Assembly: GCA_018434355.1 (NCBI GenBank)
Contig: JAHDPL010000032.1
Span: forward strand, 1-64,000
Reading direction: 5' to 3'
Source of the DNA: Sporomusaceae bacterium
Lineage (GTDB): Bacteria > Bacillota > Negativicutes > UBA1444
Length of the DNA: 64,000 nt
Shown piece after piece: positions 1 through 64,000 of this stretch. A program made the position numbers and the translations under genes. Under the pieces are notes generated by a model that ran no database searches, had not been told where the DNA came from, and saw only the letters and a program-made list of their open reading frames with translations. The stretch's first letter is position 1. Every line of letters starts with the position of its first letter.

Positions 1-231
1 GGAGATTTCTTCGATAGCCAGGGCGTAGGCGACGAAGTCCATGCCGGCCCCGCCGTATTCTTCCGGATAAGGGATGCCCATCAGGCCGAGTTTGCCCATT
101 TCGTTGTAAATATCGCGCGGGAAGATTTCTTTTTCATCGCGTTCGGCTGCGCCGGGGGCGATCCGTTTCTGGGTGAATTCCTGCACTGTTTTGCGCAAGC
201 TTTCCTGGTCTTCGGTCAATACAAAATTCAT
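1..231 (-). CDS. acyl-CoA dehydrogenase, N-terminal fragment (cut by window edge)
   Basis: Only the first 77 codons lie in the window; the gene runs off the left edge. The translation starts MNFVLTEDQESLRKTVQEF and contains LGLMGIPYPEEYGGAGMDF, the helical N-terminal domain of short/medium-chain acyl-CoA dehydrogenases, closely resembling the complete paralogue at 10833-11981 (LMGLPYPTEYGGAGAD). These flavoenzymes oxidise an acyl-CoA to the 2-enoyl-CoA and pass electrons to an electron-transferring flavoprotein. It is the last visible gene after the CoA-transferase and dehydratase-like genes and is probably co-transcribed with them. The ATG start has only a weak ribosome binding site. Substrate is unknown. 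Confidence 0.9.
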   Translation of the reverse strand, partial: MNFVLTEDQESLRKTVQEFTQKRIAPGAAERDEKEIFPRDIYNEMGKLGLMGIPYPEEYGGAGMDFVAYALAIEEIS

Positions 232-299
232 TTTCCAATCAGCTCCCATTTTTGTGCTTTTTTTCACATGTCAGGGCGAACGGATTCTTTAATAATCCC

Positions 300-363
300 G
301 GACGCATGCGCCCGGAGTCTCCGCCCCGCCGATGCGGGTGCAGTGCTCCGGGCCGCATGGTCC
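300..363 (-). other. long imperfect inverted repeat between dehydratase-like gene and acyl-CoA dehydrogenase
   Basis: Arms at 300-317 and 346-363 pair over about 17 bp with one bulge on each side (GCCCGGAG with CTCCGGGC at the centre), and the intervening bases contain a second small stem (CCCGC-CGAT-GCGGG). No T-run follows on either strand, so it is not a standard intrinsic terminator. It lies inside a run of minus-strand genes and could be an mRNA processing or stability element, or an attenuator. Seen directly; role is inference. Confidence 0.6.
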
Positions 364-375
364 GAAAAGGGGCTG

Positions 376-1839
376 TTACTTCTTCACAGGCGCTTCGGGC
401 TCTTTGACGGCGTCAACCGGAATGTCCATGATTTTCTTGGCTTGCTCGAAATATTCTTCCCACTTGGTCAGTGCTTTGACGACCAGTTTGGCGCCGTCCG
501 GCGAACCGCCGCCATGCATGCAGCCGGGGATGCCGCCGCCGACGGTCAGCCACTCGACCAGGCGGGCCAGTTTGGCGCGGCTTTCGCCGTCAGCACCGGC
601 AGTGAGAGCCTTTTTGATGAATGCGCCGTAATCGGTCTGCATATCCATCCAGGAAGGCATGCAACCGGTCTCGGCGATGCCGCCGCTGATGTCCTGCGCC
701 ATGACTTTCGTCTGATACGGCAGTTTGGCGACTTGGGTCTTGTTGACATGGGCCAGCAGTGCATCGGGAACGAACAGACCGGATTTCATCGTCTTGCCGA
801 GCATCATCGCGCCCAGACCGACACCGGCGGTAATTTCGTTGTTGATCGCCATTTCGTTCAGCGTGGCCTGGAACGGTTTCACCGACAGACCATTGGCGCG
901 GGCCATGCCCATCGCGGCGCCGATCATGATGTCGCCCTGGCCGGCTACGCAGTGGCCGATGGCGGCGCGGTAGATCGCGGCGAAATTGCCGATATTGCGA
1001 CCGCTGTATTTGAACTCGCCGCACATGAATACGCGCTCGTTCGGAATGAATACGTTGTCAAAATGGATGTACGCCTGGGTGATGTTGCCGGCGTGAGGCA
1101 TGTCGTAGCCTTCTTCGGCGGCGCGGGTGTCGCTGATGCCGCGGCACTCGACGATGGTGATGCCTTTTTCATCGCGCGGTACGGCGAACGCTACCGCAAA
1201 GTCCTTGTCGACTTCGCCATAGCCGGTGCCGGGCATCGCGATGATGTAATGGCAGGCTGCCACGCCGCAGATCTGGATCTTGTAGCCGCTGACGATGATG
1301 CCGTCGGGCTTGACTTCTTTGACATGCAGGGTAACGTCGGGATTGGCCTGTTGGGAAGCTTTCTTGGAGCGATCGCCTTTGGCGTCGGTCAGTGCGCCGG
1401 CCAGAGCCAGGGCATTGTCCTCACAGAAGCGCATGAAGTTTTTGACCCGCTCATGATATTGGGTGCCAAACTCTTTGTCGCATTCAAACGATGCATCCCA
1501 CAGGGTGTTCAGCGCGGTCCAGCCGGCGCAGGTTGCGCCTTGGCAGGTGCCGGTCTGGTGATACTGATCGCGTTTCATCTTGGCATTGCCGACCTGGGCC
1601 GCAGCATCGCCCATGAAGGTGTTCCAGCGGTGTGCGATTTCGCCGGTCAGGCTGGATTTCGCAGTATAAATCGGTGCTCTTTCCGGATCAAAGCTTGCAT
1701 CATAGGAGCGTGCGACAGACTTGATATGCAGGGCTGTGTTCGGGTCGGTGGTGACGTCCTGGATCAATTTGCCGAACTTGTAGATATTGGGCCGCATTTT
1801 TTTGATACTCTCGATGTACTGTTTTCCGTTCATCAACAT
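376..1839 (-). CDS. 4-hydroxybutyryl-CoA dehydratase / HpaB-family flavoprotein, divergent
   Basis: 487 residues, the usual length for the 4-hydroxybutyryl-CoA dehydratase/4-hydroxyphenylacetate 3-hydroxylase family. Recognisable family segments are NGKQYIESI at the N-terminus, YHQTGTCQGATCAGW (residues 93-107), FIPNERVFMCGE (264-275) and GQGDIMIGAAMGMA (about 301-314). The well-studied dehydratase of Clostridium aminobutyricum binds FAD and a [4Fe-4S] cluster through Cys99, Cys103, His292 and Cys299. Here the first pair is spaced Cx4C (99 and 104), Cys297 is kept, and the histidine position seven residues before it is Tyr290, with His296 next to the cysteine. It may therefore act on another hydroxyacyl-CoA or hold a different cluster. 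It sits just after a CoA-transferase gene, so a CoA-ester substrate is likely. The ATG start has AGGGGGA upstream. Confidence 0.8.
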   Translation of the reverse strand: MLMNGKQYIESIKKMRPNIYKFGKLIQDVTTDPNTALHIKSVARSYDASFDPERAPIYTAKSSLTGEIAHRWNTFMGDAAAQVGNAKMKRDQYHQTGTCQGATCAGWTALNTLWDASFECDKEFGTQYHERVKNFMRFCEDNALALAGALTDAKGDRSKKASQQANPDVTLHVKEVKPDGIIVSGYKIQICGVAACHYIIAMPGTGYGEVDKDFAVAFAVPRDEKGITIVECRGISDTRAAEEGYDMPHAGNITQAYIHFDNVFIPNERVFMCGEFKYSGRNIGNFAAIYRAAIGHCVAGQGDIMIGAAMGMARANGLSVKPFQATLNEMAINNEITAGVGLGAMMLGKTMKSGLFVPDALLAHVNKTQVAKLPYQTKVMAQDISGGIAETGCMPSWMDMQTDYGAFIKKALTAGADGESRAKLARLVEWLTVGGGIPGCMHGGGSPDGAKLVVKALTKWEEYFEQAKKIMDIPVDAVKEPEAPVKK

Positions 1840-1898
1840 GGTGTTTATTTCCCCCTTTTATTTTTGTGTGGCCGCGCCACAAAGTCACGCTTTAGTTG

Positions 1899-3485
1899 TT
1901 ACTTGCCGTTTTTGGCCAGGATTTCGGCCTTGATGCCCATCGGTTCATCGCGGAAGATGCGGGCATCCATCAATTTCAGGTCTTTGGCGACATGCGGCTT
2001 GAATTCCATCTGGGCCAGAATGTCCTTCTCGAGGTCCATTCCCGGCGCGATCTCAGTCAGAGTCAAGCCTTCCGGCCGCATTTCGAACACGGCGCGCTCG
2101 GTGACATAGAGAACCTTTTGGCCTTTTTCCCGTGCATATTCACCGGAGAATGTGACATGGCCGACTTTTGGCACCAGTTTTTTCGCTTTGCCTTCGCTGA
2201 CGATTTTCAGTTTGCCGTCTTCAACCGCGACTTCCAGTCCCGAAGCGGTCAATGTGCCGCAGAAAACGACGCGTTTGGAATTTTGCGTGATGTTGACAAA
2301 GCCGCCTGGTCCGGCAATCCGCGGACCAAATTTCGACACGTTGACGTTGCCGATTTCATCGAGTTCCGCCATGCCCAGGCAGGCCAGGTCCAGGCCGCCG
2401 CCGTCATAGAAGTCGAACTGGCTGGGGTGATCGATGATCGCCAGCGGGTTGATCGCGCAACCGAACCGCAGGCCGCCGCAGGGAACACCGCCGATCAGGC
2501 CGGGCTCGACTGTCGCGGTCAGTTGGTCGATGATGCCTTCTTCCGCCGCCACTGCCGACACGCCTTCCGGCATGCCGATCCCCAGGTTGATGACCGCTTC
2601 GGGAATCAATTCCATCGCCGCCCGACGGCAGATGATCTTGCGATCGTCGAGTGCGATCGGTTTGATATCGGAAAGCGGCATCCGTACGTCGCCGGTCAAT
2701 GAGCCGTCGTAGCCGCCCGGCGCCATGCCCATCGTCTGGGGATGGTTTTCCGGTTTGGCCACCACGATGGCATCTACCAATGTGCCAGGCACAACGACGT
2801 CGCGCGGATCGATCGTGCCGGTCTGGGTGATCCGTTCGACCTGTACGATGACCTTGCCGCCCGAGTTCTTCGCGGCCAGCGCCTGCACATAAAACTCCAG
2901 ACGAATCGGTTCCTTTTCGATGCTGACATTGCCAAACTGGTCGGCGGTTGTGCCGCGAATGATCGCCACATCGACCGGGAACGCCTTGTACCAGAGATAT
3001 TCTTTGCCTTCCAGCTCGATCAGTTTTACGACTTCGCCGGTCGAGCGCTTGTTCAGTCTGCCGCCGGTTTCCCGCGGGTCGGCGAAGGTTTTCAGGCCGA
3101 CATGGGTGATAACGCCGGGTTTTTTGCCGCCGATGGCACGGTACAGATGCATCATGACGCCCTGGGGAATCGCGTAGGCTTCGCATTGCTCCGCGTTGAT
3201 CATTTTGATCATATCCGGCTGCAAGTTGAAGTGACCGGCGATGATCTTGCTGATCAGACTTTCCTTGCACCAACGGTTCAGGCCCCAGTTCGATTTGCCG
3301 TCATTCTGGGAAGCGCCGTAAGTCAACGTCAGGTTGTTAGGAGCGCCGGTATTGAGAAAACTTTCTTCGACAGCTTTGGAAATTTCTTCGGGATGACCCA
3401 TGCCGATAAAACCGCTAACGGCAACCGTCGCCCCCGGTTTGATGAGTTTTACCGCTTCTTCCGCAGTCATGACCTTGTTTTTCAA
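1899..3485 (-). CDS. acyl-CoA:acetate/propionate CoA-transferase (one-chain, YdiF/Pct type)
   Basis: 528 residues with both CoA-transferase halves fused: an N-terminal domain opening TAEEAVKLIKPGATVAVSGF and a second half with INLGIGMPEGVSAVAAEEG (from about residue 297), where family I transferases of this type carry their catalytic glutamate. Length and order match propionate CoA-transferase and YdiF. It moves CoA between acetyl- or propionyl-CoA and a free acid, probably activating the acid used by the neighbouring dehydratase-like enzyme. The start is TTG, nine bases after a clear AGGAGG. It is the first gene after the sigma-54 promoter at 3588-3604. Acyl specificity cannot be read from sequence. 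Confidence 0.9.
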   Translation of the reverse strand: MKNKVMTAEEAVKLIKPGATVAVSGFIGMGHPEEISKAVEESFLNTGAPNNLTLTYGASQNDGKSNWGLNRWCKESLISKIIAGHFNLQPDMIKMINAEQCEAYAIPQGVMMHLYRAIGGKKPGVITHVGLKTFADPRETGGRLNKRSTGEVVKLIELEGKEYLWYKAFPVDVAIIRGTTADQFGNVSIEKEPIRLEFYVQALAAKNSGGKVIVQVERITQTGTIDPRDVVVPGTLVDAIVVAKPENHPQTMGMAPGGYDGSLTGDVRMPLSDIKPIALDDRKIICRRAAMELIPEAVINLGIGMPEGVSAVAAEEGIIDQLTATVEPGLIGGVPCGGLRFGCAINPLAIIDHPSQFDFYDGGGLDLACLGMAELDEIGNVNVSKFGPRIAGPGGFVNITQNSKRVVFCGTLTASGLEVAVEDGKLKIVSEGKAKKLVPKVGHVTFSGEYAREKGQKVLYVTERAVFEMRPEGLTLTEIAPGMDLEKDILAQMEFKPHVAKDLKLMDARIFRDEPMGIKAEILAKNGK

Positions 3486-3587
3486 CGAACTACACCTCCT
3501 GTTATTTTAGAAAACCCGACGACCCCTCTTGCCTTTGTTGTGAAAATCATCACGCACTTACGCATTTCACTTCGCTTAATTGTTTAT

Positions 3588-3604
3588 TGCAATATCCATG
3601 CCAA
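3588..3604 (-). promoter_or_regulatory. sigma-54 (-24/-12) promoter for the CoA-transferase/dehydratase block
   Basis: On the minus strand the sequence is TTGGCAT-GGATA-TTGCA, against the consensus TGGCAC-N5-TTGCA; the GG and GC dinucleotides are correctly spaced. It lies about 100 bases before the TTG start at 3485, in a 302-base gap (3486-3787) that otherwise holds only a terminator hairpin. A gene for a sigma-54 activator lies at 13790-15907. Confidence 0.72.
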
Positions 3605-3651
3605 TCCCAATTTACCAGGCTTTATAACGATTTCCACCATAATGCGGAAAA

Positions 3652-3679
3652 GAGGTCGATGCTTTTTTGCATCGACCTC
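3652..3679 (-). terminator. intrinsic terminator after the nitroreductase gene
   Basis: A perfect 11-bp stem (GAGGTCGATGC with GCATCGACCTC) and 6-base loop, followed on the minus strand by TTTT. It lies about 110 bases after the nitroreductase stop and upstream of the sigma-54 promoter at 3588, so it separates the two acyl-CoA blocks. Confidence 0.85.
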
Positions 3680-3787
3680 CTGCTCGTTTGTTCTTGTTTT
3701 CACTTCATTCAAACAAGGCTTTGTTTCGCCACTTTTAGCGTTTTTCTCCCTGTGATGCACCCGCGCACGACGCGATGCTTCAATGCA

Positions 3788-4354
3788 TCACTCTCGCCAT
3801 TCAATATCTTGATGTTTACGCGGCGGTGTCGGCGGGGTTTGATCCGGCCATCCAATCGGCGTGATGCCGATCAGTCCCCGCTCGGGGCAGCCCAGATATT
3901 CCAGCACGGCGTCTTCAACCCAGAGCGGACCGGTCATCCAGCACGCGCCCAGGCCTGCTTCATGCGCCAGCAGAAGAAAGTTTTGCATCGCTGCACTGGA
4001 GCCATATTCGCTGCCACGCTGGTACACGCGCTCTTCCGGCATCTTGGTCACAACGACCAGGACTGCCGGCGCTCCGCCAAAGTCTTTGAAATAGCCGCGC
4101 ACCATCGTCCGCATTTTTTCATTGAACAGTTTTTGCATCCGCAGGTCCAGTTTTTCGATGCAGCCTTCGGCAATATTCGCCAAATCGGCTTTGGCCGCGC
4201 CAGTTAGGACATAGAATTTCCATGGTTGCTCATTCATTGCCGAGGGCGCCCACATCGCCCCATGGATCAGTTGCTCGATCAGTTCGCGGGGAACCGGGTC
4301 CGGCTTGAACCGACGAATCGTGCGGCGTTCCTTGATTGCCTGCAATAGTTCCAA
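3788..4354 (-). CDS. nitroreductase-family FMN oxidoreductase
   Basis: 188 residues with the nitroreductase signature: IKERRTIRRFKPDPVP at the N-terminus (Arg residues that bind FMN phosphate), APSAMNEQPWKFYVL (about residues 36-50) and a C-terminal GLIGITPIGWPDQ. Such enzymes use NAD(P)H and FMN to reduce nitro, quinone or enoate-like compounds. The start is TTG, eight bases after AGGAGG. It is the last gene of a minus-strand run with an M24 peptidase and a CoA-transferase, and a strong terminator follows. The natural substrate is unknown. Confidence 0.88.
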   Translation of the reverse strand: MELLQAIKERRTIRRFKPDPVPRELIEQLIHGAMWAPSAMNEQPWKFYVLTGAAKADLANIAEGCIEKLDLRMQKLFNEKMRTMVRGYFKDFGGAPAVLVVVTKMPEERVYQRGSEYGSSAAMQNFLLLAHEAGLGACWMTGPLWVEDAVLEYLGCPERGLIGITPIGWPDQTPPTPPRKHQDIEWRE

Positions 4355-4381
4355 ATTGCTGCGCCTCCTCTTGCCCCGGAA

Positions 4382-5566
4382 TTAATGCTCGTGAATATAG
4401 TATGGGGCGTCGTTGTCCTCCACCAGGGAAACCAGCCCCTCTTCCCCCACCACAAATGTATTTTCCAGACCGACCGCGCCATCGGGAAAGACAAACTTCG
4501 GTTCGACGGCAATCACCATGTTCGCCTGCAGCACTTGTTCGACCCTCGGGGCCAGTACCGGCAGTTCATCGATTTCGACGCCGACGCCATGCCCGATGAA
4601 GGGTACCCGCCGCGCCATGCCCATAAAATGCTCGCACAGTCCGTTGGTGCGAACCAGTTGACGGGCCGCCGTCCACAGCTCACTGCAGATTGCGCCGGCG
4701 CGGGCCTGCTGCTTCAAGAGCTCCTGAATCGCCACGGCGGTCTCGTAGGCATGTTCCATGTGGCTCGGCAAATTGCCGATACAATAGGTCCTTGTCATGT
4801 CGGCTTGATAGCCGGTGGACCAGCCGGAAAAATCGACGATCACCGGTTCGTTTTTGCCGATCAGCCGCTGGGTTGATGCGTGGGGAAATGCCGGAACCAA
4901 GCCGCGCCCGCCGAGCGGGCCGCTGCTGTAACTGGGAATCGCCGCGTCCGGTCCGGACAAAACCAGCGCATAGGTGAGTTCCTGATTGAAGCCTCGCGCA
5001 CGCAAATAGCCGGGATGACCCAGCTGCCGGGCAAACCGTTCGATCTGCCCGGCCAGTTCCAGTTCACTCATCTGCTGATACAATACCTGAGGCACAAAGT
5101 CAAAGATCTGTTGGCCCATCTGGCAGGCACGACCGATTTGCTCGATCTCCCAGGCCGACTTGACCATCCGCAGTCTGCGGATAGCGCCGGAAATATCGAC
5201 GATACGAGCTGCCGGAAACAGTCCGGCCAGTCGGGAGTGCGCGGCAGCCGGCAACACGTCGGACTCCAGCCCCAGCACTGTCGGCAGTGCATAACCCTGC
5301 TCCTGCAGCAACGTCGGCAAGTTTTCCTGTCGGTTCAGATTCTCGATCCGGGATAGCAGCGTTTCCTCCCTTATGCGTTCCGCGCCAGGCAACGTCACTA
5401 ATAACGGGGTTCCCGCAGCCGGCACATAAAGGATCGCTCGATTCACTGCGCCGCTATAATAGAACAGATCGGCATGTTGCACAACCAGCGCCGCATCAAT
5501 CCCTTCCTTGTCGAGGGCCTGTTGAAGCGCGGCCAACCGGGCGTTCAATTCGCTTTGGGGTACCAC
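4382..5566 (-). CDS. M24-family metallopeptidase (Xaa-Pro aminopeptidase/creatinase fold)
   Basis: 394 residues: an N-terminal creatinase-like domain (about 1-155) and a C-terminal pita-bread domain. The five metal ligands of M24 aminopeptidases are present: Asp in PVIVDFSGW, Asp in ADMTRTYC, His in FIGHGVGVE, Glu in IAVEPKFV and Glu in VGLENTFV. It should therefore be a metal-dependent peptidase rather than a metal-free creatinase. The start is GTG with AGGCAGGTG upstream. It follows the two CoA-transferase subunit genes by 45 bases; the link between a proline peptidase and acyl-CoA metabolism is unclear. Confidence 0.87.
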   Translation of the reverse strand: MVPQSELNARLAALQQALDKEGIDAALVVQHADLFYYSGAVNRAILYVPAAGTPLLVTLPGAERIREETLLSRIENLNRQENLPTLLQEQGYALPTVLGLESDVLPAAAHSRLAGLFPAARIVDISGAIRRLRMVKSAWEIEQIGRACQMGQQIFDFVPQVLYQQMSELELAGQIERFARQLGHPGYLRARGFNQELTYALVLSGPDAAIPSYSSGPLGGRGLVPAFPHASTQRLIGKNEPVIVDFSGWSTGYQADMTRTYCIGNLPSHMEHAYETAVAIQELLKQQARAGAICSELWTAARQLVRTNGLCEHFMGMARRVPFIGHGVGVEIDELPVLAPRVEQVLQANMVIAVEPKFVFPDGAVGLENTFVVGEEGLVSLVEDNDAPYYIHEH

Positions 5567-5611
5567 CGTAAATACACCTGCCTGTTGTTATCATTACCCT
5601 GTCGCAGCAAA

Positions 5612-6607
5612 CTATTGCAGCAGCGCCGCCACCTTGTCCTGCGGCATAATCCATTGTCCGAACGGCTCCGCCAGCACCTTCGCCGGATTGTCCTGCAAGG
5701 CGGCGACTTTTTCCGCCCCGATCAGGTCCAGATATTGCTGGTGATTTTCCCAGGAATAGACGTACTTGTCCAGATAGTTTCGCAAGGCTTCGCCGCGCGA
5801 GTTCTTGATGAACATGCTGATATGTTCGAGGTCTTCCCCATACACGCCGGGCGAGTTGCAAGGCCAGGCGCCCATGTACCAGGGCACGACCGCATCGACG
5901 CCGACGCCGGGAATCGCGACCAGGTTGGGGAAGCGGCGGCACATCTCGGTATCGACGATCTGGTCGGCGATCAGCACGATTTTCTTGCCGGCTCTTGCCA
6001 GCCAATAATCGTAGTACATCGAGCCGAGAATGAGCCCATTGCCGTGCGTGTCGGCAAACGGCACATGCACGATGGAAAGGTCCGGCGAAATCGCCTGCAA
6101 CAAAGCCACCTTGCGGCCACTGCCAAAGGGGTCTTCGGTCACGACATTTTTCGGATACGCCATTTTGCCATCCCATAGCCCTTGCTTCTTCAAATCGCCC
6201 CAGATTCCGGAGCCGCAGGGAATGAACGGCAGGTTGAGCGCACCGGCCATCAGCCGCGAATTCAGCGTCAGGTTCGATTCGTCTTCCCATTTGATCTTGC
6301 GAGGAATCCCCTTTTCCAGTGCATCGCGGGTAATCACGCTCAGTCCTGCCCGCTCATGGCTGGAGAACGTCGAAATCACCGAGTCGATGATTCCTTCGGC
6401 TACCAACATGCTGCCACCGAAGCCGATTCCCGGTTCCACCCAGTACAGGTCGCGGACTTTGACGCCGCCTTTTTTGTTTTGGCGCAAAATCTCCTTGATG
6501 AATATATTGGCCTGGCGCGCCAGCGGGAATCCGCCGGCCGCAATCGACATCCGGTCCTTGACAAACGTTTGGACGGCAACGTCCAGTCGCATCAATTTGT
6601 TTTTCAT
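5612..6607 (-). CDS. CoA-transferase subunit A (glutaconate CoA-transferase type)
   Basis: 331 residues, the length of the alpha subunit of glutaconate-type class I CoA-transferases. Supporting stretches are MSIAAGGFPLARQANIF (about 20-36), the oxyanion/CoA-binding-like PGIGFGGSMLVAEG (about 59-72) and HVPFADTHGNGLILGS (about 187-202). It pairs with the beta subunit encoded immediately upstream (28-base gap). Together they would transfer CoA between an acyl-CoA and a carboxylic acid entering the beta-oxidation-type pathway encoded before them. Related proteins include the steroid-ring enzyme IpdA, so dicarboxylic substrates are possible. ATG start with AGGGAGG upstream. Confidence 0.85.
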   Translation of the reverse strand: MKNKLMRLDVAVQTFVKDRMSIAAGGFPLARQANIFIKEILRQNKKGGVKVRDLYWVEPGIGFGGSMLVAEGIIDSVISTFSSHERAGLSVITRDALEKGIPRKIKWEDESNLTLNSRLMAGALNLPFIPCGSGIWGDLKKQGLWDGKMAYPKNVVTEDPFGSGRKVALLQAISPDLSIVHVPFADTHGNGLILGSMYYDYWLARAGKKIVLIADQIVDTEMCRRFPNLVAIPGVGVDAVVPWYMGAWPCNSPGVYGEDLEHISMFIKNSRGEALRNYLDKYVYSWENHQQYLDLIGAEKVAALQDNPAKVLAEPFGQWIMPQDKVAALLQ

Positions 6608-6635
6608 TTATACCGCCTCCCTTCTTGCACGCCGC

Positions 6636-7457
6636 TTAAGCAAACAGCTTTTTCCAGCCGGTAAAGTCGCCGGTGACATCCAGTTGTTCGCGCAATATCT
6701 TGATTTCTTCCGCCGTCGGAGGCTCCACGATCTTGAAGCCGGCGGCGATCCGGATTGGAAAACCGGTGCGCTCTTTGACCTCTTCCAGCGTGGTAAAGGG
6801 ATAAATCGCGGCAATTTCCAGCTCGCGGGTGACAGGGTTCGGCGTCAGCACGGCCAGGTCGGTGCAGATGGCCAGCGGTCCGCCGCCGGACAGCCCCCAT
6901 TTGTCCCAACGGGAAGTCCCGCCGTCGCAGAAGCCGGGGCTTGTCTGATAATCGAGTTTGTCAACGATCCGGTCTTCCCGGTGGTTCATGATGACAACAA
7001 AATTCTGCGAGCCCACCGCCAGGTCGTGACCGCCGCCGCTGCCCGATACGCGGGCCGCCGGACGGGTATAGTCATCGCCGTACAGGGTGGTGTTGAGATT
7101 GCCGTACCGATCGCACTGGGCAGCGCCGAGATAGGTCAGGTGCACGCGTCCGGTCTGGACCAGCCAGCCCAGCGTGCTGAGCACATCGGTCTGGCATTCG
7201 GCATTGACCTGGATGACGGTGTCGTCAATCCCCCAGGGGATGCGTCCAACCGCCACCGAACCTATCGAGCCGCCCTCGTAGATGATCGAGACATCCGGCG
7301 CAAAGGTTTTTTGCGCCAGCTGGGCGGGCAACAGGCTCAGCCCGACGCCGCAGAATACATTGGCGCCGTCTTTGCAGTACTTGTAAGCAACCGAACAGGC
7401 AAATTCCATCGGAGTATACAGTTTGAGCAGGTCTTTACGGTTTGTCGCCGAGTCCAT
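6636..7457 (-). CDS. CoA-transferase subunit B (glutaconate CoA-transferase type)
   Basis: 273 residues, matching beta subunits of glutaconate-type CoA-transferases. The segment VSIIYEGGSIGSVAVGRIPWG carries the glutamate that forms the glutamyl-CoA thioester in this family, and GSGGGHDLAVGSQNFVV and GVGLSLLPAQLAQKTFAPDV are typical glycine-rich CoA-binding regions. It is encoded directly before subunit A and 30 bases after an isochorismatase-like gene. ATG start with GAGGGGCGAG upstream. Confidence 0.87.
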   Translation of the reverse strand: MDSATNRKDLLKLYTPMEFACSVAYKYCKDGANVFCGVGLSLLPAQLAQKTFAPDVSIIYEGGSIGSVAVGRIPWGIDDTVIQVNAECQTDVLSTLGWLVQTGRVHLTYLGAAQCDRYGNLNTTLYGDDYTRPAARVSGSGGGHDLAVGSQNFVVIMNHREDRIVDKLDYQTSPGFCDGGTSRWDKWGLSGGGPLAICTDLAVLTPNPVTRELEIAAIYPFTTLEEVKERTGFPIRIAAGFKIVEPPTAEEIKILREQLDVTGDFTGWKKLFA

Positions 7458-7487
7458 TACTCGCCCCTCGCTTTCTGTTTGATTTTC

Positions 7488-8042
7488 TTATTTGAGCAGT
7501 GGCAAAATCAGTTTGAATTCGGCGGAATCGGCCCGTTCCACCCATTCGTAGATCGTCAGTTCCGTCGCGGTGATCACGCCGCCGGCCTGCCGGATCCGGT
7601 CCAGGCCAATCCCCCGGTTTGCCGTTGTTCTCGAACCGATCGCATCGGCGACCACATGCACGTCATAGCCGCGGCGCAAAGCCTCCAGCGCCGTCTGACA
7701 GACGCAGATGTGCGTTTCGATCCCGATCAGCACCAATGTTTTGGCGTCAAGTTTGGCCAGCGCCTCGGCAAATCCCGGCGCGCCAAAGCAATTGAAGGTG
7801 GTCTTTTCCAGATAGGAGAACTCCGGCAACAGGCTGGTAATCGCCGAATGCGTCGGTCCCAACCCCTTTGTATACTGTTGGGTGAACAGCATCGGCACCG
7901 CCAGCGCCTTGGCCGCTGTCACCATTTTCACCGAGCGATCCAATACCGACGTAAAATCATGGATCGCCGGCAGCAATTTCTCCTGGATATCCACGACCAC
8001 CAACACGCAGCCTTCTTTCTTCAATGGCCCAAAGTTCGGCAA
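7488..8042 (-). CDS. isochorismatase-family cysteine hydrolase
   Basis: 184 residues. The catalytic triad of the family is visible: Asp18 in VVVDIQEKLL, Lys80 in FSYLEKTTFNCF and Cys113 in IGIETHICV, the last in the usual cis-peptide context. Family members hydrolyse amides or vinyl ethers (nicotinamide, N-carbamoylsarcosine, isochorismate), and this one resembles the short YcaC/nicotinamidase-like type of unknown substrate. The start is TTG after GGGGGAG. It is separated from the preceding crotonase gene by a strong hairpin (8066-8095), so it is expressed by read-through or from an unseen promoter. Confidence 0.88.
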   Translation of the reverse strand: MPNFGPLKKEGCVLVVVDIQEKLLPAIHDFTSVLDRSVKMVTAAKALAVPMLFTQQYTKGLGPTHSAITSLLPEFSYLEKTTFNCFGAPGFAEALAKLDAKTLVLIGIETHICVCQTALEALRRGYDVHVVADAIGSRTTANRGIGLDRIRQAGGVITATELTIYEWVERADSAEFKLILPLLK

Positions 8043-8065
8043 TCTAAACTCCCCCTTTATAAAAC

Positions 8066-8095
8066 GGCCCCTGTATGGTTTGGCATACAGGGGCC
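8066..8095 (-). terminator. intrinsic terminator or attenuator inside the operon, after crotonase
   Basis: A perfect 12-bp stem (GGCCCCTGTATG with CATACAGGGGCC) and 6-base loop, followed on the minus strand by CGTTTTAT. It lies 22 bases after the crotonase stop and only 24 bases before the next start codon, so it probably lowers, rather than ends, transcription of the downstream CoA-transferase genes. Confidence 0.85.
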
Positions 8096-8116
8096 ATAGT
8101 TTGTTACGCGGACCGA

Positions 8117-8899
8117 TTATTTCCCGGGAAATGCCGGCTTGCGCTTCTCAACGAAAGCGGTCATTCCTTCCTTCTTGTCTTCGGTCGCGCAGGTAACGCC
8201 AAACAGGGAAGCTTCCAGTACCGAACCGGTTTCCATGTCGGTGTTCATGCCTGTGTTGATCGCTACTTTAGCCATTTGCACCGCAAACTGGCCGCGCTGC
8301 ATAATCCGTCCGGCCATCGCCTTGGCGGTCGGCAGCAATTCTTCCGGTGTGGTGACTTTGTTGACCAGACCGATGCGCAGGGCTTCCTGGGCGTCGATCA
8401 TATCGCCGGTATAGGTCAATTCCTTGGCGACGCCTTTGCCGACTAGACGGGGCAAACGCTGGGTGCCGCAGAAACCGGGGATGATCCCCAGTGTGACTTC
8501 CGGTTGGCCAAACTTGGCTTTGTCGGAAGCGATGCGGATATCGCAGGACATCGCCAGTTCGCAGCCGCCGCCGAGCGCAAATCCGTTGATTGCGGCAATG
8601 ACGGGTTGCGGCAGGTTCTCGATCATGTTGAACACGGTTTGACCGAGACGGCCCCAGGCCTGTCCTTCGGCTGCCGTCATCGGCAGCATTTCCTTGATGT
8701 CTGCGCCGGCCACGAACGACTTTTCGGCGCCGGTCAGAATGACGACCTTGATCGCGGGATCTTCTTTGATGGCGGTCAGCAGCTCGCACAGCTCATCCAT
8801 GGTTTCCTTGTTCAGGGCGTTGAGCGCCGCCGGCCGGTTCATCGTCAGGATGCCCAGACCGTCCTGGTTTTCAAACAGCAGGTTTTTGAATTGTTTCAT
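8117..8899 (-). CDS. crt: enoyl-CoA hydratase (crotonase)
   Basis: 260 residues, the standard crotonase length. The two catalytic glutamates are present: Glu114 in GGGCELAMSCD and Glu134 in GQPEVTLGIIPG, and the oxyanion-hole segment SFVAGADIKEM (61-71) is intact. It hydrates crotonyl-CoA or a related 2-enoyl-CoA to the 3-hydroxyacyl-CoA (or the reverse in butyrate formation). The adjoining hbd and acyl-CoA dehydrogenase genes give the core of a short-chain acyl-CoA pathway. No thiolase or Etf gene is seen nearby. Confidence 0.93.
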   Translation of the reverse strand: MKQFKNLLFENQDGLGILTMNRPAALNALNKETMDELCELLTAIKEDPAIKVVILTGAEKSFVAGADIKEMLPMTAAEGQAWGRLGQTVFNMIENLPQPVIAAINGFALGGGCELAMSCDIRIASDKAKFGQPEVTLGIIPGFCGTQRLPRLVGKGVAKELTYTGDMIDAQEALRIGLVNKVTTPEELLPTAKAMAGRIMQRGQFAVQMAKVAINTGMNTDMETGSVLEASLFGVTCATEDKKEGMTAFVEKRKPAFPGK

Positions 8900-8922
8900 C
8901 GTAGTTTCCCGTCCTTTCGCCT

Positions 8923-9780
8923 CTATTTCGAGTAATCGTAGAAGCCGCGACCGGTTTTACGGCCAAGCCAGCCGGCTTCGACATACTTGCGAAGCAGCGG
9001 GCAGGGACGGTATTTGGGATCTCCGAAGCCCTCATAAAGAACTTCCATGACATACAGCATGGTGTCGAGACCGATCATGTCGGACAGCGCCAAGGGTCCC
9101 ATCGGGTGGCCGAAACCGCTCTTGGCGACGGCGTCGATCTCTTCGGCGGTGGCAATCCCTTCGAACAGGGTCTGCATCGCCTCGTTCATCATCGGGCACA
9201 TAATCCGGTTGCCGACGAAGCCGGGGAAGTCTTTGACCATGACCGGGCTTTTGCCGAGTTTCTTGGCCAGGTCATACACGGTCTGCGCCGTTTCGGGAGC
9301 GGTCGCCAGGCTGCTGACGACTTCGACCAGCGCCATCAGCGGGGCCGGATTGAAGAAGTGCATGCCGCAGACTTTGGTCGGCCGTTTGGTCATCGCGCCG
9401 ATTGCCGTAACCGGCAGCGAGGAGGTGTTGGAAGCCAGAATCGTATGCTCCGGACAAAGCGCGTCAATTTTCGAGAAGATGTCTTTTTTGACCTTCATGT
9501 TTTCGACGACCGCCTCGACCACCAGGTCGACTTTGCAGGCAGCGGCATCCAGCTCGACCACGCCGCAGAGGTTCTTGTACATAGCCTCTTTGGCTTCTGC
9601 CGTCAGTTTGCCTTTTTCCACCATTTTGCCGAGGTTTTTCTCAATGTTGGCCATGCCTTTGTCGACAAACTTTTGGTCGATGTCCTGCATGACGACTTCC
9701 AAGCCGCCCTGCAGCATGACCTGGGCAATGCCGTTGCCCATCTGACCTGCGCCGATTACCAGTACTCTTTTGATCTCCAT
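8923..9780 (-). CDS. hbd: 3-hydroxybutyryl-CoA dehydrogenase
   Basis: 285 residues from an ATG with GGAGGCGG upstream; the reading frame stays open 25 codons further but those codons do not look like protein of this family. NAD-binding [11 protein letters not shown] (10-20), then [10 protein letters not shown] and [17 protein letters not shown] carry the catalytic serine and histidine region, and [15 protein letters not shown] is the start of the C-terminal helical domain. It oxidises 3-hydroxyacyl-CoA to acetoacetyl-CoA or an analogue, or reduces it in butyrate synthesis. It is followed after 23 bases by crotonase. Confidence 0.95.
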
Positions 9781-9867
9781 TTGTCTACCGCCTCCATTAA
9801 TGTGATATTTGTCTCTACTAATAGATTTTGCGCCAATGTGGCTTTTTCCTGCCACCTCATCGCCCGC

Positions 9868-10821
9868 CTACGCTTTTCTTTCCATTTCGCGCAGGAACGT
9901 CTCCAAGGTTTCGACATTCTCGACATTAAGGCAGCGTACATCGATTCCCCTGTGTTGCGCCGTTGTTTTGTTGAATGTCGTCAGCAGATGCTTGGGTCCG
10001 ATCTCGATAAACGTATCGACGCCGTCGTCCAGCATGGTGTTGACGGAGTCCTCCCACATCACGGCCTTGTAGACATGCTCGTTGAGCAGTTGGCGGATGT
10101 CGTCGGTTTCGCTGAAATATTTTGCCGTTACGTTGCTGACGACCTTCTTGGTCGGCTTGCCCATTTTCACCGTACCGATCAGGTCATACAGTTGTTGTCC
10201 GGCGCCTTTCAGCAGACTGGTATGGAACGGTCCGCTGACCTTGAGAAAAGTCGTTTGTTCCGCACCGCGTTCCATCGCCAGGGCGGCCGCTTTTTCCACA
10301 GCGGCCGCGTAACCGGCGACGATGATCTGGCGAGGGCAGTTGAAGTTGGAGCATTCAATCAGCCCGAGGTCTTTCGAATCTTCAACAATCTGCTGAACCG
10401 TTTCCCGGTCCAGGCCGGTAATCCAGCACATTTTTCCCAATCCCTGGGGAACCGCGTTTTGCATGAATATGCCGCGTTGTTTCACCAGTTTTACGGTATC
10501 TTCGAACTGGAAAACACCTGCATAGACCAACGCCGCGTATTCACCCAGACTGAACCCGGCCGTCACGTTGGCGGAAAATCCATACTTCTCGACGACTTTC
10601 AGAATTGCCAGTGCGGTGGTATGGATGGTCGGTTGGGAATTTTCCGTTTTGACCAGTTCGGATTCGGGTCCTTCTTTGCAGAGACGGCGGATATCGATGC
10701 CCATGACTTCGTTGGCGCGATCAAACACCGCCGACGCCTCGGGATAACGATCGGCCAGCTCCATTCCCATGCCGACATAGTGGGTTCCCTGTCCAGGAAA
10801 TACAAACGCGATTTTGCTCAT
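9868..10821 (-). CDS. FabD-like malonyl/acyl-CoA acyltransferase
   Basis: 317 residues of the malonyl-CoA:ACP transacylase fold: VFPGQGTHYVGMG (7-19), the nucleophile Ser91 in GFSLGEYAAL, Arg116 in LVKQRGIFMQ (the arginine that binds a malonyl carboxylate in FabD) and the catalytic His200 in SGPFHTSLL. In FabD the residue before the serine is normally His (GHSLGE); here it is Phe. It lies between hbd and an acyl-CoA dehydrogenase in a CoA-ester catabolic operon, with no ACP or ketosynthase gene nearby, so it may be recruited to another acyl transfer or hydrolysis. A housekeeping FabD is expected elsewhere in the genome. Confidence 0.85.
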   Translation of the reverse strand: MSKIAFVFPGQGTHYVGMGMELADRYPEASAVFDRANEVMGIDIRRLCKEGPESELVKTENSQPTIHTTALAILKVVEKYGFSANVTAGFSLGEYAALVYAGVFQFEDTVKLVKQRGIFMQNAVPQGLGKMCWITGLDRETVQQIVEDSKDLGLIECSNFNCPRQIIVAGYAAAVEKAAALAMERGAEQTTFLKVSGPFHTSLLKGAGQQLYDLIGTVKMGKPTKKVVSNVTAKYFSETDDIRQLLNEHVYKAVMWEDSVNTMLDDGVDTFIEIGPKHLLTTFNKTTAQHRGIDVRCLNVENVETLETFLREMERKA

Positions 10822-10832
10822 ACGATCACCCG

Positions 10833-11981
10833 TTACCGCAGAATCGAACCGGAAATGACCAGTTTCTGCACTTCATTGGTTCCTTCGTAGATCTGGGTGA
10901 TCTTGGCGTCGCGCATCATCCTCTCTACCGGGTGGTCGCGCAGGAATCCATGACCGCCGAGGATCTGTACGGCTTCGGTCGTGACTTCCATCGCGGTGTC
11001 GGTGGCAAACATCTTGGCCATCGCCGCTTCCTTGGAATACGGCAGTTTGTTGTCCTTCAGATAGGCAGCGTGCAGGGTCAGCCACTTGGCCGCTTCGATC
11101 TTGGTCGCCATTTCGGCCAGTTTGAACGCGATGACCTGTTGGTTGCAGATCGGTTGGTTAAATTGAACACGCTCTTTGGAATATTTCAGCGCGTACTCGT
11201 ATGCGCCCATGGCGATGCCGACGCCTTGCGCTGCGATGCCGATCCGGCCGCCGTCCAGCGTGGTCATGGCAATCTTGAAGCCTTCGCCGACTTTGCCAAG
11301 CAGATTCTCTTTGGGAATTCGGCAGTTTTCAAAGAACAGGTTGCGCTGCACAGTGGCGCGAATGCCCATTTTTTCTTCCTGTTTGGTGAACGTGAAACCA
11401 GGTGTGTCTTTCTCGACGATAAATGCGCTGATGCCTTTGACGCCTTTGCTCTTGTCGGTCATCGCAAACACGACATAGACTTCGGCCAGTCCGGCGTTGG
11501 TGCAGAAGCATTTTTCACCGTTCAGGACATAAAAGTCGCCATCTTCGACGGCTGTTGTCAGTTGTGCGCCGGAGTCGCTGCCTGCGCCGGGCTCGGTCAG
11601 GCCGAACGCGCCGACCAGTTTGCCCTGGAACAAAGGTACCGAGTATTTTCTACGCTGCTCTTCGGTGCCATAAGCGAAAATCGGCCAGCCATTGAGCGAA
11701 ATGGCGACAGAGTAAGCGCAACCGGTCGAGGCGCAAGCTTTGTTGATCTCGATGCTGGCCAGCGCATAGGAAATCTGGTCGGCGCCGGCGCCGCCGTACT
11801 CCGTCGGATACGGCAGACCCATCAGGCCGAGCGGGGCGAATTTTTCCTTGAACATCTTGTAGATCGGCTCGAAGCTTTCGCCTTTGTCCCATTCCTTGGC
11901 ATTGGGTGCGACTTCTTTGGCCACAAGGTCCTTGGCAAGTTGCTGGATGCGCAATTGGTCTTCTGTCAGTTGGAAATTCAC
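10833..11981 (-). CDS. acyl-CoA dehydrogenase (butyryl-CoA dehydrogenase-like)
   Basis: 382 residues from a GTG placed after GAGGGGGAAACAAATC; a longer open frame begins 15 codons upstream but has no ribosome binding site. Family features: LMGLPYPTEYGGAGAD, the FAD/substrate segment AFGLTEPGAGSDSGA, CFCTNAGLAEVYVV, and the C-terminal YEGTNEVQKLVI containing the catalytic base glutamate of short-chain enzymes. It interconverts a saturated acyl-CoA and its 2-enoyl-CoA with electron transfer to an ETF. It precedes the FabD-like, hbd and crt genes with very short gaps, so these are one transcription unit. Confidence 0.93.
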   Translation of the reverse strand: MNFQLTEDQLRIQQLAKDLVAKEVAPNAKEWDKGESFEPIYKMFKEKFAPLGLMGLPYPTEYGGAGADQISYALASIEINKACASTGCAYSVAISLNGWPIFAYGTEEQRRKYSVPLFQGKLVGAFGLTEPGAGSDSGAQLTTAVEDGDFYVLNGEKCFCTNAGLAEVYVVFAMTDKSKGVKGISAFIVEKDTPGFTFTKQEEKMGIRATVQRNLFFENCRIPKENLLGKVGEGFKIAMTTLDGGRIGIAAQGVGIAMGAYEYALKYSKERVQFNQPICNQQVIAFKLAEMATKIEAAKWLTLHAAYLKDNKLPYSKEAAMAKMFATDTAMEVTTEAVQILGGHGFLRDHPVERMMRDAKITQIYEGTNEVQKLVISGSILR

Positions 11982-12029
11982 GATTTGTTTCCCCCTCTTC
12001 TCTTTTTCTCTCTTTTTACTTATCAAACC

Positions 12030-12069
12030 GCCGCCGGAGCGGCGCTGCTAAGTCGACCAACCCGGCGGC
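12030..12069 (-). other. GC-rich hairpin between permease and acyl-CoA dehydrogenase genes
   Basis: GCCGCCGG at 12030-12037 pairs with CCGGCGGC at 12062-12069, and GCTAAGT/ACTTAGC can pair further out. On the minus strand the main stem is followed by GGTTTGATAAG, a poor T-run. It lies in the 143-base gap after the permease gene, so it may reduce read-through into the dehydrogenase genes. Confidence 0.45.
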
Positions 12070-12124
12070 AGTTTAAGTCAGCAACGACGTTTTCAGCAAC
12101 TTAGCAAAGATCTTTTGCTACGAC

Positions 12125-13468
12125 TTATTTTGCTTCGTCCGGATTTTCTTTGATGCTGTTGCCAATCAAAAGTACCAACAGAACGCCGATCCCGAGGCCC
12201 CAGGCCGCAGATTTGGCGGCGAGGAAAATCGCCATTGTGCCGGCGATGCCGCGTTCCTGATTGGTCCGGCACATGTTCATCGCGATATAGAAGCAGGCGT
12301 AGCCTTGCACCAGCAGGGTCAGCGACAGCGCCGCCGGCAATACCGGGCGCACCAGGCTGATGATCGGCAGGAACAGACTGGCGACGAACATCGCGATGAT
12401 GAAACTGCCGCAACCGCCATAGATGCTGTCCATGGCCGCCCGTCCGTGCTTATAACGCTCGGCGATCGCGATCGTGCCGCCGGCCCACAGCGGACCGCAC
12501 AGCGGACCGTAAGGAGCAAACAGGCCCATGATCAGGTTACGGAAACCGGAGATCAGGTTGGAACGGGTCGGATTGAACTCGATCACTTCGTCCTGACGGA
12601 CGACGTCGGCTTCCTTGGTCACGACTTCAGCCAGCACAAAGTCGCCGAAAGCGATGATATAGGCTGCGAATACCAACGGCAGTGCGTCGATCCAGTATTT
12701 CGCCGCCGGGAAACCAACGCCGAACACGGTATAATCCAGCATTTTTCCTGCCAACGAAAAATCAATCATTCCCATCTGGATTTTCGGGAAAGGAATTTCA
12801 CCGATCAGCGGACCGACGATGGCCGCAACAATCAGGCCAGGCAGCATGCCGTATTTGGACAGCAATTGCAAAAACCCGCTATTTTGCTTTTTCTGGGCGA
12901 AGTTCCAGGAAAACAGCACTAGCCAGCAGATAAAGGCGCCGACCATAATCGTGACTTCCTGTCCGGTCATGCGTCCTTTGGGCATGATAACGCCCCATAC
13001 CGCGGCAACACCGGCGCCGAGGATGATTCCGGCCCGCATCGACATCGGCACATAAGCGATCAATTTTTTGCCCAGCCCGGTAATTCCGAGGAACATGAAT
13101 AAAATCGCCATCGAAAGTTGCAGGGCAATAATTGCGTGAATCCGGTCGGGGCCGGCGGCATAACCTTTGCCCCAGGCCAATACCAGCGGAATCGCCGGCG
13201 TAATCCAGCCCGGGAAGACCGGATCGCCAAATGTCGGATGCAATAAATACAGAAGGCCATTCAGCGCCACCATGACCAAGGCTACCTCGAAGGGAACTCC
13301 CAGCAGTTCCTGGTGAATTGGAATCGAACCCAGGGCAACCGCCACCAGGATCGCGCCTTGGATGGCTTCCGGCCATTCCCACTTGTAATGGATGAACGGC
13401 AGGCGCAGCTTGAATATCCCCAGTGGAATATACGGTTGTTCGGTGCCATATTCTCTGTTGATCGCCAT
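12125..13468 (-). CDS. multi-pass membrane permease (NCS2/SulP-like fold, substrate unknown)
   Basis: 447 residues with about 12 hydrophobic segments (for example LVMVALNGLLYLL, AILFMFLGITGLG, AGIILGAGVAAVWGVIM, MAIFLAAKSAAWGLGIGVLLVLLIG). The pattern, including a re-entrant-like FGDFVLAEVVTKEADVVRQDE and PYGPLCGPLWAGG, recalls nucleobase/sulfate-type elevator permeases, but I cannot name a close family. It is the first gene after the sigma-54 promoter at 13599-13615 and heads the acyl-CoA operon, so a carboxylic acid consumed by that pathway is the best guess for its substrate. ATG start with AGGGGGG upstream. Confidence 0.65.
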   Translation of the reverse strand: MAINREYGTEQPYIPLGIFKLRLPFIHYKWEWPEAIQGAILVAVALGSIPIHQELLGVPFEVALVMVALNGLLYLLHPTFGDPVFPGWITPAIPLVLAWGKGYAAGPDRIHAIIALQLSMAILFMFLGITGLGKKLIAYVPMSMRAGIILGAGVAAVWGVIMPKGRMTGQEVTIMVGAFICWLVLFSWNFAQKKQNSGFLQLLSKYGMLPGLIVAAIVGPLIGEIPFPKIQMGMIDFSLAGKMLDYTVFGVGFPAAKYWIDALPLVFAAYIIAFGDFVLAEVVTKEADVVRQDEVIEFNPTRSNLISGFRNLIMGLFAPYGPLCGPLWAGGTIAIAERYKHGRAAMDSIYGGCGSFIIAMFVASLFLPIISLVRPVLPAALSLTLLVQGYACFYIAMNMCRTNQERGIAGTMAIFLAAKSAAWGLGIGVLLVLLIGNSIKENPDEAK

Positions 13469-13598
13469 TATTTTACCCCCCTATTATTTTTGAGCCTTCC
13501 CCTGTTTGCAAACCTAATCAACAGTTAACGTTTTCGCGCACTCCTCCTCTGTCGGCAAATGCAATAACGCGTGAATTAATACTCCGCACCTTATCCTT

Positions 13599-13615
13599 CG
13601 CAACTTTCGTGCCAA
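13599..13615 (-). promoter_or_regulatory. sigma-54 (-24/-12) promoter of the permease/beta-oxidation operon
   Basis: Minus-strand sequence TTGGCAC-GAAAG-TTGC, a full match to TGGCAC-N5-TTGC. It is about 130 bases before the permease start. The 321-base gap 13469-13789 holds this promoter and the terminator at 13685-13714; nothing else was recognised there. The sigma-54 activator gene immediately upstream (13790-15907) is the obvious regulator. Confidence 0.82.
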
Positions 13616-13684
13616 CCATTCACCAACGTCGGTAAATCAAGCAACTAGCGATTTTGCCATTTTAAAATTGACAGAAAAAATTTA

Positions 13685-13714
13685 AAAGGACGATGCATTG
13701 CAGCATCGTCCTTT
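13685..13714 (-). terminator. intrinsic terminator after the sigma-54 activator gene
   Basis: A perfect 12-bp stem (AAAGGACGATGC with GCATCGTCCTTT, loop ATTGCA), followed on the minus strand by TAAATTTTTTC. It isolates the regulator gene from the operon it probably controls. Confidence 0.85.
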
Positions 13715-13789
13715 CGGTGAAAAAAGCTCGAGTTCCTTATTTTATCGGCATTTTCGGCAAATGATGCCGTCTACCGATCGTCGATGCAA

Positions 13790-15907
13790 CTACGCATCGT
13801 AGCGGGTAATCTGGTACTGTTTCATTTTTCGCACGATCGTCGACTGGTTCACTTCCAGCACACGGGCCACCTTGCGTGTGGAACCGTGCTCGCCGAAAGC
13901 CCGTTCCAGCAGTAGCGCTTCCAATTCTTCCACCGCCTGCTTGTAAGGCACGACCCGGTTCAGCACGACAGCTTCCGAGCCGTCGACCACCGTCTCGATT
14001 TTCCCCTGCATCGTTTCCGGCAGATGGCAGGGATCGATATACGGCTCGTTGACCAGCACGACCAGCCGCTCGACCAGGTTTTCCATCTCGCGCACATTGC
14101 CGGGCCAGTCATAATTGACCAACCGTTCGACCGCAGCTGTCGAAAACCGTTTTTGCATGCTGTACTTTTGATTGACCTTGCGCAGCATTTCATGCAACAA
14201 CGGCGGGATATCCTCACGACGTTGCCGCAGCGGCGGAATCTGAATGCCAAATACATTGAGCCGATAATATAGATCGTCGCGGAATACGCCGGCTTTGACC
14301 AGCGTCGGCAAATCCTTGTTGGTGGCGGCAATAACCCGGACATCGACCGAGATCGGCTTGACGCCGCCGACCCTGGTAAGCGTCTTTTCCTGCAACACCC
14401 GCAGCAACTTAACCTGCAAGCCGAGCGGCAACTCGCCGATTTCATCGAGGAACAGCGTCCCGCCTGAAGCCAGTTCGAACATGCCGGGCTTGCCGTCCTT
14501 TTTCGCGCCGGTGAATGCTCCGCCGGCATATCCGAACAACTCCGACTCCAGCAGATTTTCCGGAATCGCACCGCAGTTCAGCTTGATAAACGGCTGGTTT
14601 TTGCGCCGGCTGAGCGAATGGATCTTATTGGTGATCACTTCCTTGCCAACGCCGGATTCGCCCATGATCAGCAGCGTCGAATCCACGGTCGCAATCCGCG
14701 CCGCCATTTCAACCACCCGTTGCATTGCCGGGCTCTTGGCCACCAGGTCATCCATCTTTAACTGCTGCAGGCGAATCTGTTCCAGTTCGGATACATAGCG
14801 TTGATTCAGCTCTACCGTAGCTTCCAGCTGTCGCTGCAACTGCTCGAGGTCGGTCATGTCGCGCACATTGACGACAATTTGGAGCAATTCGCCATTGTCA
14901 TCGAACATCGGCGTGCCGGTGGCCATGACCTGGTTGCCTTTGCGCGGGCCTTCCAAAATATTGACCAGCAGAGTGACTGTTTTCCGTTGCTCCAGCGCCG
15001 CCACCGCCGCCGATTTGTCGTACCATTTGCTGTCAACCAGTTCGTGGGCCGTTTTGCCGAGGATCTCAGCCCGCGGAAAGCCGCAGATTTTTTCCCAGGC
15101 CGAATTCACGCGAGTTACCCGCCCTTTGTTGTCGGCAATGTAGAACCCGTCATAGGAGTTTTCAAAAATTGCATCCAGTTCCTTGACCACCGAATTTGAG
15201 GTCTGCAACTGCGAACAAACAAAATCGTACTCGGATAGATCGAGGAAAACACTCATCGCGCCGACGCACTCGCCTTCATAAACCAGCGGCGTCCGGTTGG
15301 ACAAAATGCTTACCCCGTTGATTTGAGTCCGCACACCTGTCATCGGCGTCATCTGGTTCAGCGCATCCAGCATCCCCATATTCGGGTCCAGTTCGCCAAT
15401 ATGCCGACCGATGACCTCCTGCCGCTTTCGACCGAGAATCCGCTCTGCCGCCGGATTGAAAATCACGATCTTGCCAGCATTGTCAATCGCCAGAATTCCA
15501 TTGTGCGACGCTTCGAGAATCTTGCGTTCCATCTCGGCGATCTGACGGAAATAGCGGCTGGTTTTCCGACCGATCAACTTAGCCCGCATGAAGCCGATCA
15601 GCTTGTCCGCCTCGTCGACAAAGGGCACTACATCATTGTAGATCGAAAGATCGATCCTGTCATGCCGCGTTGTCAGTCGCTGGGCCTTCAGTTGTGTCAG
15701 GTTGTCCGCGATGTCGCCTTTGGCCCGCAACTCTTCCGCCGCGAACAACAAGGTCCGCACGCAGATCATGCCTCGATATGCCCCGGTTTCATCCTGCACC
15801 GGCAACGAAAAATATGGAACCCGACCAAAAATGGCGATGGCTTCGTCCACCGAATGGCTACAGAGCAATACCGGTTCCCGGACCAGATCGTCTTCGCTAA
15901 GAAACAC
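13790..15907 (-). CDS. sigma-54-dependent transcriptional activator with CBS and PAS domains
   Basis: 705 residues from a GTG six bases after AGGAGG; the frame is open 14 codons further upstream. Domain order: a CBS-like pair (about 1-120), PAS domain 1 (about 135-240, ILEASHNGILAIDNAGKIV), PAS domain 2 (about 250-365, AIFENSYDGFYIADNKGRV), a short coiled linker, the AAA+ domain with Walker A GESGVGKEV, the sigma-54 contact loop GAFTGA and Walker B FLDEIGELP, and a C-terminal Fis-type helix-turn-helix (VARVLEVNQSTIVRKMKQY). The sensor domains suggest binding of a small ligand, perhaps a CoA ester, acid or nucleotide. Sigma-54 promoters at 13599-13615 and 3588-3604 are its likely targets. Confidence 0.93.
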   Translation of the reverse strand: MFLSEDDLVREPVLLCSHSVDEAIAIFGRVPYFSLPVQDETGAYRGMICVRTLLFAAEELRAKGDIADNLTQLKAQRLTTRHDRIDLSIYNDVVPFVDEADKLIGFMRAKLIGRKTSRYFRQIAEMERKILEASHNGILAIDNAGKIVIFNPAAERILGRKRQEVIGRHIGELDPNMGMLDALNQMTPMTGVRTQINGVSILSNRTPLVYEGECVGAMSVFLDLSEYDFVCSQLQTSNSVVKELDAIFENSYDGFYIADNKGRVTRVNSAWEKICGFPRAEILGKTAHELVDSKWYDKSAAVAALEQRKTVTLLVNILEGPRKGNQVMATGTPMFDDNGELLQIVVNVRDMTDLEQLQRQLEATVELNQRYVSELEQIRLQQLKMDDLVAKSPAMQRVVEMAARIATVDSTLLIMGESGVGKEVITNKIHSLSRRKNQPFIKLNCGAIPENLLESELFGYAGGAFTGAKKDGKPGMFELASGGTLFLDEIGELPLGLQVKLLRVLQEKTLTRVGGVKPISVDVRVIAATNKDLPTLVKAGVFRDDLYYRLNVFGIQIPPLRQRREDIPPLLHEMLRKVNQKYSMQKRFSTAAVERLVNYDWPGNVREMENLVERLVVLVNEPYIDPCHLPETMQGKIETVVDGSEAVVLNRVVPYKQAVEELEALLLERAFGEHGSTRKVARVLEVNQSTIVRKMKQYQITRYDA

Positions 15908-16055
15908 GCTGCACCTCCTGGCGAGCTTTCCTTGCTCATGTAAAATCAACTTTATTTCGCGACGAATTATTATTCTAAATTAATCGACTTTTCCGACAGT
16001 CCACCTTTATTTTTACATAAAACAAGCGCCCCGTCCACCCCTGTAATTAAAAAAA

Positions 16056-16092
16056 GCATCAGTCAGACGGGTTCTGTCCGTCCGACTGATGC
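16056..16092 (-). terminator. intrinsic terminator of the serine operon
   Basis: A 15-bp stem (16056-16070 with 16078-16092; one G-U pair on the minus strand) with a 7-base loop, followed on the minus strand by TTTTTTTAATTA. It lies 34 bases after the stop of the small membrane protein gene, so that gene belongs to the serC-serA-DUF1015 transcript. Confidence 0.9.
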
Positions 16093-16126
16093 AAAATTAC
16101 ATCACTTCATTTGGAGTCTTTCTTGG

Positions 16127-16261
16127 TCAGGAACGTCGGAAGTAAGCTACCGCGCATAACAGAAACAATACGCTGCCGGCTAAAAAAAGGACATTGTTTT
16201 CGAACAGATTGCCGGTCGCCATCAATACAGCTGCAGCCACCAATCCAAGCAACGGGATCAT
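16127..16261 (-). CDS. 44-residue two-helix membrane protein at the end of the serine operon
   Basis: A short frame with ATG start, AAGGGAACG eight bases upstream and a TGA stop just before a strong terminator. The peptide begins MIPLLGLVAAAVLMATGNLF, has the polar turn ENN, continues VLFLAGSVLFLLCAVAY and ends FRRS: two hydrophobic helices with a positively charged C-terminus. It lies 40 bases after the DUF1015 gene. I do not recognise a family. The combination of ribosome binding site, composition and position before the terminator argues for a real gene; function unknown. Confidence 0.65.
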   Translation of the reverse strand: MIPLLGLVAAAVLMATGNLFENNVLFLAGSVLFLLCAVAYFRRS

Positions 16262-16301
16262 CCGCTCACGTTCCCTTCATTTTTTGTAATTGCCGGAGTC
16301 C

Positions 16302-17531
16302 CTAGTCCAGCGTGTGGATGACCATGCCATCGCGCAGTTTCGGCTCGAACCAGGTCGATTTGGGCGGCATGATTTCATTGGCGTCCGCCACCAGCATCAA
16401 CTCTTCAATCGAGGTCGGATACAGCGCAAAAGCGACGACAGCCCGTCCGGAATCGACCAATCGGCGCAGTTCGGCCATACCGCGAATGCCGCCGACAAAA
16501 CCGATCCGCTTGTCGGTGCGCGGATCCTGGACACCCAGCAGCGGCGCCAGCAGATTGTTCTGCAAAATGTTCACATCCAGCCGACTGAGTGCATCGGTAT
16601 GATCAAAGGTTCCCGGTTTGGAGGTCAGTTGGTACCAAGTGCCATCGAGATACATGCCGAATCGGTGCACCCGTTCCGGCTTGCCGGTTTCTTGGCCGCG
16701 GCCGCGCACCGGCTCGACGATGAATTTTTGCCCGAGTTTTTCCAAAAACGCTTGTTGCGTCGTCGCGCCCCAATCGTAGACAACCCGGTTGTAGTCGAGA
16801 ATACGCACCTCATCATGCGGAAACAGCACCGTCAGAAAGCGACCTGCATTGGGTCCGCTGCTGATCCGGCTGACACGGGCGGCCGCAGCGGCCCGATGGT
16901 GTCCGTCGGCGATATACAAACGCCCGACAGTTTCAAATGCGGCTTCGATTGCGCCTATGACCGCCGGGTCCGCAACTACCCACAGGCTGTGCCGGATGCC
17001 GTCTTCGGCGATGAAGTCGTAGGTCGGCGGTGTGGCCGTCACTGCCGCAACCTGGTCGGCGATGTCTTCATTGCGCCGGTACACCAGAAATACCGGGCCG
17101 GTTTGCGCGCCACTGCCGAGGATATGGTCTACCCGGTCCTGTTCCTTGTCCGGACGGGTCAGTTCATGCTTGCGGACTATGCCGGCTTCATATTCTTCAA
17201 CCGAACAAACCGCGGCAACGCCGGTCTGGACGTTTTCCCCCATCTGCTGTTGATACACATAGTAGCAGGCTGCCTCGTCGCGCATCAGCAAACCGCTTTG
17301 CACATATTCGGCCATTTTTTTGCCGGCCTGCTCATATACGATGGCCGCGTGGGAGTCCGTGTCCTCCGGCAGGTCTACTTCCGAGCGGGTCACCCGCAAA
17401 AAGCTCTGTGGTTTTTGCGCGACCATCTCACGGGCTTCCGCCGTATCCATCACATCATAAGGCAGGGAGGCAAACTCCGCCGCAACTGCAGCCTGCGGCC
17501 GCAGCGCCCGAAAAGGTTTAACCGTCGCCAT
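16302..17531 (-). CDS. DUF1015-family protein
   Basis: 409 residues with hallmarks of the DUF1015 family: VKPFRALRP at the start, ASLPYDVMDTAEAREM (about 21-36), SFLRVTRSEVDLP and the histidine-rich LYIADGHHRAAAA (about 205-217). Proteins of this family often sit beside serA and serC in Firmicutes, as here, but their biochemical role is not established to my knowledge; the GHHR motif suggests nucleotide or metal binding. ATG start with AGGAGG upstream; it follows serA by 36 bases. Confidence 0.85.
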   Translation of the reverse strand: MATVKPFRALRPQAAVAAEFASLPYDVMDTAEAREMVAQKPQSFLRVTRSEVDLPEDTDSHAAIVYEQAGKKMAEYVQSGLLMRDEAACYYVYQQQMGENVQTGVAAVCSVEEYEAGIVRKHELTRPDKEQDRVDHILGSGAQTGPVFLVYRRNEDIADQVAAVTATPPTYDFIAEDGIRHSLWVVADPAVIGAIEAAFETVGRLYIADGHHRAAAAARVSRISSGPNAGRFLTVLFPHDEVRILDYNRVVYDWGATTQQAFLEKLGQKFIVEPVRGRGQETGKPERVHRFGMYLDGTWYQLTSKPGTFDHTDALSRLDVNILQNNLLAPLLGVQDPRTDKRIGFVGGIRGMAELRRLVDSGRAVVAFALYPTSIEELMLVADANEIMPPKSTWFEPKLRDGMVIHTLD

Positions 17532-17567
17532 GTCATTGCCTCCTCCAAAATTTAGTCACTTCAGTTA

Positions 17568-19160
17568 TTATACCTGCAACGATTCAAAGTTGACCAGCGT
17601 TGCGCCAAGAATTCCATCGACCGCTTTCAGTTGTTCGAGCACCGGCGCGGGAATCGGCGACTGCACGCTGAGCACCATCATCTGGTTGCCGGCTTTTTCC
17701 GAACGACCCACTTGCATGCTGGCGATGTTGATCGACTGCGAACCGAGAATCGTGCCGACTTTGCCGATGATGCCGGGGCGGTCGATATGCGGTCCGATCA
17801 TCAGCCAGCCCTGCGGCACAAAGTCGACCCGGTAGTCGTTGATCATCACGATGCGGCCTTCTCTACCGAACAGCGTCCCTTTGACGCAGCAATAATCCTT
17901 GTCGGTCGTGACACGCACCTGGATCAGGTTGGCAAAATTCTCGGTGTCCTTGTTTTTGACTTCCTTGATCTTGATGCCGCGCTCTTTGGCCATGCCCGGC
18001 GCGTTGACGTAGTTGATCGATTCCTGCAGGATCGGGCTGAGCGCCCCTTTGATCACGGCCACGGTCAGCAGCTTGGTGTCGACTTCGCTGATGTTGCCGG
18101 CGTATTCCACGCTGATCGACTCGATCCGGCCGGGGGCCAGCGTCGCCGCCAGGCAGCCCATGTGTTCGGCCAGGTTGAAATAAGGCCGGATGACTTCCAG
18201 CACATGCGGCGGGATAGGCGCCATATTCACAGCCGTCGTGACCGGTTCACCGCGCAGAGCAGCCAGCACGCCATGCGCCACATCGACCGCGACCCCGACC
18301 TGGGCTTCCGCCGTCGAGGCGCCGAGATGCGGCGTGGAAATGACTTTCGGGTTCTTCAGGAGTGGATTGGCCGGATCGACCGGTTCTTTTTCAAATACGT
18401 CAATCGCAGCGCCGGCAACGATGCCGGCTTCGATCGCCTCATTCAGGTCGGCTTCGTCAATTACTCCGCCGCGGGCGACGTTGATGATGCGGACGCCTTT
18501 TTTCATCTTGGCGAAGGCTGCTTTGTTGATCAGTTTTTTCGTATCGGCTGTCAGCGGCAAATGCAGCGTGATGAAGTCGGCGGTGGCAAAAATCTCGTCC
18601 AGTTCGGCCAGTTGCACGCCGAGGGCTTCTGCCCGATCGGCCCGGATGAACGGGTCGTAGGCCAGAATGTTCATTTCCATGGCCAGGGCGCGTTTGGCGA
18701 CCCCGCTGCCGATCCGGCCCATGCCGAGAATGCCGAGGGTTTTGCCGCGCACTTCCACGCCGGTGAATTTGGGCCGTTCCCACAGCCCGCCTTGCATCGA
18801 GCAGTAAGCCTGCGGCACATTGCGGGCCATCGCCAGCATCATCGCCATGGTGTGTTCGGTCGCGGCGATGGTGTTGCCTTCCGGCGCGTTCAGTACGATG
18901 ATTCCTTTTTGTGTGGCTGCCTCGACATCGATATTGTCGACGCCGACACCGGCCCGACCGATGACTTTCAGGTTCTTGGCAGCGGCGATGACTTCTTTGG
19001 TCACTTTGGTTTCGCTGCGCACGACCAGCGCGTCATAGTCGGGAATCGTGGCGATCAGTTGCTCCGGCGTCATTTTTTGGATGCTGTCCACCGGGAATTC
19101 TTTGGCAAGTATATCGACGCCGGCTTGCGCCACCGGGTCGCTGACAAGTATTTTCGGCAT
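17568..19160 (-). CDS. serA: D-3-phosphoglycerate dehydrogenase
   Basis: 530 residues, the long three-domain form. N-terminal substrate domain ([16 protein letters not shown]), Rossmann domain with [18 protein letters not shown] (about 144-161), catalytic Arg/Glu/His region ending [13 protein letters not shown], then an allosteric substrate-binding domain and a C-terminal ACT domain (from about 458, [17 protein letters not shown]) that usually binds serine. It oxidises 3-phosphoglycerate to 3-phosphohydroxypyruvate with NAD, the first step of serine synthesis. It lies 138 bases after serC under the same T-box leader. ATG start with TTGGAGGG upstream. Confidence 0.97.
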
Positions 19161-19217
19161 GTTGTTTATCCCTCCAAGATTTTTTGATTTAGTGTTCTGT
19201 TCTTTTTGCTTGTTTGC

Positions 19218-19276
19218 AGGATTTGTTGGAATCGCTCCGACGCTGGCGCTTAACCTCCGCTATTTCCAACAAACCT
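19218..19276 (-). other. inverted repeat in the serC-serA gap
   Basis: AGGATTTGTTGGAA at 19218-19231 pairs with TTCCAACAAACCT at 19264-19276 with one bulged base; the loop can fold further. No T-run follows on the minus strand, so it is more likely an mRNA stability or processing element than a terminator. Confidence 0.5.
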
Positions 19277-19298
19277 GTTCCAAGCAACCTTTAACTCT

Positions 19299-20396
19299 TT
19301 ATCCGTTCTCTTTTTGAAACTTCAGCATCAGATCGCGCAGCGCCTGGCAGGATTCCAGCGGCACCGCATTGTAGGCCGAGGCGCGGCAACCACCGACGGA
19401 GCGGTGCCCGGCCAGACCGACAAATCCGGCCTGTTTGGCTTCGGCAAGGAATTTCTTTTCCAGTTCTTCCGTCGCCAGGGTGAAAGTGATATTCATCCGC
19501 GAGCGGGCCGCCGGAACGGCATGCCCTTTGTAAAAGCCGTTGCTGGCATCGATCGCGTCGTAGACGAGCGCCGCTTTTGCTTCATTCCGCGCGGTAATCG
19601 CCGCCAGTCCGCCCTGCTGCTTGACCCAGTCCAGCACCAGTCCCATCAGGTAAATTCCGAACGTCGGCGGTGTATTGTAAAGGGAGTTTTCCTTGGCGAA
19701 CGTGCCGTACTTTAGCATGGTCGGCAGCTGGGGATTGGCGGTGGCCAGGAAAGATTTTTTAATGATGACCAGCGTGACTCCGGCCGGGCCGAGATTTTTC
19801 TGTGCGCCGGCGTAAATCATGCTGAACTTGCTGACGTCGACCGGTCGCGACAGGATGTCGCTCGACATATCGGCAATGAGCGGCACATCGCCGGTGTCCG
19901 GGAATTCACGCCACTGCGTGCCGAATATCGTGTTGTTCGAGGTCAGGTGCAGATAGGCGGTGTCCGGTTGCAGCTGCAGTTCCGCCAAGGCCGGAATGCT
20001 GCTGAATTTGCCGGCTTTCGCGCTGGCCGCTTCATAAGTCTCGCCCAGCTTCTTCGCTTCATCCAGCGCCTTCTCGGACCAGGCGCCGGTTGTCACATAA
20101 GCGGCCTTTTTGCCGGCCGGCAGGAAGTTCAGCGGAATCATCGCGAATTGGAGGCTGGCGCCGCCCTGCAGGAACAGTACGTCATAGTCCTCGGGAATCG
20201 CCATCAGTTCGCGCAGCAGGACGATGGTCTGGTTGTGCACCGCCTCATACTCTTTGCCGCGATGGCTCATCTCCATGATGGACATGCCCGCGCCCCCGAA
20301 GTCGAGCAGCTCGCTCTGCGCCTTTTGCAACACGGACAGCGGCAGCGCCGACGGTCCTGCGTTGAAGTTGTGGGCCCGGTTTGTACTTGTTGACAC
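19299..20396 (-). CDS. serC: phosphoserine aminotransferase
   Basis: 365 residues starting at a GTG six bases after AGGAG; a GTG three codons earlier overlaps that site and is less likely. Family features: HNFNAGPSALPLSVLQKAQ at the N-terminus, MSHRGKEYEAVHN, FLQGGASLQF (phosphate/PLP binding), the PLP lysine in IYAGAQKNLGPAG, and VGGCRASAYNAVPLE at the C-terminus. It converts 3-phosphohydroxypyruvate and glutamate to phosphoserine. It is the first gene behind the serine T-box. No serB gene is seen nearby. Confidence 0.97.
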   Translation of the reverse strand: MSTSTNRAHNFNAGPSALPLSVLQKAQSELLDFGGAGMSIMEMSHRGKEYEAVHNQTIVLLRELMAIPEDYDVLFLQGGASLQFAMIPLNFLPAGKKAAYVTTGAWSEKALDEAKKLGETYEAASAKAGKFSSIPALAELQLQPDTAYLHLTSNNTIFGTQWREFPDTGDVPLIADMSSDILSRPVDVSKFSMIYAGAQKNLGPAGVTLVIIKKSFLATANPQLPTMLKYGTFAKENSLYNTPPTFGIYLMGLVLDWVKQQGGLAAITARNEAKAALVYDAIDASNGFYKGHAVPAARSRMNITFTLATEELEKKFLAEAKQAGFVGLAGHRSVGGCRASAYNAVPLESCQALRDLMLKFQKENG

Positions 20397-20440
20397 ACGA
20401 ATCACTCCTGTTTGTAAAATCTTGCTTCGAAAAAATAAAA

Positions 20441-20676
20441 CCTCTCGTCCCTGTTATAGGGACGAGAGGAAAAGTTACTCCCGCGGTGCCACCCAAGTTG
20501 CCGGAAATTCCGGCCTACTCTGTCCGCTGTATCGGGCGGTCCCCGTCATGATTCTTCACCAGCCGCTCCCGGGTGGACCTGTCTGTGCGGATTGCCGTCT
20601 CACACCAACCGACGGCTCTCTGAAATCCTGTCACCAGCAGTATCCCGCTCATCGCGTTCCTCTGTTGTTAAATTTA
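20441..20676 (-). promoter_or_regulatory. T-box leader (serine type) upstream of serC
   Basis: The minus strand carries GGGTGGCACCGCGGGAG (inside 20477-20498), the conserved T-box that pairs with the tRNA acceptor end, followed by an intrinsic terminator (CCTCTCGTCCCT paired with AGGGACGAGAGG, 20441-20469, then TTTTATTTTTT). Upstream lies a Stem I-like region with GCCGTC-GGTTGGTGTGA-GACGGC (distal arm), followed by AATCC; TCC at 20591-20589 is a candidate serine specifier codon. Uncharged tRNA-Ser should stabilise the antiterminator and switch on serC-serA. T-box and terminator are seen directly; the specifier is inferred from position and from the genes controlled. Confidence 0.93.
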
Positions 20677-20682
20677 TAACTG

Positions 20683-20711
20683 ATTATACTGTATACGTTT
20701 TGATAACGCAA
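20683..20711 (-). promoter_or_regulatory. sigma-A promoter of the serine T-box operon
   Basis: On the minus strand TTGCGT (20711-20706) and TATAAT (20688-20683) are separated by exactly 17 bases, just upstream of the T-box leader. Transcription should start near 20676. The remainder of the 371-base gap 20397-20767 holds the leader and a weak hairpin without a T-run near 20725-20755. Confidence 0.75.
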
Positions 20712-20767
20712 GTATTTTTTTAGCACGGTTGTCTTTTACCAAGACACACGTTGTGGCCAAGCCCTTT

Positions 20768-21457
20768 TTACAACAGTTGGATGCGTAGCCGCTCATGCGC
20801 ATAGACTTCCATCACCCAGGCGTCATAGTCATCATCCTTGATCGTAACAATCCCGTACATTTGCCGCATCGGCAGATAAATCTGGATGAAGTCGGTCGAC
20901 GCCACCGGGATGATATGCTGCAGCCCCTGTTTCTGGTTCATGATGACGATTTTTCCCGACCGGACAACTTGCAGATAGGTTTCAAACCAGATGTGTTCGG
21001 CCCGTTTTATGACATAAGTGGTTTCAGCGTCTGCACTCAGGTCGAAGCTGCGGCTTTCCGACAGGTAGAATGACCGGGTGGTCTTGAACGCCTTGTAAAC
21101 CAGCGGCATCCCGTAGCCGGCATGCTGTCGGAGAGCATTGATGTTGGCGAAAAAATAATAGCTGCCGCTCTTCAAGTTTTTGAACACGGCTTTGCCTGTT
21201 TCATCGGTTGTCGCCTTGCCGTTTTCCCTGCCGGTAAAATCGGCTATCATCGCATGCAGCGTAACGCCGCGAATTGGCGCGCCGTCCTCATCCTGCAACG
21301 TGACGGTCAATGTTGGCGGCGCGACTTTTGTCGGCGGGTCAGCCGGTTTGACGACATCCGGCGCTGCAAAAGCCGGCAGGCAAATCGCAAGCAGCAGAAT
21401 CAGCAGAAAAGTTGCCACCCTGAAGTGGTTCAGTCTGTTGCGGGTTGTTTTCATCAT
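20768..21457 (-). CDS. secreted protein with Ig-like (CnaB/transthyretin-like) domain, unknown function
   Basis: 229 residues from the second of two adjacent in-frame ATG codons, six bases after GGAGG (an earlier ATG overlaps the site). A signal peptide (FRVATFLLILLLAICLPAFA) is followed by a proline-rich linker and TLTVTLQDEDGAPIRGVTL...TDETGKAVFKNLKSGSY, the pattern of a carboxypeptidase-regulatory/CnaB-type beta sandwich (about residues 49-110). The remainder is beta-rich with no family I recognise. It is the last gene of the secretin cluster, 30 bases after the second secretin, and probably acts in the periplasm or outer membrane with it. Confidence 0.7.
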   Translation of the reverse strand: MMKTTRNRLNHFRVATFLLILLLAICLPAFAAPDVVKPADPPTKVAPPTLTVTLQDEDGAPIRGVTLHAMIADFTGRENGKATTDETGKAVFKNLKSGSYYFFANINALRQHAGYGMPLVYKAFKTTRSFYLSESRSFDLSADAETTYVIKRAEHIWFETYLQVVRSGKIVIMNQKQGLQHIIPVASTDFIQIYLPMRQMYGIVTIKDDDYDAWVMEVYAHERLRIQLL

Positions 21458-21493
21458 CTTCATCCTCCGCTGCGATCACACAATGGTGCGTAT

Positions 21494-22573
21494 TTAGAGC
21501 TGTTCCGGCAAAATACGGACCGATACCGTCAACACACCGACTTTATGAGTTAATTGGGTGGTTTTTTGGCTGAACAGATACTTCAGGTAAGGAATGTTCA
21601 TCAGAATCGGAATCCCGCTGACCGACTTTGTTTCGGTATCGCCGGCGAACACACCGACCACATACAGGTTGGTGTCGGCCTTGACGTACCCCATTGTGTT
21701 CAGTGTCTTGGTGGAAAACTCATTGGCGGTTGACTTTCCGACCACCACGGTACCGGTAATCATCGCCATCTGCATGTAGATATCCAGCCGGATCACACTT
21801 TCCGACGGATTTTCCGGATGATATTTCACGATGGTCGGCGTAATCTTCACGTCGCTGCTGATCGTCTGGGAAGTCAGCGTGGAATTCCCGTTGCTGTCTG
21901 TAGTCTGCAACGGCACGATCGTCTGGCTGAGCAACTGGCCCTGAATGCCGTTGGGGGTGTACAGATTGCTACCCATGATCACTTTGCTTTTCGACAGCGA
22001 CCGGTTGAGTTGGGCATTGAAGCCGAAGTAGCCGCTGGCCGGCAATGCCAAGCCATGTGTCAGCGTGTCGACCTTTGGCGCAGGATTGGCACTGAGGTCC
22101 ACCACCCGGGTCAGCGACTGAATCCCATAGGTCGCGTTGCCTGTCATCGACGACCAGTCGATGCCGGCCGTGAGGTTGTTGCTGATATCCAATTCGCGCA
22201 AATAGGCCGAGATAACGAGGCGATGCGGTCGGCCGGCCTCCGCCAGCAAGCCGCGCATTTTTTCCGCCGCGCCGCGCAAAGCGTTCTCGTCATTGCCGGA
22301 TAACAGCACCATTGCCGGCGCGCCCTTGGGCTCGAGTAGTGCCATCGACATGCCGGAAAACTCCGGCATCCCCTGCAGATACTGCAACAAGCCGGTAACT
22401 GCCTGCTCGTTGCCATAGATGACCGGCAGCATCACCGTGCCGTTTTCCACCACAATCTCAGGCAAACCGGTCTGCGGCGGCGCCGCTGCGGCGGCGCCGC
22501 AGATCAACAAACAAATCAGCGTCGCCATTAATAAACGGGACATCCTTCGGACCAGGCCACTGCTAATAATCAT
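21494..22573 (-). CDS. minimal secretin-domain protein 2
   Basis: 359 residues: a signal peptide (MSRLLMATLICLLICGAAAA), one small N-domain (about 35-125, ending AGRPHRLVISAYLRELDI, the layout of the last ring domain before a secretin barrel), and a secretin-like C-terminal domain with SKSKVIMGSNLYTPNG, SSDVKITPTIV, SVIRLDIYMQMA and GIPILMNIPYLKYLF ending VGVLTVSVRILP. True type II/III and type IV pilus secretins are longer, with several N-domains; none is present here. Its start codon overlaps the upstream secretin stop by 11 bases with GGAG inside that gene, so the two are translationally coupled. Confidence 0.8.
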   Translation of the reverse strand: MIISSGLVRRMSRLLMATLICLLICGAAAAAPPQTGLPEIVVENGTVMLPVIYGNEQAVTGLLQYLQGMPEFSGMSMALLEPKGAPAMVLLSGNDENALRGAAEKMRGLLAEAGRPHRLVISAYLRELDISNNLTAGIDWSSMTGNATYGIQSLTRVVDLSANPAPKVDTLTHGLALPASGYFGFNAQLNRSLSKSKVIMGSNLYTPNGIQGQLLSQTIVPLQTTDSNGNSTLTSQTISSDVKITPTIVKYHPENPSESVIRLDIYMQMAMITGTVVVGKSTANEFSTKTLNTMGYVKADTNLYVVGVFAGDTETKSVSGIPILMNIPYLKYLFSQKTTQLTHKVGVLTVSVRILPEQL

Positions 22574-23696
22574 AGCCCGTCTCCTTTTCCACCGGCAAAA
22601 TTCGCACGCCGACGGTCAGTATCGAAGCCATGTGCTGTAATGTATGGTTGTTGGTCGAGAAAATGCTCTTTAGCAATGGAATGTGCATCAAAATCGGAAT
22701 GCCGCTGCGTGACTTGGTTAGCGTATCACTGGCAAAAAGGCCGCCGATGATTTTGTTATTATCGGCTTTGACATAGTGCGTCGCCGTGAGGGTCTGCGTA
22801 GTATAGGCGGACGCCTGGGCATTATTGCTGAACGTTACCGTGTTGGTCGGCACGCTTAGCTGGATGACCACGTCGAGACGCACGATGCTCTCCTCAGGTT
22901 TGTCCGCATTGAAGTTCACGATAGTTGGTGTGATTTTCACGTCGCTGCTGATGGTCTGGGTGTTGAAGGTCACCTGATTACCGCTCCCGAGCGGCACCGG
23001 TATCGAGTCGTCGTTCTTCAGTTCGGCGGTCGCGCCGTTCACAATGGTGATTTCACTGCCGACGATAACTTTGCCGCGGGAGATCGTGCGGGTCAGATTA
23101 CCGACAATATTGGCAGGCATGTTGGCTAGGCCTAACGTATATCCGCTATCTGATTTTGTAGTCACGCCGCCGGTGGTGGTTACGGTCGAAGTGTTGGCTT
23201 GCGTAATGCCTCCCTGAAATCCATTGGAAAACCAGGACAATCCCACCGCATCGTCATTTTCGACCGTGATTTCCCGCAAATAGGCGGATACTACCAAACG
23301 GTGCGGCTGCCCCATCCGGCTCATGATCGTCTTCAGCTTCTGCACGGCATAACGCAAGGTTTCGTCGCCCTGGCCCGCCAGAAGAATCTTAGGCTTGGTC
23401 CCGACCGCAGAGTACAGGGTCATTTTTATTCCCTGAAAATCGGGGTCCTGCGCCAAGGCGCCAAGCAGCGACTGCACGGCAACATCATTGCCCGGCAGGA
23501 TCGGCAAAATCGCCACTCCGTTTACAATGCGGTAGCCTGCAACATTTGCGGCAACTGCTTCCGCCGGTGTTGCAGGAGCATTTACGCTGTTGGCGGGATT
23601 GGCGGCAAAACAGACAACCGGCGCGTTATGCCCCAGCAGCAGCATGATGGATAAAGCAAATACCCCTGCAGCGAATCGTTTCCGACAGTCCCTCAA
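22563..23696 (-). CDS. minimal secretin-domain protein 1
   Basis: About 377 residues if translation starts at the TTG five bases after GGGAG; an upstream TTG at 23711 is possible. Signal peptide (AAGVFALSIMLLLG...CFA), one N-domain (about 45-130, MSRMGQPHRLVVSAYLREITV), then secretin hallmarks: ISRGKVIVGSEITIVNGATA, DDSIPVPLGSG, SSDVKITPTIV, ESIVRLDVVIQLS and GIPILMHIPLLKSIF followed by ILTVGVRILP. It is a clear paralogue of the next gene and is presumably a partner in a mixed outer-membrane ring, or a duplicated ring. No GspE/PilB ATPase or pilotin gene is seen nearby. Confidence 0.82.
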   Translation of the reverse strand: MRDCRKRFAAGVFALSIMLLLGHNAPVVCFAANPANSVNAPATPAEAVAANVAGYRIVNGVAILPILPGNDVAVQSLLGALAQDPDFQGIKMTLYSAVGTKPKILLAGQGDETLRYAVQKLKTIMSRMGQPHRLVVSAYLREITVENDDAVGLSWFSNGFQGGITQANTSTVTTTGGVTTKSDSGYTLGLANMPANIVGNLTRTISRGKVIVGSEITIVNGATAELKNDDSIPVPLGSGNQVTFNTQTISSDVKITPTIVNFNADKPEESIVRLDVVIQLSVPTNTVTFSNNAQASAYTTQTLTATHYVKADNNKIIGGLFASDTLTKSRSGIPILMHIPLLKSIFSTNNHTLQHMASILTVGVRILPVEKETGYDY

Positions 23697-23739
23697 CGGC
23701 ACTCCCACCAATCAAAAATGTTATCCAACGGCGCCGGGC

Positions 23740-24753
23740 TTATTGACCGGGTGTTATCGCACCATGCGGCACGGCCATGAAAATCAGCGAGCAATTAGCG
23801 TAATCACCGGACTGCAGCAGCGCCACCAAATCGTAATTGATCCCCTGCACTACGCCGACGCCCGACAGATTCGAAAAGTTGGGGTACATCAGCGCTGCAG
23901 TGTTCAGGTAGGCCGGTTTGCTAAGCGAACCGGCCGTAATAGACGTCGGCGTCCAGCCGCTTTGCGAACCGGCAGCCTGGATGGTGAGCAGCTGCGTCAC
24001 TTTTTGCGTGCTGCTATAGGGAGGAGCTCCCATCGTCGCCGGGATATTGGTGTTGTTGGTAGACCAGCCGTAATTGTTGGTCCCGTCGCCAAAACTGAGG
24101 GCGTAGGCAGCCATATAAGAATATTTTCCCACCGACATCGCACTGGGAGTAGCAAATCCCTCCGACCCGGTCACCATGAAATTGAGCGCGGCAGTTTTAG
24201 CGTTTTGCTGGCCGGTAGTGCTGTTGATGACGATTGGCAAGGAAAAATAAGCCGTATGGGCGGCATATTTTTGATAGGGGTTCTGACTGCTGCCGTTCGC
24301 TTTGCTTGTCAAATCAATGCTGTTGGAATTGTAATTCTTATTGTTATTGGCGCTGGATTGGACCCAGGAATTGTTTGGGTTGCTCAGGCCGATCTGCACT
24401 GAGTGAAAGGCGAATCCGCTGCTGCCGCTCGCCTTGTTGCCGCCACCGCTGCTGTCGTCAGCGCCGGTAACCCCTTTCAACCAGAACGAGTTCACCGCGG
24501 TGGGCGTATTGGGAATCTGGGGGCCGGAGAACCCCTTCATGATATCGGTTTTATTGGTCGGATCACCCACATGGATTTCCCAAGGGGTCAGGTTGATGAT
24601 ATTCAGTACAGCCAGCATATTCATCGTCGGTTGCATATTCTGTCCCTGCGTATACGCCAAAATGCTGGCATACGGGGCATTGGCCGAAACCAGACTGCCA
24701 AAGCCAAGCAGGCACGCCATTAGGCAATAGCAGAGGATCTTTCTTGTAAGCAT
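23740..24753 (-). CDS. secreted protein, family A copy 2 (unknown function)
   Basis: 337 residues from an ATG eight bases after GAGG (a second ATG two codons earlier is possible). Signal peptide (ILCYCLMACLLGFGSLVSA) then PYASI. Compared with the copy at 26431-27432 it shares PYASI, INLTPWEIHVG, NSFWLKG, FAFHSVQIGL, the exact eleven-residue SFGDGTNNYGW, QLLTIQA and the C-terminal YDLVALLQSGDYANCSLIFMAVP. The composition (Asn, Ser, Thr, Gly rich, few Cys) suggests a beta-rich exported protein. I do not recognise a family. It precedes secretin 1 by 43 bases. Confidence 0.75.
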   Translation of the reverse strand: MLTRKILCYCLMACLLGFGSLVSANAPYASILAYTQGQNMQPTMNMLAVLNIINLTPWEIHVGDPTNKTDIMKGFSGPQIPNTPTAVNSFWLKGVTGADDSSGGGNKASGSSGFAFHSVQIGLSNPNNSWVQSSANNNKNYNSNSIDLTSKANGSSQNPYQKYAAHTAYFSLPIVINSTTGQQNAKTAALNFMVTGSEGFATPSAMSVGKYSYMAAYALSFGDGTNNYGWSTNNTNIPATMGAPPYSSTQKVTQLLTIQAAGSQSGWTPTSITAGSLSKPAYLNTAALMYPNFSNLSGVGVVQGINYDLVALLQSGDYANCSLIFMAVPHGAITPGQ

Positions 24754-24795
24754 TGCCATTTCCTCGCTTTATCGTTTATTTTCACCTATCCGCAA

Positions 24796-26247
24796 TCAAC
24801 GCGGCAATTTCGCCAGATAGCGCTCGATCGCCGGAATTTCGCTGCGGTGTTTTTCGAAAACTTCCTTGAGCGTTTTCTTGATGGCGGCTTGCGTGGTCGG
24901 TTCCTGTTGCGCCTTACCTGCCTGGCCGCGCAGGCCAAATGTGTCAATCAGTTTTTTGGCATCCTGTGGGTTCTTTTTAGCAATTTGCTCGAGTATCGCC
25001 AACAGTTTGAACGAATCCTGCGCCTGTTCTTTGTTTGGCTTGTATTGCAACTTCGCTCCGCCAACCTTTGCCGGCGAAGTGCTGTTCAAACTCTGCTGCA
25101 TTTGGTTTGCGGCGTAAACGGCTTGATTGATCACCATCACAACCAGCGTGTCAGCTGAGTTCCGTTCGTTGGTTGAAGTATTTTGCGGACTCGTTCGCCA
25201 GGTATATACGATCACTGCATTCTGTTGTTCCAGTGTCGGTATTCCGCCCTGGCCCGCCGCGTTCGTTTCATAGACCAGATAGCTGCTGTTGCCGCTTGTC
25301 AACGGCAGAACCAATCCGTTATTGCCGGGCGCAAGGGCGGCGGTTACGTTAATCCCTTTGTAAGTAGCAGGATAGGGCGCGTTGGTATAGCTCTCCGACC
25401 CCGAATCCAGCATTTCCTTGATTGATTTGTAGATGCCGTAAACCATATCGGCAACACCGATTGGCGTCGGTTCGGCAATCGTTTCAATATCGACCAGCAG
25501 AGTGAGGATATCTTCCACCCAGTCCTGTTGCGGCGGAAATGAGCTCTGCTGGGCCTGATAAGCGCTGGTAGCCCCGCCAAGGCTGTTGATGTTGATGACA
25601 TAACCGGCCAGCGGCGAACCATTGCTTGAAATCGGATTCAGGCTGATCGTGCTGGTCGAGGCAGCAGCCATGCTTTGTCCATAGGCTGCCTGTGGAGTGT
25701 AATTGTAGTAGTTGCCGGTCTCTTGCGAACCGGGCGTGCCGCCCATGCTGGCGCCGCCACTCCCATAAGTGTACGGCACATAAGCAGTGCCGGGAAAGTT
25801 CACCGTGCCGCTCCAAGATGGAAACATAGCGAACGCATTGAGAAAACTGAAGTTCGTATTGCTGGCTGCGCCGGAGGCTGACGCCACCGGCTGCAGGGAC
25901 GCGTTGGTTGAACCACTTGGTGCGGCGGTTGGTGTAGTCGGGTTGCTAAACAAAGGCGTCGTTCCGCCGCCTTGAGGGTAAGCCACACCGGACAATCCGA
26001 TCGCGATCGGCGTGTTCGCTTTTGTGTAGGCCGCAGCTTGATTGGTCGAAATGTTAAAATTGATTGGCACTTGGGTCAGGTTCATCACCATGACCGGCAA
26101 CACGCCATAAGTTTGCACTTGCACCGCCGTGCCCGCCGGTGGCGGCGATGCCGGAGCAGCTGCCTGCACGACCCCGCCGGATATGACTGCAAACGCAGTC
26201 AATATGGGTACGGCGAAATCACGAAAGATTTTTTTCGCAACAAACAT
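24796..26247 (-). CDS. secreted protein, family B copy 2 (unknown function)
   Basis: 483 residues with signal peptide (FAVPILTAFAVISGGVVQAA). It shares with the copy at 27452-28963 the N-terminal VQTYGVLPVMVMNLTQVPI (about 44-62), IAIGLSGVAYPQG, FLNAFAMFPSW, a hydrophobic stretch at about 243-280 (WVEDILTLLVDIETIAEP), and ERNSADTLVVMVINQAVY (361-378). The C-terminal 80 residues (about 400-483) are predicted helical and charged, ending RYLAKLPR. The low-complexity Ala/Ser/Thr/Pro segment at 95-130 is linker-like. Preceded by AGGA seven bases before the ATG and by an AT-rich 183-base gap (26248-26430) that may carry its own promoter. Function unknown. Confidence 0.75.
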   Translation of the reverse strand: MFVAKKIFRDFAVPILTAFAVISGGVVQAAAPASPPPAGTAVQVQTYGVLPVMVMNLTQVPINFNISTNQAAAYTKANTPIAIGLSGVAYPQGGGTTPLFSNPTTPTAAPSGSTNASLQPVASASGAASNTNFSFLNAFAMFPSWSGTVNFPGTAYVPYTYGSGGASMGGTPGSQETGNYYNYTPQAAYGQSMAAASTSTISLNPISSNGSPLAGYVININSLGGATSAYQAQQSSFPPQQDWVEDILTLLVDIETIAEPTPIGVADMVYGIYKSIKEMLDSGSESYTNAPYPATYKGINVTAALAPGNNGLVLPLTSGNSSYLVYETNAAGQGGIPTLEQQNAVIVYTWRTSPQNTSTNERNSADTLVVMVINQAVYAANQMQQSLNSTSPAKVGGAKLQYKPNKEQAQDSFKLLAILEQIAKKNPQDAKKLIDTFGLRGQAGKAQQEPTTQAAIKKTLKEVFEKHRSEIPAIERYLAKLPR

Positions 26248-26430
26248 TCCGGAGTCCTCCCTTCCTTATGGCCCCTAGATCGACTCTTCATTCCCGTCAG
26301 TACTTGCGATTGCCAATTTATTCAATATTTATGGAGTAGTTCGACAATACTCTATTTTTTCCTTTTATTCTTTTGCGCAACCAAGCAAACAACTTTATTG
26401 ACTCGTGAAAACCATAGCGATTAAATAGAT

Positions 26431-27432
26431 TTATTGTTTCATTCCTGAGAGCAGTGCATTGTTGGCAGATGGAACCGCCAGGAATATCAGCGCATTGTCT
26501 ACGTATCCGCCGGCCTGCAGAATAACCACCAGGTCGTAGCTCTGCCCGGCAACCGCAGTGACGCCGGACAAAGCGGAAAAGTTGGGATACACCAGGCCGG
26601 AAGCGGTAAGATATTCCGGACACTGCACCGGCGTCCCCGGCGCAGACCCGTCAACGCCTTTATTGCTTGTACTGCCGACCAGGTTTTTCGTGATCGGTTT
26701 CCAATTGTTTCCGCCTTGCAGCGCCTGAATCGTCAAAAACTGCGTCGTGTTTGTTTTGAAATTTCCGGTTGCTTTGTCCGCGACAAGGGTGTCATTGCTT
26801 CGCCAGCCGTAATTATTGGTTCCGTCGCCAAAGCTGATTGCGGTCGCCGGATAGTAGTATGGGGTTTGACCGCTACTGGTTCGCGTGAATCCTGCCGTGG
26901 ACAGTACCGAAAAGTTTAGTGCGACGGTATTGCCTGACTGCGTAAAATTGTTGCTGTTGAATACGATGGGAATCGTCGACAGATTGGTCGTGCCCTGAAA
27001 CGGACCGGCATCATTGTCGCCGCTGCCTTGCCACAGATTGGTATCCAAAGGCCATACCCCGTTGAGGTCGGCCAGCGGGATCTGAAGGGTATGAAAGGCA
27101 AAATTCGGGTTGACATAACTGTTGTTTGTGTTGGTAACATAGCTGGTATTGATTCCCTGCAGCCAAAACGAAAACAGTTTTGACGCCCCCATCCCCGGAA
27201 GCATCGGTGTATCCACCGGTCCCTTGCCAATGGAAATGTTCCAGGGGGTCATATTGATGATGTCCAGCGTTCCCAGCGGGCTAATGTTGGGAGTACCACT
27301 GGATTTGCCATTACCGATGTTTTCATTGTAAATCACGATGCTTGCGTAAGGCTGAGTTGCGGCAACAGCCACGTTTCCCAGCGTCGCGACGGCCCAAAAC
27401 AAACACCAAATGAACTTTTTCATTCCGCTCAT
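26431..27432 (-). CDS. secreted protein, family A copy 1 (unknown function)
   Basis: 333 residues from an ATG nine bases after AGGAGG (an ATG three codons earlier overlaps that site). Signal peptide (FIWCLFWAVATLGNVAVA), then PYASIVIYNE, INMTPWNISIG, FSFWLQGI, FAFHTLQIPL, SFGDGTNNYGW, FLTIQALQGG and the C-terminal YDLVVILQAGGYVDNALIFLAVP, all shared with copy 2. The conserved blocks are spread along the whole length, so the two are full-length paralogues from an old duplication. It follows the family B copy 1 gene by 19 bases. Confidence 0.75.
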   Translation of the reverse strand: MSGMKKFIWCLFWAVATLGNVAVAATQPYASIVIYNENIGNGKSSGTPNISPLGTLDIINMTPWNISIGKGPVDTPMLPGMGASKLFSFWLQGINTSYVTNTNNSYVNPNFAFHTLQIPLADLNGVWPLDTNLWQGSGDNDAGPFQGTTNLSTIPIVFNSNNFTQSGNTVALNFSVLSTAGFTRTSSGQTPYYYPATAISFGDGTNNYGWRSNDTLVADKATGNFKTNTTQFLTIQALQGGNNWKPITKNLVGSTSNKGVDGSAPGTPVQCPEYLTASGLVYPNFSALSGVTAVAGQSYDLVVILQAGGYVDNALIFLAVPSANNALLSGMKQ

Positions 27433-27451
27433 GACTCGCATCCTCCTCTAC

Positions 27452-28963
27452 CTATCGTTTGGCGGCAATTTTCGCGAGACATTGTTCAATAAAAGGTCGA
27501 TCGCCTGCGTGCTTTACGAGGTCATACTTTTTGAAGATTTCCGCGAGCCGGATGTTTACGTTGTGCAGTTCTGCAGGATTCTTTTGCAAATCCCTGAACT
27601 TGCCGCGCTGCCCAAAGATGCTTACGATATAATTGGCATCCTGAGGTTGTTCTTTGGCAAGATTGTTCAATATGCCCAGGATTTTTGTTGCGTCCCCCGC
27701 CTGTTCCCTGGTTGGTTTGGCAGCCGGCATGCCAACCGGCTGCGAAAGGTATTGCGCCGCCTGCTGCGACGAATATACGCCTTCGTTGATTACAGCCACA
27801 ATCAACATATCGGTTGAATTGCGCTCTTGCGAGCTGGAGTTCGGCGGGTATTGCCGCCATGTTGTGATATAAACATTATTTTGCGCGATCAGCGGCAGCG
27901 TTGCAGTCGACGACACTTGATACGTCAATGCGTCAACATCTCCCTCATAAAGGGCAAACTTTTCATTATTTCCATCAGTGAAGGTTGCTGTCGCCGAAAC
28001 ATTTACCCCCTTGGCTTTTGCCGTATAGGGAGGCACGTTGGTCTGCGCCGCGCCTGGCGAATCCAGTTGCGCCTGCATGCTTTGCAGCGAAGAGAGTCCG
28101 CCGACAACGATGACCGCTTTGCCGAACGCATCCGCCGGGTCGAGGAATATCATCACATCGCTGACAACATCGAGGATGGTGCTGATCACCGATAACAGGG
28201 TTGGTTTTGCCGGTTTGGGTATGGTGCTGGGCGTACCGGCGCCCAACGAATTGACGTTGATCTTGTATACTGCCTGCGCTGTGTTATTGTTCATCAGGCT
28301 CAGATTGATCGAGGCCGTAGTCGGCGAGGCTGCGTTGTGCGCCTTGGCGCTGGTGTAGTTGCCGGACTTTACAATCGCATTGCCATCTTCCTTGGCTGAT
28401 GGATAGCCGGCCAACACCGTATAGTTTTGGTACGCCGCAGCGCCCTGATTGTTCAGGTCGCCCAAGGCCACATATTCAACGTAGTCAAACTTTGCCGGGC
28501 TCGTCCAGGAGGGAAACAGCGTGAACATATTCAAAAAATTCAATTGGCTGTTATAGGTGTATGATCCCGCCGGACCCGAAGCCGCAGCAGTCGCCACAGG
28601 CATCAGTGATGCGGATGTTGCGCCGTTGGCCGGTGTAGCGGGAGTATAAATATTGGTGAATGTCGTCGTAGTTCCACTTGCTGAAGGGTAATAGACGCCC
28701 GACAATCCGGCGGCCAGCGGCATACCGGGCCCACCATTGACCGTGTACGCGCTCGGACTTGTCGTGGAAACATTAAAATTGATCGGGGACTGCGTCAGAT
28801 TAAGGACAAGCACCGGCAATACCCCATAGGTATTGAGCTGAATCGCACTTGCCGTGGGCGTGATCGGTAAATTATCAGCTTTTGCCACATTGCCGGAAAT
28901 AACGCTCAGGACAAAAACCAATGGCACGACTACCCGGAGAATAGCTCCTGTGAAACAAAACAC
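27452..28963 (-). CDS. secreted protein, family B copy 1 (unknown function)
   Basis: 503 residues from a GTG eight bases after AAGGAGG (a TTG two codons earlier lies too close to that site). Signal peptide (VVVPLVFVLSVISGNVAKA), then the block LNTYGVLPVLVLNLTQSPI, LAAGLSGVYYPSA, FLNMFTLFPSW, a strongly hydrophobic stretch at about 255-292 (LLSVISTILDVVSDVMIFLD, FGKAVIVVGGL), ERNSTDMLIVAVINEGVY and a helical C-terminal region ending KIAAKR. It is the first gene of the secretin cluster behind the promoter at 29033-29060. No family recognised; the hydrophobic stretch could insert in a membrane. Confidence 0.75.
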   Translation of the reverse strand: MFCFTGAILRVVVPLVFVLSVISGNVAKADNLPITPTASAIQLNTYGVLPVLVLNLTQSPINFNVSTTSPSAYTVNGGPGMPLAAGLSGVYYPSASGTTTTFTNIYTPATPANGATSASLMPVATAAASGPAGSYTYNSQLNFLNMFTLFPSWTSPAKFDYVEYVALGDLNNQGAAAYQNYTVLAGYPSAKEDGNAIVKSGNYTSAKAHNAASPTTASINLSLMNNNTAQAVYKINVNSLGAGTPSTIPKPAKPTLLSVISTILDVVSDVMIFLDPADAFGKAVIVVGGLSSLQSMQAQLDSPGAAQTNVPPYTAKAKGVNVSATATFTDGNNEKFALYEGDVDALTYQVSSTATLPLIAQNNVYITTWRQYPPNSSSQERNSTDMLIVAVINEGVYSSQQAAQYLSQPVGMPAAKPTREQAGDATKILGILNNLAKEQPQDANYIVSIFGQRGKFRDLQKNPAELHNVNIRLAEIFKKYDLVKHAGDRPFIEQCLAKIAAKR

Positions 28964-29032
28964 GCGCAATTCCTCCTTGTTCTTTTTTCTCCAACGCTTT
29001 CAACACTGTACCCCGACCCCGCAATCGACTTC

Positions 29033-29060
29033 ATTATATATTAACTGTATATTTTTGTAA
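29033..29060 (-). promoter_or_regulatory. candidate sigma-A promoter of the secretin/A-B cluster
   Basis: On the minus strand TTACAA (29060-29055) and TATAAT (29038-29033) are 16 bases apart in AT-rich DNA about 70 bases before the family B copy 1 start. The -35 box is imperfect. The rest of the divergent gap to 29214 holds no other clear element. Confidence 0.5.
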
Positions 29061-29214
29061 CCTTAACATAAAAAATCGTTTAGCCAAATGGCACAATTGT
29101 CACTAACCCTCAATCCCAGATCAGACGCAAGCAGGTTTTTTTGTCACCAATCGCTAATATTCACTTAAGAGGTTTGTAAAGCAAATCAAAGCTAAAGCAT
29201 TGGAGGTTCCCATC

Positions 29215-29712
29215 ATGCAAGAAATTACATTTGATCAATATGCGCCGCAGGTGCTGCAGCAGTTGCCAAAGGGTGCGTTTCTCACCGTCAGTCACGGCGG
29301 ACGCGACAACACGATGACGATTGGCTGGGGCAGTCTCGGCGTGATTTGGGGCAAGCCGATCCTCAGCGTGCTGGTCCGCCCATCCCGCTTTACCTACGGA
29401 CTGCTCGAGGCCAGCGGCGAATTCACCGTCAGCGTGCCGCTTGCCGGCATGGCCAAAGCGTTGGGAGTGTGCGGCAGCAAATCAGGCCGCGATACCGACA
29501 AGTTCACCGCTGCCGGACTGCAGAAACTGCCCGGCATCAAACTGGCCACCCCGGTAATCGGCGGCGCCGGTCTTCATTATGAATGCAAGGTTGTGTTCAA
29601 ACAACCGATGAATCCGGCTTTACTCGACGCCGGGATAAACGCCGCATCTTATCCAAGCGGCGACCATCACACGATTTACTATGGACTGATTGAAGCCTGC
29701 TGGCTGGAATAA
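29215..29712 (+). CDS. flavin reductase-like FMN-binding protein
   Basis: 165 residues from an ATG preceded by TTGGAGGTTCCC; the frame is open five codons further upstream from a TTG. The flavin reductase-like split-barrel pattern is seen in GAFLTVSHGGRDNTMTIGWG (substrate/FMN region), WGKPILSVLVRPSRFTYGLL, SGEFTVSVPL and KFTAAGLQKL. These proteins bind FMN and often serve as flavodoxin-like redox partners in anaerobes. It is the first plus-strand gene, divergent from the secretin cluster, with alaX 36 bases downstream. Confidence 0.85.
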   Translation: MQEITFDQYAPQVLQQLPKGAFLTVSHGGRDNTMTIGWGSLGVIWGKPILSVLVRPSRFTYGLLEASGEFTVSVPLAGMAKALGVCGSKSGRDTDKFTAAGLQKLPGIKLATPVIGGAGLHYECKVVFKQPMNPALLDAGINAASYPSGDHHTIYYGLIEACWLE

Positions 29713-29748
29713 TATCCGCATAGCGGCAATCTGGAAAGGAAGGGACCC

Positions 29749-30969
29749 TTGTTGCCTACTGAAAAGCTCTATTATCAAGATGCTTACCTGCGCGAGTTCA
29801 CGGCGCAGGTCACCAGCAAGACCGCGCTTGCTGACGGCAAATTCGCCGTGGTGCTGGACCGCACCGCTTTTTACCCGGAAGGCGGCGGCCAACCCTGCGA
29901 CCTGGGAACGCTGAACGCGGCGCAGGTCATTGATGTGCGAACAATCAACGATGAAATCGTCCATACGACCGCCGGCGATCCGGGCGACGGCCTGTTGACC
30001 GGACGGCTCGACTGGCGGCGCCGCTTCGACCACATGCAGCAACACAGCGGCGAGCATATCCTGTCAGGAATTTTGCTGGCCAACTATCAGGCGGAAAACG
30101 TCGGCTTTCATCTAAGCCCCGCCAGTTGTCAGATCGATGTCACTCTGCCTTCGCTGACCGCCGAACAGGCAACTGCCATCGAGGATGCCGCCAACGCCGC
30201 GATTTTCGCCAACTTGCCGGTCACAGGCAGATTTGTTGAACAGACGGACCTGTCCGCGTATCGACTGCGTAAGGAGCCCGGCAAGGAGTTTCTGCAAATC
30301 CGGCTGGTTTCGGTCGAGGACTGCGACTGCTGCCCCTGCGGCGGCACCCATGTTTCGCGGACCGGCGAGGTCGGCCTGCTGAAAATCCGCAGCTGGGAAA
30401 AACGCAAGCAAAACATCCGGCTCGACTTTGTCTGCGGCGGCCGGGCGCTGGACGATTACCGGCAGAAACATGAGCTGGCGCGCGCCCTGTCCAGTCGTTT
30501 TTCCGCTCCGGTGGAAGGCACGCTGGCCGCCGTCGAACGCACGCTGGAAAAACTGGCTGCCACTCAGTCGCAGCTTGCTGCCAGCCGCAAATCCTATCAC
30601 GAGGAATTGGCCGCCCGCCTGTTGGCGGAAGCTGCAAATCATGGTTCGGGAGATTTGCCTGTTATCAGCCGCGTATTCGTCAATTACAGCGCCGCCGATT
30701 TACAGGACTTCGCCGCGCGGATCACCGCCGGCGGCGCCATATGCCTACTCGCCGCCGATGACAACGACGGCGGTCGCACCTCATTGCTGTTTGCAGCGCC
30801 CACTGCGACGCCGCTGCCGATGAACGAGCTGCTCAAACAAACGCTGTCGCCTTTCGGCGGCAAAGGCGGCGGCAACGCATTGTCAGCCCAGGGCGGACTG
30901 CAAGGCGGCGACGCGGAAATCATCCTGTCGTCAGCGCGTAAACTGCTGGAATTGAAAAAGCAGGAATAA
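29749..30969 (+). CDS. alanyl-tRNA editing protein, AlaX type with DHHA1 domain
   Basis: 406 residues. The editing domain has the two zinc motifs of AlaX proteins: HSGEH (His99 and His103) and CGGTH (Cys198 to His202), and the N-terminal FYPEGGGQPCD. A helical linker (about 240-300) leads to a DHHA1-like domain with GGKGGGNALSAQGG near the C-terminus. It removes serine or glycine wrongly attached to tRNA-Ala. The start is one of two TTG codons in tandem behind GGAAGGG. It is followed after 14 bases by a large c-di-GMP signalling gene, probably in the same transcript. Confidence 0.9.
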   Translation: MLPTEKLYYQDAYLREFTAQVTSKTALADGKFAVVLDRTAFYPEGGGQPCDLGTLNAAQVIDVRTINDEIVHTTAGDPGDGLLTGRLDWRRRFDHMQQHSGEHILSGILLANYQAENVGFHLSPASCQIDVTLPSLTAEQATAIEDAANAAIFANLPVTGRFVEQTDLSAYRLRKEPGKEFLQIRLVSVEDCDCCPCGGTHVSRTGEVGLLKIRSWEKRKQNIRLDFVCGGRALDDYRQKHELARALSSRFSAPVEGTLAAVERTLEKLAATQSQLAASRKSYHEELAARLLAEAANHGSGDLPVISRVFVNYSAADLQDFAARITAGGAICLLAADDNDGGRTSLLFAAPTATPLPMNELLKQTLSPFGGKGGGNALSAQGGLQGGDAEIILSSARKLLELKKQE

Positions 30970-30983
30970 CCCGGAGGTACCGA

Positions 30984-33900
30984 ATGAGCGACGAAAAAAA
31001 CGCCAGTCAGAGCGATGCGGCTCTGGCGGCTACGCAACACTTGCTGCGAACATTGATCGACACGCTGCCGGACCGAATTTTCGTCAAAGACAGGCAGAGT
31101 CGTTTTCTGCTGAACAATGCAGCCCATCTGCAGGCCTTAGGGGCAAAGTCGCAGCAAGAAGCAATCGGGAAAACCGACTTCGATTTCAAGCCGGCCGAAT
31201 TCGCCGCCCGTTATCATGCCGACGACCGGCAGGTGATGGACAGCGGTCGGCCGCTAGTCAATTTTGAAGAACCGATGCGGCGGCCTTCCGGCGAAACGGG
31301 CACACTGCTCGTCAGCAAATTTCCGCTGCATGGACCGGATGGCGAACTGCTCGGCATGTTCGGCATCAGCCGCGATATCACCGAACAGAAACTCTCCGAA
31401 CAGCAGCTGCACGACAGCCAGGCCCGCATCCGCGCAATCACCGAATCGACTCAAGATGCCGTGTTAATGATGGACCCCGAAGGCCGGATTTCTTTCTGGA
31501 ACAAAGCCGCGGAACGGATTTTCGGCTATAGCGCCGCAGAAGCGGTCGGCAAGAATCTGCACCAATTGCTTGCACCGACGCGCTACCATGCCGCTCACGC
31601 CGAAGCTTTCGAACACTTTCGCAAAACCGGAGACGGCAATGCCGTCGGAGCCACGCTGGAACTGACCGCCTGTCACAAATCCGGTCGGGAAATCGCCGTC
31701 GAACTATCGTTGTCCGCAATCCAGTCTGTTGACGGTTGGCATGCCGCCGGAATCCTGCGTGATATCAGTCAGCGCAAACAGCTGGAACAGGAGCTGCGCC
31801 AGCATACCTGCAAACTGGAAGAAACCGTGGAGCTGCGTACACAGGACCTGTATGCAGCCAATCAAGAATTGACGGCGCTCAACCAAACCCTGGAAGAGGA
31901 AATCAGCATTCGGCAGCAAAAAGAAACCGACCTGGTGCTGCGGGAAAAACAATACCGAGCCACAACCCGGCTCCTGACGCATGCCGCAGACAACACGGAC
32001 GATCTGCTGAAATCGGTGTTGCACGACGCAGTGCGGCTGGTCGGTGCGCCGGAAGGGTATATCGGATATTTTGAAGAACATGGAGCCAGTTTCGCGGTTC
32101 ACCACGAAATCGGCGCCATTGCCGATTTTTACCGTACGCAGCTTACCCCCGCCGTCAAGTTGTCGCAAGGCTTTCTGTCGCAAGTCTATCGCAACGGAGA
32201 AGCAATTTGGGAGCGCGATTACCGGTCCCATCCGCTGCGCATCCCCGACCGCCAATTCGACCGCGTCGCCTCATTGATTATTGTACCGCTGAAACTGGAA
32301 AATAGAGTGCGCGGCGCGCTTGCCGTCGTCTGGACCGACACCGCCCACCCGGTAAGCGAGGAAGATGTCGCTGTCGTCAATCAATTTGCCACGCTGGCTT
32401 CTCTGGCGCTTGAACGGGCCTTCAACCAGGAAAAAATCAACTATCAGAACAAATTGTTGCAAAAATTGGCTGAAACAACCGCATCCCTAGTCACCGAACT
32501 CGACCTGGACAAAGCACTGCAAAACATCCTCGAACAGGCCAAATCATTCATGGGAATCCCGCATGGCTTCATCGTCCTGTTCACGCCGGACGGACGGCAT
32601 GTCGAGGTCAAGTGCGGCCTGGGTCGTTACCAAAGCCAAACCGGCATGGTTCGTTTGTTCGACGGACAGGGAATCTTCGGCGAAGTCCAGCGCACCGGCA
32701 AATCGGTCGTCATCCTCGACTACGCGCACTGGCCGCAGCGGATGGTGAACGACTTCAACCAAGAAATGACCGCCGAGATGCAGGCGCCGCTCATTATCGA
32801 CGGCAAAACGGTCGGCAGCATCGGTTTGGCCCTGTTTGGCGAGCCGATCGCCATGGAGCCGGAAAGATTGGTTGTGTTCGAACAGTTTGCCACCGTCGCT
32901 TCGATTGCGCTCAAAAATGCTTTGGCGCACCAACGTACCAGACACCAGGCCTTCCATGACCCGTTGACAGGCCTGCCCAACCGGGCCTATCTGAGCAACC
33001 GGCTGGAGGCGGAAATGCAAAAAGCCCGCTGTGGCGAAACCAGCGGGGCAGTGTTGTTTATTGATCTGGACGACCTGAAAACGGTGAACGACAGTTTCGG
33101 TCATTCCAGCGGCGACGACCTGATCAAGGCCGCAGCCGCGCAAATCTGCGAGGCGGTGGGCCCGGACGCCTTTGTCGCCCGCGTCGGCGGCGACGAGTTC
33201 ATTGCGATTCTGCCGGGCGAAAAAAATCTGCGCCATATCGCCGATCTTGCCAATCAGTTGGTGAATACCGCCCAACGCGAATATACTGTCGGCGGTCACA
33301 ATATCCACATGTCGGTCAGCCTGGGCGTCACCCTGTACCCCGGCGACGGCGACCAGGCCGAGGAGATCCTCAAGAACGCCGATAACGCGATGTACGCCGC
33401 CAAGGCTGCCGGACGCAACTGTTGGCGGTTCTATGAGTCGGCGATGTTGAAGGACGCCTATGAAAAGCTGCTTTTGACCAATAGCCTGCGCCATGCGCTG
33501 GAACGCGAGGAGTTTTCATTGCACTTCCAACCGCAGATCGCGATGGAAAGCCGGCAGATTCTTGGCTTTGAAGCGCTTTTGCGTTGGAACAGTCGCGAGC
33601 ACGGCCCTGTTTCGCCGGACCGCTTCATTCCGCTTGCCGAACAGAACGGCCTGATCTTGCCGATCGGCGAATGGGTCTTTTGTGAAGCCTGCCGTTTTGC
33701 CTGCAAATTGGCGGCCAGCGGTCGCAGTCATTTGCATGTCGCCGTAAATGTCTCACCACGCCAACTGGCTGATCCCGACTTTGTCGCGATGGTCTGCCGC
33801 TCAATCAATGAGGCCAACATTCAGCCATCGCAGTTGGAAGTGGAAATCACTGAAAATGTGCTGATTGAGTCGATGGAGGATAGCACCCGCAAACTGGCGG

Positions 33901-34232
33901 CGCTGGTCGAACTGGGCGTCAAATTGTCGCTCGACGATTTCGGCACCGGCTATTCTTCGCTGACCTATCTGCGCAACCTGCCGGTTGCAACGCTGAAGAT
34001 CGATAAAACCTTCATATCCGGCATGCTTGATGACAAAGTGCAGGAAGGGTTCATCCGTTCCATCATCGACATGGCCCACGTTCTGGGCCTGCATGTGGTG
34101 GCCGAAGGTGTGGAGACAAGTCCGCAACTCGAAAAATTGACCGCCATGGCCTGCGACTGCGTGCAAGGTTATGTGTTCAGCCGGCCGCTACCCGAAACAG
34201 CGGCGCTGACATTCGCGACGCCTGACCTTTGA
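30984..34232 (+). CDS. PAS-PAS-GAF-GAF-GGDEF-EAL c-di-GMP signalling protein
   Basis: 1082 residues, no signal peptide or membrane segment, so cytoplasmic. Order: PAS (about 10-130), PAS (about 145-255), coiled coil (about 260-320), GAF (about 328-475), GAF (about 500-645), GGDEF domain with intact GGDEF at 735-739, EAL domain with FEALLRW (Glu863-Ala864-Leu865) and DDFGTGYSSL. Both catalytic signatures look intact, so it could make or break down c-di-GMP depending on the four sensory domains. ATG start with CGGAGG upstream, 14 bases after alaX. Confidence 0.95.
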   Translation: MSDEKNASQSDAALAATQHLLRTLIDTLPDRIFVKDRQSRFLLNNAAHLQALGAKSQQEAIGKTDFDFKPAEFAARYHADDRQVMDSGRPLVNFEEPMRRPSGETGTLLVSKFPLHGPDGELLGMFGISRDITEQKLSEQQLHDSQARIRAITESTQDAVLMMDPEGRISFWNKAAERIFGYSAAEAVGKNLHQLLAPTRYHAAHAEAFEHFRKTGDGNAVGATLELTACHKSGREIAVELSLSAIQSVDGWHAAGILRDISQRKQLEQELRQHTCKLEETVELRTQDLYAANQELTALNQTLEEEISIRQQKETDLVLREKQYRATTRLLTHAADNTDDLLKSVLHDAVRLVGAPEGYIGYFEEHGASFAVHHEIGAIADFYRTQLTPAVKLSQGFLSQVYRNGEAIWERDYRSHPLRIPDRQFDRVASLIIVPLKLENRVRGALAVVWTDTAHPVSEEDVAVVNQFATLASLALERAFNQEKINYQNKLLQKLAETTASLVTELDLDKALQNILEQAKSFMGIPHGFIVLFTPDGRHVEVKCGLGRYQSQTGMVRLFDGQGIFGEVQRTGKSVVILDYAHWPQRMVNDFNQEMTAEMQAPLIIDGKTVGSIGLALFGEPIAMEPERLVVFEQFATVASIALKNALAHQRTRHQAFHDPLTGLPNRAYLSNRLEAEMQKARCGETSGAVLFIDLDDLKTVNDSFGHSSGDDLIKAAAAQICEAVGPDAFVARVGGDEFIAILPGEKNLRHIADLANQLVNTAQREYTVGGHNIHMSVSLGVTLYPGDGDQAEEILKNADNAMYAAKAAGRNCWRFYESAMLKDAYEKLLLTNSLRHALEREEFSLHFQPQIAMESRQILGFEALLRWNSREHGPVSPDRFIPLAEQNGLILPIGEWVFCEACRFACKLAASGRSHLHVAVNVSPRQLADPDFVAMVCRSINEANIQPSQLEVEITENVLIESMEDSTRKLAALVELGVKLSLDDFGTGYSSLTYLRNLPVATLKIDKTFISGMLDDKVQEGFIRSIIDMAHVLGLHVVAEGVETSPQLEKLTAMACDCVQGYVFSRPLPETAALTFATPDL

Positions 34233-34271
34233 ACGCCGTCATACGGCGCGACTAAGCCTCAAGACGGAAAC

Positions 34272-35993
34272 TCAGCGGATTTCAATGCACAACGCCGCCC
34301 CGTCATCCCATCTTTCGGGGCTTTCGGCGCATTGCCGCAACAGGTCGACCGTTGCCGCGGCTGATGTCGGTGCAACCGGGCGGCCTTGTTTTGTTAGCAT
34401 TTCATAGAATCCGTCGGTCATAAAACAGAAGAAGTCGCCCGGCGACAAATCCAGCATCAGTTCACCGAAGTCGGGTTCCGGCAAAATACCGGTCAGACTG
34501 CTGCCCAGGCGCTGCCAGCCGGGCTTAGGCGCACAGGCGTAGAAATGGTGGATGCCGCCGCCGGTGATCCGCAGCTGCGACCGCGGCAGGTCAAATTCAA
34601 ACAACAACAGAGCAGCAAACGTCGTTTCGGTAAAGTAATGCATCAACTGCAGGTTCAAATCGCGGAGAAAACGGACGTCCCATTGCGTTGATTCGGTCAG
34701 CGCCCGCTGCAAAATCACGCTGGTCGCGGTCGTTTGCAGCGCCGTGGCTACGCTGTGACCGGTGACATCAATCAGATAGCCTCTCAGACGCTTTTCTTCG
34801 GCAAACCAATGATAGCCGTATGCATCGCCGCTGACCCAACGGTACGGCGCATAGACGGTCTGCACGCAAATCGACTCATTGTCCAGCCCCGGTTGCAACA
34901 GTTCCCGCTGGGCGGCGCCGGCCAGTTCGAGTTCGTCGGCCAGCTGCTGTTCCTGTTTGCGGATTTGCTCGATGGCTCGGACATTGGCGACCGCCATCGC
35001 AAAGACCGGCGCCAGTTGGAAAGCCAGATTGCGGTAATTACGCAGCTGCAGCGGCAATGCAACCTCCGTCGCGACTACGATGGCCAGTCGCGCGCCTTCA
35101 TGTTCAAGCGCAACAGCGATCCCGCCATCCGGTTGCAAAACCGGGTCCGCCAGGTTGTAGCGCGGCGCGACGCCGTCCGGCAAAACCACCGGCTTCAGCC
35201 GACCGGTCGGCTTGACCGGATAATAAATGACGCAGGACGGTGCGAACAAGATCTGCAAGATCTCCAGAATGGCGCGGGCCGTCTGCTCCTCGGTCTGCAG
35301 CCGGTCGAGCCTGGCAATCAGGTCGAAGGCCATCGCATAGTCGGAAAGTTGCCGCGCCGTTGGCGCAGTATTGTCAGGTATGTTGCCGGTCGCATCGCCG
35401 GTTTCGCTCTTTCGCAGCATTTCCCGCAGATGCAGGCCAAGCACGTCGGTGCCGACCGACAGACGTCGCGCCGGTCGGTCCAGGTAAACGGCGAACTCCT
35501 GCAGCTGTTCGGCGGCATCCGGCAGCGTACCGGTATCCAGCAGAACGAACTCACGGGTACATTCGCGGAAGAAGGCCCGGGCGGTAGCCTGGTCAAACCC
35601 CCAGGCGGCCAGATATCGTTTGCTGCGGGCCAACCAGCCGGGGCTGAGCAGATGCGCGCCCTGGGCGATCAAATCGTCTACCAGCGCCGCATTGCATAGT
35701 AGCGCAAAGCAGGCGGCGGTCCGATGAAAAAACACGTTTTCTGTAGCCGATGCCTGTTCCGACTGCAGACCGGCAATACAATTCGAACCAATCACGTGGA
35801 TACCGGCCGGAAATGCCGGTATTAGCTCTGCCAACAGTTTCGGTAGTCGCAGCGAGCGCCCCGGCGCTTTGTGACAGGCAGCATCAAAAGCGACCACATG
35901 GCAGCGCAGACCAGGCGGCGGGTTATCCTGCAGAGCGGTTTCGACTTCGCGACGCAGGTTCTCGCAGACCAGGACACAGACACTACGCTCCAT
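34272..35993 (-). CDS. DUF1638-like domain fused to SpoIIE/PP2C-type phosphatase
   Basis: 573 residues. The N-terminal part (about 1-175) resembles the DUF1638 family found with corrinoid methyltransferases: FPAGIHVIGSNCIAGL and AHLLSPGWLARSKRYL. The middle (about 215-345) looks GAF-like with VIYYPVKPTGRL and is followed by a helical linker (ELELAGAAQRELLQPGL). The C-terminal SpoIIE-type phosphatase (about 365-573) keeps likely metal-binding acids in VSGDAYGYHW, LIDVTGHSVATAL, FMTDGFYEML and WDDGAALCI. It should dephosphorylate a Ser/Thr protein, such as an anti-sigma antagonist; none is encoded nearby. Its start overlaps the UroD-like gene by 11 bases. Confidence 0.75.
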   Translation of the reverse strand: MERSVCVLVCENLRREVETALQDNPPPGLRCHVVAFDAACHKAPGRSLRLPKLLAELIPAFPAGIHVIGSNCIAGLQSEQASATENVFFHRTAACFALLCNAALVDDLIAQGAHLLSPGWLARSKRYLAAWGFDQATARAFFRECTREFVLLDTGTLPDAAEQLQEFAVYLDRPARRLSVGTDVLGLHLREMLRKSETGDATGNIPDNTAPTARQLSDYAMAFDLIARLDRLQTEEQTARAILEILQILFAPSCVIYYPVKPTGRLKPVVLPDGVAPRYNLADPVLQPDGGIAVALEHEGARLAIVVATEVALPLQLRNYRNLAFQLAPVFAMAVANVRAIEQIRKQEQQLADELELAGAAQRELLQPGLDNESICVQTVYAPYRWVSGDAYGYHWFAEEKRLRGYLIDVTGHSVATALQTTATSVILQRALTESTQWDVRFLRDLNLQLMHYFTETTFAALLLFEFDLPRSQLRITGGGIHHFYACAPKPGWQRLGSSLTGILPEPDFGELMLDLSPGDFFCFMTDGFYEMLTKQGRPVAPTSAAATVDLLRQCAESPERWDDGAALCIEIR

Positions 35994-37041
35994 CAGTCAA
36001 CTCTGCCTGCAGCGGATAGGTTCCCCAACGCCGGGTGGCGGCGACGATCGCATGCAGGACTTCATCGGAAACCTGCCAGGGAATTTCTCCATGTCCATCG
36101 CTCAGAATGAAGCCGCCGCCGGGCGCAGCCTGGGCGATGGCTTTTTTTACCGCGTTTTCCGCTTCCGCCGGAGTCCAGTGCGTCATTGCTATTCCGTTCA
36201 GGTTGCCGAGGATGCTGATCCGATCCCGACAGGCCGCTTTGACTTCGCGCAGGTCCTCCAGCGCACCGACGCCGACGACGCTCATGCCGGAGTTGACCAG
36301 GTCATCGATCAGCGGCAACACTCTCCCTGATGCAAGGTGCGCGGCAATCGGCCCCTTGATGGCCGCCTGCGCCTGCCGGCTGGCCGGCAGACCCCAGGCC
36401 CGATACCACTCGGCGGCAACGATGGTTGGCGAAGAAACCGGGTCAAAATAGCAAATGGCGGTTGCGCCGGCAGCCAGCTGGGCATTGGCCCATTCGATGC
36501 AAAATGCGATGTTCGCTTCAAGCAAATGCAAAAGCGCCGGTTTATCATCGGCCATCAGCGTGAAGTAGTTTTCAAAGCCCAGTTGCATCACCGGCAGCGA
36601 AAACGGCGACATGACAACGCCAATGATTGGCGCGGCATCGCCGACGCCCTGTTTCATCAGCGCAATGCTGGCGAGAATGTTCTGCAGGATCGGACTTGCT
36701 GTGACTTGCGGTCGCCTGGCAGCCATTATCTGGCTGCGGGATGTGAAAATCGGCGCTCCCGCGTTCGGCGGCCCGTCCTCATAGAAAATAGCGCTGCCGC
36801 CCCAGGCCTCCAGTTCGGCTGCGGCATACCAAAAAGCATACAGGCAGTCATGACCAAACTTTCTCTGCAACCGCAACTGGCCCTCCGCCACATACTCCGG
36901 CCGCGAAAAATACTCACGGATGCCAAGGCCCAGTTCCTTCGCCCCATGCGTCGTCAGCAACAAGAACAAGGGCACGCGATCCGGTTCCCGGTGGGAAAGC
37001 GTTGTCAGTACACGTTGCAGCGAGCTGTTTCCGGTCGTCAT
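35983..37041 (-). CDS. UroD/MtaA-family protein, altered zinc site
   Basis: 352 residues of the uroporphyrinogen decarboxylase/methyltransferase A fold: REPDRVPLFLLLTTHGAKELG at the N-terminus, GVVMSPFSLPVMQLGFENYF, AICYFDPVSSPTIVAAEWY and ILGNLNGIAM. MtaA/MtbA methyl-corrinoid:thiol methyltransferases hold zinc with a His-x-Cys pair and a later Cys. Here the corresponding positions read His235-Leu-Ala237 and His317 (SDGHGEIPW), so both cysteines are missing. It overlaps the corrinoid protein gene by 4 bases and the phosphatase gene by 11, suggesting a complex or shared pathway. Methyl transfer is possible but not certain. Confidence 0.8.
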   Translation of the reverse strand: MTTGNSSLQRVLTTLSHREPDRVPLFLLLTTHGAKELGLGIREYFSRPEYVAEGQLRLQRKFGHDCLYAFWYAAAELEAWGGSAIFYEDGPPNAGAPIFTSRSQIMAARRPQVTASPILQNILASIALMKQGVGDAAPIIGVVMSPFSLPVMQLGFENYFTLMADDKPALLHLLEANIAFCIEWANAQLAAGATAICYFDPVSSPTIVAAEWYRAWGLPASRQAQAAIKGPIAAHLASGRVLPLIDDLVNSGMSVVGVGALEDLREVKAACRDRISILGNLNGIAMTHWTPAEAENAVKKAIAQAAPGGGFILSDGHGEIPWQVSDEVLHAIVAATRRWGTYPLQAELTDGA

Positions 37042-37685
37042 AACGGCACGCTCCTTTCCGCCTTGGCAGCAGAAATCCCCAGTGATTTAAGCAACCGCAG
37101 CACTTCGGCCGAGTTGGCGGCCATCGCATCGGCGCCGACTTGCCGCCAAAGCTGCGCATCCAGCAAAAACGGCGCTCCGCCAACGATGATGTACGGACGT
37201 TCCGACATCGCCTCCAGCTGGCGAACCAGTTCGGCGACCCGCAGCGCCGAACGCAGCATCAGTACAGAGATTAGCAGTACCTGCGGCCGATCCTGGCGCA
37301 CCTTTTTCACCAACTCCTCGAGCGTGACGCCCAGTCCATAATCCTGCACCGGAATGCGGGCGACCCGCAGCGCCGAAACAACCAGCCGCTTGCCCAACGC
37401 GTGGCTGTCTTCGAATACGGCGATAATCGTCTGCGGGTTGTCAGCTTCGTCTGTTTCCGCCACCGGCAGCAATTCGTCGAGGATTCCCTCACAGATCCGA
37501 CCGCTCATATACACCTGGGACAATGCAACGTCCCCTTGTTCCCAGAGAGCGCCTATGCGCTCCATCGTCGGAATCAGCAGCGTTTCGATGGCAGTGGCCG
37601 GATTGGTATCTGACAGCGCGAGACGCATTTGTCGCCGGGCTGTTTCACGATCGAGGGAAAGCAGCGCCTGCAGGAAAACTTCCAT
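37038..37685 (-). CDS. corrinoid (B12-binding) protein, methyltransferase-associated type
   Basis: 215 residues: a helical N-terminal cap (about 1-80, LIPTMERIGALWEQGDVALSQVY) and a B12-binding Rossmann domain with the full signature Asp93-x-His95-x-x-Gly98 (EDSHALGKRL), SxL at 140-142 and GG at 169-170. His95 would be the lower cobalt ligand. Such proteins carry a methyl group between two methyltransferases. The open frame extends 93 codons upstream, but that part is shadow sequence of the SDR gene; the ATG at 37685 overlaps the SDR stop (TAATG). Its only visible partner is the UroD-like protein. Confidence 0.9.
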   Translation of the reverse strand: MEVFLQALLSLDRETARRQMRLALSDTNPATAIETLLIPTMERIGALWEQGDVALSQVYMSGRICEGILDELLPVAETDEADNPQTIIAVFEDSHALGKRLVVSALRVARIPVQDYGLGVTLEELVKKVRQDRPQVLLISVLMLRSALRVAELVRQLEAMSERPYIIVGGAPFLLDAQLWRQVGADAMAANSAEVLRLLKSLGISAAKAERSVPL

Positions 37686-38524
37686 TACACGCCTGCGTAG
37701 GCGTTGAAGCCGCCGTCGACCGGAACCACGATACCACTGACAAAGCCTGACGCCTTTTCGTCGGCCAACCAGACCAACGTCCCCAGCAGTTCTTGCGGTT
37801 CGCCGAACCGCCGCATCGGCGTATGAGCAACAATTTTCGCCGCTCGCGGCGTGTAAGAACCATCCGGATTGGTCAGCAGGGTGCGGTTCTGCTCGGTAAG
37901 GAAAAATCCCGGCGCGATCGCATTGACGCGGATGCCGGCATCCGCCAGATGAATCGCCAGCCATTCGGTGAAATTGTTCACAGCCGCTTTGGCCGCACTA
38001 TAGGCGCCGACCTTGGTCAGCGGATGATAGGCGCTCATTGATGAGATATTGATGACGGTGGCGCCAGGCCTGCCGATCATCTGCTGGGCAAAGACCTGGG
38101 TCGGGATGAAGGTCCCCATGAAGTTCAGCTGAAAAACAGAATTGAACCCTTCGACTTTCAGGTCAAAAAACGTACCTTGCAACGGGTTTTCATCGCCCGG
38201 CTGAAAGATCTCTTTGGCCGAAATCGCCGCAGGATGATTGCCACCGGCGGCATTCAGCAGAATGTCGCAGGGACCCAGTTTCTCCGCGACCACGATTGCT
38301 GCTTTTTCCACCGCCGCCTTGTCCAATACATCGCAGGGAACAGCCAGCGCAACTCCGCCTGCGGCCGCAATCGCGTCCACCACCGCCTGCGCTTTTTCCG
38401 CCGTCCGGTTCATGATCGCCACTTTTGCGCCCACCCGGGCCAGTTCCTTGGCAAACGCACTGCCGAGAACGCCGCCGCCGCCTGTGACCACCGCTACTTT
38501 TCCTGCCAATACTCCACTCATCAT
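37685..38524 (-). CDS. short-chain dehydrogenase/reductase (D-mannonate oxidoreductase-like)
   Basis: 279 residues from an ATG seven bases after GGGGAG; the frame is open five codons further. NAD(P)-binding [40 protein letters not shown], catalytic NISSMSAY...[13 protein letters not shown] (Ser, Tyr-x-x-x-Lys) and [20 protein letters not shown]. The long insertion around [18 protein letters not shown] is typical of SDR-type mannonate/fructuronate oxidoreductases, but no other hexuronate gene is nearby. In this operon it may instead supply or consume the alcohol linked to the corrinoid protein. Confidence 0.85.
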
Positions 38525-38557
38525 CGTCACTCTCCCCATCTATTCCATCGGTTTCCG

Positions 38558-39778
38558 TTAATCGTTGCCTTCGCTTACAATCCGGTTGCGGCCGCCGCGT
38601 TTCGCCGCGTACATGCGATGGTCGGCCGTCGTCAGGATCGTTTCTTCATCCTGGCCATCCTGCGGAAACAGCGCAATCCCGATGCTGGTTCCCACTGTCG
38701 CCGTCTGCTCGGCAATACCGATTGGTTGGCGAACATCGTTCAGGATAAAACCGGCAATGTTTTGCGCCAATACCATTGCATCCTCCTGCTCCGTCTGCAG
38801 CAATACGGCAAACTCATCCCCGCCCATACGGAAGCAGTCCCCATGCTCACCAACGCAATGCAACAGCCGTTCAGCGGTTACCCTGAGCACTTGATCGCCT
38901 GCCTCATGACCCAGGCTGTCGTTCACTTGCTTAAAGCCATCAAGATCAAGATAAATCAGCGCAAAACTCTTGCCTTGTCTGTTTGCAGCTTTGATGGCAG
39001 CTGAAAGTTTTTCATGAAAATACCGCCGGTTGGGCAGTCCGGTCAAAGGGTCATGCAACGCCTGATGTTTGATTTGTTGTTCATAACGATAGCGTTCGCT
39101 CAAATCTCGGAACATCGCGGTAAACATCAGGATATTTCCCTGTGGATCGCGTATCGACGAAATCGCCAGCCACTCTGGGGATACCTCGCCGCTCTTGCGT
39201 CGGTTCCAGATCTCGCCGTTCCAGCGTCCTTCCGTAGCCAGTTTATCCCACATCTGCTGATAAAAGGAATCATCATGTTTGCCGGATTTGAGAATCCGCA
39301 GCGTCATGCCGAGCAACTCCTCGGTTTCATACCCGGTAATCTGGATAAATGCCGGATTCACATACTGAATGATGCCCTGATTATCGGTAACTATGATGCC
39401 GTCAAGCGCGGTGGCAAATATTTGTTCCGACAGACGTAGCCGATTCAACACTTTTTCCTGCATCTTAGTATCCCAGAGAGTAACGACGGAGTAAAGTTGG
39501 TCGTCACGCTGCATCTGTACCGACATTTTTTCCATCATGAAACTGTCTCCATTTTGTGCTTTACAGTGCACCCAACGATCCGCCTCTGATTCCGTTGCAG
39601 AAAAAAAAGGCTTCTCAAACAGTACCTGCTCCAACAACACTCCCAGCTGGTCCCGTTGATAGCCGAACAACTGCAAAAATGCATCATTCGCCTCCTCAAT
39701 CGAGCCATCGGCCAGGCGAACCAGGTATTGCGGCTGCTGCGACCGGCTGGTCAGCAAATCTAGTTCCAGTCCATTCAT
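38558..39778 (-). CDS. PAS-PAS-GGDEF diguanylate cyclase
   Basis: 406 residues from an ATG that overlaps the stop of the preceding gene (TGATG) with GAAGGGAG upstream; the frame is open 14 codons further. PAS domain 1 (about 10-110), PAS domain 2 (about 120-235, ATALDGIIVTDNQGIIQYV) and a GGDEF domain with FRMGGDEFAVLL intact. It should make c-di-GMP from GTP; no transmembrane segment is present. It is translationally coupled to the cysteine-rich FliB/YkgJ-like gene. Confidence 0.95.
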   Translation of the reverse strand: MNGLELDLLTSRSQQPQYLVRLADGSIEEANDAFLQLFGYQRDQLGVLLEQVLFEKPFFSATESEADRWVHCKAQNGDSFMMEKMSVQMQRDDQLYSVVTLWDTKMQEKVLNRLRLSEQIFATALDGIIVTDNQGIIQYVNPAFIQITGYETEELLGMTLRILKSGKHDDSFYQQMWDKLATEGRWNGEIWNRRKSGEVSPEWLAISSIRDPQGNILMFTAMFRDLSERYRYEQQIKHQALHDPLTGLPNRRYFHEKLSAAIKAANRQGKSFALIYLDLDGFKQVNDSLGHEAGDQVLRVTAERLLHCVGEHGDCFRMGGDEFAVLLQTEQEDAMVLAQNIAGFILNDVRQPIGIAEQTATVGTSIGIALFPQDGQDEETILTTADHRMYAAKRGGRNRIVSEGND

Positions 39779-40752
39779 CAAACGCTCCCTTCCGCCTGCC
39801 GCCGACTGTTGTGGTTCCACTCCAGCTCCAGCGCCACGATCAACTGTTCCAGTTCTGCTGTGTCATTTGTCGCAGTCGCCTTTTGCATTTTGGGGATGAT
39901 TTTTTGCGACATCTGAACCAATTGGTTGAGAAATCCAGCGCTGCCTTGCACATACAAATTCTTGCGGAATAAAAAATTCACGAAATAATTTTCCGCCAGC
40001 CAATCTGCAGGACCGTCTTGCAATGGCTCCTGCCTGGTCGCCGCCAAGTCAAGTTCGTCGTAATTGTCGCGAATCAATTGATTGAGCTGCCTGCCATACT
40101 CTGCCGAATCCTGCCATGTTTCGATCTGCCGCAAACTGCCCTGGACCAGTTCCAGCCGCTCAGGCAGCGTCAGCTGTCTTGCCTGCAGCAAGTCGATCAA
40201 GTGTCCCTCGATTTCAAAATAATAACGCAGAATACTGTCCGGTGGCTGCTGGCTTGGATACACATGCCGGACAAAGTCGACCGGCAGTTGCTCAATCGGT
40301 GAGCCCTCAGCGCGAACAATCTGCAGCGGCTGCTGTCGCACCGCCATTTTCACCGCTGCCGGACAACTGAAGCTGAGCGACAGTTCGATGCCGCGCTCGG
40401 TATTCATCGGATAGCGGGGAAACCACTGGCAGACCGTGTCCAGGTGCTGATGTCCGGCCACTTGCTGCAACCGGCACAAATTTTCCGCCGTCAGAAACCA
40501 GCACCCGCCGCTCGGACGCTTGGCAATCCGGGCGTACTCGCCCAGCTCCGCCTCGCTGCCAAGCGGAAGGAAAGCCTGCGCAAACTCTTCTGGTCGTCCC
40601 GCTTGTTCAAACAGCCGTTGATTTCGCCGATACCCCGCTTCGTCGACCGTCACCAACCAGTCGTTATTGCAGCAGACGCCGCATTGTTGGCAAACGAAAT
40701 CACTGACTATATCCAGATATACATACACTCCGTTCAACGGGTCTGGTTCCAT
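39778..40752 (-). CDS. cysteine-cluster protein of the FliB/YkgJ type
   Basis: 324 residues. Near the N-terminus FVCQQCGVCCNNDWLVTVDEAGY has the CxxCxxCC motif of YkgJ proteins and the following WxVxxDxxxY of flagellin lysine N-methylase FliB; further cysteines follow in GGCWFL, NLCRLQ and DTVCQWFPR, enough to bind a metal or Fe-S cluster. The C-terminal two thirds is helical, as in FliB. FliB methylates flagellin lysines, but no flagellar gene is nearby, so the target is unknown. It overlaps the upstream GGDEF-EAL gene by 19 bases and the downstream diguanylate cyclase by 1. Confidence 0.65.
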   Translation of the reverse strand: MEPDPLNGVYVYLDIVSDFVCQQCGVCCNNDWLVTVDEAGYRRNQRLFEQAGRPEEFAQAFLPLGSEAELGEYARIAKRPSGGCWFLTAENLCRLQQVAGHQHLDTVCQWFPRYPMNTERGIELSLSFSCPAAVKMAVRQQPLQIVRAEGSPIEQLPVDFVRHVYPSQQPPDSILRYYFEIEGHLIDLLQARQLTLPERLELVQGSLRQIETWQDSAEYGRQLNQLIRDNYDELDLAATRQEPLQDGPADWLAENYFVNFLFRKNLYVQGSAGFLNQLVQMSQKIIPKMQKATATNDTAELEQLIVALELEWNHNSRRQAEGSV

Positions 40753-43310
40753 TGATTCCACTGCGTCCACCAACGAATCAACTCATCCATCGGCATCGGC
40801 CTGGCAAAATGATAGCCCTGCACTTCGTCGCAATGGCGGGCCCTAAGCGCATTCAGTTCAGCCGCCGTTTCCACTCCTTCGGCGATGACCCGCAGATTGA
40901 GGTTTCCGGCCAGCCGGATGATCGTATCGACGATCGCCATGTTGGTCTGGGAAGCCAGCATCGCCCTGATGAACGACTGGTCGATCTTCAGCTTGTCCAG
41001 CGGAAACCGGCTGAGATAGCCGAGACTGGAGTATCCGGTGCCAAAATCGTCGATCGACAGCTTGCAGCCGATAGCTTTTAATTTGTGCATGATATCGAGC
41101 GTAGCCGGCACATTTCGCATCATGATGCTCTCGGTGACCTCAATCTCAAGAAAAGACTCCATGCCATATCGCTTGACCCGTCGCGAAATTTTTTCCAGGA
41201 ATGTCGGTTCATAAAACTGCACGGCGGAAATATTCACTGCCATTGTGACCGGCGGCAGACCGGCTTTGGCCAGTTTTTGCCACTGTTTGCAAGCCTCGAT
41301 CAGAATCCAGTCGCCCAGCGGCACAATCAACCCGCTCTCTTCAGCTAGTGGAATGAACCGGTTCGGCGGAATCATCCCCTCTTCCGGTTGGTCCCAGCGG
41401 ACCAGGACTTCAATGCCAATCACCCGGTTGGTTCGCAGGTCGATCTGCGGCTGGAAATGCAGCAACAGTTCATTCCGTTCCAGCGCCTTGCGCAACAGCG
41501 TTTCGATCCGCAACCGCTCCGAAACCATCTCATTCAGTTCGGCGGTAAAGAACAGATACTGGTTGCGACCGGTTTCCTTGGCATAGTTCATCGCCACGTC
41601 GGCATTTTTTATCAGTGTGTCGCGGTCGCGGCCATCGCCGGGGAATACGCTGATACCGATGCTGGCGGTCAGGTTGAATTCCATCTCGCCGAGATATAAC
41701 GGTTGGCGGATTCCTGCTACAATCTTTTCCACCTGTGGGATAATCGAAGCAATATCGCTCACGTTCGGCAATACCGCGACAAATTCGTCGCCGCCCGGGC
41801 GACTGAGCACGCCGTCTTCCCCCAAGCACTCCAATAGCCGCTGCGCCAGCTGCTGTAGCAATAAGTCGCCCATCGTGTGCCCCAGCGAGTCATTGACCAC
41901 CTTGAAGCGGTCGATGTCGATCGACAGCACCACCACCTGACGGTTCTGACGACGGGCGCGCAGCAGGAATCGGTCGAGTTGTTCGGTCAACAGGGTCCGG
42001 TTTGCCAGGCCGGTCAGCGCATCATGGTGCACCAGATAGCGGATGCGTTCTTCTGCGGCCTTGCGTTCGCTGATATCGGCAAAGGTTGCTATGTAATGGG
42101 TGGTTTCACCTTGTTCGTTTTTGATCCGGGTGATCGTCAGGCCAATCGGGTATTCGCTGCCGTCCTTGCGGCGGTCCCAGATTTCACCCTGCCAGGTGCC
42201 GGCATTATTCAGCGCCGTCCAAAACTCTTCATAAAAAGCCCGGTCATGGCGGCTAGACTGCAATACCGCCGGACTCTGGCCGACGATTTCTTCCTGCTGA
42301 TATCCGGTCAGTCGGGTAAATGCCTCATTGACAGCCAGGATTTTCGGTGCGGCATCGGTGACGAACATCGCCTCACCGCTGCTGCGAAACAGTCCATCCC
42401 AGATTTGCAGTTGCTGCTCGACTTTTTTCCGCTGGTAATAGTTTCCCAGTTGAATGCCGACACTGTCAAACATCTCGATCATCCCTTGGTCGGGGGGCTG
42501 GATCCGCTGGCTAAAAAAATTTAACGACCCGACGACTGTGTTACCGACTAACAGAGGAACTCCGAAACCGGAATGCAGACCGATCGCCACCGCCGCATAG
42601 CGGCGGGCAAACCGGGCATGCTTCGTGACATCCTCAATCCAGGTCGGCTTCGCTGTGTCCCAGATCAGGCCCGGCATTCCTTCGCCACGGGCAAAGCTGA
42701 TTTTCTGACTGAGCGCCTCGAATGCGGCAAACCTGTTCGAATCATTGCCCCAACAGGAATGCCAGACCATGACCTGTTTCAGGTTGTCGACCATCCAGAC
42801 CTCGCCATAATCCCAACCGAACCGGTCGCAGACCGTCTGAATGAAGCGGTTGATCGCCTCGCCAAAAGTGCTGCTTTCACCAAGGATCCGCGACAGGTCT
42901 TGGTGCATCGCCAAGCGGAATTGGCTGCGCTTCTGCTCGGTGATATCCTGGCCGAAACTGAGCGTTCCGCTGATTCTGCCGGTCTCATCCCGCAACAGAT
43001 GGTTGCTCCACAAAATGCGTAGCCGGTTGCCGTCGGCGCTGATCGCATCAACATCCGCCACCTGTGCGAACGGTTCAATTTCGCCGGCCATCATCGCCCG
43101 GAACCGCTCCGTCATCAACAGAAGCTGCTCCGGCGCCACCGTCAGTTCAAGCCATGATACCCCGTGCAGGTCCTCGCCAGACCGGCCAAATATCTGCTCA
43201 ACCCGCCGATTGGCATAAGTCACCCTGCCTTCGGTGTCCAGCGCCACGATAAACAATGCACCATCGTTCCAAAGTTGTTTCATGTAGTATTGTAAAATCG
43301 CCGACTCCAT
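40734..43310 (-). CDS. PAS-GAF-PAS-GGDEF-EAL c-di-GMP signalling protein
   Basis: 858 residues from an ATG with AAGGGG eleven bases upstream; another ATG nine codons earlier overlaps the metallophosphoesterase stop. PAS (about 10-130), GAF (about 145-290), PAS (about 300-410), GGDEF with SRPGGDEFVAVLP intact, and EAL domain with IGIEVLVRWDQ (Val for Ala, a tolerated change; the metal-binding Glu is kept) and DDFGTGYSSLGYL. Both activities look possible. Cytoplasmic. It precedes the FliB/YkgJ-like gene with overlap, pointing to joint expression. Confidence 0.95.
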   Translation of the reverse strand: MESAILQYYMKQLWNDGALFIVALDTEGRVTYANRRVEQIFGRSGEDLHGVSWLELTVAPEQLLLMTERFRAMMAGEIEPFAQVADVDAISADGNRLRILWSNHLLRDETGRISGTLSFGQDITEQKRSQFRLAMHQDLSRILGESSTFGEAINRFIQTVCDRFGWDYGEVWMVDNLKQVMVWHSCWGNDSNRFAAFEALSQKISFARGEGMPGLIWDTAKPTWIEDVTKHARFARRYAAVAIGLHSGFGVPLLVGNTVVGSLNFFSQRIQPPDQGMIEMFDSVGIQLGNYYQRKKVEQQLQIWDGLFRSSGEAMFVTDAAPKILAVNEAFTRLTGYQQEEIVGQSPAVLQSSRHDRAFYEEFWTALNNAGTWQGEIWDRRKDGSEYPIGLTITRIKNEQGETTHYIATFADISERKAAEERIRYLVHHDALTGLANRTLLTEQLDRFLLRARRQNRQVVVLSIDIDRFKVVNDSLGHTMGDLLLQQLAQRLLECLGEDGVLSRPGGDEFVAVLPNVSDIASIIPQVEKIVAGIRQPLYLGEMEFNLTASIGISVFPGDGRDRDTLIKNADVAMNYAKETGRNQYLFFTAELNEMVSERLRIETLLRKALERNELLLHFQPQIDLRTNRVIGIEVLVRWDQPEEGMIPPNRFIPLAEESGLIVPLGDWILIEACKQWQKLAKAGLPPVTMAVNISAVQFYEPTFLEKISRRVKRYGMESFLEIEVTESIMMRNVPATLDIMHKLKAIGCKLSIDDFGTGYSSLGYLSRFPLDKLKIDQSFIRAMLASQTNMAIVDTIIRLAGNLNLRVIAEGVETAAELNALRARHCDEVQGYHFARPMPMDELIRWWTQWNQWNQTR

Positions 43311-43333
43311 CGCTGGCCCAACCCCTTTGGCTG

Positions 43334-44566
43334 TCATTTTGTCTTGTGCAGTTCCCAACTGTCCAGCAGTTCGCCGGTCTGGCCAAATACGCCGACAATC
43401 AGCATATTGCCGCTCAGTGTCACGCTCATATACATCGGTCGCTCGACCGGGTTGATAAATACGCGGTTCCATGGCTTGGCTTCCACCGTTTTGTAAGTTT
43501 TCGTGCCGGTTCGCCCGGTCGCGACGTGCCAGACGCCATTTTTACCTGACCGGGCATAAACATGATCGTGCGCGGTAAATACCGCATCGACCTGGTACTG
43601 TTCAAATAATGGTTCAAAAGCCTGCCGCAGATTTTCCAGGATCCCGTCCGGTTTGTTGCCATAAATTGGTCGGTGCATGAACACCAGTTTCCATCGCTTG
43701 TCTGTCGCGGCCAGATCCACCGACAACCACTGTTTTTGCTGCTCAAGCAGATCTGGGATCAGCCTTGCCTGTTCACCGGCCTGGCTGTCCAGCATCACCA
43801 AGTGAACATCGCCGTAATCAAAGGAATAGACTTGTCCGGCCAGTTCGGGCGGTCCGTTTCGCGGCAAGGCAAACTGGGCGTTAAAATACTCCGGCCTGGA
43901 AAAACGCCGCTCTGGCGTGTAGCATTCGTGATTGCCGACGATCGGCATTACCGGCAACGTCTCCAGCACACCTGCCGCAGCCGCGAACCAGGCTTCCCAT
44001 TCGTCATAGTCCTGTCCCACATCGACGAGATCGCCCATCGCAACAAAGAACGCCGCATCCGGATGATCTGCCGCAGCTTTGTGCAATGTGGTCCGCCAGA
44101 CGCCATAATCCAGGCTCTGCGAATCACCCATGATCAGAAACTTGAACGGCGCCGGACCATCAGGCGCGGTGCGGAATTGTTGCGGCCGACTCCAGTGTTC
44201 GCCGCTTCCAACCTGATAGCTGTAAACACTGTCCGGTTTCAGCCCGGTCAGGTTCACTGTGTGCAGATTGACCACGCCGGTGTTGGTTTGCCATGTGCGG
44301 GTCTGTGCCTCGATCTGACGGTATTCAGCCGTTTGACGCAATGTCGCCTGCGACAGCCGCAACCAGCCGGTTGCGGTATTGCTGTCGGTCCGCCAGCGGA
44401 TCGTCTGTGTCGTTTGCGGGGCGTCCATCCAGGTCAGGGTGATGTGGTCAGGGCTGTTCGTCGCCGTGACGGCGCTGACCGGAAACGTCGCAGACCAACA
44501 CAGACAGACCAGCGCAAAGCCAATCAGCCAGTGGATTGATTTTTTCGAAAGGCTCATTTGCCTCAT
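43334..44566 (-). CDS. secreted metallophosphoesterase, purple acid phosphatase-like
   Basis: 410 residues from an ATG eleven bases after AGGAG. Signal peptide (IHWLIGFALVCLCWSATFPVSA), a fibronectin-like N-terminal domain (about 40-135) as in purple acid phosphatases, and a calcineurin-type catalytic domain with all motifs: IMGDSQSLDYG, AMGDLVDVG, VGNHECYTPE, FMHRPIYGN and FTAHDHVYAR. It should hydrolyse phosphate esters outside the cytoplasm. It ends beside the GGDEF-EAL gene, so expression may be linked. Confidence 0.88.
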   Translation of the reverse strand: MRQMSLSKKSIHWLIGFALVCLCWSATFPVSAVTATNSPDHITLTWMDAPQTTQTIRWRTDSNTATGWLRLSQATLRQTAEYRQIEAQTRTWQTNTGVVNLHTVNLTGLKPDSVYSYQVGSGEHWSRPQQFRTAPDGPAPFKFLIMGDSQSLDYGVWRTTLHKAAADHPDAAFFVAMGDLVDVGQDYDEWEAWFAAAAGVLETLPVMPIVGNHECYTPERRFSRPEYFNAQFALPRNGPPELAGQVYSFDYGDVHLVMLDSQAGEQARLIPDLLEQQKQWLSVDLAATDKRWKLVFMHRPIYGNKPDGILENLRQAFEPLFEQYQVDAVFTAHDHVYARSGKNGVWHVATGRTGTKTYKTVEAKPWNRVFINPVERPMYMSVTLSGNMLIVGVFGQTGELLDSWELHKTK

Positions 44567-44694
44567 CCGGCGTGTTACTCCTTTGCCTTTACCTGGGCAT
44601 CCTATTACGGTCAAAAAGTGGCCGGTCGAAACCGCCGCGTTGTCCAACGTCGGTTTGTTCGCCGGCCAGTTTTCACAGTCGCTGCTAGGACCCT

Positions 44695-45930
44695 CTAAAC
44701 CTTGGTCACTACCACGATGCCGCTGTCTGTCACCGTATAGCCGCGCGCCCGGTCGGCGGCATGGTCGTAGCCGATCTCGGTCCCTTCAGGGATTCTCAGG
44801 TCTTCGTCGATGATCGCCCGCTTGATTTTGACGTTACGACCGGTTTCCACGTTGTCAAACAGGATCGAATCTTCAATCAGGCTGAAACTGTTGATCTTGC
44901 AACGCGGCCCGATGATTGAGCGGCGAACGGTGCTGCCGCTGGTAATGCAGCCGCCGCAGACATAGGAGCTGATATTCTGTCCCCGGCGGCCTTCTTCGTC
45001 GAAAACGGTCTTGGCCGGCGGCAGGTTGCCCTGGTTGGTCAAAATCGGCCAGCGATAATTGTACAGGTTCAGCTGCGGCGCCACGTTGACCAGGTCCATG
45101 TTGGCCTCATAGTAGGATTCAATGGTGCCGACATCTTTCCAATAGCCGCGTTCTTCCGGTTTCATTCCCGGGATCATGTTGTCGCCGAAATTGTAGGTAA
45201 ACACGCGGTCGCCATTGGCCAGCATCATCGGAATGATGTGTTTGCCGAAATCAAGATCGTCGTGCAGTTTTTTGCCCGCCTTTAGAACCTCAATCAATTT
45301 ACGGGTGGAAAAAATGTAGTTGCCCATTGAGGCAAAGCAGGTGTCCCGTTCAGGAATCCGCTGTGGATTCTTCGGTTTCTCGGCGAACGAGGTCACGCGG
45401 AAGTCTTCGTCTACGGCGAAGATGCCGAAGCGGGTCGCGTCCTCGGCCGACACTTCCAGCGCCGCCACCGTGATATCGGCCCGGTTCATGATATGGTAGC
45501 CGATCATCTGGCTGACATCCATCTTATAGATATGGTCGCCGCCAAAAATCGCAATATAGTCGGCGTCGGTCGCTTCGACGAAGTGCAGGAACTGATAGAT
45601 CGCATCAGCGGTGCCTTTGAACCACTCCTCGCTGTCGCTGTTGGTTTCCGGCGAGATCGTGTCAAAGAACTCGCCATGACCGATCAGCCGCGACCAGAAT
45701 TCTTTGATGTGCTTATTCAACGGATAGGCGCGGTATTGCGTCAGGACATAGACTTTCTTGATGCCGGAGTTGAACAGATTGCTCAGAACGAAATCGATGA
45801 TTTTGTATTTGCCGCCGAAAGATACGCAGGGTTTGGGGCGGTTGGTCGTAATCTGTCCCAGCCGTTCGCCTTTACCGCCGGCCAGGACCATCGCAATGGT
45901 GTTCCGGGTCACGTTGCCCAACGAAAACAT
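44695..45930 (-). CDS. glgC: glucose-1-phosphate adenylyltransferase
   Basis: 411 residues with AMVLAGGKGERLGQITTNRPKP (nucleotide-binding loop), YKIIDFVLSNLFNSGI, IAIFGGDHIYKMDVSQM, SFAEKPKNP (substrate lysine region) and the left-handed beta-helix C-terminal domain with repeats such as GCITSGSTVRRSIIGPRCKI. It makes ADP-glucose for glycogen. It stands without glgA, glgB or glgD nearby. ATG start with AAGGAAGGGG upstream. Confidence 0.96.
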   Translation of the reverse strand: MFSLGNVTRNTIAMVLAGGKGERLGQITTNRPKPCVSFGGKYKIIDFVLSNLFNSGIKKVYVLTQYRAYPLNKHIKEFWSRLIGHGEFFDTISPETNSDSEEWFKGTADAIYQFLHFVEATDADYIAIFGGDHIYKMDVSQMIGYHIMNRADITVAALEVSAEDATRFGIFAVDEDFRVTSFAEKPKNPQRIPERDTCFASMGNYIFSTRKLIEVLKAGKKLHDDLDFGKHIIPMMLANGDRVFTYNFGDNMIPGMKPEERGYWKDVGTIESYYEANMDLVNVAPQLNLYNYRWPILTNQGNLPPAKTVFDEEGRRGQNISSYVCGGCITSGSTVRRSIIGPRCKINSFSLIEDSILFDNVETGRNVKIKRAIIDEDLRIPEGTEIGYDHAADRARGYTVTDSGIVVVTKV

Positions 45931-46122
45931 CTTTTTCTACCCCTTCCTTTAGTGGCGTTTTTCTTACATCTTTTCTACCATTATGTATTTGACCTGTAAC
46001 GAAGAATTCCTTTTTTCTTGCGCATGCTTTGCTGCTGCAGGAATCTGTCATTATTTATGGAATTAAACGATTAAAGCATAAAAACCAAGAAAAGGCAGCG
46101 ATGCCAACAAAATCATCCGGGG

Positions 46123-48630
46123 GTGTTAGGGTTGATATCGCCGTTATACTCGGCAGATTCGCCCATAAGCCAGGAAAGTCTGCAATTTTTCCACCAGATT
46201 CTCGATCAAGCCCGTGATATAATCCTGGTCGTGCAGGCGGACGGGAAAATATGTTATGCCAATCAGGCCGCGACCGCGGCATATGGGTACAGCATCGACG
46301 AATTGCTTGCCAGCTCAATCATGGATCTGCGATCTTCAGACACGCAGTATCTCATCACCGATCAGTTGAAAGCCGCGCTGTCCACCGGCGCGTTGTTCCG
46401 CACCCAGCATCGGCGCAAGAACGGTGAAGTCTTTCCGGTGGAGGTCAGTGCAAAACGGTTGGACCTTGTCGGTATCAGCGCCGGAATCAGCATCATCCGC
46501 GACATCAGCCAGGTTGTAGCCATCGAGCAGATTTTGAACGAAAGCGACCAGAAACAGCAAGCGTTGAACGAAGAACTGATTGCCGCCAACGAAGAACTCA
46601 CCGCCGGTAACGAAGAACTTTCCGCGATGAACGAAGAATTGATCGCCTCTGAGGAAGAGCTGCGCTCTCAATTCAGCGTATTGCAGGAAAAAGAAACTTA
46701 TATCCGGCGCCAAAACGAACTGCTGGCCTCGCTGCACGAGGCGGCGCTTGAGCTAATGAGCCGCCGCGGCATCGACGAATTGTTGTCGATGATCGTAGGT
46801 AGCGCATGCAGACTGGTCGGCACCGAACACGGGTTCATCTATCGGTTCGATCCGGACAGGTTGCGGTTTCGCCGCAGTCACGGCTGCGGAATCTATCGGC
46901 ACGATCTCGGTCGGGAAATCGACGCGAACCAGGGAATTGTCGGACAGGTACGACGGACCGGCCAGCCGGTGGTGGTGCACGACTATGCCGAATGGCTGCG
47001 TCACAACCCACAGTCGACGCCATTTCCCGAAATCTGCACCGTGATGCAGGTCCCGCTAAAGACCGGCGACGAATTTCTCGGCACGATCGGGTTGGCTTAT
47101 TGCGTGCCGGACCAAGTCTTTGGCCCGGCCGAAATAGATATTTTGAGCCGTTTCGCCGATTTTGCCTCGCTGGCGCTGGACAATGCACAACTGATGGGTT
47201 CGTATCAGCAGGAGCTGCAAAATCGGCAGGCCGCCGAAACTTCACTGGCAAAATCCCAGGCCTCGCTTCAGGCAATGGCCGCTGCGATCCCCGACCTGAT
47301 GTTCCTGTTCAGCCGCACCGGCGTTATTCTTGACTTTAAGCCCGGCCCCGAACCGCTGCTGGTCGCGCCGGAATTATTCCTCGGCCGGACCATTGCGGAA
47401 ATCTTTCCGCCAGAGCTGCGCGATCAGACGCTGCAAAACCTGCAGCGCACGCTGGAAACTTTATCGGTCCAAGTGTTTGAGTATCAGGTCATGTTCAACG
47501 ACAAAATCGAATACTATGAAGCGCGGCTTGCTCCCAGCGGCGCCGACGAGGTGCTGGCCATCTGCCGCAATGTCACCGAGCGGACCCGGATGGAAAACCA
47601 GCTGAAACACCTCAGTCTGCACGACGCACTGACCGGGCTTTACAACCGGGCGTTTTTCGAAGAAGAGATGCGACGGCTGGAAAAGCAACGCGATGGCATC
47701 GCCGGCCTGTTGATCTGCGATGTCGATGGCCTGAAAATCGTCAATGATTCACTTGGCCACAACGCCGGCGATGATATTTTGAAAAACGTGGCCAAGATTT
47801 TGCAGCATTCCTTCCGCGCCGGCGATGTCATCGCCCGCATCGGCGGCGATGAGTTTGTCGTTTTGCTCAACACCAACTCCGCCAGAATATTTGACAACGC
47901 CTGCCGGCGGATCAAATATCATATTGCGGCATACAATAGCAAAAATCCCATGCCGATCAGCCTGTCGACAGGGTTTGCGCTGTCGCGACAGTCACCGCCG
48001 GATATGAACGCCCTGTTCAAGGAAGCCGACAACAATATGTACCGCGAAAAACTGCACCAGAAGCTAAGCGCTCGCAGCGCCATCGTCAAAGGATTAATCA
48101 AGGCGCTGGAAGCCCGCGATTTTATCACCGAGGGTCATGGCGACAGGCTGCAGTCGATGGTGGAGGCGTTTGCACGCAAAATAGGCCTGCCGGAACGCAA
48201 TCTGGCAGACCTACGGTTATTCGCCCATTTCCACGACATCGGCAAAGTCGGCATACCTGACAGCATTTTGTTCAAATCCGGTCCGCTTGATGCCGAAGAA
48301 TGGAAGATCATGAAGCAGCACTGCGAAATCGGACATCGTATCGCGATGTCCACGCCGGACCTGGCGCCGATCGCCAACTGGATTCTGAAACACCAGGAAT
48401 GGTGGAACGGCAAGGGCTATCCGTTGGGAATAAAAGGCGATGCAATTCCGCTGGAGTGCCGGTTGCTGTCGATTACCGACGCTTTTGATGCAATGACCAA
48501 TGACCGGCCTTACCGCAAAGCTGTGACGGCGTCAGTCGCCTTAGCGGAGTTGCGGCGCTGTTCCGGCACTCAGTTTGACCCCTTCCTCGTCGAAAAGTTC
48601 GTCGAGATGATTGAAGTCCCCTCTGATTGA
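46123..48630 (+). CDS. PAS-GAF-PAS-GGDEF-HD-GYP c-di-GMP signalling protein
   Basis: 835 residues. PAS (about 20-140), a coiled coil made of repeated NEEL units (NEELIAANEELTAGNEELSA, about 148-190), GAF (about 205-365), PAS (about 380-495), GGDEF domain with ARIGGDEFVVLL intact, and a C-terminal HD-GYP domain with HDIGKVGIPD and HQEWWNGKGYP, all key residues kept. It joins a cyclase with an HD-GYP phosphodiesterase, which degrades c-di-GMP to pGpG or GMP. The GTG start is uncertain because only GGGGG is close by. Transcribed divergently from glgC. Confidence 0.93.
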   Translation: MLGLISPLYSADSPISQESLQFFHQILDQARDIILVVQADGKICYANQAATAAYGYSIDELLASSIMDLRSSDTQYLITDQLKAALSTGALFRTQHRRKNGEVFPVEVSAKRLDLVGISAGISIIRDISQVVAIEQILNESDQKQQALNEELIAANEELTAGNEELSAMNEELIASEEELRSQFSVLQEKETYIRRQNELLASLHEAALELMSRRGIDELLSMIVGSACRLVGTEHGFIYRFDPDRLRFRRSHGCGIYRHDLGREIDANQGIVGQVRRTGQPVVVHDYAEWLRHNPQSTPFPEICTVMQVPLKTGDEFLGTIGLAYCVPDQVFGPAEIDILSRFADFASLALDNAQLMGSYQQELQNRQAAETSLAKSQASLQAMAAAIPDLMFLFSRTGVILDFKPGPEPLLVAPELFLGRTIAEIFPPELRDQTLQNLQRTLETLSVQVFEYQVMFNDKIEYYEARLAPSGADEVLAICRNVTERTRMENQLKHLSLHDALTGLYNRAFFEEEMRRLEKQRDGIAGLLICDVDGLKIVNDSLGHNAGDDILKNVAKILQHSFRAGDVIARIGGDEFVVLLNTNSARIFDNACRRIKYHIAAYNSKNPMPISLSTGFALSRQSPPDMNALFKEADNNMYREKLHQKLSARSAIVKGLIKALEARDFITEGHGDRLQSMVEAFARKIGLPERNLADLRLFAHFHDIGKVGIPDSILFKSGPLDAEEWKIMKQHCEIGHRIAMSTPDLAPIANWILKHQEWWNGKGYPLGIKGDAIPLECRLLSITDAFDAMTNDRPYRKAVTASVALAELRRCSGTQFDPFLVEKFVEMIEVPSD

Positions 48631-48679
48631 GCCATTGCCCGGTTTGTACTTAAAGGATGATGACCTCTCGCGGGCCTCA

Positions 48680-49582
48680 TTATTTGCGCGACGCCCATAA
48701 TCCGCCGCCAATGATCAACAGGCCGCCGACGAGATGCGCTTGCCCGATCGGTTCGCCGAGCGACAAAGCGCCGAGCAGCGCCCCATACAGCGGCAAGGTG
48801 TTGTAAAAAACCATCGCGCCGCTTGCCCCCAACCGGGCCACTCCCTGGTTCCAGGCATAAAAACCGATTGCCGCCGGCCCCAGTCCAAGATAGATTACAA
48901 TCATCGCCAGTTTGAAGTTCAGTCCGATTGGCGAGGCATACAGCTCCCACGCCGCCATCGCCCAGAGAATCGGCAGGCCGAGAAAAATCGACCAAGCCGT
49001 GGCCGCAACCGCCGGCATTAAACGCATCACACGTCCGGACAAAATCGAATAGACACCCCAGGTTGCCACAGCTGTCAGCACCAGCAAATCGCCGACATTG
49101 TATCCGGTCTGTTGCCAGAAAGCAAAAGACCCGCCCGAGATTAGCCATACCACCCCAGCCAACGCCAGCAATGCGCCGACGATCTGGCGACCCTTCATCG
49201 GTTCCCGGATCAACACCGCCGCCAGCAACCCGGTCAATAACGGTCCGGTTCCGTTGATGAGAGTGCCGTTGACTGCCGTAGTGTAATGCAGCCCCAGATA
49301 GAGCAGCGGTGAAAACAAAATCACCCCGGCCAGCGCCATCCCTGCCAAAAGCGGCAGCGCTTCTCTGGTGGGACGACCGACTTTTGGCGTCTGTTGCAAC
49401 AGGACGAGAAAAAACAATGCGGCAACCGTAAACCGTGAAGCCGATAATGTTATCGGTCCGATATCATCACGGACCAGGCGGCCGATCACCATGTTCGACG
49501 CCCAGGCCAGCGTCGCCAGATTGACATAGCCGATCCCGGCCAATTGTCTGATTCGTTCCTGATTCACACGCTTCGCTCCCAT
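48680..49582 (-). CDS. EamA/DMT-family transporter
   Basis: 300 residues with ten hydrophobic helices in two EamA repeats: the first begins YVNLATLAWASNMVIGRLVRD, the second NVGDLLVLTAVATWGVYSIL. The family exports metabolites such as amino acids or takes up small solutes; specificity cannot be read. Its 5' end lies inside the 3' end of the AI-2E-type gene over 116 bases, which is unusual. Confidence 0.9.
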   Translation of the reverse strand: MGAKRVNQERIRQLAGIGYVNLATLAWASNMVIGRLVRDDIGPITLSASRFTVAALFFLVLLQQTPKVGRPTREALPLLAGMALAGVILFSPLLYLGLHYTTAVNGTLINGTGPLLTGLLAAVLIREPMKGRQIVGALLALAGVVWLISGGSFAFWQQTGYNVGDLLVLTAVATWGVYSILSGRVMRLMPAVAATAWSIFLGLPILWAMAAWELYASPIGLNFKLAMIVIYLGLGPAAIGFYAWNQGVARLGASGAMVFYNTLPLYGALLGALSLGEPIGQAHLVGGLLIIGGGLWASRK

Positions 49583-50705
49583 CGCCGGTATTGTCGGAGT
49601 GTCCTGCAGACACTCCGTTTATTTGCGCCATCGTTTCTGTTTCCTCTGTCGCCTCGCCTTCCTGTATCCACGCCTCCAGCAGACTGAAAGCGACCGCCAG
49701 CACCACCGGTCCGACAAACACCCCGATGATGCCGAGAGTCATCAGTCCGCCGATAACGCCGGGCAACACTACAAACAACGACAGATCCACGCTTTTGCGG
49801 ATCAGCATCGGCCGCAGAATATTATCAATCGGTGTCACCAAAATCGTCCAGATGCTGAGGAAAACCGCCCAGCCTGTCGCATCACTCCAAAACAGCCAGA
49901 TTGCCGCCGGGACCAAAACCGGCGACGGTCCAAGCTGAGCCAGGCACAACACAAACATCACGGCCGTCAGCAGAAAGACCACAGGAACTCCGGCAATCGC
50001 CAATCCGATACCCGCTACCGTCGACTGGGCCACAGCGGTGACTACGACGCCTAGGGCCAGACCCCGCACCGATTTGGCAGCCAACACCACCACATTTTCA
50101 CCGCGCTCGCCAGCCAGGCGATGAGCAAACCGCAACACTTCCCGCGCCACCGTTTCGCCGGTCGAATACAAAACGCCGGAAATAATGATCGTCAAAATAA
50201 AGTCGAACACAACTTTGCCCGGATTGCCGGATTGCCGGAAAATCCAGGTTACGATTTCCTCGGCATGCGGCGCCATCAGTTCGGCGAGTCCGGCCGTGCC
50301 GGCAGCGGCAAATTCCCGCCACATCGCGGCAAGTTTCAGCCCGATCACCGGCAGTGTCACCACCCATTCCGGCGGCGGCAGCAGAGTAAGCCGGCTCAAG
50401 GATTCCAGCCAGCTCACGATCCGCTCGGTATTGGCCACAATGATGCTTACAGCCAAAATCAGCGGCCCGACCACCAACAGCGCCAACAGGATCGTCATGG
50501 CCACAGCCGCCAGATTGCGGCTTTTCCAGAGGATTTGTTCCAACCGCAGCAAGATCGGCCAAGTTGCCGATACAATCATGCTGGCCCAGAGCAACGCAAG
50601 CAAAAATGGTTTGGCAATCCAAAACGCGGCTACGATCAACATGCCGATTGCCAAAACCGACAACGTGGTGCGGGTAATATCATTGTAGGGCAAGTGCTCT
50701 TTCAC
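49467..50705 (-). CDS. AI-2E family (YdiK/PerM-like) membrane protein
   Basis: 412 residues; the membrane part (about 1-370) matches the AI-2E/PerM family: paired N-terminal helices (VLAIGMLIVAAFWIAKPFL), a soluble insert, and LPGVIGGLMTLGIIGVFVGPVVLAVAFSLLEAW near the end. The last 45 or so residues after TETMAQING are Gly/Ser/Glu/Asp rich, not family-like, and overlap the EamA gene in another frame, so the original stop may have been lost. GTG start with GGGAGGG upstream. Transport role is uncertain. Confidence 0.88.
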   Translation of the reverse strand: MKEHLPYNDITRTTLSVLAIGMLIVAAFWIAKPFLLALLWASMIVSATWPILLRLEQILWKSRNLAAVAMTILLALLVVGPLILAVSIIVANTERIVSWLESLSRLTLLPPPEWVVTLPVIGLKLAAMWREFAAAGTAGLAELMAPHAEEIVTWIFRQSGNPGKVVFDFILTIIISGVLYSTGETVAREVLRFAHRLAGERGENVVVLAAKSVRGLALGVVVTAVAQSTVAGIGLAIAGVPVVFLLTAVMFVLCLAQLGPSPVLVPAAIWLFWSDATGWAVFLSIWTILVTPIDNILRPMLIRKSVDLSLFVVLPGVIGGLMTLGIIGVFVGPVVLAVAFSLLEAWIQEGEATEETETMAQINGVSAGHSDNTGDGSEACESGTNQTIGRDRLCQSGDAGLGVEHGDRPPGP

Positions 50706-50732
50706 AGTATCCCTCCCGCCGGCAACGGCATT

Positions 50733-51869
50733 TTAATCGATAATCTTGCCAAATGCCAGCCGCTTCGGCAAAATCTTGACATTCAATTTTTTCTCCAGGA
50801 ATGCAATGCGCTTTTCCTCCGCCCGGTCGATAATCGACAGCGTCATCCCGGTTGCGCCGGCCCGCCCGGTTCGTCCGGCGCGGTGCTGATATGCCTGCGG
50901 ATCTTCCGGCAACTCCAGGTTGATCACGCAGCGGACGCCCGCAATATCCAGTCCGCGCGCCGCCAAATCGGAGGCGACCAGCACTCCGGTCCGTCCGTCG
51001 CGAAACGATTCCATCGCCCCTTGCCGGTCCTTTTTGACCGAACTGCCGTGGATTCCTGTCGCCGCCACGCCATGATGGCAAAGCTTGGCTACCGTTTCTT
51101 CGATGGCGATGCTGGTATTGACGAAGACAAGCGCCCTATCGACCTGCAGGCTGGCCAGCAGTTTGCGCAAAAATTCGATTTTGTCGCGAGTTTCGACGAC
51201 AAAATATAGGTGCTCGATTTCCGCCGGCACCGCTGCCGGGGCTGCGATCGTCACCACCACCGCAGCGTTGCTCATTCCCAACGCCTTTTCCATGGCTGCT
51301 GCCGGGATCGTCGCCGAAAACAAGAGCAACTGGCGGTCTTTTTGCGTTGCCTTGATAATTGCTGTCGCGCTGACGCGGTGATTATCGTCCAGCAACCGAT
51401 CCGCCTCGTCTAGCACAATGGTTTTTACGGTTTGGGCATTGATTTTTCGTTTCTGTATCAGTTCCAGTATCCGTCCGCTAGACCCGACCAACAGGTGCGG
51501 TCGCTCTTTCAACCGATCGATCTGCCTGGCGATATTCACATCGCCGATAATCACCGACGACGTCACCGGCAGACCTGAGTTGTCGGCCAGCAATTGCGCC
51601 TCACGAAAAATCTGCATTGCCAGCTCATGCGTCGGCGCCAATACGATCGCCTGCGTGTCCCGCTTGGCATGGTCGATTTTTTGGAACAACGGCAATAAGA
51701 AAGCCAAAGTTTTTCCGGTGCCGGTAGCCGACTGACCGACCACATCCTTCCCGGCCAACACCTCGGGAATTACTTCTTCCTGTATTTGGGTCGGCACGGT
51801 GATTCCCGCTTTTGCTAGGCCTTGCACCAATGCACTCTGAATTCCCAGTTCGACAAATGACTGATTCAT
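50733..51869 (-). CDS. DEAD-box RNA helicase
   Basis: 378 residues from an ATG five bases after GGGAG (the frame is open seven codons further). Motifs in order: Q motif (FVELGIQSALVQGLAKAGI, PTQIQEE), Walker A SATGTGKT, PTHELAMQI, VGSSGRILELI, DEAD in IVLDEADRLLD, SAT in LLFSATI, and HRAGRTGRAG near the C-terminus. It ends shortly after the second RecA domain without a long tail, so is a minimal helicase for RNA unwinding in ribosome assembly or cold response. It is 27 bases before the AI-2E gene. Confidence 0.95.
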   Translation of the reverse strand: MNQSFVELGIQSALVQGLAKAGITVPTQIQEEVIPEVLAGKDVVGQSATGTGKTLAFLLPLFQKIDHAKRDTQAIVLAPTHELAMQIFREAQLLADNSGLPVTSSVIIGDVNIARQIDRLKERPHLLVGSSGRILELIQKRKINAQTVKTIVLDEADRLLDDNHRVSATAIIKATQKDRQLLLFSATIPAAAMEKALGMSNAAVVVTIAAPAAVPAEIEHLYFVVETRDKIEFLRKLLASLQVDRALVFVNTSIAIEETVAKLCHHGVAATGIHGSSVKKDRQGAMESFRDGRTGVLVASDLAARGLDIAGVRCVINLELPEDPQAYQHRAGRTGRAGATGMTLSIIDRAEEKRIAFLEKKLNVKILPKRLAFGKIID

Positions 51870-52019
51870 GTTAACTCCCTCGCCTGCCAAAATTTCATGC
51901 TCTGCAGGCTTATCTAATTCATTATACTAAAAAAAACGGCAGCAGGATAATCCGTGATGATTGAGGAAAAGATATAGCTGGCAAATCAACCCGCAATACA
52001 TTTTTGGGAGGGCACGAAC

Positions 52020-52733
52020 ATGGGAACAGGGTTTCGCATATTTACCGGCATCAATCGGCCGGACCCTTTGTTGGTCGAGGCGTTTCGCGGCTTGCCGGTC
52101 GCCAATATCGCCGATGAGATGAACCGCTTTGGTTGCCTGGACGGGCGGATCAAGCCGCTAAACGCAGCGCCGCTGCTCGGCGTCGCCTTTACCGTCAAAG
52201 CCTGGACCGCCGACAACCTGATTCTGCACAAAGCAATCGATATGGCACTTCCCGGCGATATCATCGTCGTCGATGCGCAAGCAGACGTTGGCACGGCGTT
52301 GATTGGCGAAATCATGCTGCGGCAGGCGATCAAGCGCAGACTGGGAGGCCTGATTATCGACGGTGCGGTCCGCGATGTCGAGGCGCTGCGACAAATGAAC
52401 TTTCCGGTCTACGCCGCCGGTTTCACGCCAAAAGGACCGTTCAAGAATGGGCCTGGCGAAATCAATGTCCCTGTTTGCTGCGGCGGCGTGGTGATCGAAC
52501 CGGGCGCGATTCTTGTCGGCGACGCCGATGGAGTGGTGGCGATCGCTCCGCGCGACGCACAGGTGGTGGCGGCAGCAGCCCGCAAAAAATCGCTCAGCGA
52601 ACAGGCCATCTTTCAACAAATTGAACAGGGAACGCTCGACCGGTCCTGGGTCGATAAGACGCTGACCGAGCGGGGCTGCGAAATCATTGATGCGACCTGG
52701 AATAGTACAACCGGAGGCGATCACAATGGATGA
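52020..52733 (+). CDS. RraA/HMG-aldolase-family protein (possible oxo-acid aldolase/decarboxylase)
   Basis: 237 residues with the RraA-like fold: VANIADEMNRFG, GVAFTVKAWTADNLILHKA, DIIVVDAQADVGTALIGEIM, GGLIIDGAVRDVEALRQM and VIEPGAILVGDADGVVAI. The segment with Gly-x-x-Arg-Asp (GAVRD) and the later DADGV are the metal and pyruvate-enolate binding parts of class II aldolases that cleave 4-hydroxy-4-methyl-2-oxoglutarate or decarboxylate oxaloacetate. RraA itself is shorter and inhibits RNase E. It overlaps by 8 bases the gene for a decarboxylase sodium-pump subunit, favouring an oxo-acid role. Confidence 0.85.
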   Translation: MGTGFRIFTGINRPDPLLVEAFRGLPVANIADEMNRFGCLDGRIKPLNAAPLLGVAFTVKAWTADNLILHKAIDMALPGDIIVVDAQADVGTALIGEIMLRQAIKRRLGGLIIDGAVRDVEALRQMNFPVYAAGFTPKGPFKNGPGEINVPVCCGGVVIEPGAILVGDADGVVAIAPRDAQVVAAAARKKSLSEQAIFQQIEQGTLDRSWVDKTLTERGCEIIDATWNSTTGGDHNG

Positions 52734-53829
52734 ACTGCTCGTCGGCATCGTAAATCTGTCCTGGAAACACGTGGCGATGTGGGTGGTCGCCGGAATCCTG
52801 ATCTACCTGGCGATCCGGCACGACTATGAACCCCTGCTTTTGCTGCCGATCGGGTTCGGCGCCATCCTGACCAACATTCCCTTCTCCTCGGCCGTCGGCC
52901 ACGAAGGTTTCCTCACCCGGCTTCTCGAGTTCGGCATTTACAGCGAACTGTTCCCTGTGCTCATCTTTATTGCCATCGGCGCGATGTGCGACTTCTCGCC
53001 GCTGATCCGGCGGCCGATCGCCATGCTGTTCGGCGCAGCCGCCCAGTTCGGCATCTTCGCCACCATCGTCATCGCCGCAATGCTTGGTTTCAATCTTAAA
53101 CAGGCGGCCGCCATCGGCATCATCGGCGCAGCGGACGGGCCGACGACGATTTACGTCGCCACCCGCTTCGCCCAGGATCTGCTCGGCCCTCTCTCGGTCG
53201 CGGCATATTCCTACATGGCGCTGGTGCCGATCATCCAGCCGCCGGTGATCAAGCTGCTGACCAGCAAAGAAGAACGGCTGATCCGGATGGAATACGAGGA
53301 GCAGGAACCGGTGTCCAAGACAACGCTGGTGCTGTTTCCGATCATGATCACGCTGATCGCCGGCATCATCGCGCCGATCTCGGTCGCCTTGATCGGCAGT
53401 TTGATGTTCGGCAACCTGATCAAAGTCAGCGGCGTAGTGGAACGGCTGTCCCAATCGGCCCAGAATGAACTGGCCAACCTGGTGACGTTGCTGCTCGGCA
53501 TCACGATCGGTTCGACGATGTCGGCGGAGAAGTTCCTGGTTGTTGAAGTGGGCATCGTGCTGGGGCTGGGGCTTGTGGCCTTCATCTTCGACACGGCGGG
53601 CGGCGTGCTGTTTGCAAAAGCCGTGAACCTGGTGGTGAAGAAGAAGATCAATCCGATGATCGGAGCCTGCGGAATTTCAGCGTTTCCGATGTCGGGTCGG
53701 GTAGTGGCGAAGATGGCGCTGGCCGAGGACCCGACGAACTTCATCATCATGCATGCGATCGGGGTGAACGTCGCCGGGCAGGTATGCTCGGTGGTGGCCG
53801 GCGGGGTCGTGCTGGCGCTGGTGAAGTGA
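52726..53829 (+). CDS. sodium-pumping decarboxylase beta subunit (OadB/MmdB/GcdB type)
   Basis: 367 residues from an ATG after GGAGGCGATCACA; the frame is open 13 codons upstream inside the RraA-like gene. Signature stretches: IRHDYEPLLLLPIGFGAILTN, GAMCDFSPLIRRP, GIIGAADGPTTIYVATRFA (with the conserved Asp), SYMALVPIIQPP, ISAFPMSGRVV and HAIGVNVAGQV. In the biotin-dependent enzymes this subunit couples decarboxylation of carboxybiotin to sodium export. No alpha (carboxyltransferase) or biotin-carrier gene lies in the window, so those must be elsewhere or the pump is driven differently. Confidence 0.93.
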   Translation: MDELLVGIVNLSWKHVAMWVVAGILIYLAIRHDYEPLLLLPIGFGAILTNIPFSSAVGHEGFLTRLLEFGIYSELFPVLIFIAIGAMCDFSPLIRRPIAMLFGAAAQFGIFATIVIAAMLGFNLKQAAAIGIIGAADGPTTIYVATRFAQDLLGPLSVAAYSYMALVPIIQPPVIKLLTSKEERLIRMEYEEQEPVSKTTLVLFPIMITLIAGIIAPISVALIGSLMFGNLIKVSGVVERLSQSAQNELANLVTLLLGITIGSTMSAEKFLVVEVGIVLGLGLVAFIFDTAGGVLFAKAVNLVVKKKINPMIGACGISAFPMSGRVVAKMALAEDPTNFIIMHAIGVNVAGQVCSVVAGGVVLALVK

Positions 53830-53848
53830 GACAAGGAGGGATTGTAAA

Positions 53849-53977
53849 ATGACGGATACAGTTCAACAATCACTGAGTTTGATGGCAATCGCCCTGCCGG
53901 CGATGTTCGCCGTGATTCTGTTGTTCATGGGCGCTACGGCGCTGCTGCACAAAACCTTTCCCGCCAAAGAGGAGTAA
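53849..53977 (+). CDS. OadG-like small gamma subunit of the sodium pump
   Basis: 42 residues: MTDTVQQSLSLMAIALPAMF, then AVILLFMGATALLHK and the charged tail TFPAKEE. A single membrane helix and short cytoplasmic tail fit gamma subunits (OadG/MmdD), though it is shorter than most and lacks the long Pro/Ala tail. AAGGAGG seven bases upstream and position 19 bases after the beta subunit support it. It would anchor the decarboxylase to the beta subunit. Confidence 0.75.
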   Translation: MTDTVQQSLSLMAIALPAMFAVILLFMGATALLHKTFPAKEE

Positions 53978-54014
53978 TTTCGCGGAAAAATCCCCACATA
54001 CCCGGCAAAAATGC

Positions 54015-54099
54015 TATAATTACGGTATGTCTGGGACGCCTTGCTGTATTCTAAGCCACAACTATTAAGACAGGCGGTGACCAACCGCACTGTCTTTTT
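54015..54099 (+). ncRNA. possible short transcript or leader between the pump genes and the CaiB gene
   Basis: A TATAAT box (54015-54020; no good -35 box seen) is followed within 80 bases by an intrinsic terminator: AAGACAG-GCGGT paired with ACCGC-A-CTGTCTT (54067-54096) and T-run to 54099. It may simply terminate the pump operon, or define a small RNA of about 75 bases, or a leader for the downstream gene. No known riboswitch consensus was recognised. Confidence 0.35.
54067..54099 (+). terminator. intrinsic terminator after the sodium-pump operon
   Basis: Stem AAGACAGGCGGT / ACCGC-A-CTGTCTT with loop GACCA and a five-base T-run ending at 54099, about 90 bases after the gamma subunit stop and upstream of the CaiB-type gene. 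Confidence 0.85.
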
Positions 54100-54167
54100 G
54101 TATTGGGCTTAGCCAAGCGAGCTTGCGTTCGCCATAATCAAGATAAACAAGGACAGGAGCGATGTCA

Positions 54168-55346
54168 ATGAAGCCGTTGCAAGGACTGAAAGTATTGGAT
54201 TTGAGCCGGGTGTTGGCCGGGCCGTATTGCACGATGATGCTGGCTGATTTCGGCGCCAACATCATCAAGATCGAGCCGCCGAAAGTCGGCGACGACTCGC
54301 GGGCGTTCGGCCCGTTTGTCGGCAAGGAGAGCGCCTATTTCATGAGCCTGAACCGCAACAAGCGCTCGATGACCCTCAATTTCAAAAATCAAGCGGAAAT
54401 TGAAGTGTTTCGGGAGATGGTCAAACAGGCCGATGTGGTGGTGGAAAATTACCGACCTGGCACGATGGAAAAATTCGGCCTGGGCTATGACGAATTGAAA
54501 ACCATCAATCCGAAGATCATTTACGCCGCCTGCTCCGGTTTTGGTCACAGCGGTCCTTATCAGTACAAACCGGCCTATGATATCATTGTTCAAGCCATGG
54601 GCGGCATCATGAGCATCACCGGTCCGGAAGGCGGCGAGCCAACCCGTGTCGGCGCATCAGTCGGCGATATCATCGCCGGCATGTTCACCGCCTACGGCAT
54701 CATGATGGCGCTGTACCACCGGGAAAAGACCGGCGAGGGACAGAAAGTCGATGTCGCGATGCTGGATTGCCAGCTGGCGGTACTGGAAAATGCGATTGCC
54801 CGCTATGTGACTTCCGGCAATGTGCCGGTTCCGCTAGGCAACCGTCATCCATCAATCACACCATTCGCATCGTTCACCGCCAAGGACGGTCATTTGATCG
54901 TGGGGGCCGGCAACGACCGACTGTGGGAAAAATTATGCAAAATCCTTGAAAAACCGGAATTGCTCAGCGATCCGCGATTTGACAACAACAACAATCGCAC
55001 CGCCCATGTCAGCGAACTGACAGCGATTCTGAACGAAACATTTTCGCATAAAACCATCAACGAATGGTTGACATTGCTGGAAGCGGCCGAACTGCCCTGC
55101 GCACCGATCAATACGGTCGACCGCATCATCAGCGACCCGCAGATTCAGCAGCGGCAAATGATCGTCGAAGTCGATCACCCGGTCGCCGGACACTTGAAAA
55201 TGGCCGGCACCCCGGTGAAAATGTCGCTAACTCCCGGCGGCATTGAACGGCCGGCTCCATTGTTGGGACAACATACGGCGGAGTTGCTGAAAGAAGTGCT
55301 CGGTTGGGATGAAGCAAAAACCGCCGCTTTCTTTGCCGACAAATAA
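54168..55346 (+). CDS. CaiB/BaiF family (class III) CoA-transferase
   Basis: 392 residues from the second of two ATG codons, eight bases after GGAG. Family features: LKVLDLSRVLAGPYCTMMLADFG, the FGPFVGKESAYFMSLNRNKRS region, DVVVENYRPGTMEKFGL, and SGFGHSGPY; the nucleophilic Asp expected in the region near VDVAMLDCQLAVLENA is present. It transfers CoA between two acids, as in formyl-, carnitine- or mesaconyl-CoA transferases. Single gene between terminators; its acid is unknown. Confidence 0.92.
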   Translation: MKPLQGLKVLDLSRVLAGPYCTMMLADFGANIIKIEPPKVGDDSRAFGPFVGKESAYFMSLNRNKRSMTLNFKNQAEIEVFREMVKQADVVVENYRPGTMEKFGLGYDELKTINPKIIYAACSGFGHSGPYQYKPAYDIIVQAMGGIMSITGPEGGEPTRVGASVGDIIAGMFTAYGIMMALYHREKTGEGQKVDVAMLDCQLAVLENAIARYVTSGNVPVPLGNRHPSITPFASFTAKDGHLIVGAGNDRLWEKLCKILEKPELLSDPRFDNNNNRTAHVSELTAILNETFSHKTINEWLTLLEAAELPCAPINTVDRIISDPQIQQRQMIVEVDHPVAGHLKMAGTPVKMSLTPGGIERPAPLLGQHTAELLKEVLGWDEAKTAAFFADK

Positions 55347-55389
55347 ACGCTTAACATTTCGACATAGCAAATACGACGCTGATAAAAAA

Positions 55390-55422
55390 GCAGGCGCTGC
55401 CGGAATTTCCGGCAGCGCCTGC
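55390..55422. terminator. bidirectional terminator between CaiB-type gene and ridA
   Basis: A perfect 15-bp stem (GCAGGCGCTGCCGGA with TCCGGCAGCGCCTGC, loop ATT), preceded by AAAAAA and followed by TTTTT, so it can work for both converging genes. Confidence 0.95.
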
Positions 55423-55461
55423 TTTTTCGCGATAATCAGTCTCTTACGGACTGCAGCGCTC

Positions 55462-55839
55462 CTATTTGACCGCGATCGCTTCGATTTCGACTACGGCGCC
55501 CTTCGGCAGCGCCGCCACCTGCACGGTCGAGCGGGCAGGCGGGTTAGTTTTAAAGAATTCGGCGTATACCGCATTCATTGCAGCGAAGTTCTGCAGGTCG
55601 GACATAAACACGGTTGTTTTCACCACCTGCTCCAGTCCACAGCCGCCGGCCGCCAGCACGGCGGACAGATTGGCAAGACATTGCCGCGTCGCCGCCGCAA
55701 TTGCGGTCAACAGTTCGCCGCTTGCCGGGTCAACCGGCAGTTGGCCGGACACAAACACCATGTTGCCGGTCTGTATCCCCTGGGAATAAGGGCCAATGGC
55801 CGCCGGAGCTTTTTCTGTAACAACGGGAGCTATACTCAT
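55462..55839 (-). CDS. ridA: RidA family reactive-intermediate deaminase
   Basis: 125 residues with IGPYSQGIQTGNMVFVSGQLP, VVKTTVFMSDLQNFAAMNAVY and the conserved arginine in PARSTVQVAALPKGAVVEIEA. RidA hydrolyses 2-aminoacrylate and other enamines made by PLP enzymes. ATG start with AGGAGG upstream. It is the last gene before the bidirectional terminator, 48 bases after the pyruvate:ferredoxin oxidoreductase gene. Confidence 0.95.
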   Translation of the reverse strand: MSIAPVVTEKAPAAIGPYSQGIQTGNMVFVSGQLPVDPASGELLTAIAAATRQCLANLSAVLAAGGCGLEQVVKTTVFMSDLQNFAAMNAVYAEFFKTNPPARSTVQVAALPKGAVVEIEAIAVK

Positions 55840-55887
55840 TTGATGTCCTCCTCAATTTTCTGGTCGTTCGGTTCGTACACGGCAGGC

Positions 55888-58800
55888 TCAAACTTTTGCC
55901 GCCGCCAGTTTTTGATAGTTCTGCAGCCGCTCCATCGCGTCCTGCTCGGTTTTAGAATACAGGGCTTCGGCCAGTTCGGGGAATTGTTTCTGCAACGAAG
56001 AATAACGGACTTCGCCCATCAGGAACTCGCGGAAGTTCATCGTCGGCGGTTTCGAGTCCATGCTGAACGGATTGGTTCCCTGTTCCTTCAGTTCGGGGTT
56101 GTAGCGATACAGCGACCAGTAACCGCACTCGACCGCCCGTTTCGCTTCGGCTTGGCTGCAGCCCATGCCGGCTTTCAGGCCGTGGTTGATGCAGGGTGAG
56201 TAAGCGATGATCAGCGACGGTCCCGGATAGGCCTCGGCTTCGGCAATCGCTTTCAGGGTCTGGGCCTTGTCGGCGCCCATGGCGATCTGGGCTACATAGA
56301 CATAACCGTAGCTCATCGCGATCATGCCGAGGTCTTTTTTCTTGGTCTTCTTGCCGTCGGCGGCAAACTTGGCGATCGCGGCGGTCGGCGTCGCTTTCGA
56401 GGATTGGCCGCCGGTATTGGAATACACTTCCGTATCGAATACCAACACATTGATGTTCTCACCGGACGCAAGCACATGATCCAGGCCGCCGAATCCGATG
56501 TCGTAGGCCCAGCCGTCGCCGCCGAACAGCCATTGCGACCGCTTGACCAGGAAGTCTCTGTTTTCATAGATTTCCGCCAGTAGCGGCGTTTTATCCTTCA
56601 ACGGTTCGATCACGGCGATCAGGCGGTCGGCCCGCTCGCGTGCACCGGTTCCCTGCTCCAGGTTGGCCAGCCAGTCCTGCGCAGCTTGGGCAAATCCATC
56701 GCCCAATCCCAGCTGCAGCGCCGCTTCCACCTTCTGCGCCAGTTGCTTGCGCAATTGTTTCACGCCCAGCATCATGCCCAGACCGTATTCGGCGTTGTCT
56801 TCGAATAACGAGTTGCCCCAGGCCGGTCCATGTCCCCGATGATTGGTCGTGTAGGGGATCGAGGGTGCGCTGCCGGCCCAGACCGAAGAGCAGCCGGTCG
56901 CGTTGGCGATCATCAGACGGTCGCCGAACAGTTGGGTAACCAGTTTGGCATAGCCGGTTTCCAGACAACCGGCGCAGGCGCCGGAGAATTCCAAGAGCGG
57001 TTGCTCAAACTGACTGCCTTTGACGGTCAGCGGATTGAATGGGTTTTGCTTCGGCGAAAGACCCAGCGCGTAGTTCCACAGCGCATCCTGCTCCAGCTGG
57101 CTGTCCAGTGGTTTCATCACCAGCGCCTTTTGTTTGGCCGGGCAAACTTCTACGCAGTTGCCGCAACCGGTGCAGTCGTTGACGGAAATCGCCAGCCGGA
57201 ACTGCAGGTCTTTGGCGCCAATCGCCGGTTTGGCCGTGAAGCCGGCCGGGGCGGACGCCATTTCCTCACCGGTCGCCAAAACGGGGCGAATGCTGGCATG
57301 CGGACAGACAAACGAACACTGGTTGCACTGGATACAGTGCTCCATTTGCCATTCCGGCACGTCGATCGCGATACCGCGTTTTTCGTAGGCGGAGGTTCCG
57401 AGCGGGAACGTGCCGTCCTCTTGTCCGACCAGCGCACTTACCGGCAGTTTGTCGCCTTCCTGACGGTTCATCGGTACCAGGATCTTGTTGATGAAGGAGG
57501 GAACCTCTTTTTGCAGCTCACTGCTGCAGGCGCAGGCAAACTTGGCCTGGTCGGCCTGGCTGTTTTCCGCCTGGGCCCAGCTTGCCGGCACGGCAACCTT
57601 GACGGCCGCCTGCATTCCCTGCGTGATTGCCGCGTTATTCATTTCGATAATCTTGCTGCCTTTGTGGCCATAGGCGTCGACGACTGCGTCGCGCAGGTAT
57701 TTTTCGGCTTTTTCCAGCGGAATGATCTGCGCCAGTTTGAAAAACGCCACTTGCATCAAAATGTTGAAGCGTCCGCCAAGACCGATATCTTGGGCGAGTT
57801 GCACGGCATTGATCGTATAGAACTGGATGTTGTTGGCCGCGATGAAGCGCTTCATGCTACCAGGCAACTTTTCGTCCAACTCCGACTGTGACCATTTGGT
57901 GTTGAGCAGGAAGGTTCCGCCAGGCTTCAGCCCTTCCAGCAAATCGTATTTGTCGACGTACGACTGCTGCGAACAGGAGATAAAATCCGCCTTATTGATC
58001 AGATAGGGAGCCTTGATCGGCGTGTCGCCGAAACGTAGGTGCGACACGGTAATGCCGCCGGATTTCTTGGAATCGTAGGCGAAGTATGCTTGAGCGTACA
58101 TGTCGGTTTTGTCGCCAATGATCTTGATCGCGCTCTTGTTGGCGCCGACCGTGCCATCCGCACCGAGGCCCCAGAATTTGCAGGCCTTGGTTCCCTGCGG
58201 CGTGGTGTCGACGTCTTGGCCAAGCGGCAGCGAAGTGTGATTCACATCGTCGATGATACCCACGGTGAAGTGGTCTTTCGGTTGCGCCGAAGCAAGATTG
58301 TCGAACACTTCCTTGATCTGGCCGGGGATGATGTCTTTGCCGCCGACGCCGGCCCGACCGCCGACGATGACCGGTTGCCATTCGCGACCGTAGAAGGCGG
58401 TTTTGACATCCAGATACAACGGCTCCGCCTGCGCGCCCATCTCTTTGGTCCGGTCCAACACGGCGATTTTCTTGACCGTCTTGGGGATGTCACGCAGGAA
58501 ATGCGACACCGAGAACGGCCGGAACAAATGCACCGTCAATACGCCGACCTTTTCGCCTTTGGCGTTCAGGTGGTCGACGACTTCCTCGATCGTTTCGCAC
58601 ATTGATCCCATGGCGATGATCAGGCGTTCAGCATCCGGCGCGCCATGATAATTGAACAGCGAGTATTTGCGGCCGGTCAGTTTAGTGATTTCGGCCATAT
58701 AGCCCTCGACGATCTCCGGCAGTTCTTCCCAGTAACGATTGGCGACTTCACGCTGCTGGAAGTGGATATCCGGGTTCTGCACGCTGCCGCGCAGCACCGG

Positions 58801-59445
58801 ATGATCCGGATTGAGCGCCCGGCGACGGAATTCGTTCACCGCACTATAGTCTAGGAGGCCTGCCAGTTCGTCATATTCCAGCACTTCAATCTTCTGCACT
58901 TCGTGGGAGGTCCGGAATCCGTCGAAAAAGTTCAGAAACGGCACTCGGCCTTTAATCGCCGACAAATGGGCAACTGCCGCCAGGTCCATGACCTGTTGCA
59001 CGCTGCTTTCCGCCAGCATGGCAAAGCCGGTCTGCCGCGTCGCCATCACGTCGGAATGATCGCCAAAAATGCTGATCGCGTTCGCGCCGATGACACGGGC
59101 GCTAACGTGGAATACTCCAGGGAGCAGCTCGCCGGCGATTTTGTACATGTTGGGAATCATCAAGAGTAGCCCTTGCGAGGCGGTATAGGTCGTCGTGAGC
59201 GCGCCGGCCTGCAACGATCCATGCACGGCGCCGGCCGCGCCGCCTTCAGACTGCATCTCCACCACCTGCACGGTTTGGCCGAAAATGTTCTTGCGGCCCT
59301 GCGCCGCCCAGTCATCAACGTTCTCCGCCATGTTGGAAGAAGGCGTAATCGGAAAGATTGCCGCCACATCGGTGAACGCATACGAAACGTACGCGGCCGC
59401 CGTGTTTCCGTCCATTGTCTTCATTTTCCTGCGATCGTTCTTCAT
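55888..59445 (-). CDS. nifJ: pyruvate:ferredoxin (flavodoxin) oxidoreductase
   Basis: 1185 residues from an ATG after GGGGGGATC, the usual one-chain size. Domain I begins KTMDGNTAAAYVSYAFTDV with FPITPSS; domain II, the gamma-like domain with GTVGANKSAIKIIG; the ferredoxin domain has two [4Fe-4S] motifs, HCIQCNQCSFVCPHA and DCTGCGNCVEVCPAK; the TPP domain has GDGWAYDIGFGGLDHVL and EVYSNTGGQSSKATP. It converts pyruvate and CoA to acetyl-CoA, CO2 and reduced ferredoxin or flavodoxin. The gap to the AbgT gene upstream is only 54 bases, so they may share a transcript. Confidence 0.97.
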   Translation of the reverse strand: MKNDRRKMKTMDGNTAAAYVSYAFTDVAAIFPITPSSNMAENVDDWAAQGRKNIFGQTVQVVEMQSEGGAAGAVHGSLQAGALTTTYTASQGLLLMIPNMYKIAGELLPGVFHVSARVIGANAISIFGDHSDVMATRQTGFAMLAESSVQQVMDLAAVAHLSAIKGRVPFLNFFDGFRTSHEVQKIEVLEYDELAGLLDYSAVNEFRRRALNPDHPVLRGSVQNPDIHFQQREVANRYWEELPEIVEGYMAEITKLTGRKYSLFNYHGAPDAERLIIAMGSMCETIEEVVDHLNAKGEKVGVLTVHLFRPFSVSHFLRDIPKTVKKIAVLDRTKEMGAQAEPLYLDVKTAFYGREWQPVIVGGRAGVGGKDIIPGQIKEVFDNLASAQPKDHFTVGIIDDVNHTSLPLGQDVDTTPQGTKACKFWGLGADGTVGANKSAIKIIGDKTDMYAQAYFAYDSKKSGGITVSHLRFGDTPIKAPYLINKADFISCSQQSYVDKYDLLEGLKPGGTFLLNTKWSQSELDEKLPGSMKRFIAANNIQFYTINAVQLAQDIGLGGRFNILMQVAFFKLAQIIPLEKAEKYLRDAVVDAYGHKGSKIIEMNNAAITQGMQAAVKVAVPASWAQAENSQADQAKFACACSSELQKEVPSFINKILVPMNRQEGDKLPVSALVGQEDGTFPLGTSAYEKRGIAIDVPEWQMEHCIQCNQCSFVCPHASIRPVLATGEEMASAPAGFTAKPAIGAKDLQFRLAISVNDCTGCGNCVEVCPAKQKALVMKPLDSQLEQDALWNYALGLSPKQNPFNPLTVKGSQFEQPLLEFSGACAGCLETGYAKLVTQLFGDRLMIANATGCSSVWAGSAPSIPYTTNHRGHGPAWGNSLFEDNAEYGLGMMLGVKQLRKQLAQKVEAALQLGLGDGFAQAAQDWLANLEQGTGARERADRLIAVIEPLKDKTPLLAEIYENRDFLVKRSQWLFGGDGWAYDIGFGGLDHVLASGENINVLVFDTEVYSNTGGQSSKATPTAAIAKFAADGKKTKKKDLGMIAMSYGYVYVAQIAMGADKAQTLKAIAEAEAYPGPSLIIAYSPCINHGLKAGMGCSQAEAKRAVECGYWSLYRYNPELKEQGTNPFSMDSKPPTMNFREFLMGEVRYSSLQKQFPELAEALYSKTEQDAMERLQNYQKLAAAKV

Positions 59446-59499
59446 CAAATTTGATCCCCCCGTATTTTCATTCCGCTTTATGCGGTAACCGACTGCCCC

Positions 59500-61086
59500 C
59501 TATTTCATCCACAAGCTAACTCCCGGACCCAGGGGCAGATTGAACACCATCCAGACAATTAACAACGCGATCAACACTACCAGGAACGCCAACCCATAAG
59601 GCAATGTCATGGAAATAATATTGCCCAGCCCGATTTCTTCGTCATCCTGTTTGTATTGCTGCATGATTGCCAATACCATCGGAATGAAGTAATTGATCGG
59701 CGTAATTGGATTCGTACAGGTATCGCCAATTCTAAACGCCATCTGGGTTAGCGCCGGTGAAAAGCCGACTTGTGCAAACATCGGCACAAAGATCGGCGCC
59801 AAAATCATCCATTTCGACGAGCCGCTGGTGAGGAACAGGTTCAAAAACGCAACCAAAATAACAAACGACACCGCCAGCGGCACGCCGGTAAAGTTCATGG
59901 CCTGCAGCACCTGGGCGCCCTTGACGGAAAGAATGACCGCCATCTTGCTGGCCGAAAAGAAATAGATGAAAAACGCGGCCGGAAATGCAACAACAAAATA
60001 GGACAGGGATGATTTAAGCCCGCCGGCCATAAGTCCGGGGACATCCCGGTGGCTTTTGATCGCGCCGGAACCTATGCCATAGCCGGTACCGACAAACATG
60101 AACAAGAAAAACAAAATCGCCACGACTCCGCTAAGCAACGGCGACGCCGGCAAGAAATTGCCCGCCGCGTTGCGCAACACGCCATGGGCAGGTACGGTTC
60201 CCATCAGGACCAGGGCTAAAAACACTAAAAAATACCACATCGACAGTTTGAGGCCCCGATTCTCTGCGGGAGTAATCCGGCGACCTTCGATGCCGCTGAC
60301 ATCCAGTTTGCCTTTGGGATTCACATACATCGGCATTACATACTCGGTAATCACGGTGACTGTCAACGCAATCAGAATGGTGGTAGGAATCATGAAGAAA
60401 TAGTTGATCAGCGGATGTGTCGGCGCCACGATCCCCATGCTCTGCGCCGCCGAGGCCGTGATGCCGGAGAGTAGCGCATCGTCGCCGGTTACCAGTAGGT
60501 TTGCCGTAAATCCGCCATGACCGGATACATATCCGACAATCGCGCCAAGAATGGCATTGCGCCCGAGCGAAGCAAACAAAGCCGCGCCCAGCGTTGTAGA
60601 TATGATAATGCCGGCATTGCCCGAAATATTGGCGCAAACGCCGACAAGCGACAGCATGAAGGTCACCATATAGGGAGGTGCGCCCAGCAGCGTCTTTTTC
60701 ATAAACGCATCAAAAAAGCCCGTATCCTGGACATAGCCGATGCCAAGCATCAGCACCATCACAATGCCAAGCGGCGGGAACGTAATATAGGTTTTGACGA
60801 AGTCAGTCAAAAATTCCTGCAAAAACTTTGCTTCCAGCAAATTTCGCACGCCGACCGTGGTCATCTTGGAAGCGCCGCCGCCGGTCGCCGCCGACATATA
60901 GGTTACGGAAACTCCTGCCGCATTCAGGACATAGGAAAGCACCAGTACAACGACGGCAAAAATCACAAACAGGAAGAATGGGTCAGGCAATTTGTTGCCA
61001 CCGGTCTCAATCAGTTTCAGGATTGTTTTCATTCGAGTCGACGATGCCAGATTTCCGCCTTTGTGTTCTTTTTCGCTTTCAGTCAT
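59500..61086 (-). CDS. AbgT-family transporter (p-aminobenzoyl-glutamate type)
   Basis: 528 residues with about 12 hydrophobic segments. AbgT features: ETGGNKLPDPFFLFVIFA at the N-terminus, GIGYVQDTGFFDAFMK, SGNAGIIISTTLGAALF, GGFTANLLVTGDDALLSGIT and, near the end, GSSKWMILAPIFVPMF with RIGDTCTNPITPINYF. Family members move p-aminobenzoyl-glutamate or related compounds, coupled to protons or sodium, and some export sulfonamides. The adjoining M20 peptidase gene (36 bases upstream) supports uptake and hydrolysis of an acyl- or aminobenzoyl-amino acid. ATG start with GAGGAGG upstream. Confidence 0.92.
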   Translation of the reverse strand: MTESEKEHKGGNLASSTRMKTILKLIETGGNKLPDPFFLFVIFAVVVLVLSYVLNAAGVSVTYMSAATGGGASKMTTVGVRNLLEAKFLQEFLTDFVKTYITFPPLGIVMVLMLGIGYVQDTGFFDAFMKKTLLGAPPYMVTFMLSLVGVCANISGNAGIIISTTLGAALFASLGRNAILGAIVGYVSGHGGFTANLLVTGDDALLSGITASAAQSMGIVAPTHPLINYFFMIPTTILIALTVTVITEYVMPMYVNPKGKLDVSGIEGRRITPAENRGLKLSMWYFLVFLALVLMGTVPAHGVLRNAAGNFLPASPLLSGVVAILFFLFMFVGTGYGIGSGAIKSHRDVPGLMAGGLKSSLSYFVVAFPAAFFIYFFSASKMAVILSVKGAQVLQAMNFTGVPLAVSFVILVAFLNLFLTSGSSKWMILAPIFVPMFAQVGFSPALTQMAFRIGDTCTNPITPINYFIPMVLAIMQQYKQDDEEIGLGNIISMTLPYGLAFLVVLIALLIVWMVFNLPLGPGVSLWMK

Positions 61087-61122
61087 GGGTTTTCCTCCTC
61101 ATTGTGCTTAATATGTTGTGGT

Positions 61123-62292
61123 TTATTGTTGAACGGCATCCAATTCCAGCACGCTGGCGATCAAAAGTTTTGCTCGTTCAAAAATCGTGTCGACAACGGC
61201 AAACTCTTCTGGACTATGATTGCGACCGCCTTTCACCCCAATCGCACAAACCGTCGGAACGCCGGCAATTACCGTGTAGGCCGAATCGGAAGCGCCGCCG
61301 ACATGCTTGGCATAGGGCACGCCAAAGCCGTTCTCCGTCGACACCTTGGCCACCAGTTCAAACAGTTTCATGACTCCTTCGGTTGTCTTCATCGGCTTGA
61401 TTCCTTCCATAAACACAACCTTAGTCGAGGTTCCTTCGATATGCGTTTTTTCACCGACCGTCTGCAGTTGCTCCAGGATCCACGGCAAATCATCCGGGTC
61501 TTTGTAGCGCACGTCGATATCGATTTTGGCATAGTCGGGAACCGCCGTGGACGTTTTGCCACCCTGCATGACGCCAACATTGAAACTGATTCCTTTATCC
61601 CAGTCCGTCAGACTCTGCACGCCAATGATTTTATGCGCCATCTCCAAAATGGCGCTGCGACCGTTTTCCGGGTCATTGCCCGCATGCGCCGCCACGCCGT
61701 GCACCTCCATCATAAAGCGGGCCACGCCTTTGCGCCCGACAACAATGCCGTCATCCATAAATCCGGTTTCCGCGTTGAACGCCGCCGCGTAGCCCTTCGA
61801 TTCTGCGACAAGCAGATCGGGCGCCGTCGACTTGGCATGCAGCACCTCTTCGTCGCCTGCCAGTAGCACCTTGATCGGTCGCGAATCATACCCCGCCGCG
61901 TTCAACGCCTTGATCGCATAGAGAAACGCGACAATACCGCCTTTCATGTCCAGCACGCCCGGCCCGTAGACTTTTCCGTCCTTGATGACAAAAGGCCGCT
62001 CGGCGGCGGCGCCGGCCGCAATGGCCGTGTCCATGTGTCCCAGAAAGATTACTCCCGGTTTATTCCGCTCTGCTCCCAGTTCGGCAATCAGCATATTGCC
62101 GGCGTGTTCAAATTCAACGGACCGGATAGCAGCGCCCACGTCGGCCAAAACTTGTCCAAACCTGGCGGCAACCGCATCAATCCCTGCCTTTTCATGCGGA
62201 CCGCTTTCCTGCATGACGACATCCCGCCAGAATTCGACCATTTCCTCACGATGCTGGTCCACGAACTGAAACGCCTGTTGCTTCTTGTTCAT
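61123..62292 (-). CDS. M20-family metallopeptidase (carboxypeptidase G2-like)
   Basis: 389 residues. Two-zinc M20 motifs: IFLGHMDTA (His and Asp), GPGVLDMKGGIVAFLYAI (bridging Asp), LLAGDEEVLHAKS (catalytic Glu pair), a dimerisation domain from about 180 to 290, and a final His in GGRNHSPEEFAV. Carboxypeptidase G2-type enzymes release glutamate from folate or N-acylglutamates. With the AbgT transporter directly downstream it would cleave an imported p-aminobenzoyl-glutamate-like compound. ATG start with AAGGAGGG. Confidence 0.92.
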   Translation of the reverse strand: MNKKQQAFQFVDQHREEMVEFWRDVVMQESGPHEKAGIDAVAARFGQVLADVGAAIRSVEFEHAGNMLIAELGAERNKPGVIFLGHMDTAIAAGAAAERPFVIKDGKVYGPGVLDMKGGIVAFLYAIKALNAAGYDSRPIKVLLAGDEEVLHAKSTAPDLLVAESKGYAAAFNAETGFMDDGIVVGRKGVARFMMEVHGVAAHAGNDPENGRSAILEMAHKIIGVQSLTDWDKGISFNVGVMQGGKTSTAVPDYAKIDIDVRYKDPDDLPWILEQLQTVGEKTHIEGTSTKVVFMEGIKPMKTTEGVMKLFELVAKVSTENGFGVPYAKHVGGASDSAYTVIAGVPTVCAIGVKGGRNHSPEEFAVVDTIFERAKLLIASVLELDAVQQ

Positions 62293-62350
62293 TGTTGCCC
62301 TCCTTGTTATTAATTAATTATTGTTATCGAACGCCTTTTCCACGACAAAA

Positions 62351-62395
62351 GCGCTCCAACCCAAGATGTTCGCCCCTGTTCTTTGGTTAAAGCGC
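62351..62395 (-). terminator. probable terminator of the glycyl radical enzyme operon
   Basis: On the minus strand GCGCTTTAACCAAAG pairs with CTTGGGTTGGAGCGC (G-U pairs and one bulge), followed by TTTTG. It lies about 45 bases after the activase stop and about 60 before the M20 gene. Confidence 0.6.
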
Positions 62396-62437
62396 CTTTT
62401 CGCAGCAATGAAGGTCCTGTTCAGCGTCGAATCAGCT

Positions 62438-63346
62438 TCACTTGTATTCGACCAACGGTATCCCATAGCCAGTTATTATGTTTTTCAGTTCTGCCAGTTT
62501 TGCAGCGTCCGGCGCCGTAAAGCTCGTTCGGGAAACTCCGGCGGCATTGTATTTCGCCTCGCCCAGATCATGGTAGCTGAGCAGCTCCACCGCAGCCACT
62601 CGCGTGTTTTTCACCAGATATTCGCACATCCTGGCGATATTTGGCGTATTGGCATTGACCTCGGCAATCAGTGGAACCCTGACAATCGTACGGGGATGCC
62701 GCTGCGAAATCGCCGCGATATTGGCTAGTATTCGTTCATTACCCACACCGCAAAGCCGCTGATGTTCGGCGGAATCCATATGCTTGCAGTCAATGAACAC
62801 ACAATCGAGCAGATCAACAATATCGCCGCATTGTTCCCAGTCAAAGTAGCCGCTTGTTTCCACGGCAGTATCGATGCCCAGCCGATTGCAGGCTGTTGCC
62901 AGCTGCCTGAGAAAATGCGGCTGGGCAAATGGTTCGCCGCCGGAAAAGGTGACGCCGCCGCCGGACTCACGATAAAAAATCGCGTCGCGCTTCACGATTT
63001 GCATCACGTCGTCGACCGTCACCGTCATACCGATCTGCTTTCTGGCGCCAGTCGGGCAAACCTCGCAGCAGGCAAAACAGGCGGTGCATTTTCCCCTGTC
63101 GATGTCACTGCGATTTCCATTTGCCAGAGTAGCAGCGCCAGTTTTGCAGATCGCTGCGCACCGTCCGCAGCCAGTGCATTTCGCGGCGAAAACCAAGACC
63201 TCCGGGCTGGTTTTCCAAGATTCAGGATTTGCGCACCATTGACAACGCAAGGGACATCCTTTGAAAAACACGGTGCTGCGCACCCCTTCGCCGTCATGGA
63301 TCGACCAACGCTGAATCTGAAAAACATTGCCGCTACATGGTGTCAT
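62438..63346 (-). CDS. glycyl radical enzyme-activating enzyme (radical SAM)
   Basis: 302 residues. The radical SAM motif Cx3Cx2C is at Cys31, Cys35 and Cys38 (GCPLRCQWCANPES); an inserted ferredoxin-like domain carries two clusters, Cys57/60/63/67 (CTGCGRCAAIC) and Cys87/90/93/97 (CTACFACCEVC), as in activases other than PflA. SAM-binding TFSGGEPFAQP follows. It places the radical on the glycine of the partner enzyme encoded immediately before it; the two genes overlap by 14 bases. The ATG lacks a strong ribosome binding site, fitting coupled translation. Confidence 0.95.
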   Translation of the reverse strand: MTPCSGNVFQIQRWSIHDGEGVRSTVFFKGCPLRCQWCANPESWKTSPEVLVFAAKCTGCGRCAAICKTGAATLANGNRSDIDRGKCTACFACCEVCPTGARKQIGMTVTVDDVMQIVKRDAIFYRESGGGVTFSGGEPFAQPHFLRQLATACNRLGIDTAVETSGYFDWEQCGDIVDLLDCVFIDCKHMDSAEHQRLCGVGNERILANIAAISQRHPRTIVRVPLIAEVNANTPNIARMCEYLVKNTRVAAVELLSYHDLGEAKYNAAGVSRTSFTAPDAAKLAELKNIITGYGIPLVEYK

Positions 63347-64000
63347 AGGTGGTTCTTTCGATGATCGCGTCCTGCGCCTCGCGCGACAGGTTGACGAACT
63401 GAGTGCTGTAACCGGCGACCCGGACCAGCATATCCCGATAGTCTTCGGGATTTTCCTGCGCTTTGCGCAGTGTTTCGGTAGAAATCACATTGAACTGGAC
63501 ATGGAATGCGCCCAGTGCAAAATAGGCCCGAATCAGCGCCGCCAGGTTTTTCAGGTTGCGTTCGCTCTGCAACAGTTCCGGCGCCAGCTTCACATTCATC
63601 AGCGTGCCGCCGGAGTGAATATCATGGTTGATCTTGGCCACGGAACGCATCGCGGCGGTCGGACTGGTCAGATCGGTGCCGGCATGCGGCGACACGCCTT
63701 CCGTCAATGGAGTCTGCGATTTGCGACCGTCCGGAGTCGCGCCGATGACACTGCCGGCCGGAATATAGTTGGAAATTCCCATAAACGCAGAATTGAACTT
63801 GGAGCCGAAGAAATCCTTGTAAGCCACGATTTGCTGATGATAAAACTCGGTGATCTCCACGGCGATCGAATCGACATAGTCGATATCGTTGCCATATTTC
63901 GGGCAGGCCAGCGCAGCTTGCCGCAACGCTTCGAAACCTTGCCAGTTGGCATCCAACGCCTGGCAGATTTCGGCTAGGGTTGTTTTTTGCTCTTCAAACA
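63333..64000 (-). CDS. glycyl radical enzyme (PFL-like), C-terminal part, cut by window edge
   Basis: About 222 codons of the 3' end are present. The glycyl radical loop reads RVAGYSTQFVNLSREAQDAI near the C-terminus, with upstream GATPDGRKSQTPLTEGVSPH and SGGTLMNVKLAPELL typical of PFL-like glycyl radical enzymes. The active-site Cys lies outside the window, so the reaction (formate lyase, diol or hydroxyproline dehydratase, C-S or C-N lyase) cannot be settled. An activase with two extra Fe-S clusters follows, which points to a non-PFL member. Confidence 0.93.
   Translation of the reverse strand, partial: FEEQKTTLAEICQALDANWQGFEALRQAALACPKYGNDIDYVDSIAVEITEFYHQQIVAYKDFFGSKFNSAFMGISNYIPAGSVIGATPDGRKSQTPLTEGVSPHAGTDLTSPTAAMRSVAKINHDIHSGGTLMNVKLAPELLQSERNLKNLAALIRAYFALGAFHVQFNVISTETLRKAQENPEDYRDMLVRVAGYSTQFVNLSREAQDAIIERTTYDTM

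Follow-up and report, generated by a model that had tools for sequence, protein, structure and literature searches.

4-Hydroxybutyryl-CoA dehydratase (4HBD) expels the C4 hydroxyl with a flavin radical and an iron that acts as a Lewis acid. Two PDB structures, 6vjr and 1u8v, are of this enzyme, which is also called AbfD or vinylacetyl-CoA isomerase. Its cluster ligands are Cys99 and Cys103 (Cys99-x3-Cys103), His292 and Cys299, and Thr190 lies near the flavin N5. Martins et al. (2004) and subsequent work on mutants reportedly found that Glu257, His292, Tyr296, Lys300, Glu455, Thr190 and Gln101 matter in catalysis. The flavin radical part of the mechanism is outlined in the available parts of two papers (PMC8364193, PMC13101534).

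Two other kinds of enzyme offer a comparison. BbuA, the gamma-butyrobetainyl-CoA:TMA lyase, performs an FAD-dependent C4 elimination from an acyl-CoA and has CoA-transferases in its gene cluster, but it belongs to another family of the acyl-CoA dehydrogenase superfamily, according to the accessible part of its description (PMC8364193). TudS and the L-cysteine desulfidase CyuA hold a [4Fe-4S] cluster on three cysteines, and the fourth iron takes the substrate sulfur; one CyuA has a fourth, nonconserved cysteine on the open iron in the resting state (PMC10611767, PMC12647591, in the parts available).

The protein described here is encoded in a window of 64,000 nucleotides, i.e. the whole stretch of DNA that was analysed, from a contig of a Sporomusaceae bacterium. 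A sequence-only reading of the window had proposed a 4HBD relative with an altered set of iron-sulfur ligands and, following from this, a new reaction on a CoA ester.

Fold and family of the protein

The gene at 376..1839 on the minus strand encodes a putative flavoenzyme of 487 aa with the 4HBD fold, assigned from its open reading frame, Pfam, phmmer, the alignment, the tree and Foldseek. Pfam finds the domains HpaB_N and HpaB and no others. The nearest PDB matches by phmmer are 6vjr (1.4e-78) and then 1u8v (1.1e-75), and the homology to 1u8v covers the whole length. A Foldseek search with an AlphaFold model returns the same two structures as best matches at 33-34% identity, i.e. 4HBD is top-ranked by both methods. 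The model, from a single AlphaFold job, is weak, with a mean pLDDT of 66 and values below 50 across most of residues 373-458; its C-terminal third is unreliable, and Foldseek is used here as confirmation of the fold and of nothing further.

The oxygenase component of HpaB-type 4-hydroxyphenylacetate 3-monooxygenase shares the Pfam domains and the fold, but its identity to the window protein is about 20% (Foldseek) and the NCBIfam scores are far below the cut-offs, 121.9 against 480.2 bits for TIGR02309 and 81.4 against 885.2 for a second equivalog. On these curated cut-offs a monooxygenase was rejected. The likeness to acyl-CoA dehydrogenases is in the fold alone (Foldseek), and the window protein has no Pfam match to that sequence family. 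Three other 4HBD-family genes are present in the source genome (G000:C18:147581-149032, C52:31500-32942 and C16:152497-153921), all with the canonical ligand residues.

Cluster-ligand and catalytic residues

We compared the residues of the window protein with 1u8v and with 49 rows of one clade, described below. Cys99 (codon 1543..1545, on the minus strand like all codons given here) aligns with C99, Cys297 (949..951) with C299 and Cys104 (1528..1530) with C103, with one inserted residue in the loop, i.e. C-x4-C for C-x3-C. The wider spacing had been read correctly from the sequence, and so had the exchange of the histidine ligand, as H292 aligns with Tyr290 (970..972). Tyrosine is found here in 48 of the 49 clade rows, with Glu in L137, and histidine in none. 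Cys297 is present in all 49 rows, Cys99 and Cys104 in 48 each, the exception being L171, which is truncated there. In the non-clade rows of the same alignment, from which L062 and L065 were left out, C/C/H292/C299 as well as T190 and K300 are found in 59 out of 59.

The other residues reported to be catalytic are also exchanged. Six of them (Glu257, Tyr296, Lys300, Glu455, Thr190, Gln101) are all present in 20 canonical rows, whereas none is kept in 21 clade rows. Glu257 is replaced by Gln (Gln255, 47/49), Tyr296 by Ile (Ile294, 48/49) and Lys300 by Val (Val298, 49/49), and Glu455 is lost. The equivalents of Arg90, Arg293 and His458 are retained in the alignment.

Three clade-specific cysteines had escaped the earlier reading. 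Cys393 (661..663), found in all 49 rows, lies in a clade-only insertion of two residues before MPS, and Cys440 (520..522; 47/49) aligns with S456, beside the lost Glu455. Cys191 (1267..1269) takes the position of T190 in 41/49 rows; the other eight have Ala191, and seven of these carry Cys293. A cysteine at either 191 or 293 is thus found in 48/49 rows (Fisher p 0.02, not corrected for kinship). As an invariant new ligand Cys191 was a candidate that held in 21 rows, and it was dropped when the eight alanines appeared.

The window protein does have a histidine beside Cys297, as had been noted, but it is no feature of the clade. His296 (952..954; G298 in 1u8v) occurs in 1 of the 49 clade rows, and among 52 rows the position holds Ala in 43, Gly in 8 and His in the window protein only. 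It was rejected as a general substitute ligand. The earlier concern that His296 might land on the cluster was not borne out, as this residue is not conserved.

Because the same residue changes recur across the clade, chance or sequencing error can be excluded, and the active site of 4HBD has undergone a coordinated, clade-wide rewiring; the altered ligands first seen in the window protein are real and not peculiar to it. Since both ligand and catalytic residues are replaced, the 376-1839 protein is, judged by these residues, a 4HBD relative and not a 4HBD. The exchange of metal-binding and catalytic residues as a set probably reflects a different reaction on small CoA-bound acids. As Cys99, Cys104 and Cys297 are invariant in the complete rows, retention of the cluster is likelier than its loss, and we find it reasonably likely that the cluster is kept with a changed fourth ligand. 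The place of His292 may be taken by Cys393, Cys440 or Tyr290, or there may be an open iron. With the three cysteine ligands of 4HBD conserved the site may be an open one, yet Cys393 or Cys440 could fill it.

Phylogeny and distribution of the clade

In a tree of 68 rows, from which the diagnostic residue columns had been removed, a single branch with an SH-aLRT of 100 sets the 49 proteins apart from the rest. The tree was obtained by a quick search with SH-aLRT support and no bootstrap, and L136, L137 and 6vjr have long branches. A clade HMM separates the proteins without overlap, with scores of at least 646 bits for members and at most 456 for all other members of the family. Close relatives are about 50-71% identical to the window protein.

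Clade members are present in 13 out of 299 further genomes sampled from the class of the source organism, 11 out of 397 from its phylum and 14 out of 344 from the phylum of L034. The order of L170 contributes one more genome. The class of Desulfovibrio has the gene in 1 of 297 genomes, namely the starting genome. Eight loci are in MAG contigs (Syntrophaceae, Negativicutes, Desulfovibrio, Aquificota, Zixibacteria, Clostridia and Syntrophomonadaceae), two of which duplicate genome-search matches and were counted once; L042 and L124 were left out as copies of the L035 and L040 contigs. None of the 60 pattern-matching stretches checked in viral contigs encodes a relative. None of the titles and abstract beginnings listed by a literature search describes the clade; most subscription journals were outside its scope, and the clade may have been published before. 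In their available parts, PMC13101534 (benzene) and PMC9888536 (Desulfitobacterium) mention related terms and no more.

Other members of the family also depart from the canonical pattern. In L090-L094, from the same class, Cys/Cys/His/Cys and Thr190 are kept, Gln is found at position 257, and Tyr296 and Glu455 are lost; judged by these residues the group is likely another non-dehydratase. In L158 and L164 the clade gene has a tandem partner whose product keeps His292 and carries an additional Cys. This fourth 4HBD-like type (motifs GTCNYRC and THRMNCGGAC; L158:7326-8768 and L164:10963-12405) directly adjoins the clade gene, i.e. the two loci are tandem pairs of divergent 4HBD-like enzymes.

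The window operon

The operon is entirely on the minus strand and runs from a sigma-54 activator to the 376-1839 gene and an acyl-CoA dehydrogenase gene that is truncated where the contig ends. The truncated gene (1..267) covers the N-terminal 89 aa, and its product is 68-74% identical over 77 aa to its positional counterparts in L043-L047. A YdiF/Pct-type CoA-transferase of 528 aa (1899..3485) lies 59 bp upstream of the 376-1839 gene. The order YdiF, clade gene, acyl-CoA dehydrogenase is also found in L043-L047.

Further upstream are a nitroreductase family protein (3788..4354, Pfam), an M24 peptidase or creatinase-fold protein (4382..5566, Pfam), subunits A (5612..6607) and B (6636..7457) resembling glutaconate CoA-transferase, and an isochorismatase-family hydrolase (7488..8042, Pfam). 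They are followed by a short-chain enoyl-CoA hydratase (crotonase, 8117..8899), a 3-hydroxybutyryl-CoA dehydrogenase (HBD, 8923..9855), a malonyl-CoA acyltransferase-like protein (9868..10821, Pfam) and an acyl-CoA dehydrogenase of the butyryl-CoA dehydrogenase type (10833..12026). A membrane transporter (12125..13468) has a weak MFS_MOT1 match below the cut-off, and the same transporter family is found in L037, L040, L127, L131 and L169. The PAS/sigma-54 activator is at 13790..15949 (Pfam).

Elsewhere in the window some other genes were noticed by eye. A row of probably exported proteins at 20768-28969 contains the paralogous pairs 21494-22573/22563-23711, 23740-24759/26431-27441 and 24796-26247/27452-28969. 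A UroD/MtaA-like methyltransferase adjoins a corrinoid-binding protein at 35983-37964. At 62438-63998 there is a gene for a glycyl-radical activating enzyme and, upstream, a glycyl radical enzyme gene of which the window edge leaves only the last part.

Gene neighbourhoods

We compared the neighbours of 49 clade genes with those of 22 canonical 4HBD controls. The counts come from codon-usage gene calling and tblastn and not from curated annotation, and they are lower bounds on presence, as several contigs end near the clade gene. A CoA-activating gene is found within 9 kb at 28/49 clade loci and 9/22 controls, and within 2.2 kb at 26/49 and 6/22. EtfAB is within 9 kb at 20/49 clade loci, compared with 1/22 controls (Fisher p 0.0017). 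PaaK-like ligases (11/49) and AFOR (7/49) do not occur at any of the 22 controls, while Cat-type CoA-transferases are found at 6/49 clade loci and 8/22 controls. Acyl-CoA dehydrogenases, at 20/49 clade loci (21/49 with looser cut-offs) and 5/22 controls, do not set the clade clearly apart. Neither do sigma-54 activators (12/49 and 10/22), nor crotonase, HBD and thiolase, each at 4/49 clade loci and at 6/22, 6/22 and 5/22 controls, respectively. L035 and L040 were considered as loci of an Etf client without an acyl-CoA dehydrogenase, and this was rejected, as both have such a gene further off.

Four types of activating enzyme interchange beside the clade gene (YdiF at 9, Cat-type at 6, PaaK-like at 11 and type III at 3 of the 49 loci), which points to an acyl-CoA as the substrate. 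Given the CoA-activating and EtfAB neighbourhoods, the clade probably acts on a CoA thioester formed from an acid taken up by the cell, and its product would go to an Etf-linked dehydrogenase. That it is a distinct acyl-CoA enzyme of CoA-ester metabolism seems to us quite probable. The proposal of a different reaction on a CoA ester thereby gains ground, with the rest of the 4HBD catalytic residues replaced and with CoA-activating and Etf/acyl-CoA dehydrogenase genes adjoining.

Single loci give hints about substrates, and the clade may hold more than one. The operon of L134/L135 contains a TRAP transporter, an ornithine-cyclodeaminase (OCD)-family gene, a three-subunit 2-oxoacid oxidoreductase, the clade gene, an acyl-CoA dehydrogenase and EtfBA, a set that suggests a complete pathway in which an amino acid is deaminated and ends as an enoyl-CoA. 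A glutamate symporter in L053 hints at a glutamate-like substrate and an MTTB-family gene in L041 at a quaternary amine. L034 has an amino-acid permease, and propionyl-CoA metabolism is hinted at in L039 and L160-L162. In the phylum of L034, AFOR-family and AIRS-like genes follow the clade gene in L158, L160, L161, L162 and L164; four of these five loci also have a molybdopterin oxidoreductase downstream of the clade gene, and in three a type III CoA-transferase and a carboxyltransferase precede it.

Sulfur-associated loci

The 18-row group of the window protein has an SH-aLRT of 100, and four of its loci, L051, L052, L165 and L170, do not belong to its main catabolic branch. In L051, L052 and L170 the clade gene adjoins ABC genes and one for a binding protein of the MetQ/NlpA type, and an NMT1/SsuA-like binding protein is beside it in L165. 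In L170 the MetQ match scores under the family cut-off (151.1 against 228.85 bits) and does not imply the identity of the ligand. An O-acetylhomoserine sulfhydrylase-like gene is present in L052, L165 and L170, and a CysK-like gene in L165 and L170; in L170 the former exceeds the curated cut-off of NF006096 and the latter that of TIGR01139. L198, found later, repeats the order MetQ-ABC-ABC-clade gene-PaaK and also has rhodanese and SsuA-type genes; L170 has a rhodanese gene as well. All five loci have a PaaK-like ligase along with ABC transporter genes near the clade gene, and their neighbours are of kinds that serve sulfur assimilation or uptake of the organosulfur type.

L048, with a MetQ-type gene 3.9 kb away, is the single locus with such a gene in the remaining 45 of the clade. 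Sulfur genes mark 5 of 50 clade loci, or 6 with L048. MetQ, sulfhydrylase, CysK and SsuA were found at none of the 22 controls. The Fisher value of 2.8e-6 for this subset is not a fair test, since the subset was chosen after looking and its members are related. The window operon has no sulfur gene, and the same holds for most other clade loci. A cysteine-desulfurase-family gene is present in L159 and L164, where it may serve only cluster assembly.

Proposed reaction and alternatives

From the mechanism of 4HBD and the open iron of TudS and CyuA we reason that a 4HBD scaffold deprived of the histidine could release sulfur as the leaving group of an acyl-CoA. The organism would take up a small organic acid and turn it into its CoA ester with a CoA-transferase or a ligase. 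From this acyl-CoA the enzyme would then eliminate the leaving group via a flavin semiquinone/ketyl step of the kind by which 4HBD removes the hydroxyl. The leaving group would be sulfur, as a thiol, thioether or sulfide, and would bind to the iron whose ligand in 4HBD is His292. This iron would be open, as in TudS and CyuA, or held at rest by Cys393 or Cys440. The enoyl-CoA would pass to the neighbouring acyl-CoA dehydrogenase-EtfAB and, where present, to crotonase, 3-hydroxyacyl-CoA dehydrogenase and thiolase. The likeness to TudS and CyuA would be in the working principle, three cysteines and a free iron, and we claim no sequence relation; to our knowledge, neither has a flavin or an acyl-CoA substrate.

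A flavin/[4Fe-4S] acyl-CoA lyase whose three-cysteine cluster binds a sulfur leaving group is our best guess and a tentative one, argued by analogy and from the five sulfur-associated loci. The fold, the clade, its exchanged residues and the gene neighbourhoods are observed, and FAD, the cluster, an acyl-CoA substrate, the elimination and sulfur are predicted from them. The crotonase and HBD genes of the window suit a C4 product, thiol beta-elimination would not need a radical enzyme, and other loci (L134, L135, L053, L041 and the five with the AFOR cluster) hint at other chemistry. Ranked next, and doubtful in its turn, is a reaction in which a gamma-substituted acyl-CoA loses an amine or hydroxyl and yields crotonyl-CoA. 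The enzyme would then be an analogue of BbuA that arose independently, or would deaminate 4-aminobutyryl-CoA, and the cluster would have no further part as a Lewis acid for the hydroxyl. Neighbourhoods like those of 4-hydroxybutyrate fermentation (Cat/AbfT-type CoA-transferase at 6/49 loci; crotonase, HBD and thiolase at 4 each) agree with this, and so do the permease of L034, the MTTB-family gene of L041 and the OCD-family and 2-oxoacid oxidoreductase genes of L134/L135, but each of these hints comes from one or two loci and the sulfur loci are left unexplained. That such an elimination exists is shown by BbuA, which is outside the HpaB/4HBD family with about 10% identity to 4HBD, as stated in the available part of that paper (PMC8364193).

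A redox-neutral isomerase that converts beta,gamma- to alpha,beta-enoyl-CoA, a side activity of 4HBD, would account for the replacement of all residues that the dehydration reportedly needs in a protein that retains the fold and the counterparts of Arg90, Arg293 and His458. The acyl-CoA dehydrogenase, crotonase and HBD neighbours would fit an unsaturated acid, and an all-cysteine cluster could be structural or tune the flavin. We regard this as unlikely: the three new conserved cysteines have no explanation in it, nor is there a reason for a flavin/cluster enzyme instead of the ordinary crotonase-fold isomerases. Loss of the cluster is more improbable again, as no complete row lacks any of the three cysteines that are ligands in 4HBD. 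The cysteines would in that case have a structural role, coordinate a different metal or serve as catalytic thiols next to the flavin, for which the position of Cys191 at Thr190 of 4HBD, with Ala in eight rows and Cys293 instead in seven, could speak. Least probable of all is an acyl-CoA oxidoreductase that passes electrons via the cluster to EtfAB. The excess of EtfAB near clade genes and the acyl-CoA dehydrogenase fold (Foldseek) agree with it, but an ordinary acyl-CoA dehydrogenase is within 9 kb at all 20 Etf loci except L035 and L040, and Glu455, the candidate for a catalytic glutamate, is lost.

If sulfur is the leaving group, a radical dehydratase would have become a desulfurase by taking the histidine off the substrate iron and adding cysteines, and would serve anaerobes in organosulfur scavenging as well as in fermentation; we put this forward as a speculative picture. 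A natural clade with a rebuilt 4HBD site is a ready comparison for the role of each residue, and its reaction is probably one that has yet to be assigned in the acid metabolism of anaerobes. Should the sulfur reading be true, this reaction would be a new oxygen-free way to break C-S bonds.

What the first reader, a model, noticed from the sequence alone, without database searches (positions are those of the whole stretch)
20768..28963. Undescribed-looking cluster: two minimal secretins with four secreted proteins of two unknown families
Seven same-strand genes with signal peptides: B1, A1, B2, A2, secretin 1, secretin 2 and a CnaB-like protein. The secretins have one N-domain and the C-terminal barrel-type domain but none of the extra ring domains of type II, III or pilus secretins, and there is no ATPase, inner-membrane platform, pilotin or pseudopilin gene beside them. 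This suggests a simple outer-membrane pore or export complex with its own cargo or partners, in a Firmicute with an outer membrane. I do not recognise the A and B families.
Basis: partly seen in the sequence, partly recalled or inferred. Interest (0 to 1): 0.85.

Follow-up and report, generated by a model that had tools for sequence, protein, structure and literature searches.

The report
Two-secretin outer-membrane gene cluster
A small set of genes that recurs in two-membraned relatives of Gram-positive bacteria encodes two stripped-down outer-membrane ring proteins, a helper, and pairs of secreted proteins of unknown families; it is probably a minimal route for putting proteins on the cell surface without the usual motor.

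Summary
Seven same-strand genes (B1-A1-B2-A2-S1-S2-Cna, 20768-28963) are real. S1 and S2 match the secretin barrel domain but have room for only one ring domain before it and no N0. A and B match nothing in Pfam, NCBIfam, PHROGs, PADLOC or PDB. The set recurs. All seven genomes found with the S1-S2 pair (four families of Negativicutes) also have the Cna gene directly after it and a B-A type pair, usually alongside. In two of the seven, A/B is replaced by a pair (A'/B') with no detectable overall similarity except one strand motif, which occurs in all four families and in no other ORF of the loci examined. One of these two shares a genus with an A/B carrier, so the pair looks exchangeable on a fixed S1-S2-Cna chassis. 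The genome has two other secretins (one in a Tad cluster, one pilus-type) and ATPases for only a pilus and Tad; none is left for S1/S2. The best reading is a compact outer-membrane pore plus periplasmic helper that exports or displays Sec-exported A/B proteins. The association is well supported; direction of transport, energy source and the function of A/B are inferred. Two genomes carry A/B without the pair.

The parts
27452..28963 (-). B1: secreted protein of an unknown family; the low-confidence model of its paralogue B2 shows strands, an inserted helical hairpin and a helical C-terminal region
   Evidence: GTG start at 28963 after AAGGAGGA
26431..27441 (-). A1: secreted, mostly strand protein of an unknown family
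24796..26247 (-). B2: paralogue of B1 (40% identical)
   Evidence: modelled (mean pLDDT 44)
23740..24759 (-). A2: paralogue of A1 (40% identical); 79-81% identical to the copy in the congener G001
22563..23711 (-). S1: short secretin, one N3-like domain plus barrel domain, no N0
   Evidence: PF00263 1.3e-15
21494..22573 (-). S2: short secretin, second subfamily, overlaps S1 by 11 nt
   Evidence: PF00263 7.5e-15
20768..21463 (-). Cna: secreted protein with a transthyretin/CarboxypepD_reg-like domain (about residues 51-105) and a conserved C-terminal half; directly follows S2 in every S1-S2 locus
29033..29061 (-). Best promoter-like match (GTTACA-17-TATAAT, 10 of 12) upstream of B1; consensus match only
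   Evidence: 8 found, 7.3 expected by chance

Best explanation
A compact secretin-based outer-membrane export or display system. Shown: S1, S2 and Cna are an inseparable gene set that recurs in Negativicutes with a B-A type pair. Inferred: (1) all seven proteins cross the inner membrane by Sec; (2) S1 and S2, translated together, form one mixed ring or two related rings in the outer membrane; lacking N0, they do not dock onto an inner-membrane machine; (3) Cna is a periplasmic assembly or gating helper; (4) B and A are the cargo: folded beta-rich proteins that pass through the pore as a pair and stay on the surface or are released, driven by folding, binding or assembly outside rather than by ATP, as in curli export. 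The pair can be exchanged (A/B or A'/B') and duplicated (window) while the pore genes stay single.
For: Association: 7 of 7 S1-S2 genomes have Cna directly downstream and a B-A or B'-A' pair, in four families (G000, G001, G017, G050, G075, G078, G337). The pair is within about 10 kb on the same contig in six; in G050 it is on another contig beside the system's own sensor kinase. Gene order differs among loci, so the linkage is not simple inheritance of one arrangement. Swap: G075 (A/B) and G050 (A'/B') share a genus and their S2 proteins pair in the tree, while the S2 of the other A'/B' carrier, G017, groups with those of the A/B carriers G000 and G001. Shared motif [ILVM]2-N-[LM]-T-xxx-h-x-h: 17 of 223 ORFs, all A, B, A' or B'. 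No motor left over: ATPases only for the pilus and Tad. Single N-domain, no N0. A/B have few charged residues (7-12%) and 37-46% N/S/T/G/Q, against 22-34% N/S/T/G/Q in neighbouring genes and satellite enzymes. S1 and S2 form two separate groups in the tree, moderately supported, and both are kept in every locus.
Against: G090 (96% complete) and G022 (84%, fragmented) have A/B but no close S and no true Cna, so A/B do not strictly need the pore. Direction of transport is unknown. S1/S2 could borrow the pilus or Tad machine. The models of A and B are too poor to use (mean pLDDT about 44). Several satellite genes are phosphatases, which could mean uptake instead. The motif was defined on these families, so its absence elsewhere is only a partial test, and profile comparison of A with A' and B with B' is not significant.
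Confidence: 0.5

Rival explanations
1. Uptake or surface-scavenging system: A/B bind an extracellular polymer or phosphoester, the secretin rings let it in, and periplasmic enzymes cut it.
For: Loci in G337, G078 and G075 include Tat-signalled metallophosphoesterases, and in part a HAD phosphatase, a DUF3089 hydrolase, a porin and an outer-membrane transporter; G022 has A/B near a choloylglycine hydrolase and a lipase. PilQ-type secretins act in DNA uptake (general knowledge).
Against: The satellites are absent from the window's locus and from that of G017; known uptake through secretins needs a retracting pilus; A/B are not lipoproteins by inspection.
Confidence: 0.2
2. S1/S2 form an alternative outer-membrane gate for the genome's type IV pilus or Tad machine, and A/B are accessory or pilus-tip proteins.
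For: The genome has PilB, PilT and CpaF-like ATPases and two other secretins.
Against: S1/S2 lack N0 and further N-domains; both machines already have a secretin; no pilin or platform gene was seen in any of the loci.
Confidence: 0.12
3. A/B are a secreted two-protein toxin or bacteriocin-like pair with a dedicated exit pore.
For: Nearly always in pairs, duplicated in the window, exchangeable (A'/B'), B with a predicted helical hairpin (low confidence); AgrC/LytTR-like regulators in several loci.
Against: No immunity-like gene recurs; no toxin, phage or defence match; Foldseek gives nothing.
Confidence: 0.1
4. Chance or hitch-hiking neighbourhood: the genes travel on a genomic island but do not work together.
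For: Patchy distribution; in G075 the cluster lies between two copies of an IS6-like transposase; A/B without S in two genomes.
Against: 7 of 7 S-pair genomes carry Cna and a B-A type pair in changing gene orders; replacement of A/B by A'/B' in the same role.
Confidence: 0.08

Closest known systems
Type II secretion / PilQ / Tad secretins (GspD, PilQ, RcpA)
   Same: Secretin barrel domain PF00263; profile match to Negativicutes PilQ-type secretins at 99% probability, E 3.7e-18
   Different: One N-domain instead of several, no N0, no ATPase, platform, pilins or pilotin with the genes; two diverged secretins in tandem; separate well-supported clade
Filamentous phage secretin pIV
   Same: Small secretin; both S1 and S2 match phrog_1012 (1.3e-07, 5.9e-06)
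   Different: pIV keeps N0 and N3 and needs the pI/pXI inner-membrane complex (PMC8563730); no relative of S2 in the phage records and none of S in IMG/VR
Curli export (CsgG/CsgE/CsgF)
   Same: Works-like only, from general knowledge: Sec-exported, low-charge surface proteins passing a motorless outer-membrane pore
   Different: Not homologous; CsgG is a lipoprotein pore of another fold
Transthyretin-like / CarboxypepD_reg domains
   Same: Residues 51-105 of the Cna protein resemble the domain
   Different: Below the Pfam cut-off; conserved C-terminal half of unknown kind; no sortase or surface-anchor signal seen

Membership tests
Secretin superfamily (barrel domain) | PF00263 match over the curated cut-off | tested here: met
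   57.8 and 55.4 bits against cut-off 27.5; 10 of 10 family members match
Secretin superfamily (barrel domain) | N0 plus N3 periplasmic domains, stated as common to all secretins in PMC8563730 | tested here: not met
   About 90 mature residues before the barrel, room for one domain; no Secretin_N or STN match at E<=1; the register fits N3
Type II secretion system | GspE ATPase, GspF platform and pseudopilins with the secretin | tested here: not met
   None seen in any locus; genome ATPases are pilus- and Tad-like only
Type IV pilus / Tad | Pilin, ATPase and platform genes with this secretin | tested here: not met
   None seen in any locus; the genome's other secretins are elsewhere
Filamentous phage (pIV) | pI-like assembly ATPase and phage genes nearby | tested here: not met
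   No phage relative and no such genes in the window's locus
Known A/B family (pilus, S-layer, toxin, defence) | Match to a curated family or solved structure | tested here: not met
   Pfam, NCBIfam, PHROGs, PADLOC, PDB sequences: no credible match; Foldseek on low-confidence models is uninformative
Secretin system (function) | Ring formation in the outer membrane and passage of a substrate | not testable with these tools
   Needs experiment; no complex prediction available

The most novel reading that the evidence does not exclude
A new class of outer-membrane protein export in diderm Firmicutes: a hetero-oligomeric, N0-less secretin pore with a transthyretin-like helper, working without any inner-membrane motor and carrying exchangeable pairs of beta-rich surface proteins of new families.
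Probability: 0.35. Interest if true: 0.85.

Novelty: new variant of a known kind. Interest (0 to 1): 0.62.

Why it matters
Every secretin described in the papers read here serves a machine anchored in the inner membrane, and N0, the domain that meets it, is described as common to all (PMC8563730). A recurrent secretin pair without N0 and without a motor would show what a secretin ring does alone, and would add a protein export route to the Negativicutes, whose known secretins are those of the type IV pilus, Tad and T2SS (PMC5007114, PMC6668835). A/B and A'/B' are four uncharacterised families with a shared signature.

Tried and rejected
AlphaFold models of A and B from six sequences each reached mean pLDDT 44 only; the Foldseek hits (serpins, kinesins) were disregarded. 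Plasmid, phage and viral-contig searches with A, B or S found nothing. A phylum-wide search of 348 genomes gave no close S beyond the window's own. The weak PDB hit of B to dispersin (E 0.0049, 32 residues) is too short to use. Profile comparisons A-B, A-A' and B-B' are not significant; only the motif and the gene position link them. The strong terminator-like stem at 20441-20469 was first taken as the end of the operon, but it appears to belong to the leader of the next gene.

Full report
What is there. Seven minus-strand genes, 20768-28963, in transcription order B1, A1, B2, A2, S1, S2, Cna, with short gaps and an S1/S2 overlap of 11 nt. All start with signal peptides by inspection. B1/B2, A1/A2 and S1/S2 are about 40% identical pairs. 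The flanks look like housekeeping genes (serA and serC by sequence on one side, a flavoredoxin-like gene on the other; not searched). GC content of the genes (52-56%) is close to that of the window (55.8%), with somewhat lower third-position GC in A and B.

What the proteins are. S1 and S2 match the secretin barrel domain only. Against a profile of PilQ-type proteins of the class they match at 99% probability from the second half of a single N-domain to the end. The mature chains have about 90 residues before the barrel. The cryo-EM paper on pIV states that all secretins share N0 and N3 (PMC8563730); here only the N3-like position is filled. A and B match nothing in four family libraries, nor PDB sequences. 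Cna has a weak transthyretin-like domain.

Is it a system? In 120 related genomes A and B were found in exactly the same six genomes, counting the window's own apart or not as the tool tallies, and a 379-genome class search added one more carrier of A, G337, which also has B (its locus is L029). The S profile found the S1-S2 pair in seven genomes including the window's own, and a single, more distant short secretin in three others, each with a Cna-like gene beside it. All seven S1-S2 genomes have Cna directly after S2. Five have A/B on the same contig (G000, G001, G075, G078, G337). The other two, G017 and G050, have a different pair, A'/B'. In G050 it sits next to the sensor kinase that in its congener G075 stands beside the S1-S2-Cna-B-A cluster, while the G050 S1-S2-Cna locus lacks B-A. 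So within one genus the same chassis goes with either pair. A'/B' have no significant overall similarity to A/B, but all four families carry the motif hhN[LM]Txxxhxh near the start of the mature chain; among 223 ORFs of the loci examined this pattern occurs only in A, B, A' and B' (17 ORFs). It was defined on these sequences, so it is a lead for a common fold, not proof.

Machine. The genome has four secretins: two here, one in a Tad-like cluster (by sequence, in L039) and one PilQ-like, and three ATPases of the type II/IV family, two adjacent (PilB/PilT-like) and one CpaF-like (the subtype names are by arrangement and size, not by a dedicated search). The Tad and pilus secretins account for these. 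No pilin, platform or ATPase gene was seen in any S1-S2 locus. Together with the missing N0 this argues against docking to an inner-membrane machine, though sharing cannot be excluded.

Mechanism. Most likely (0.5) S1/S2 are an outer-membrane pore, Cna its periplasmic helper, and A/B its exchangeable, Sec-exported cargo or surface partners. The S1-S2-Cna chassis stays single copy while the B-A pair is doubled in the window and exchanged elsewhere, which fits cargo better than a fixed structural part. The low charge and high N/S/T/G/Q content of A/B fits extracellular proteins. Satellite genes in three loci (Tat-signalled metallophosphoesterases, HAD phosphatase, DUF3089 hydrolase, porin, GHKL kinase with LytTR regulator) suggest regulated surface or periplasmic chemistry and keep the uptake rival alive.

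Limits. A/B occur without S or Cna in G090 and G022. Sampling is mainly one class; a phylum sample of 348 genomes gave no further close S. No usable structure was obtained. Literature searches found no description of such a cluster in the held open-access library, which is not the whole literature. Published surveys note pilus, Tad and T2SS secretins in diderm Firmicutes (PMC5007114, PMC6668835).

Noticed in passing
window 20440-20680 (minus strand): Leader before serC with GGGTGGCACCGCGGG and a 12-pair terminator-like stem, resembling a T-box; Rfam reported no match at gathering threshold anywhere in the window.
   Followed up: partly
L028:2535-3149 and 15850-16107: Two copies of an IS6-like transposase flank the whole cluster in G075 (86% identical over 376 nt, inverted), so it may move as a unit.
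   Followed up: partly
L032:7239-9735 and 9953 onward: In G090 the B-A pair stands alone, directly beside integrase-like and phage-like genes; no close S and no true Cna in the genome.
   Followed up: partly
L029:2919-4226 and 13862-14668; L028:3719-5041 and 11197-11919: GHKL sensor kinase and LytTR response regulator (AgrC/AgrA-like) accompany the system in several genomes, hinting at peptide or density control.
   Followed up: no
L036:626-2101: A homologue in G022 with an extra N-terminal region of about 200 residues, between two B-type genes.
   Followed up: no
L071:7406-8739: S1 of G050 appears split into two pieces; assembly error or broken gene not resolved.
   Followed up: no
L073, L074, L075: Single short secretins with a Cna-like neighbour in G335, G002 and G024, without A/B; a papain-like protease (G002) or a 322-residue secreted protein (G024) lies beside them.
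   Followed up: partly
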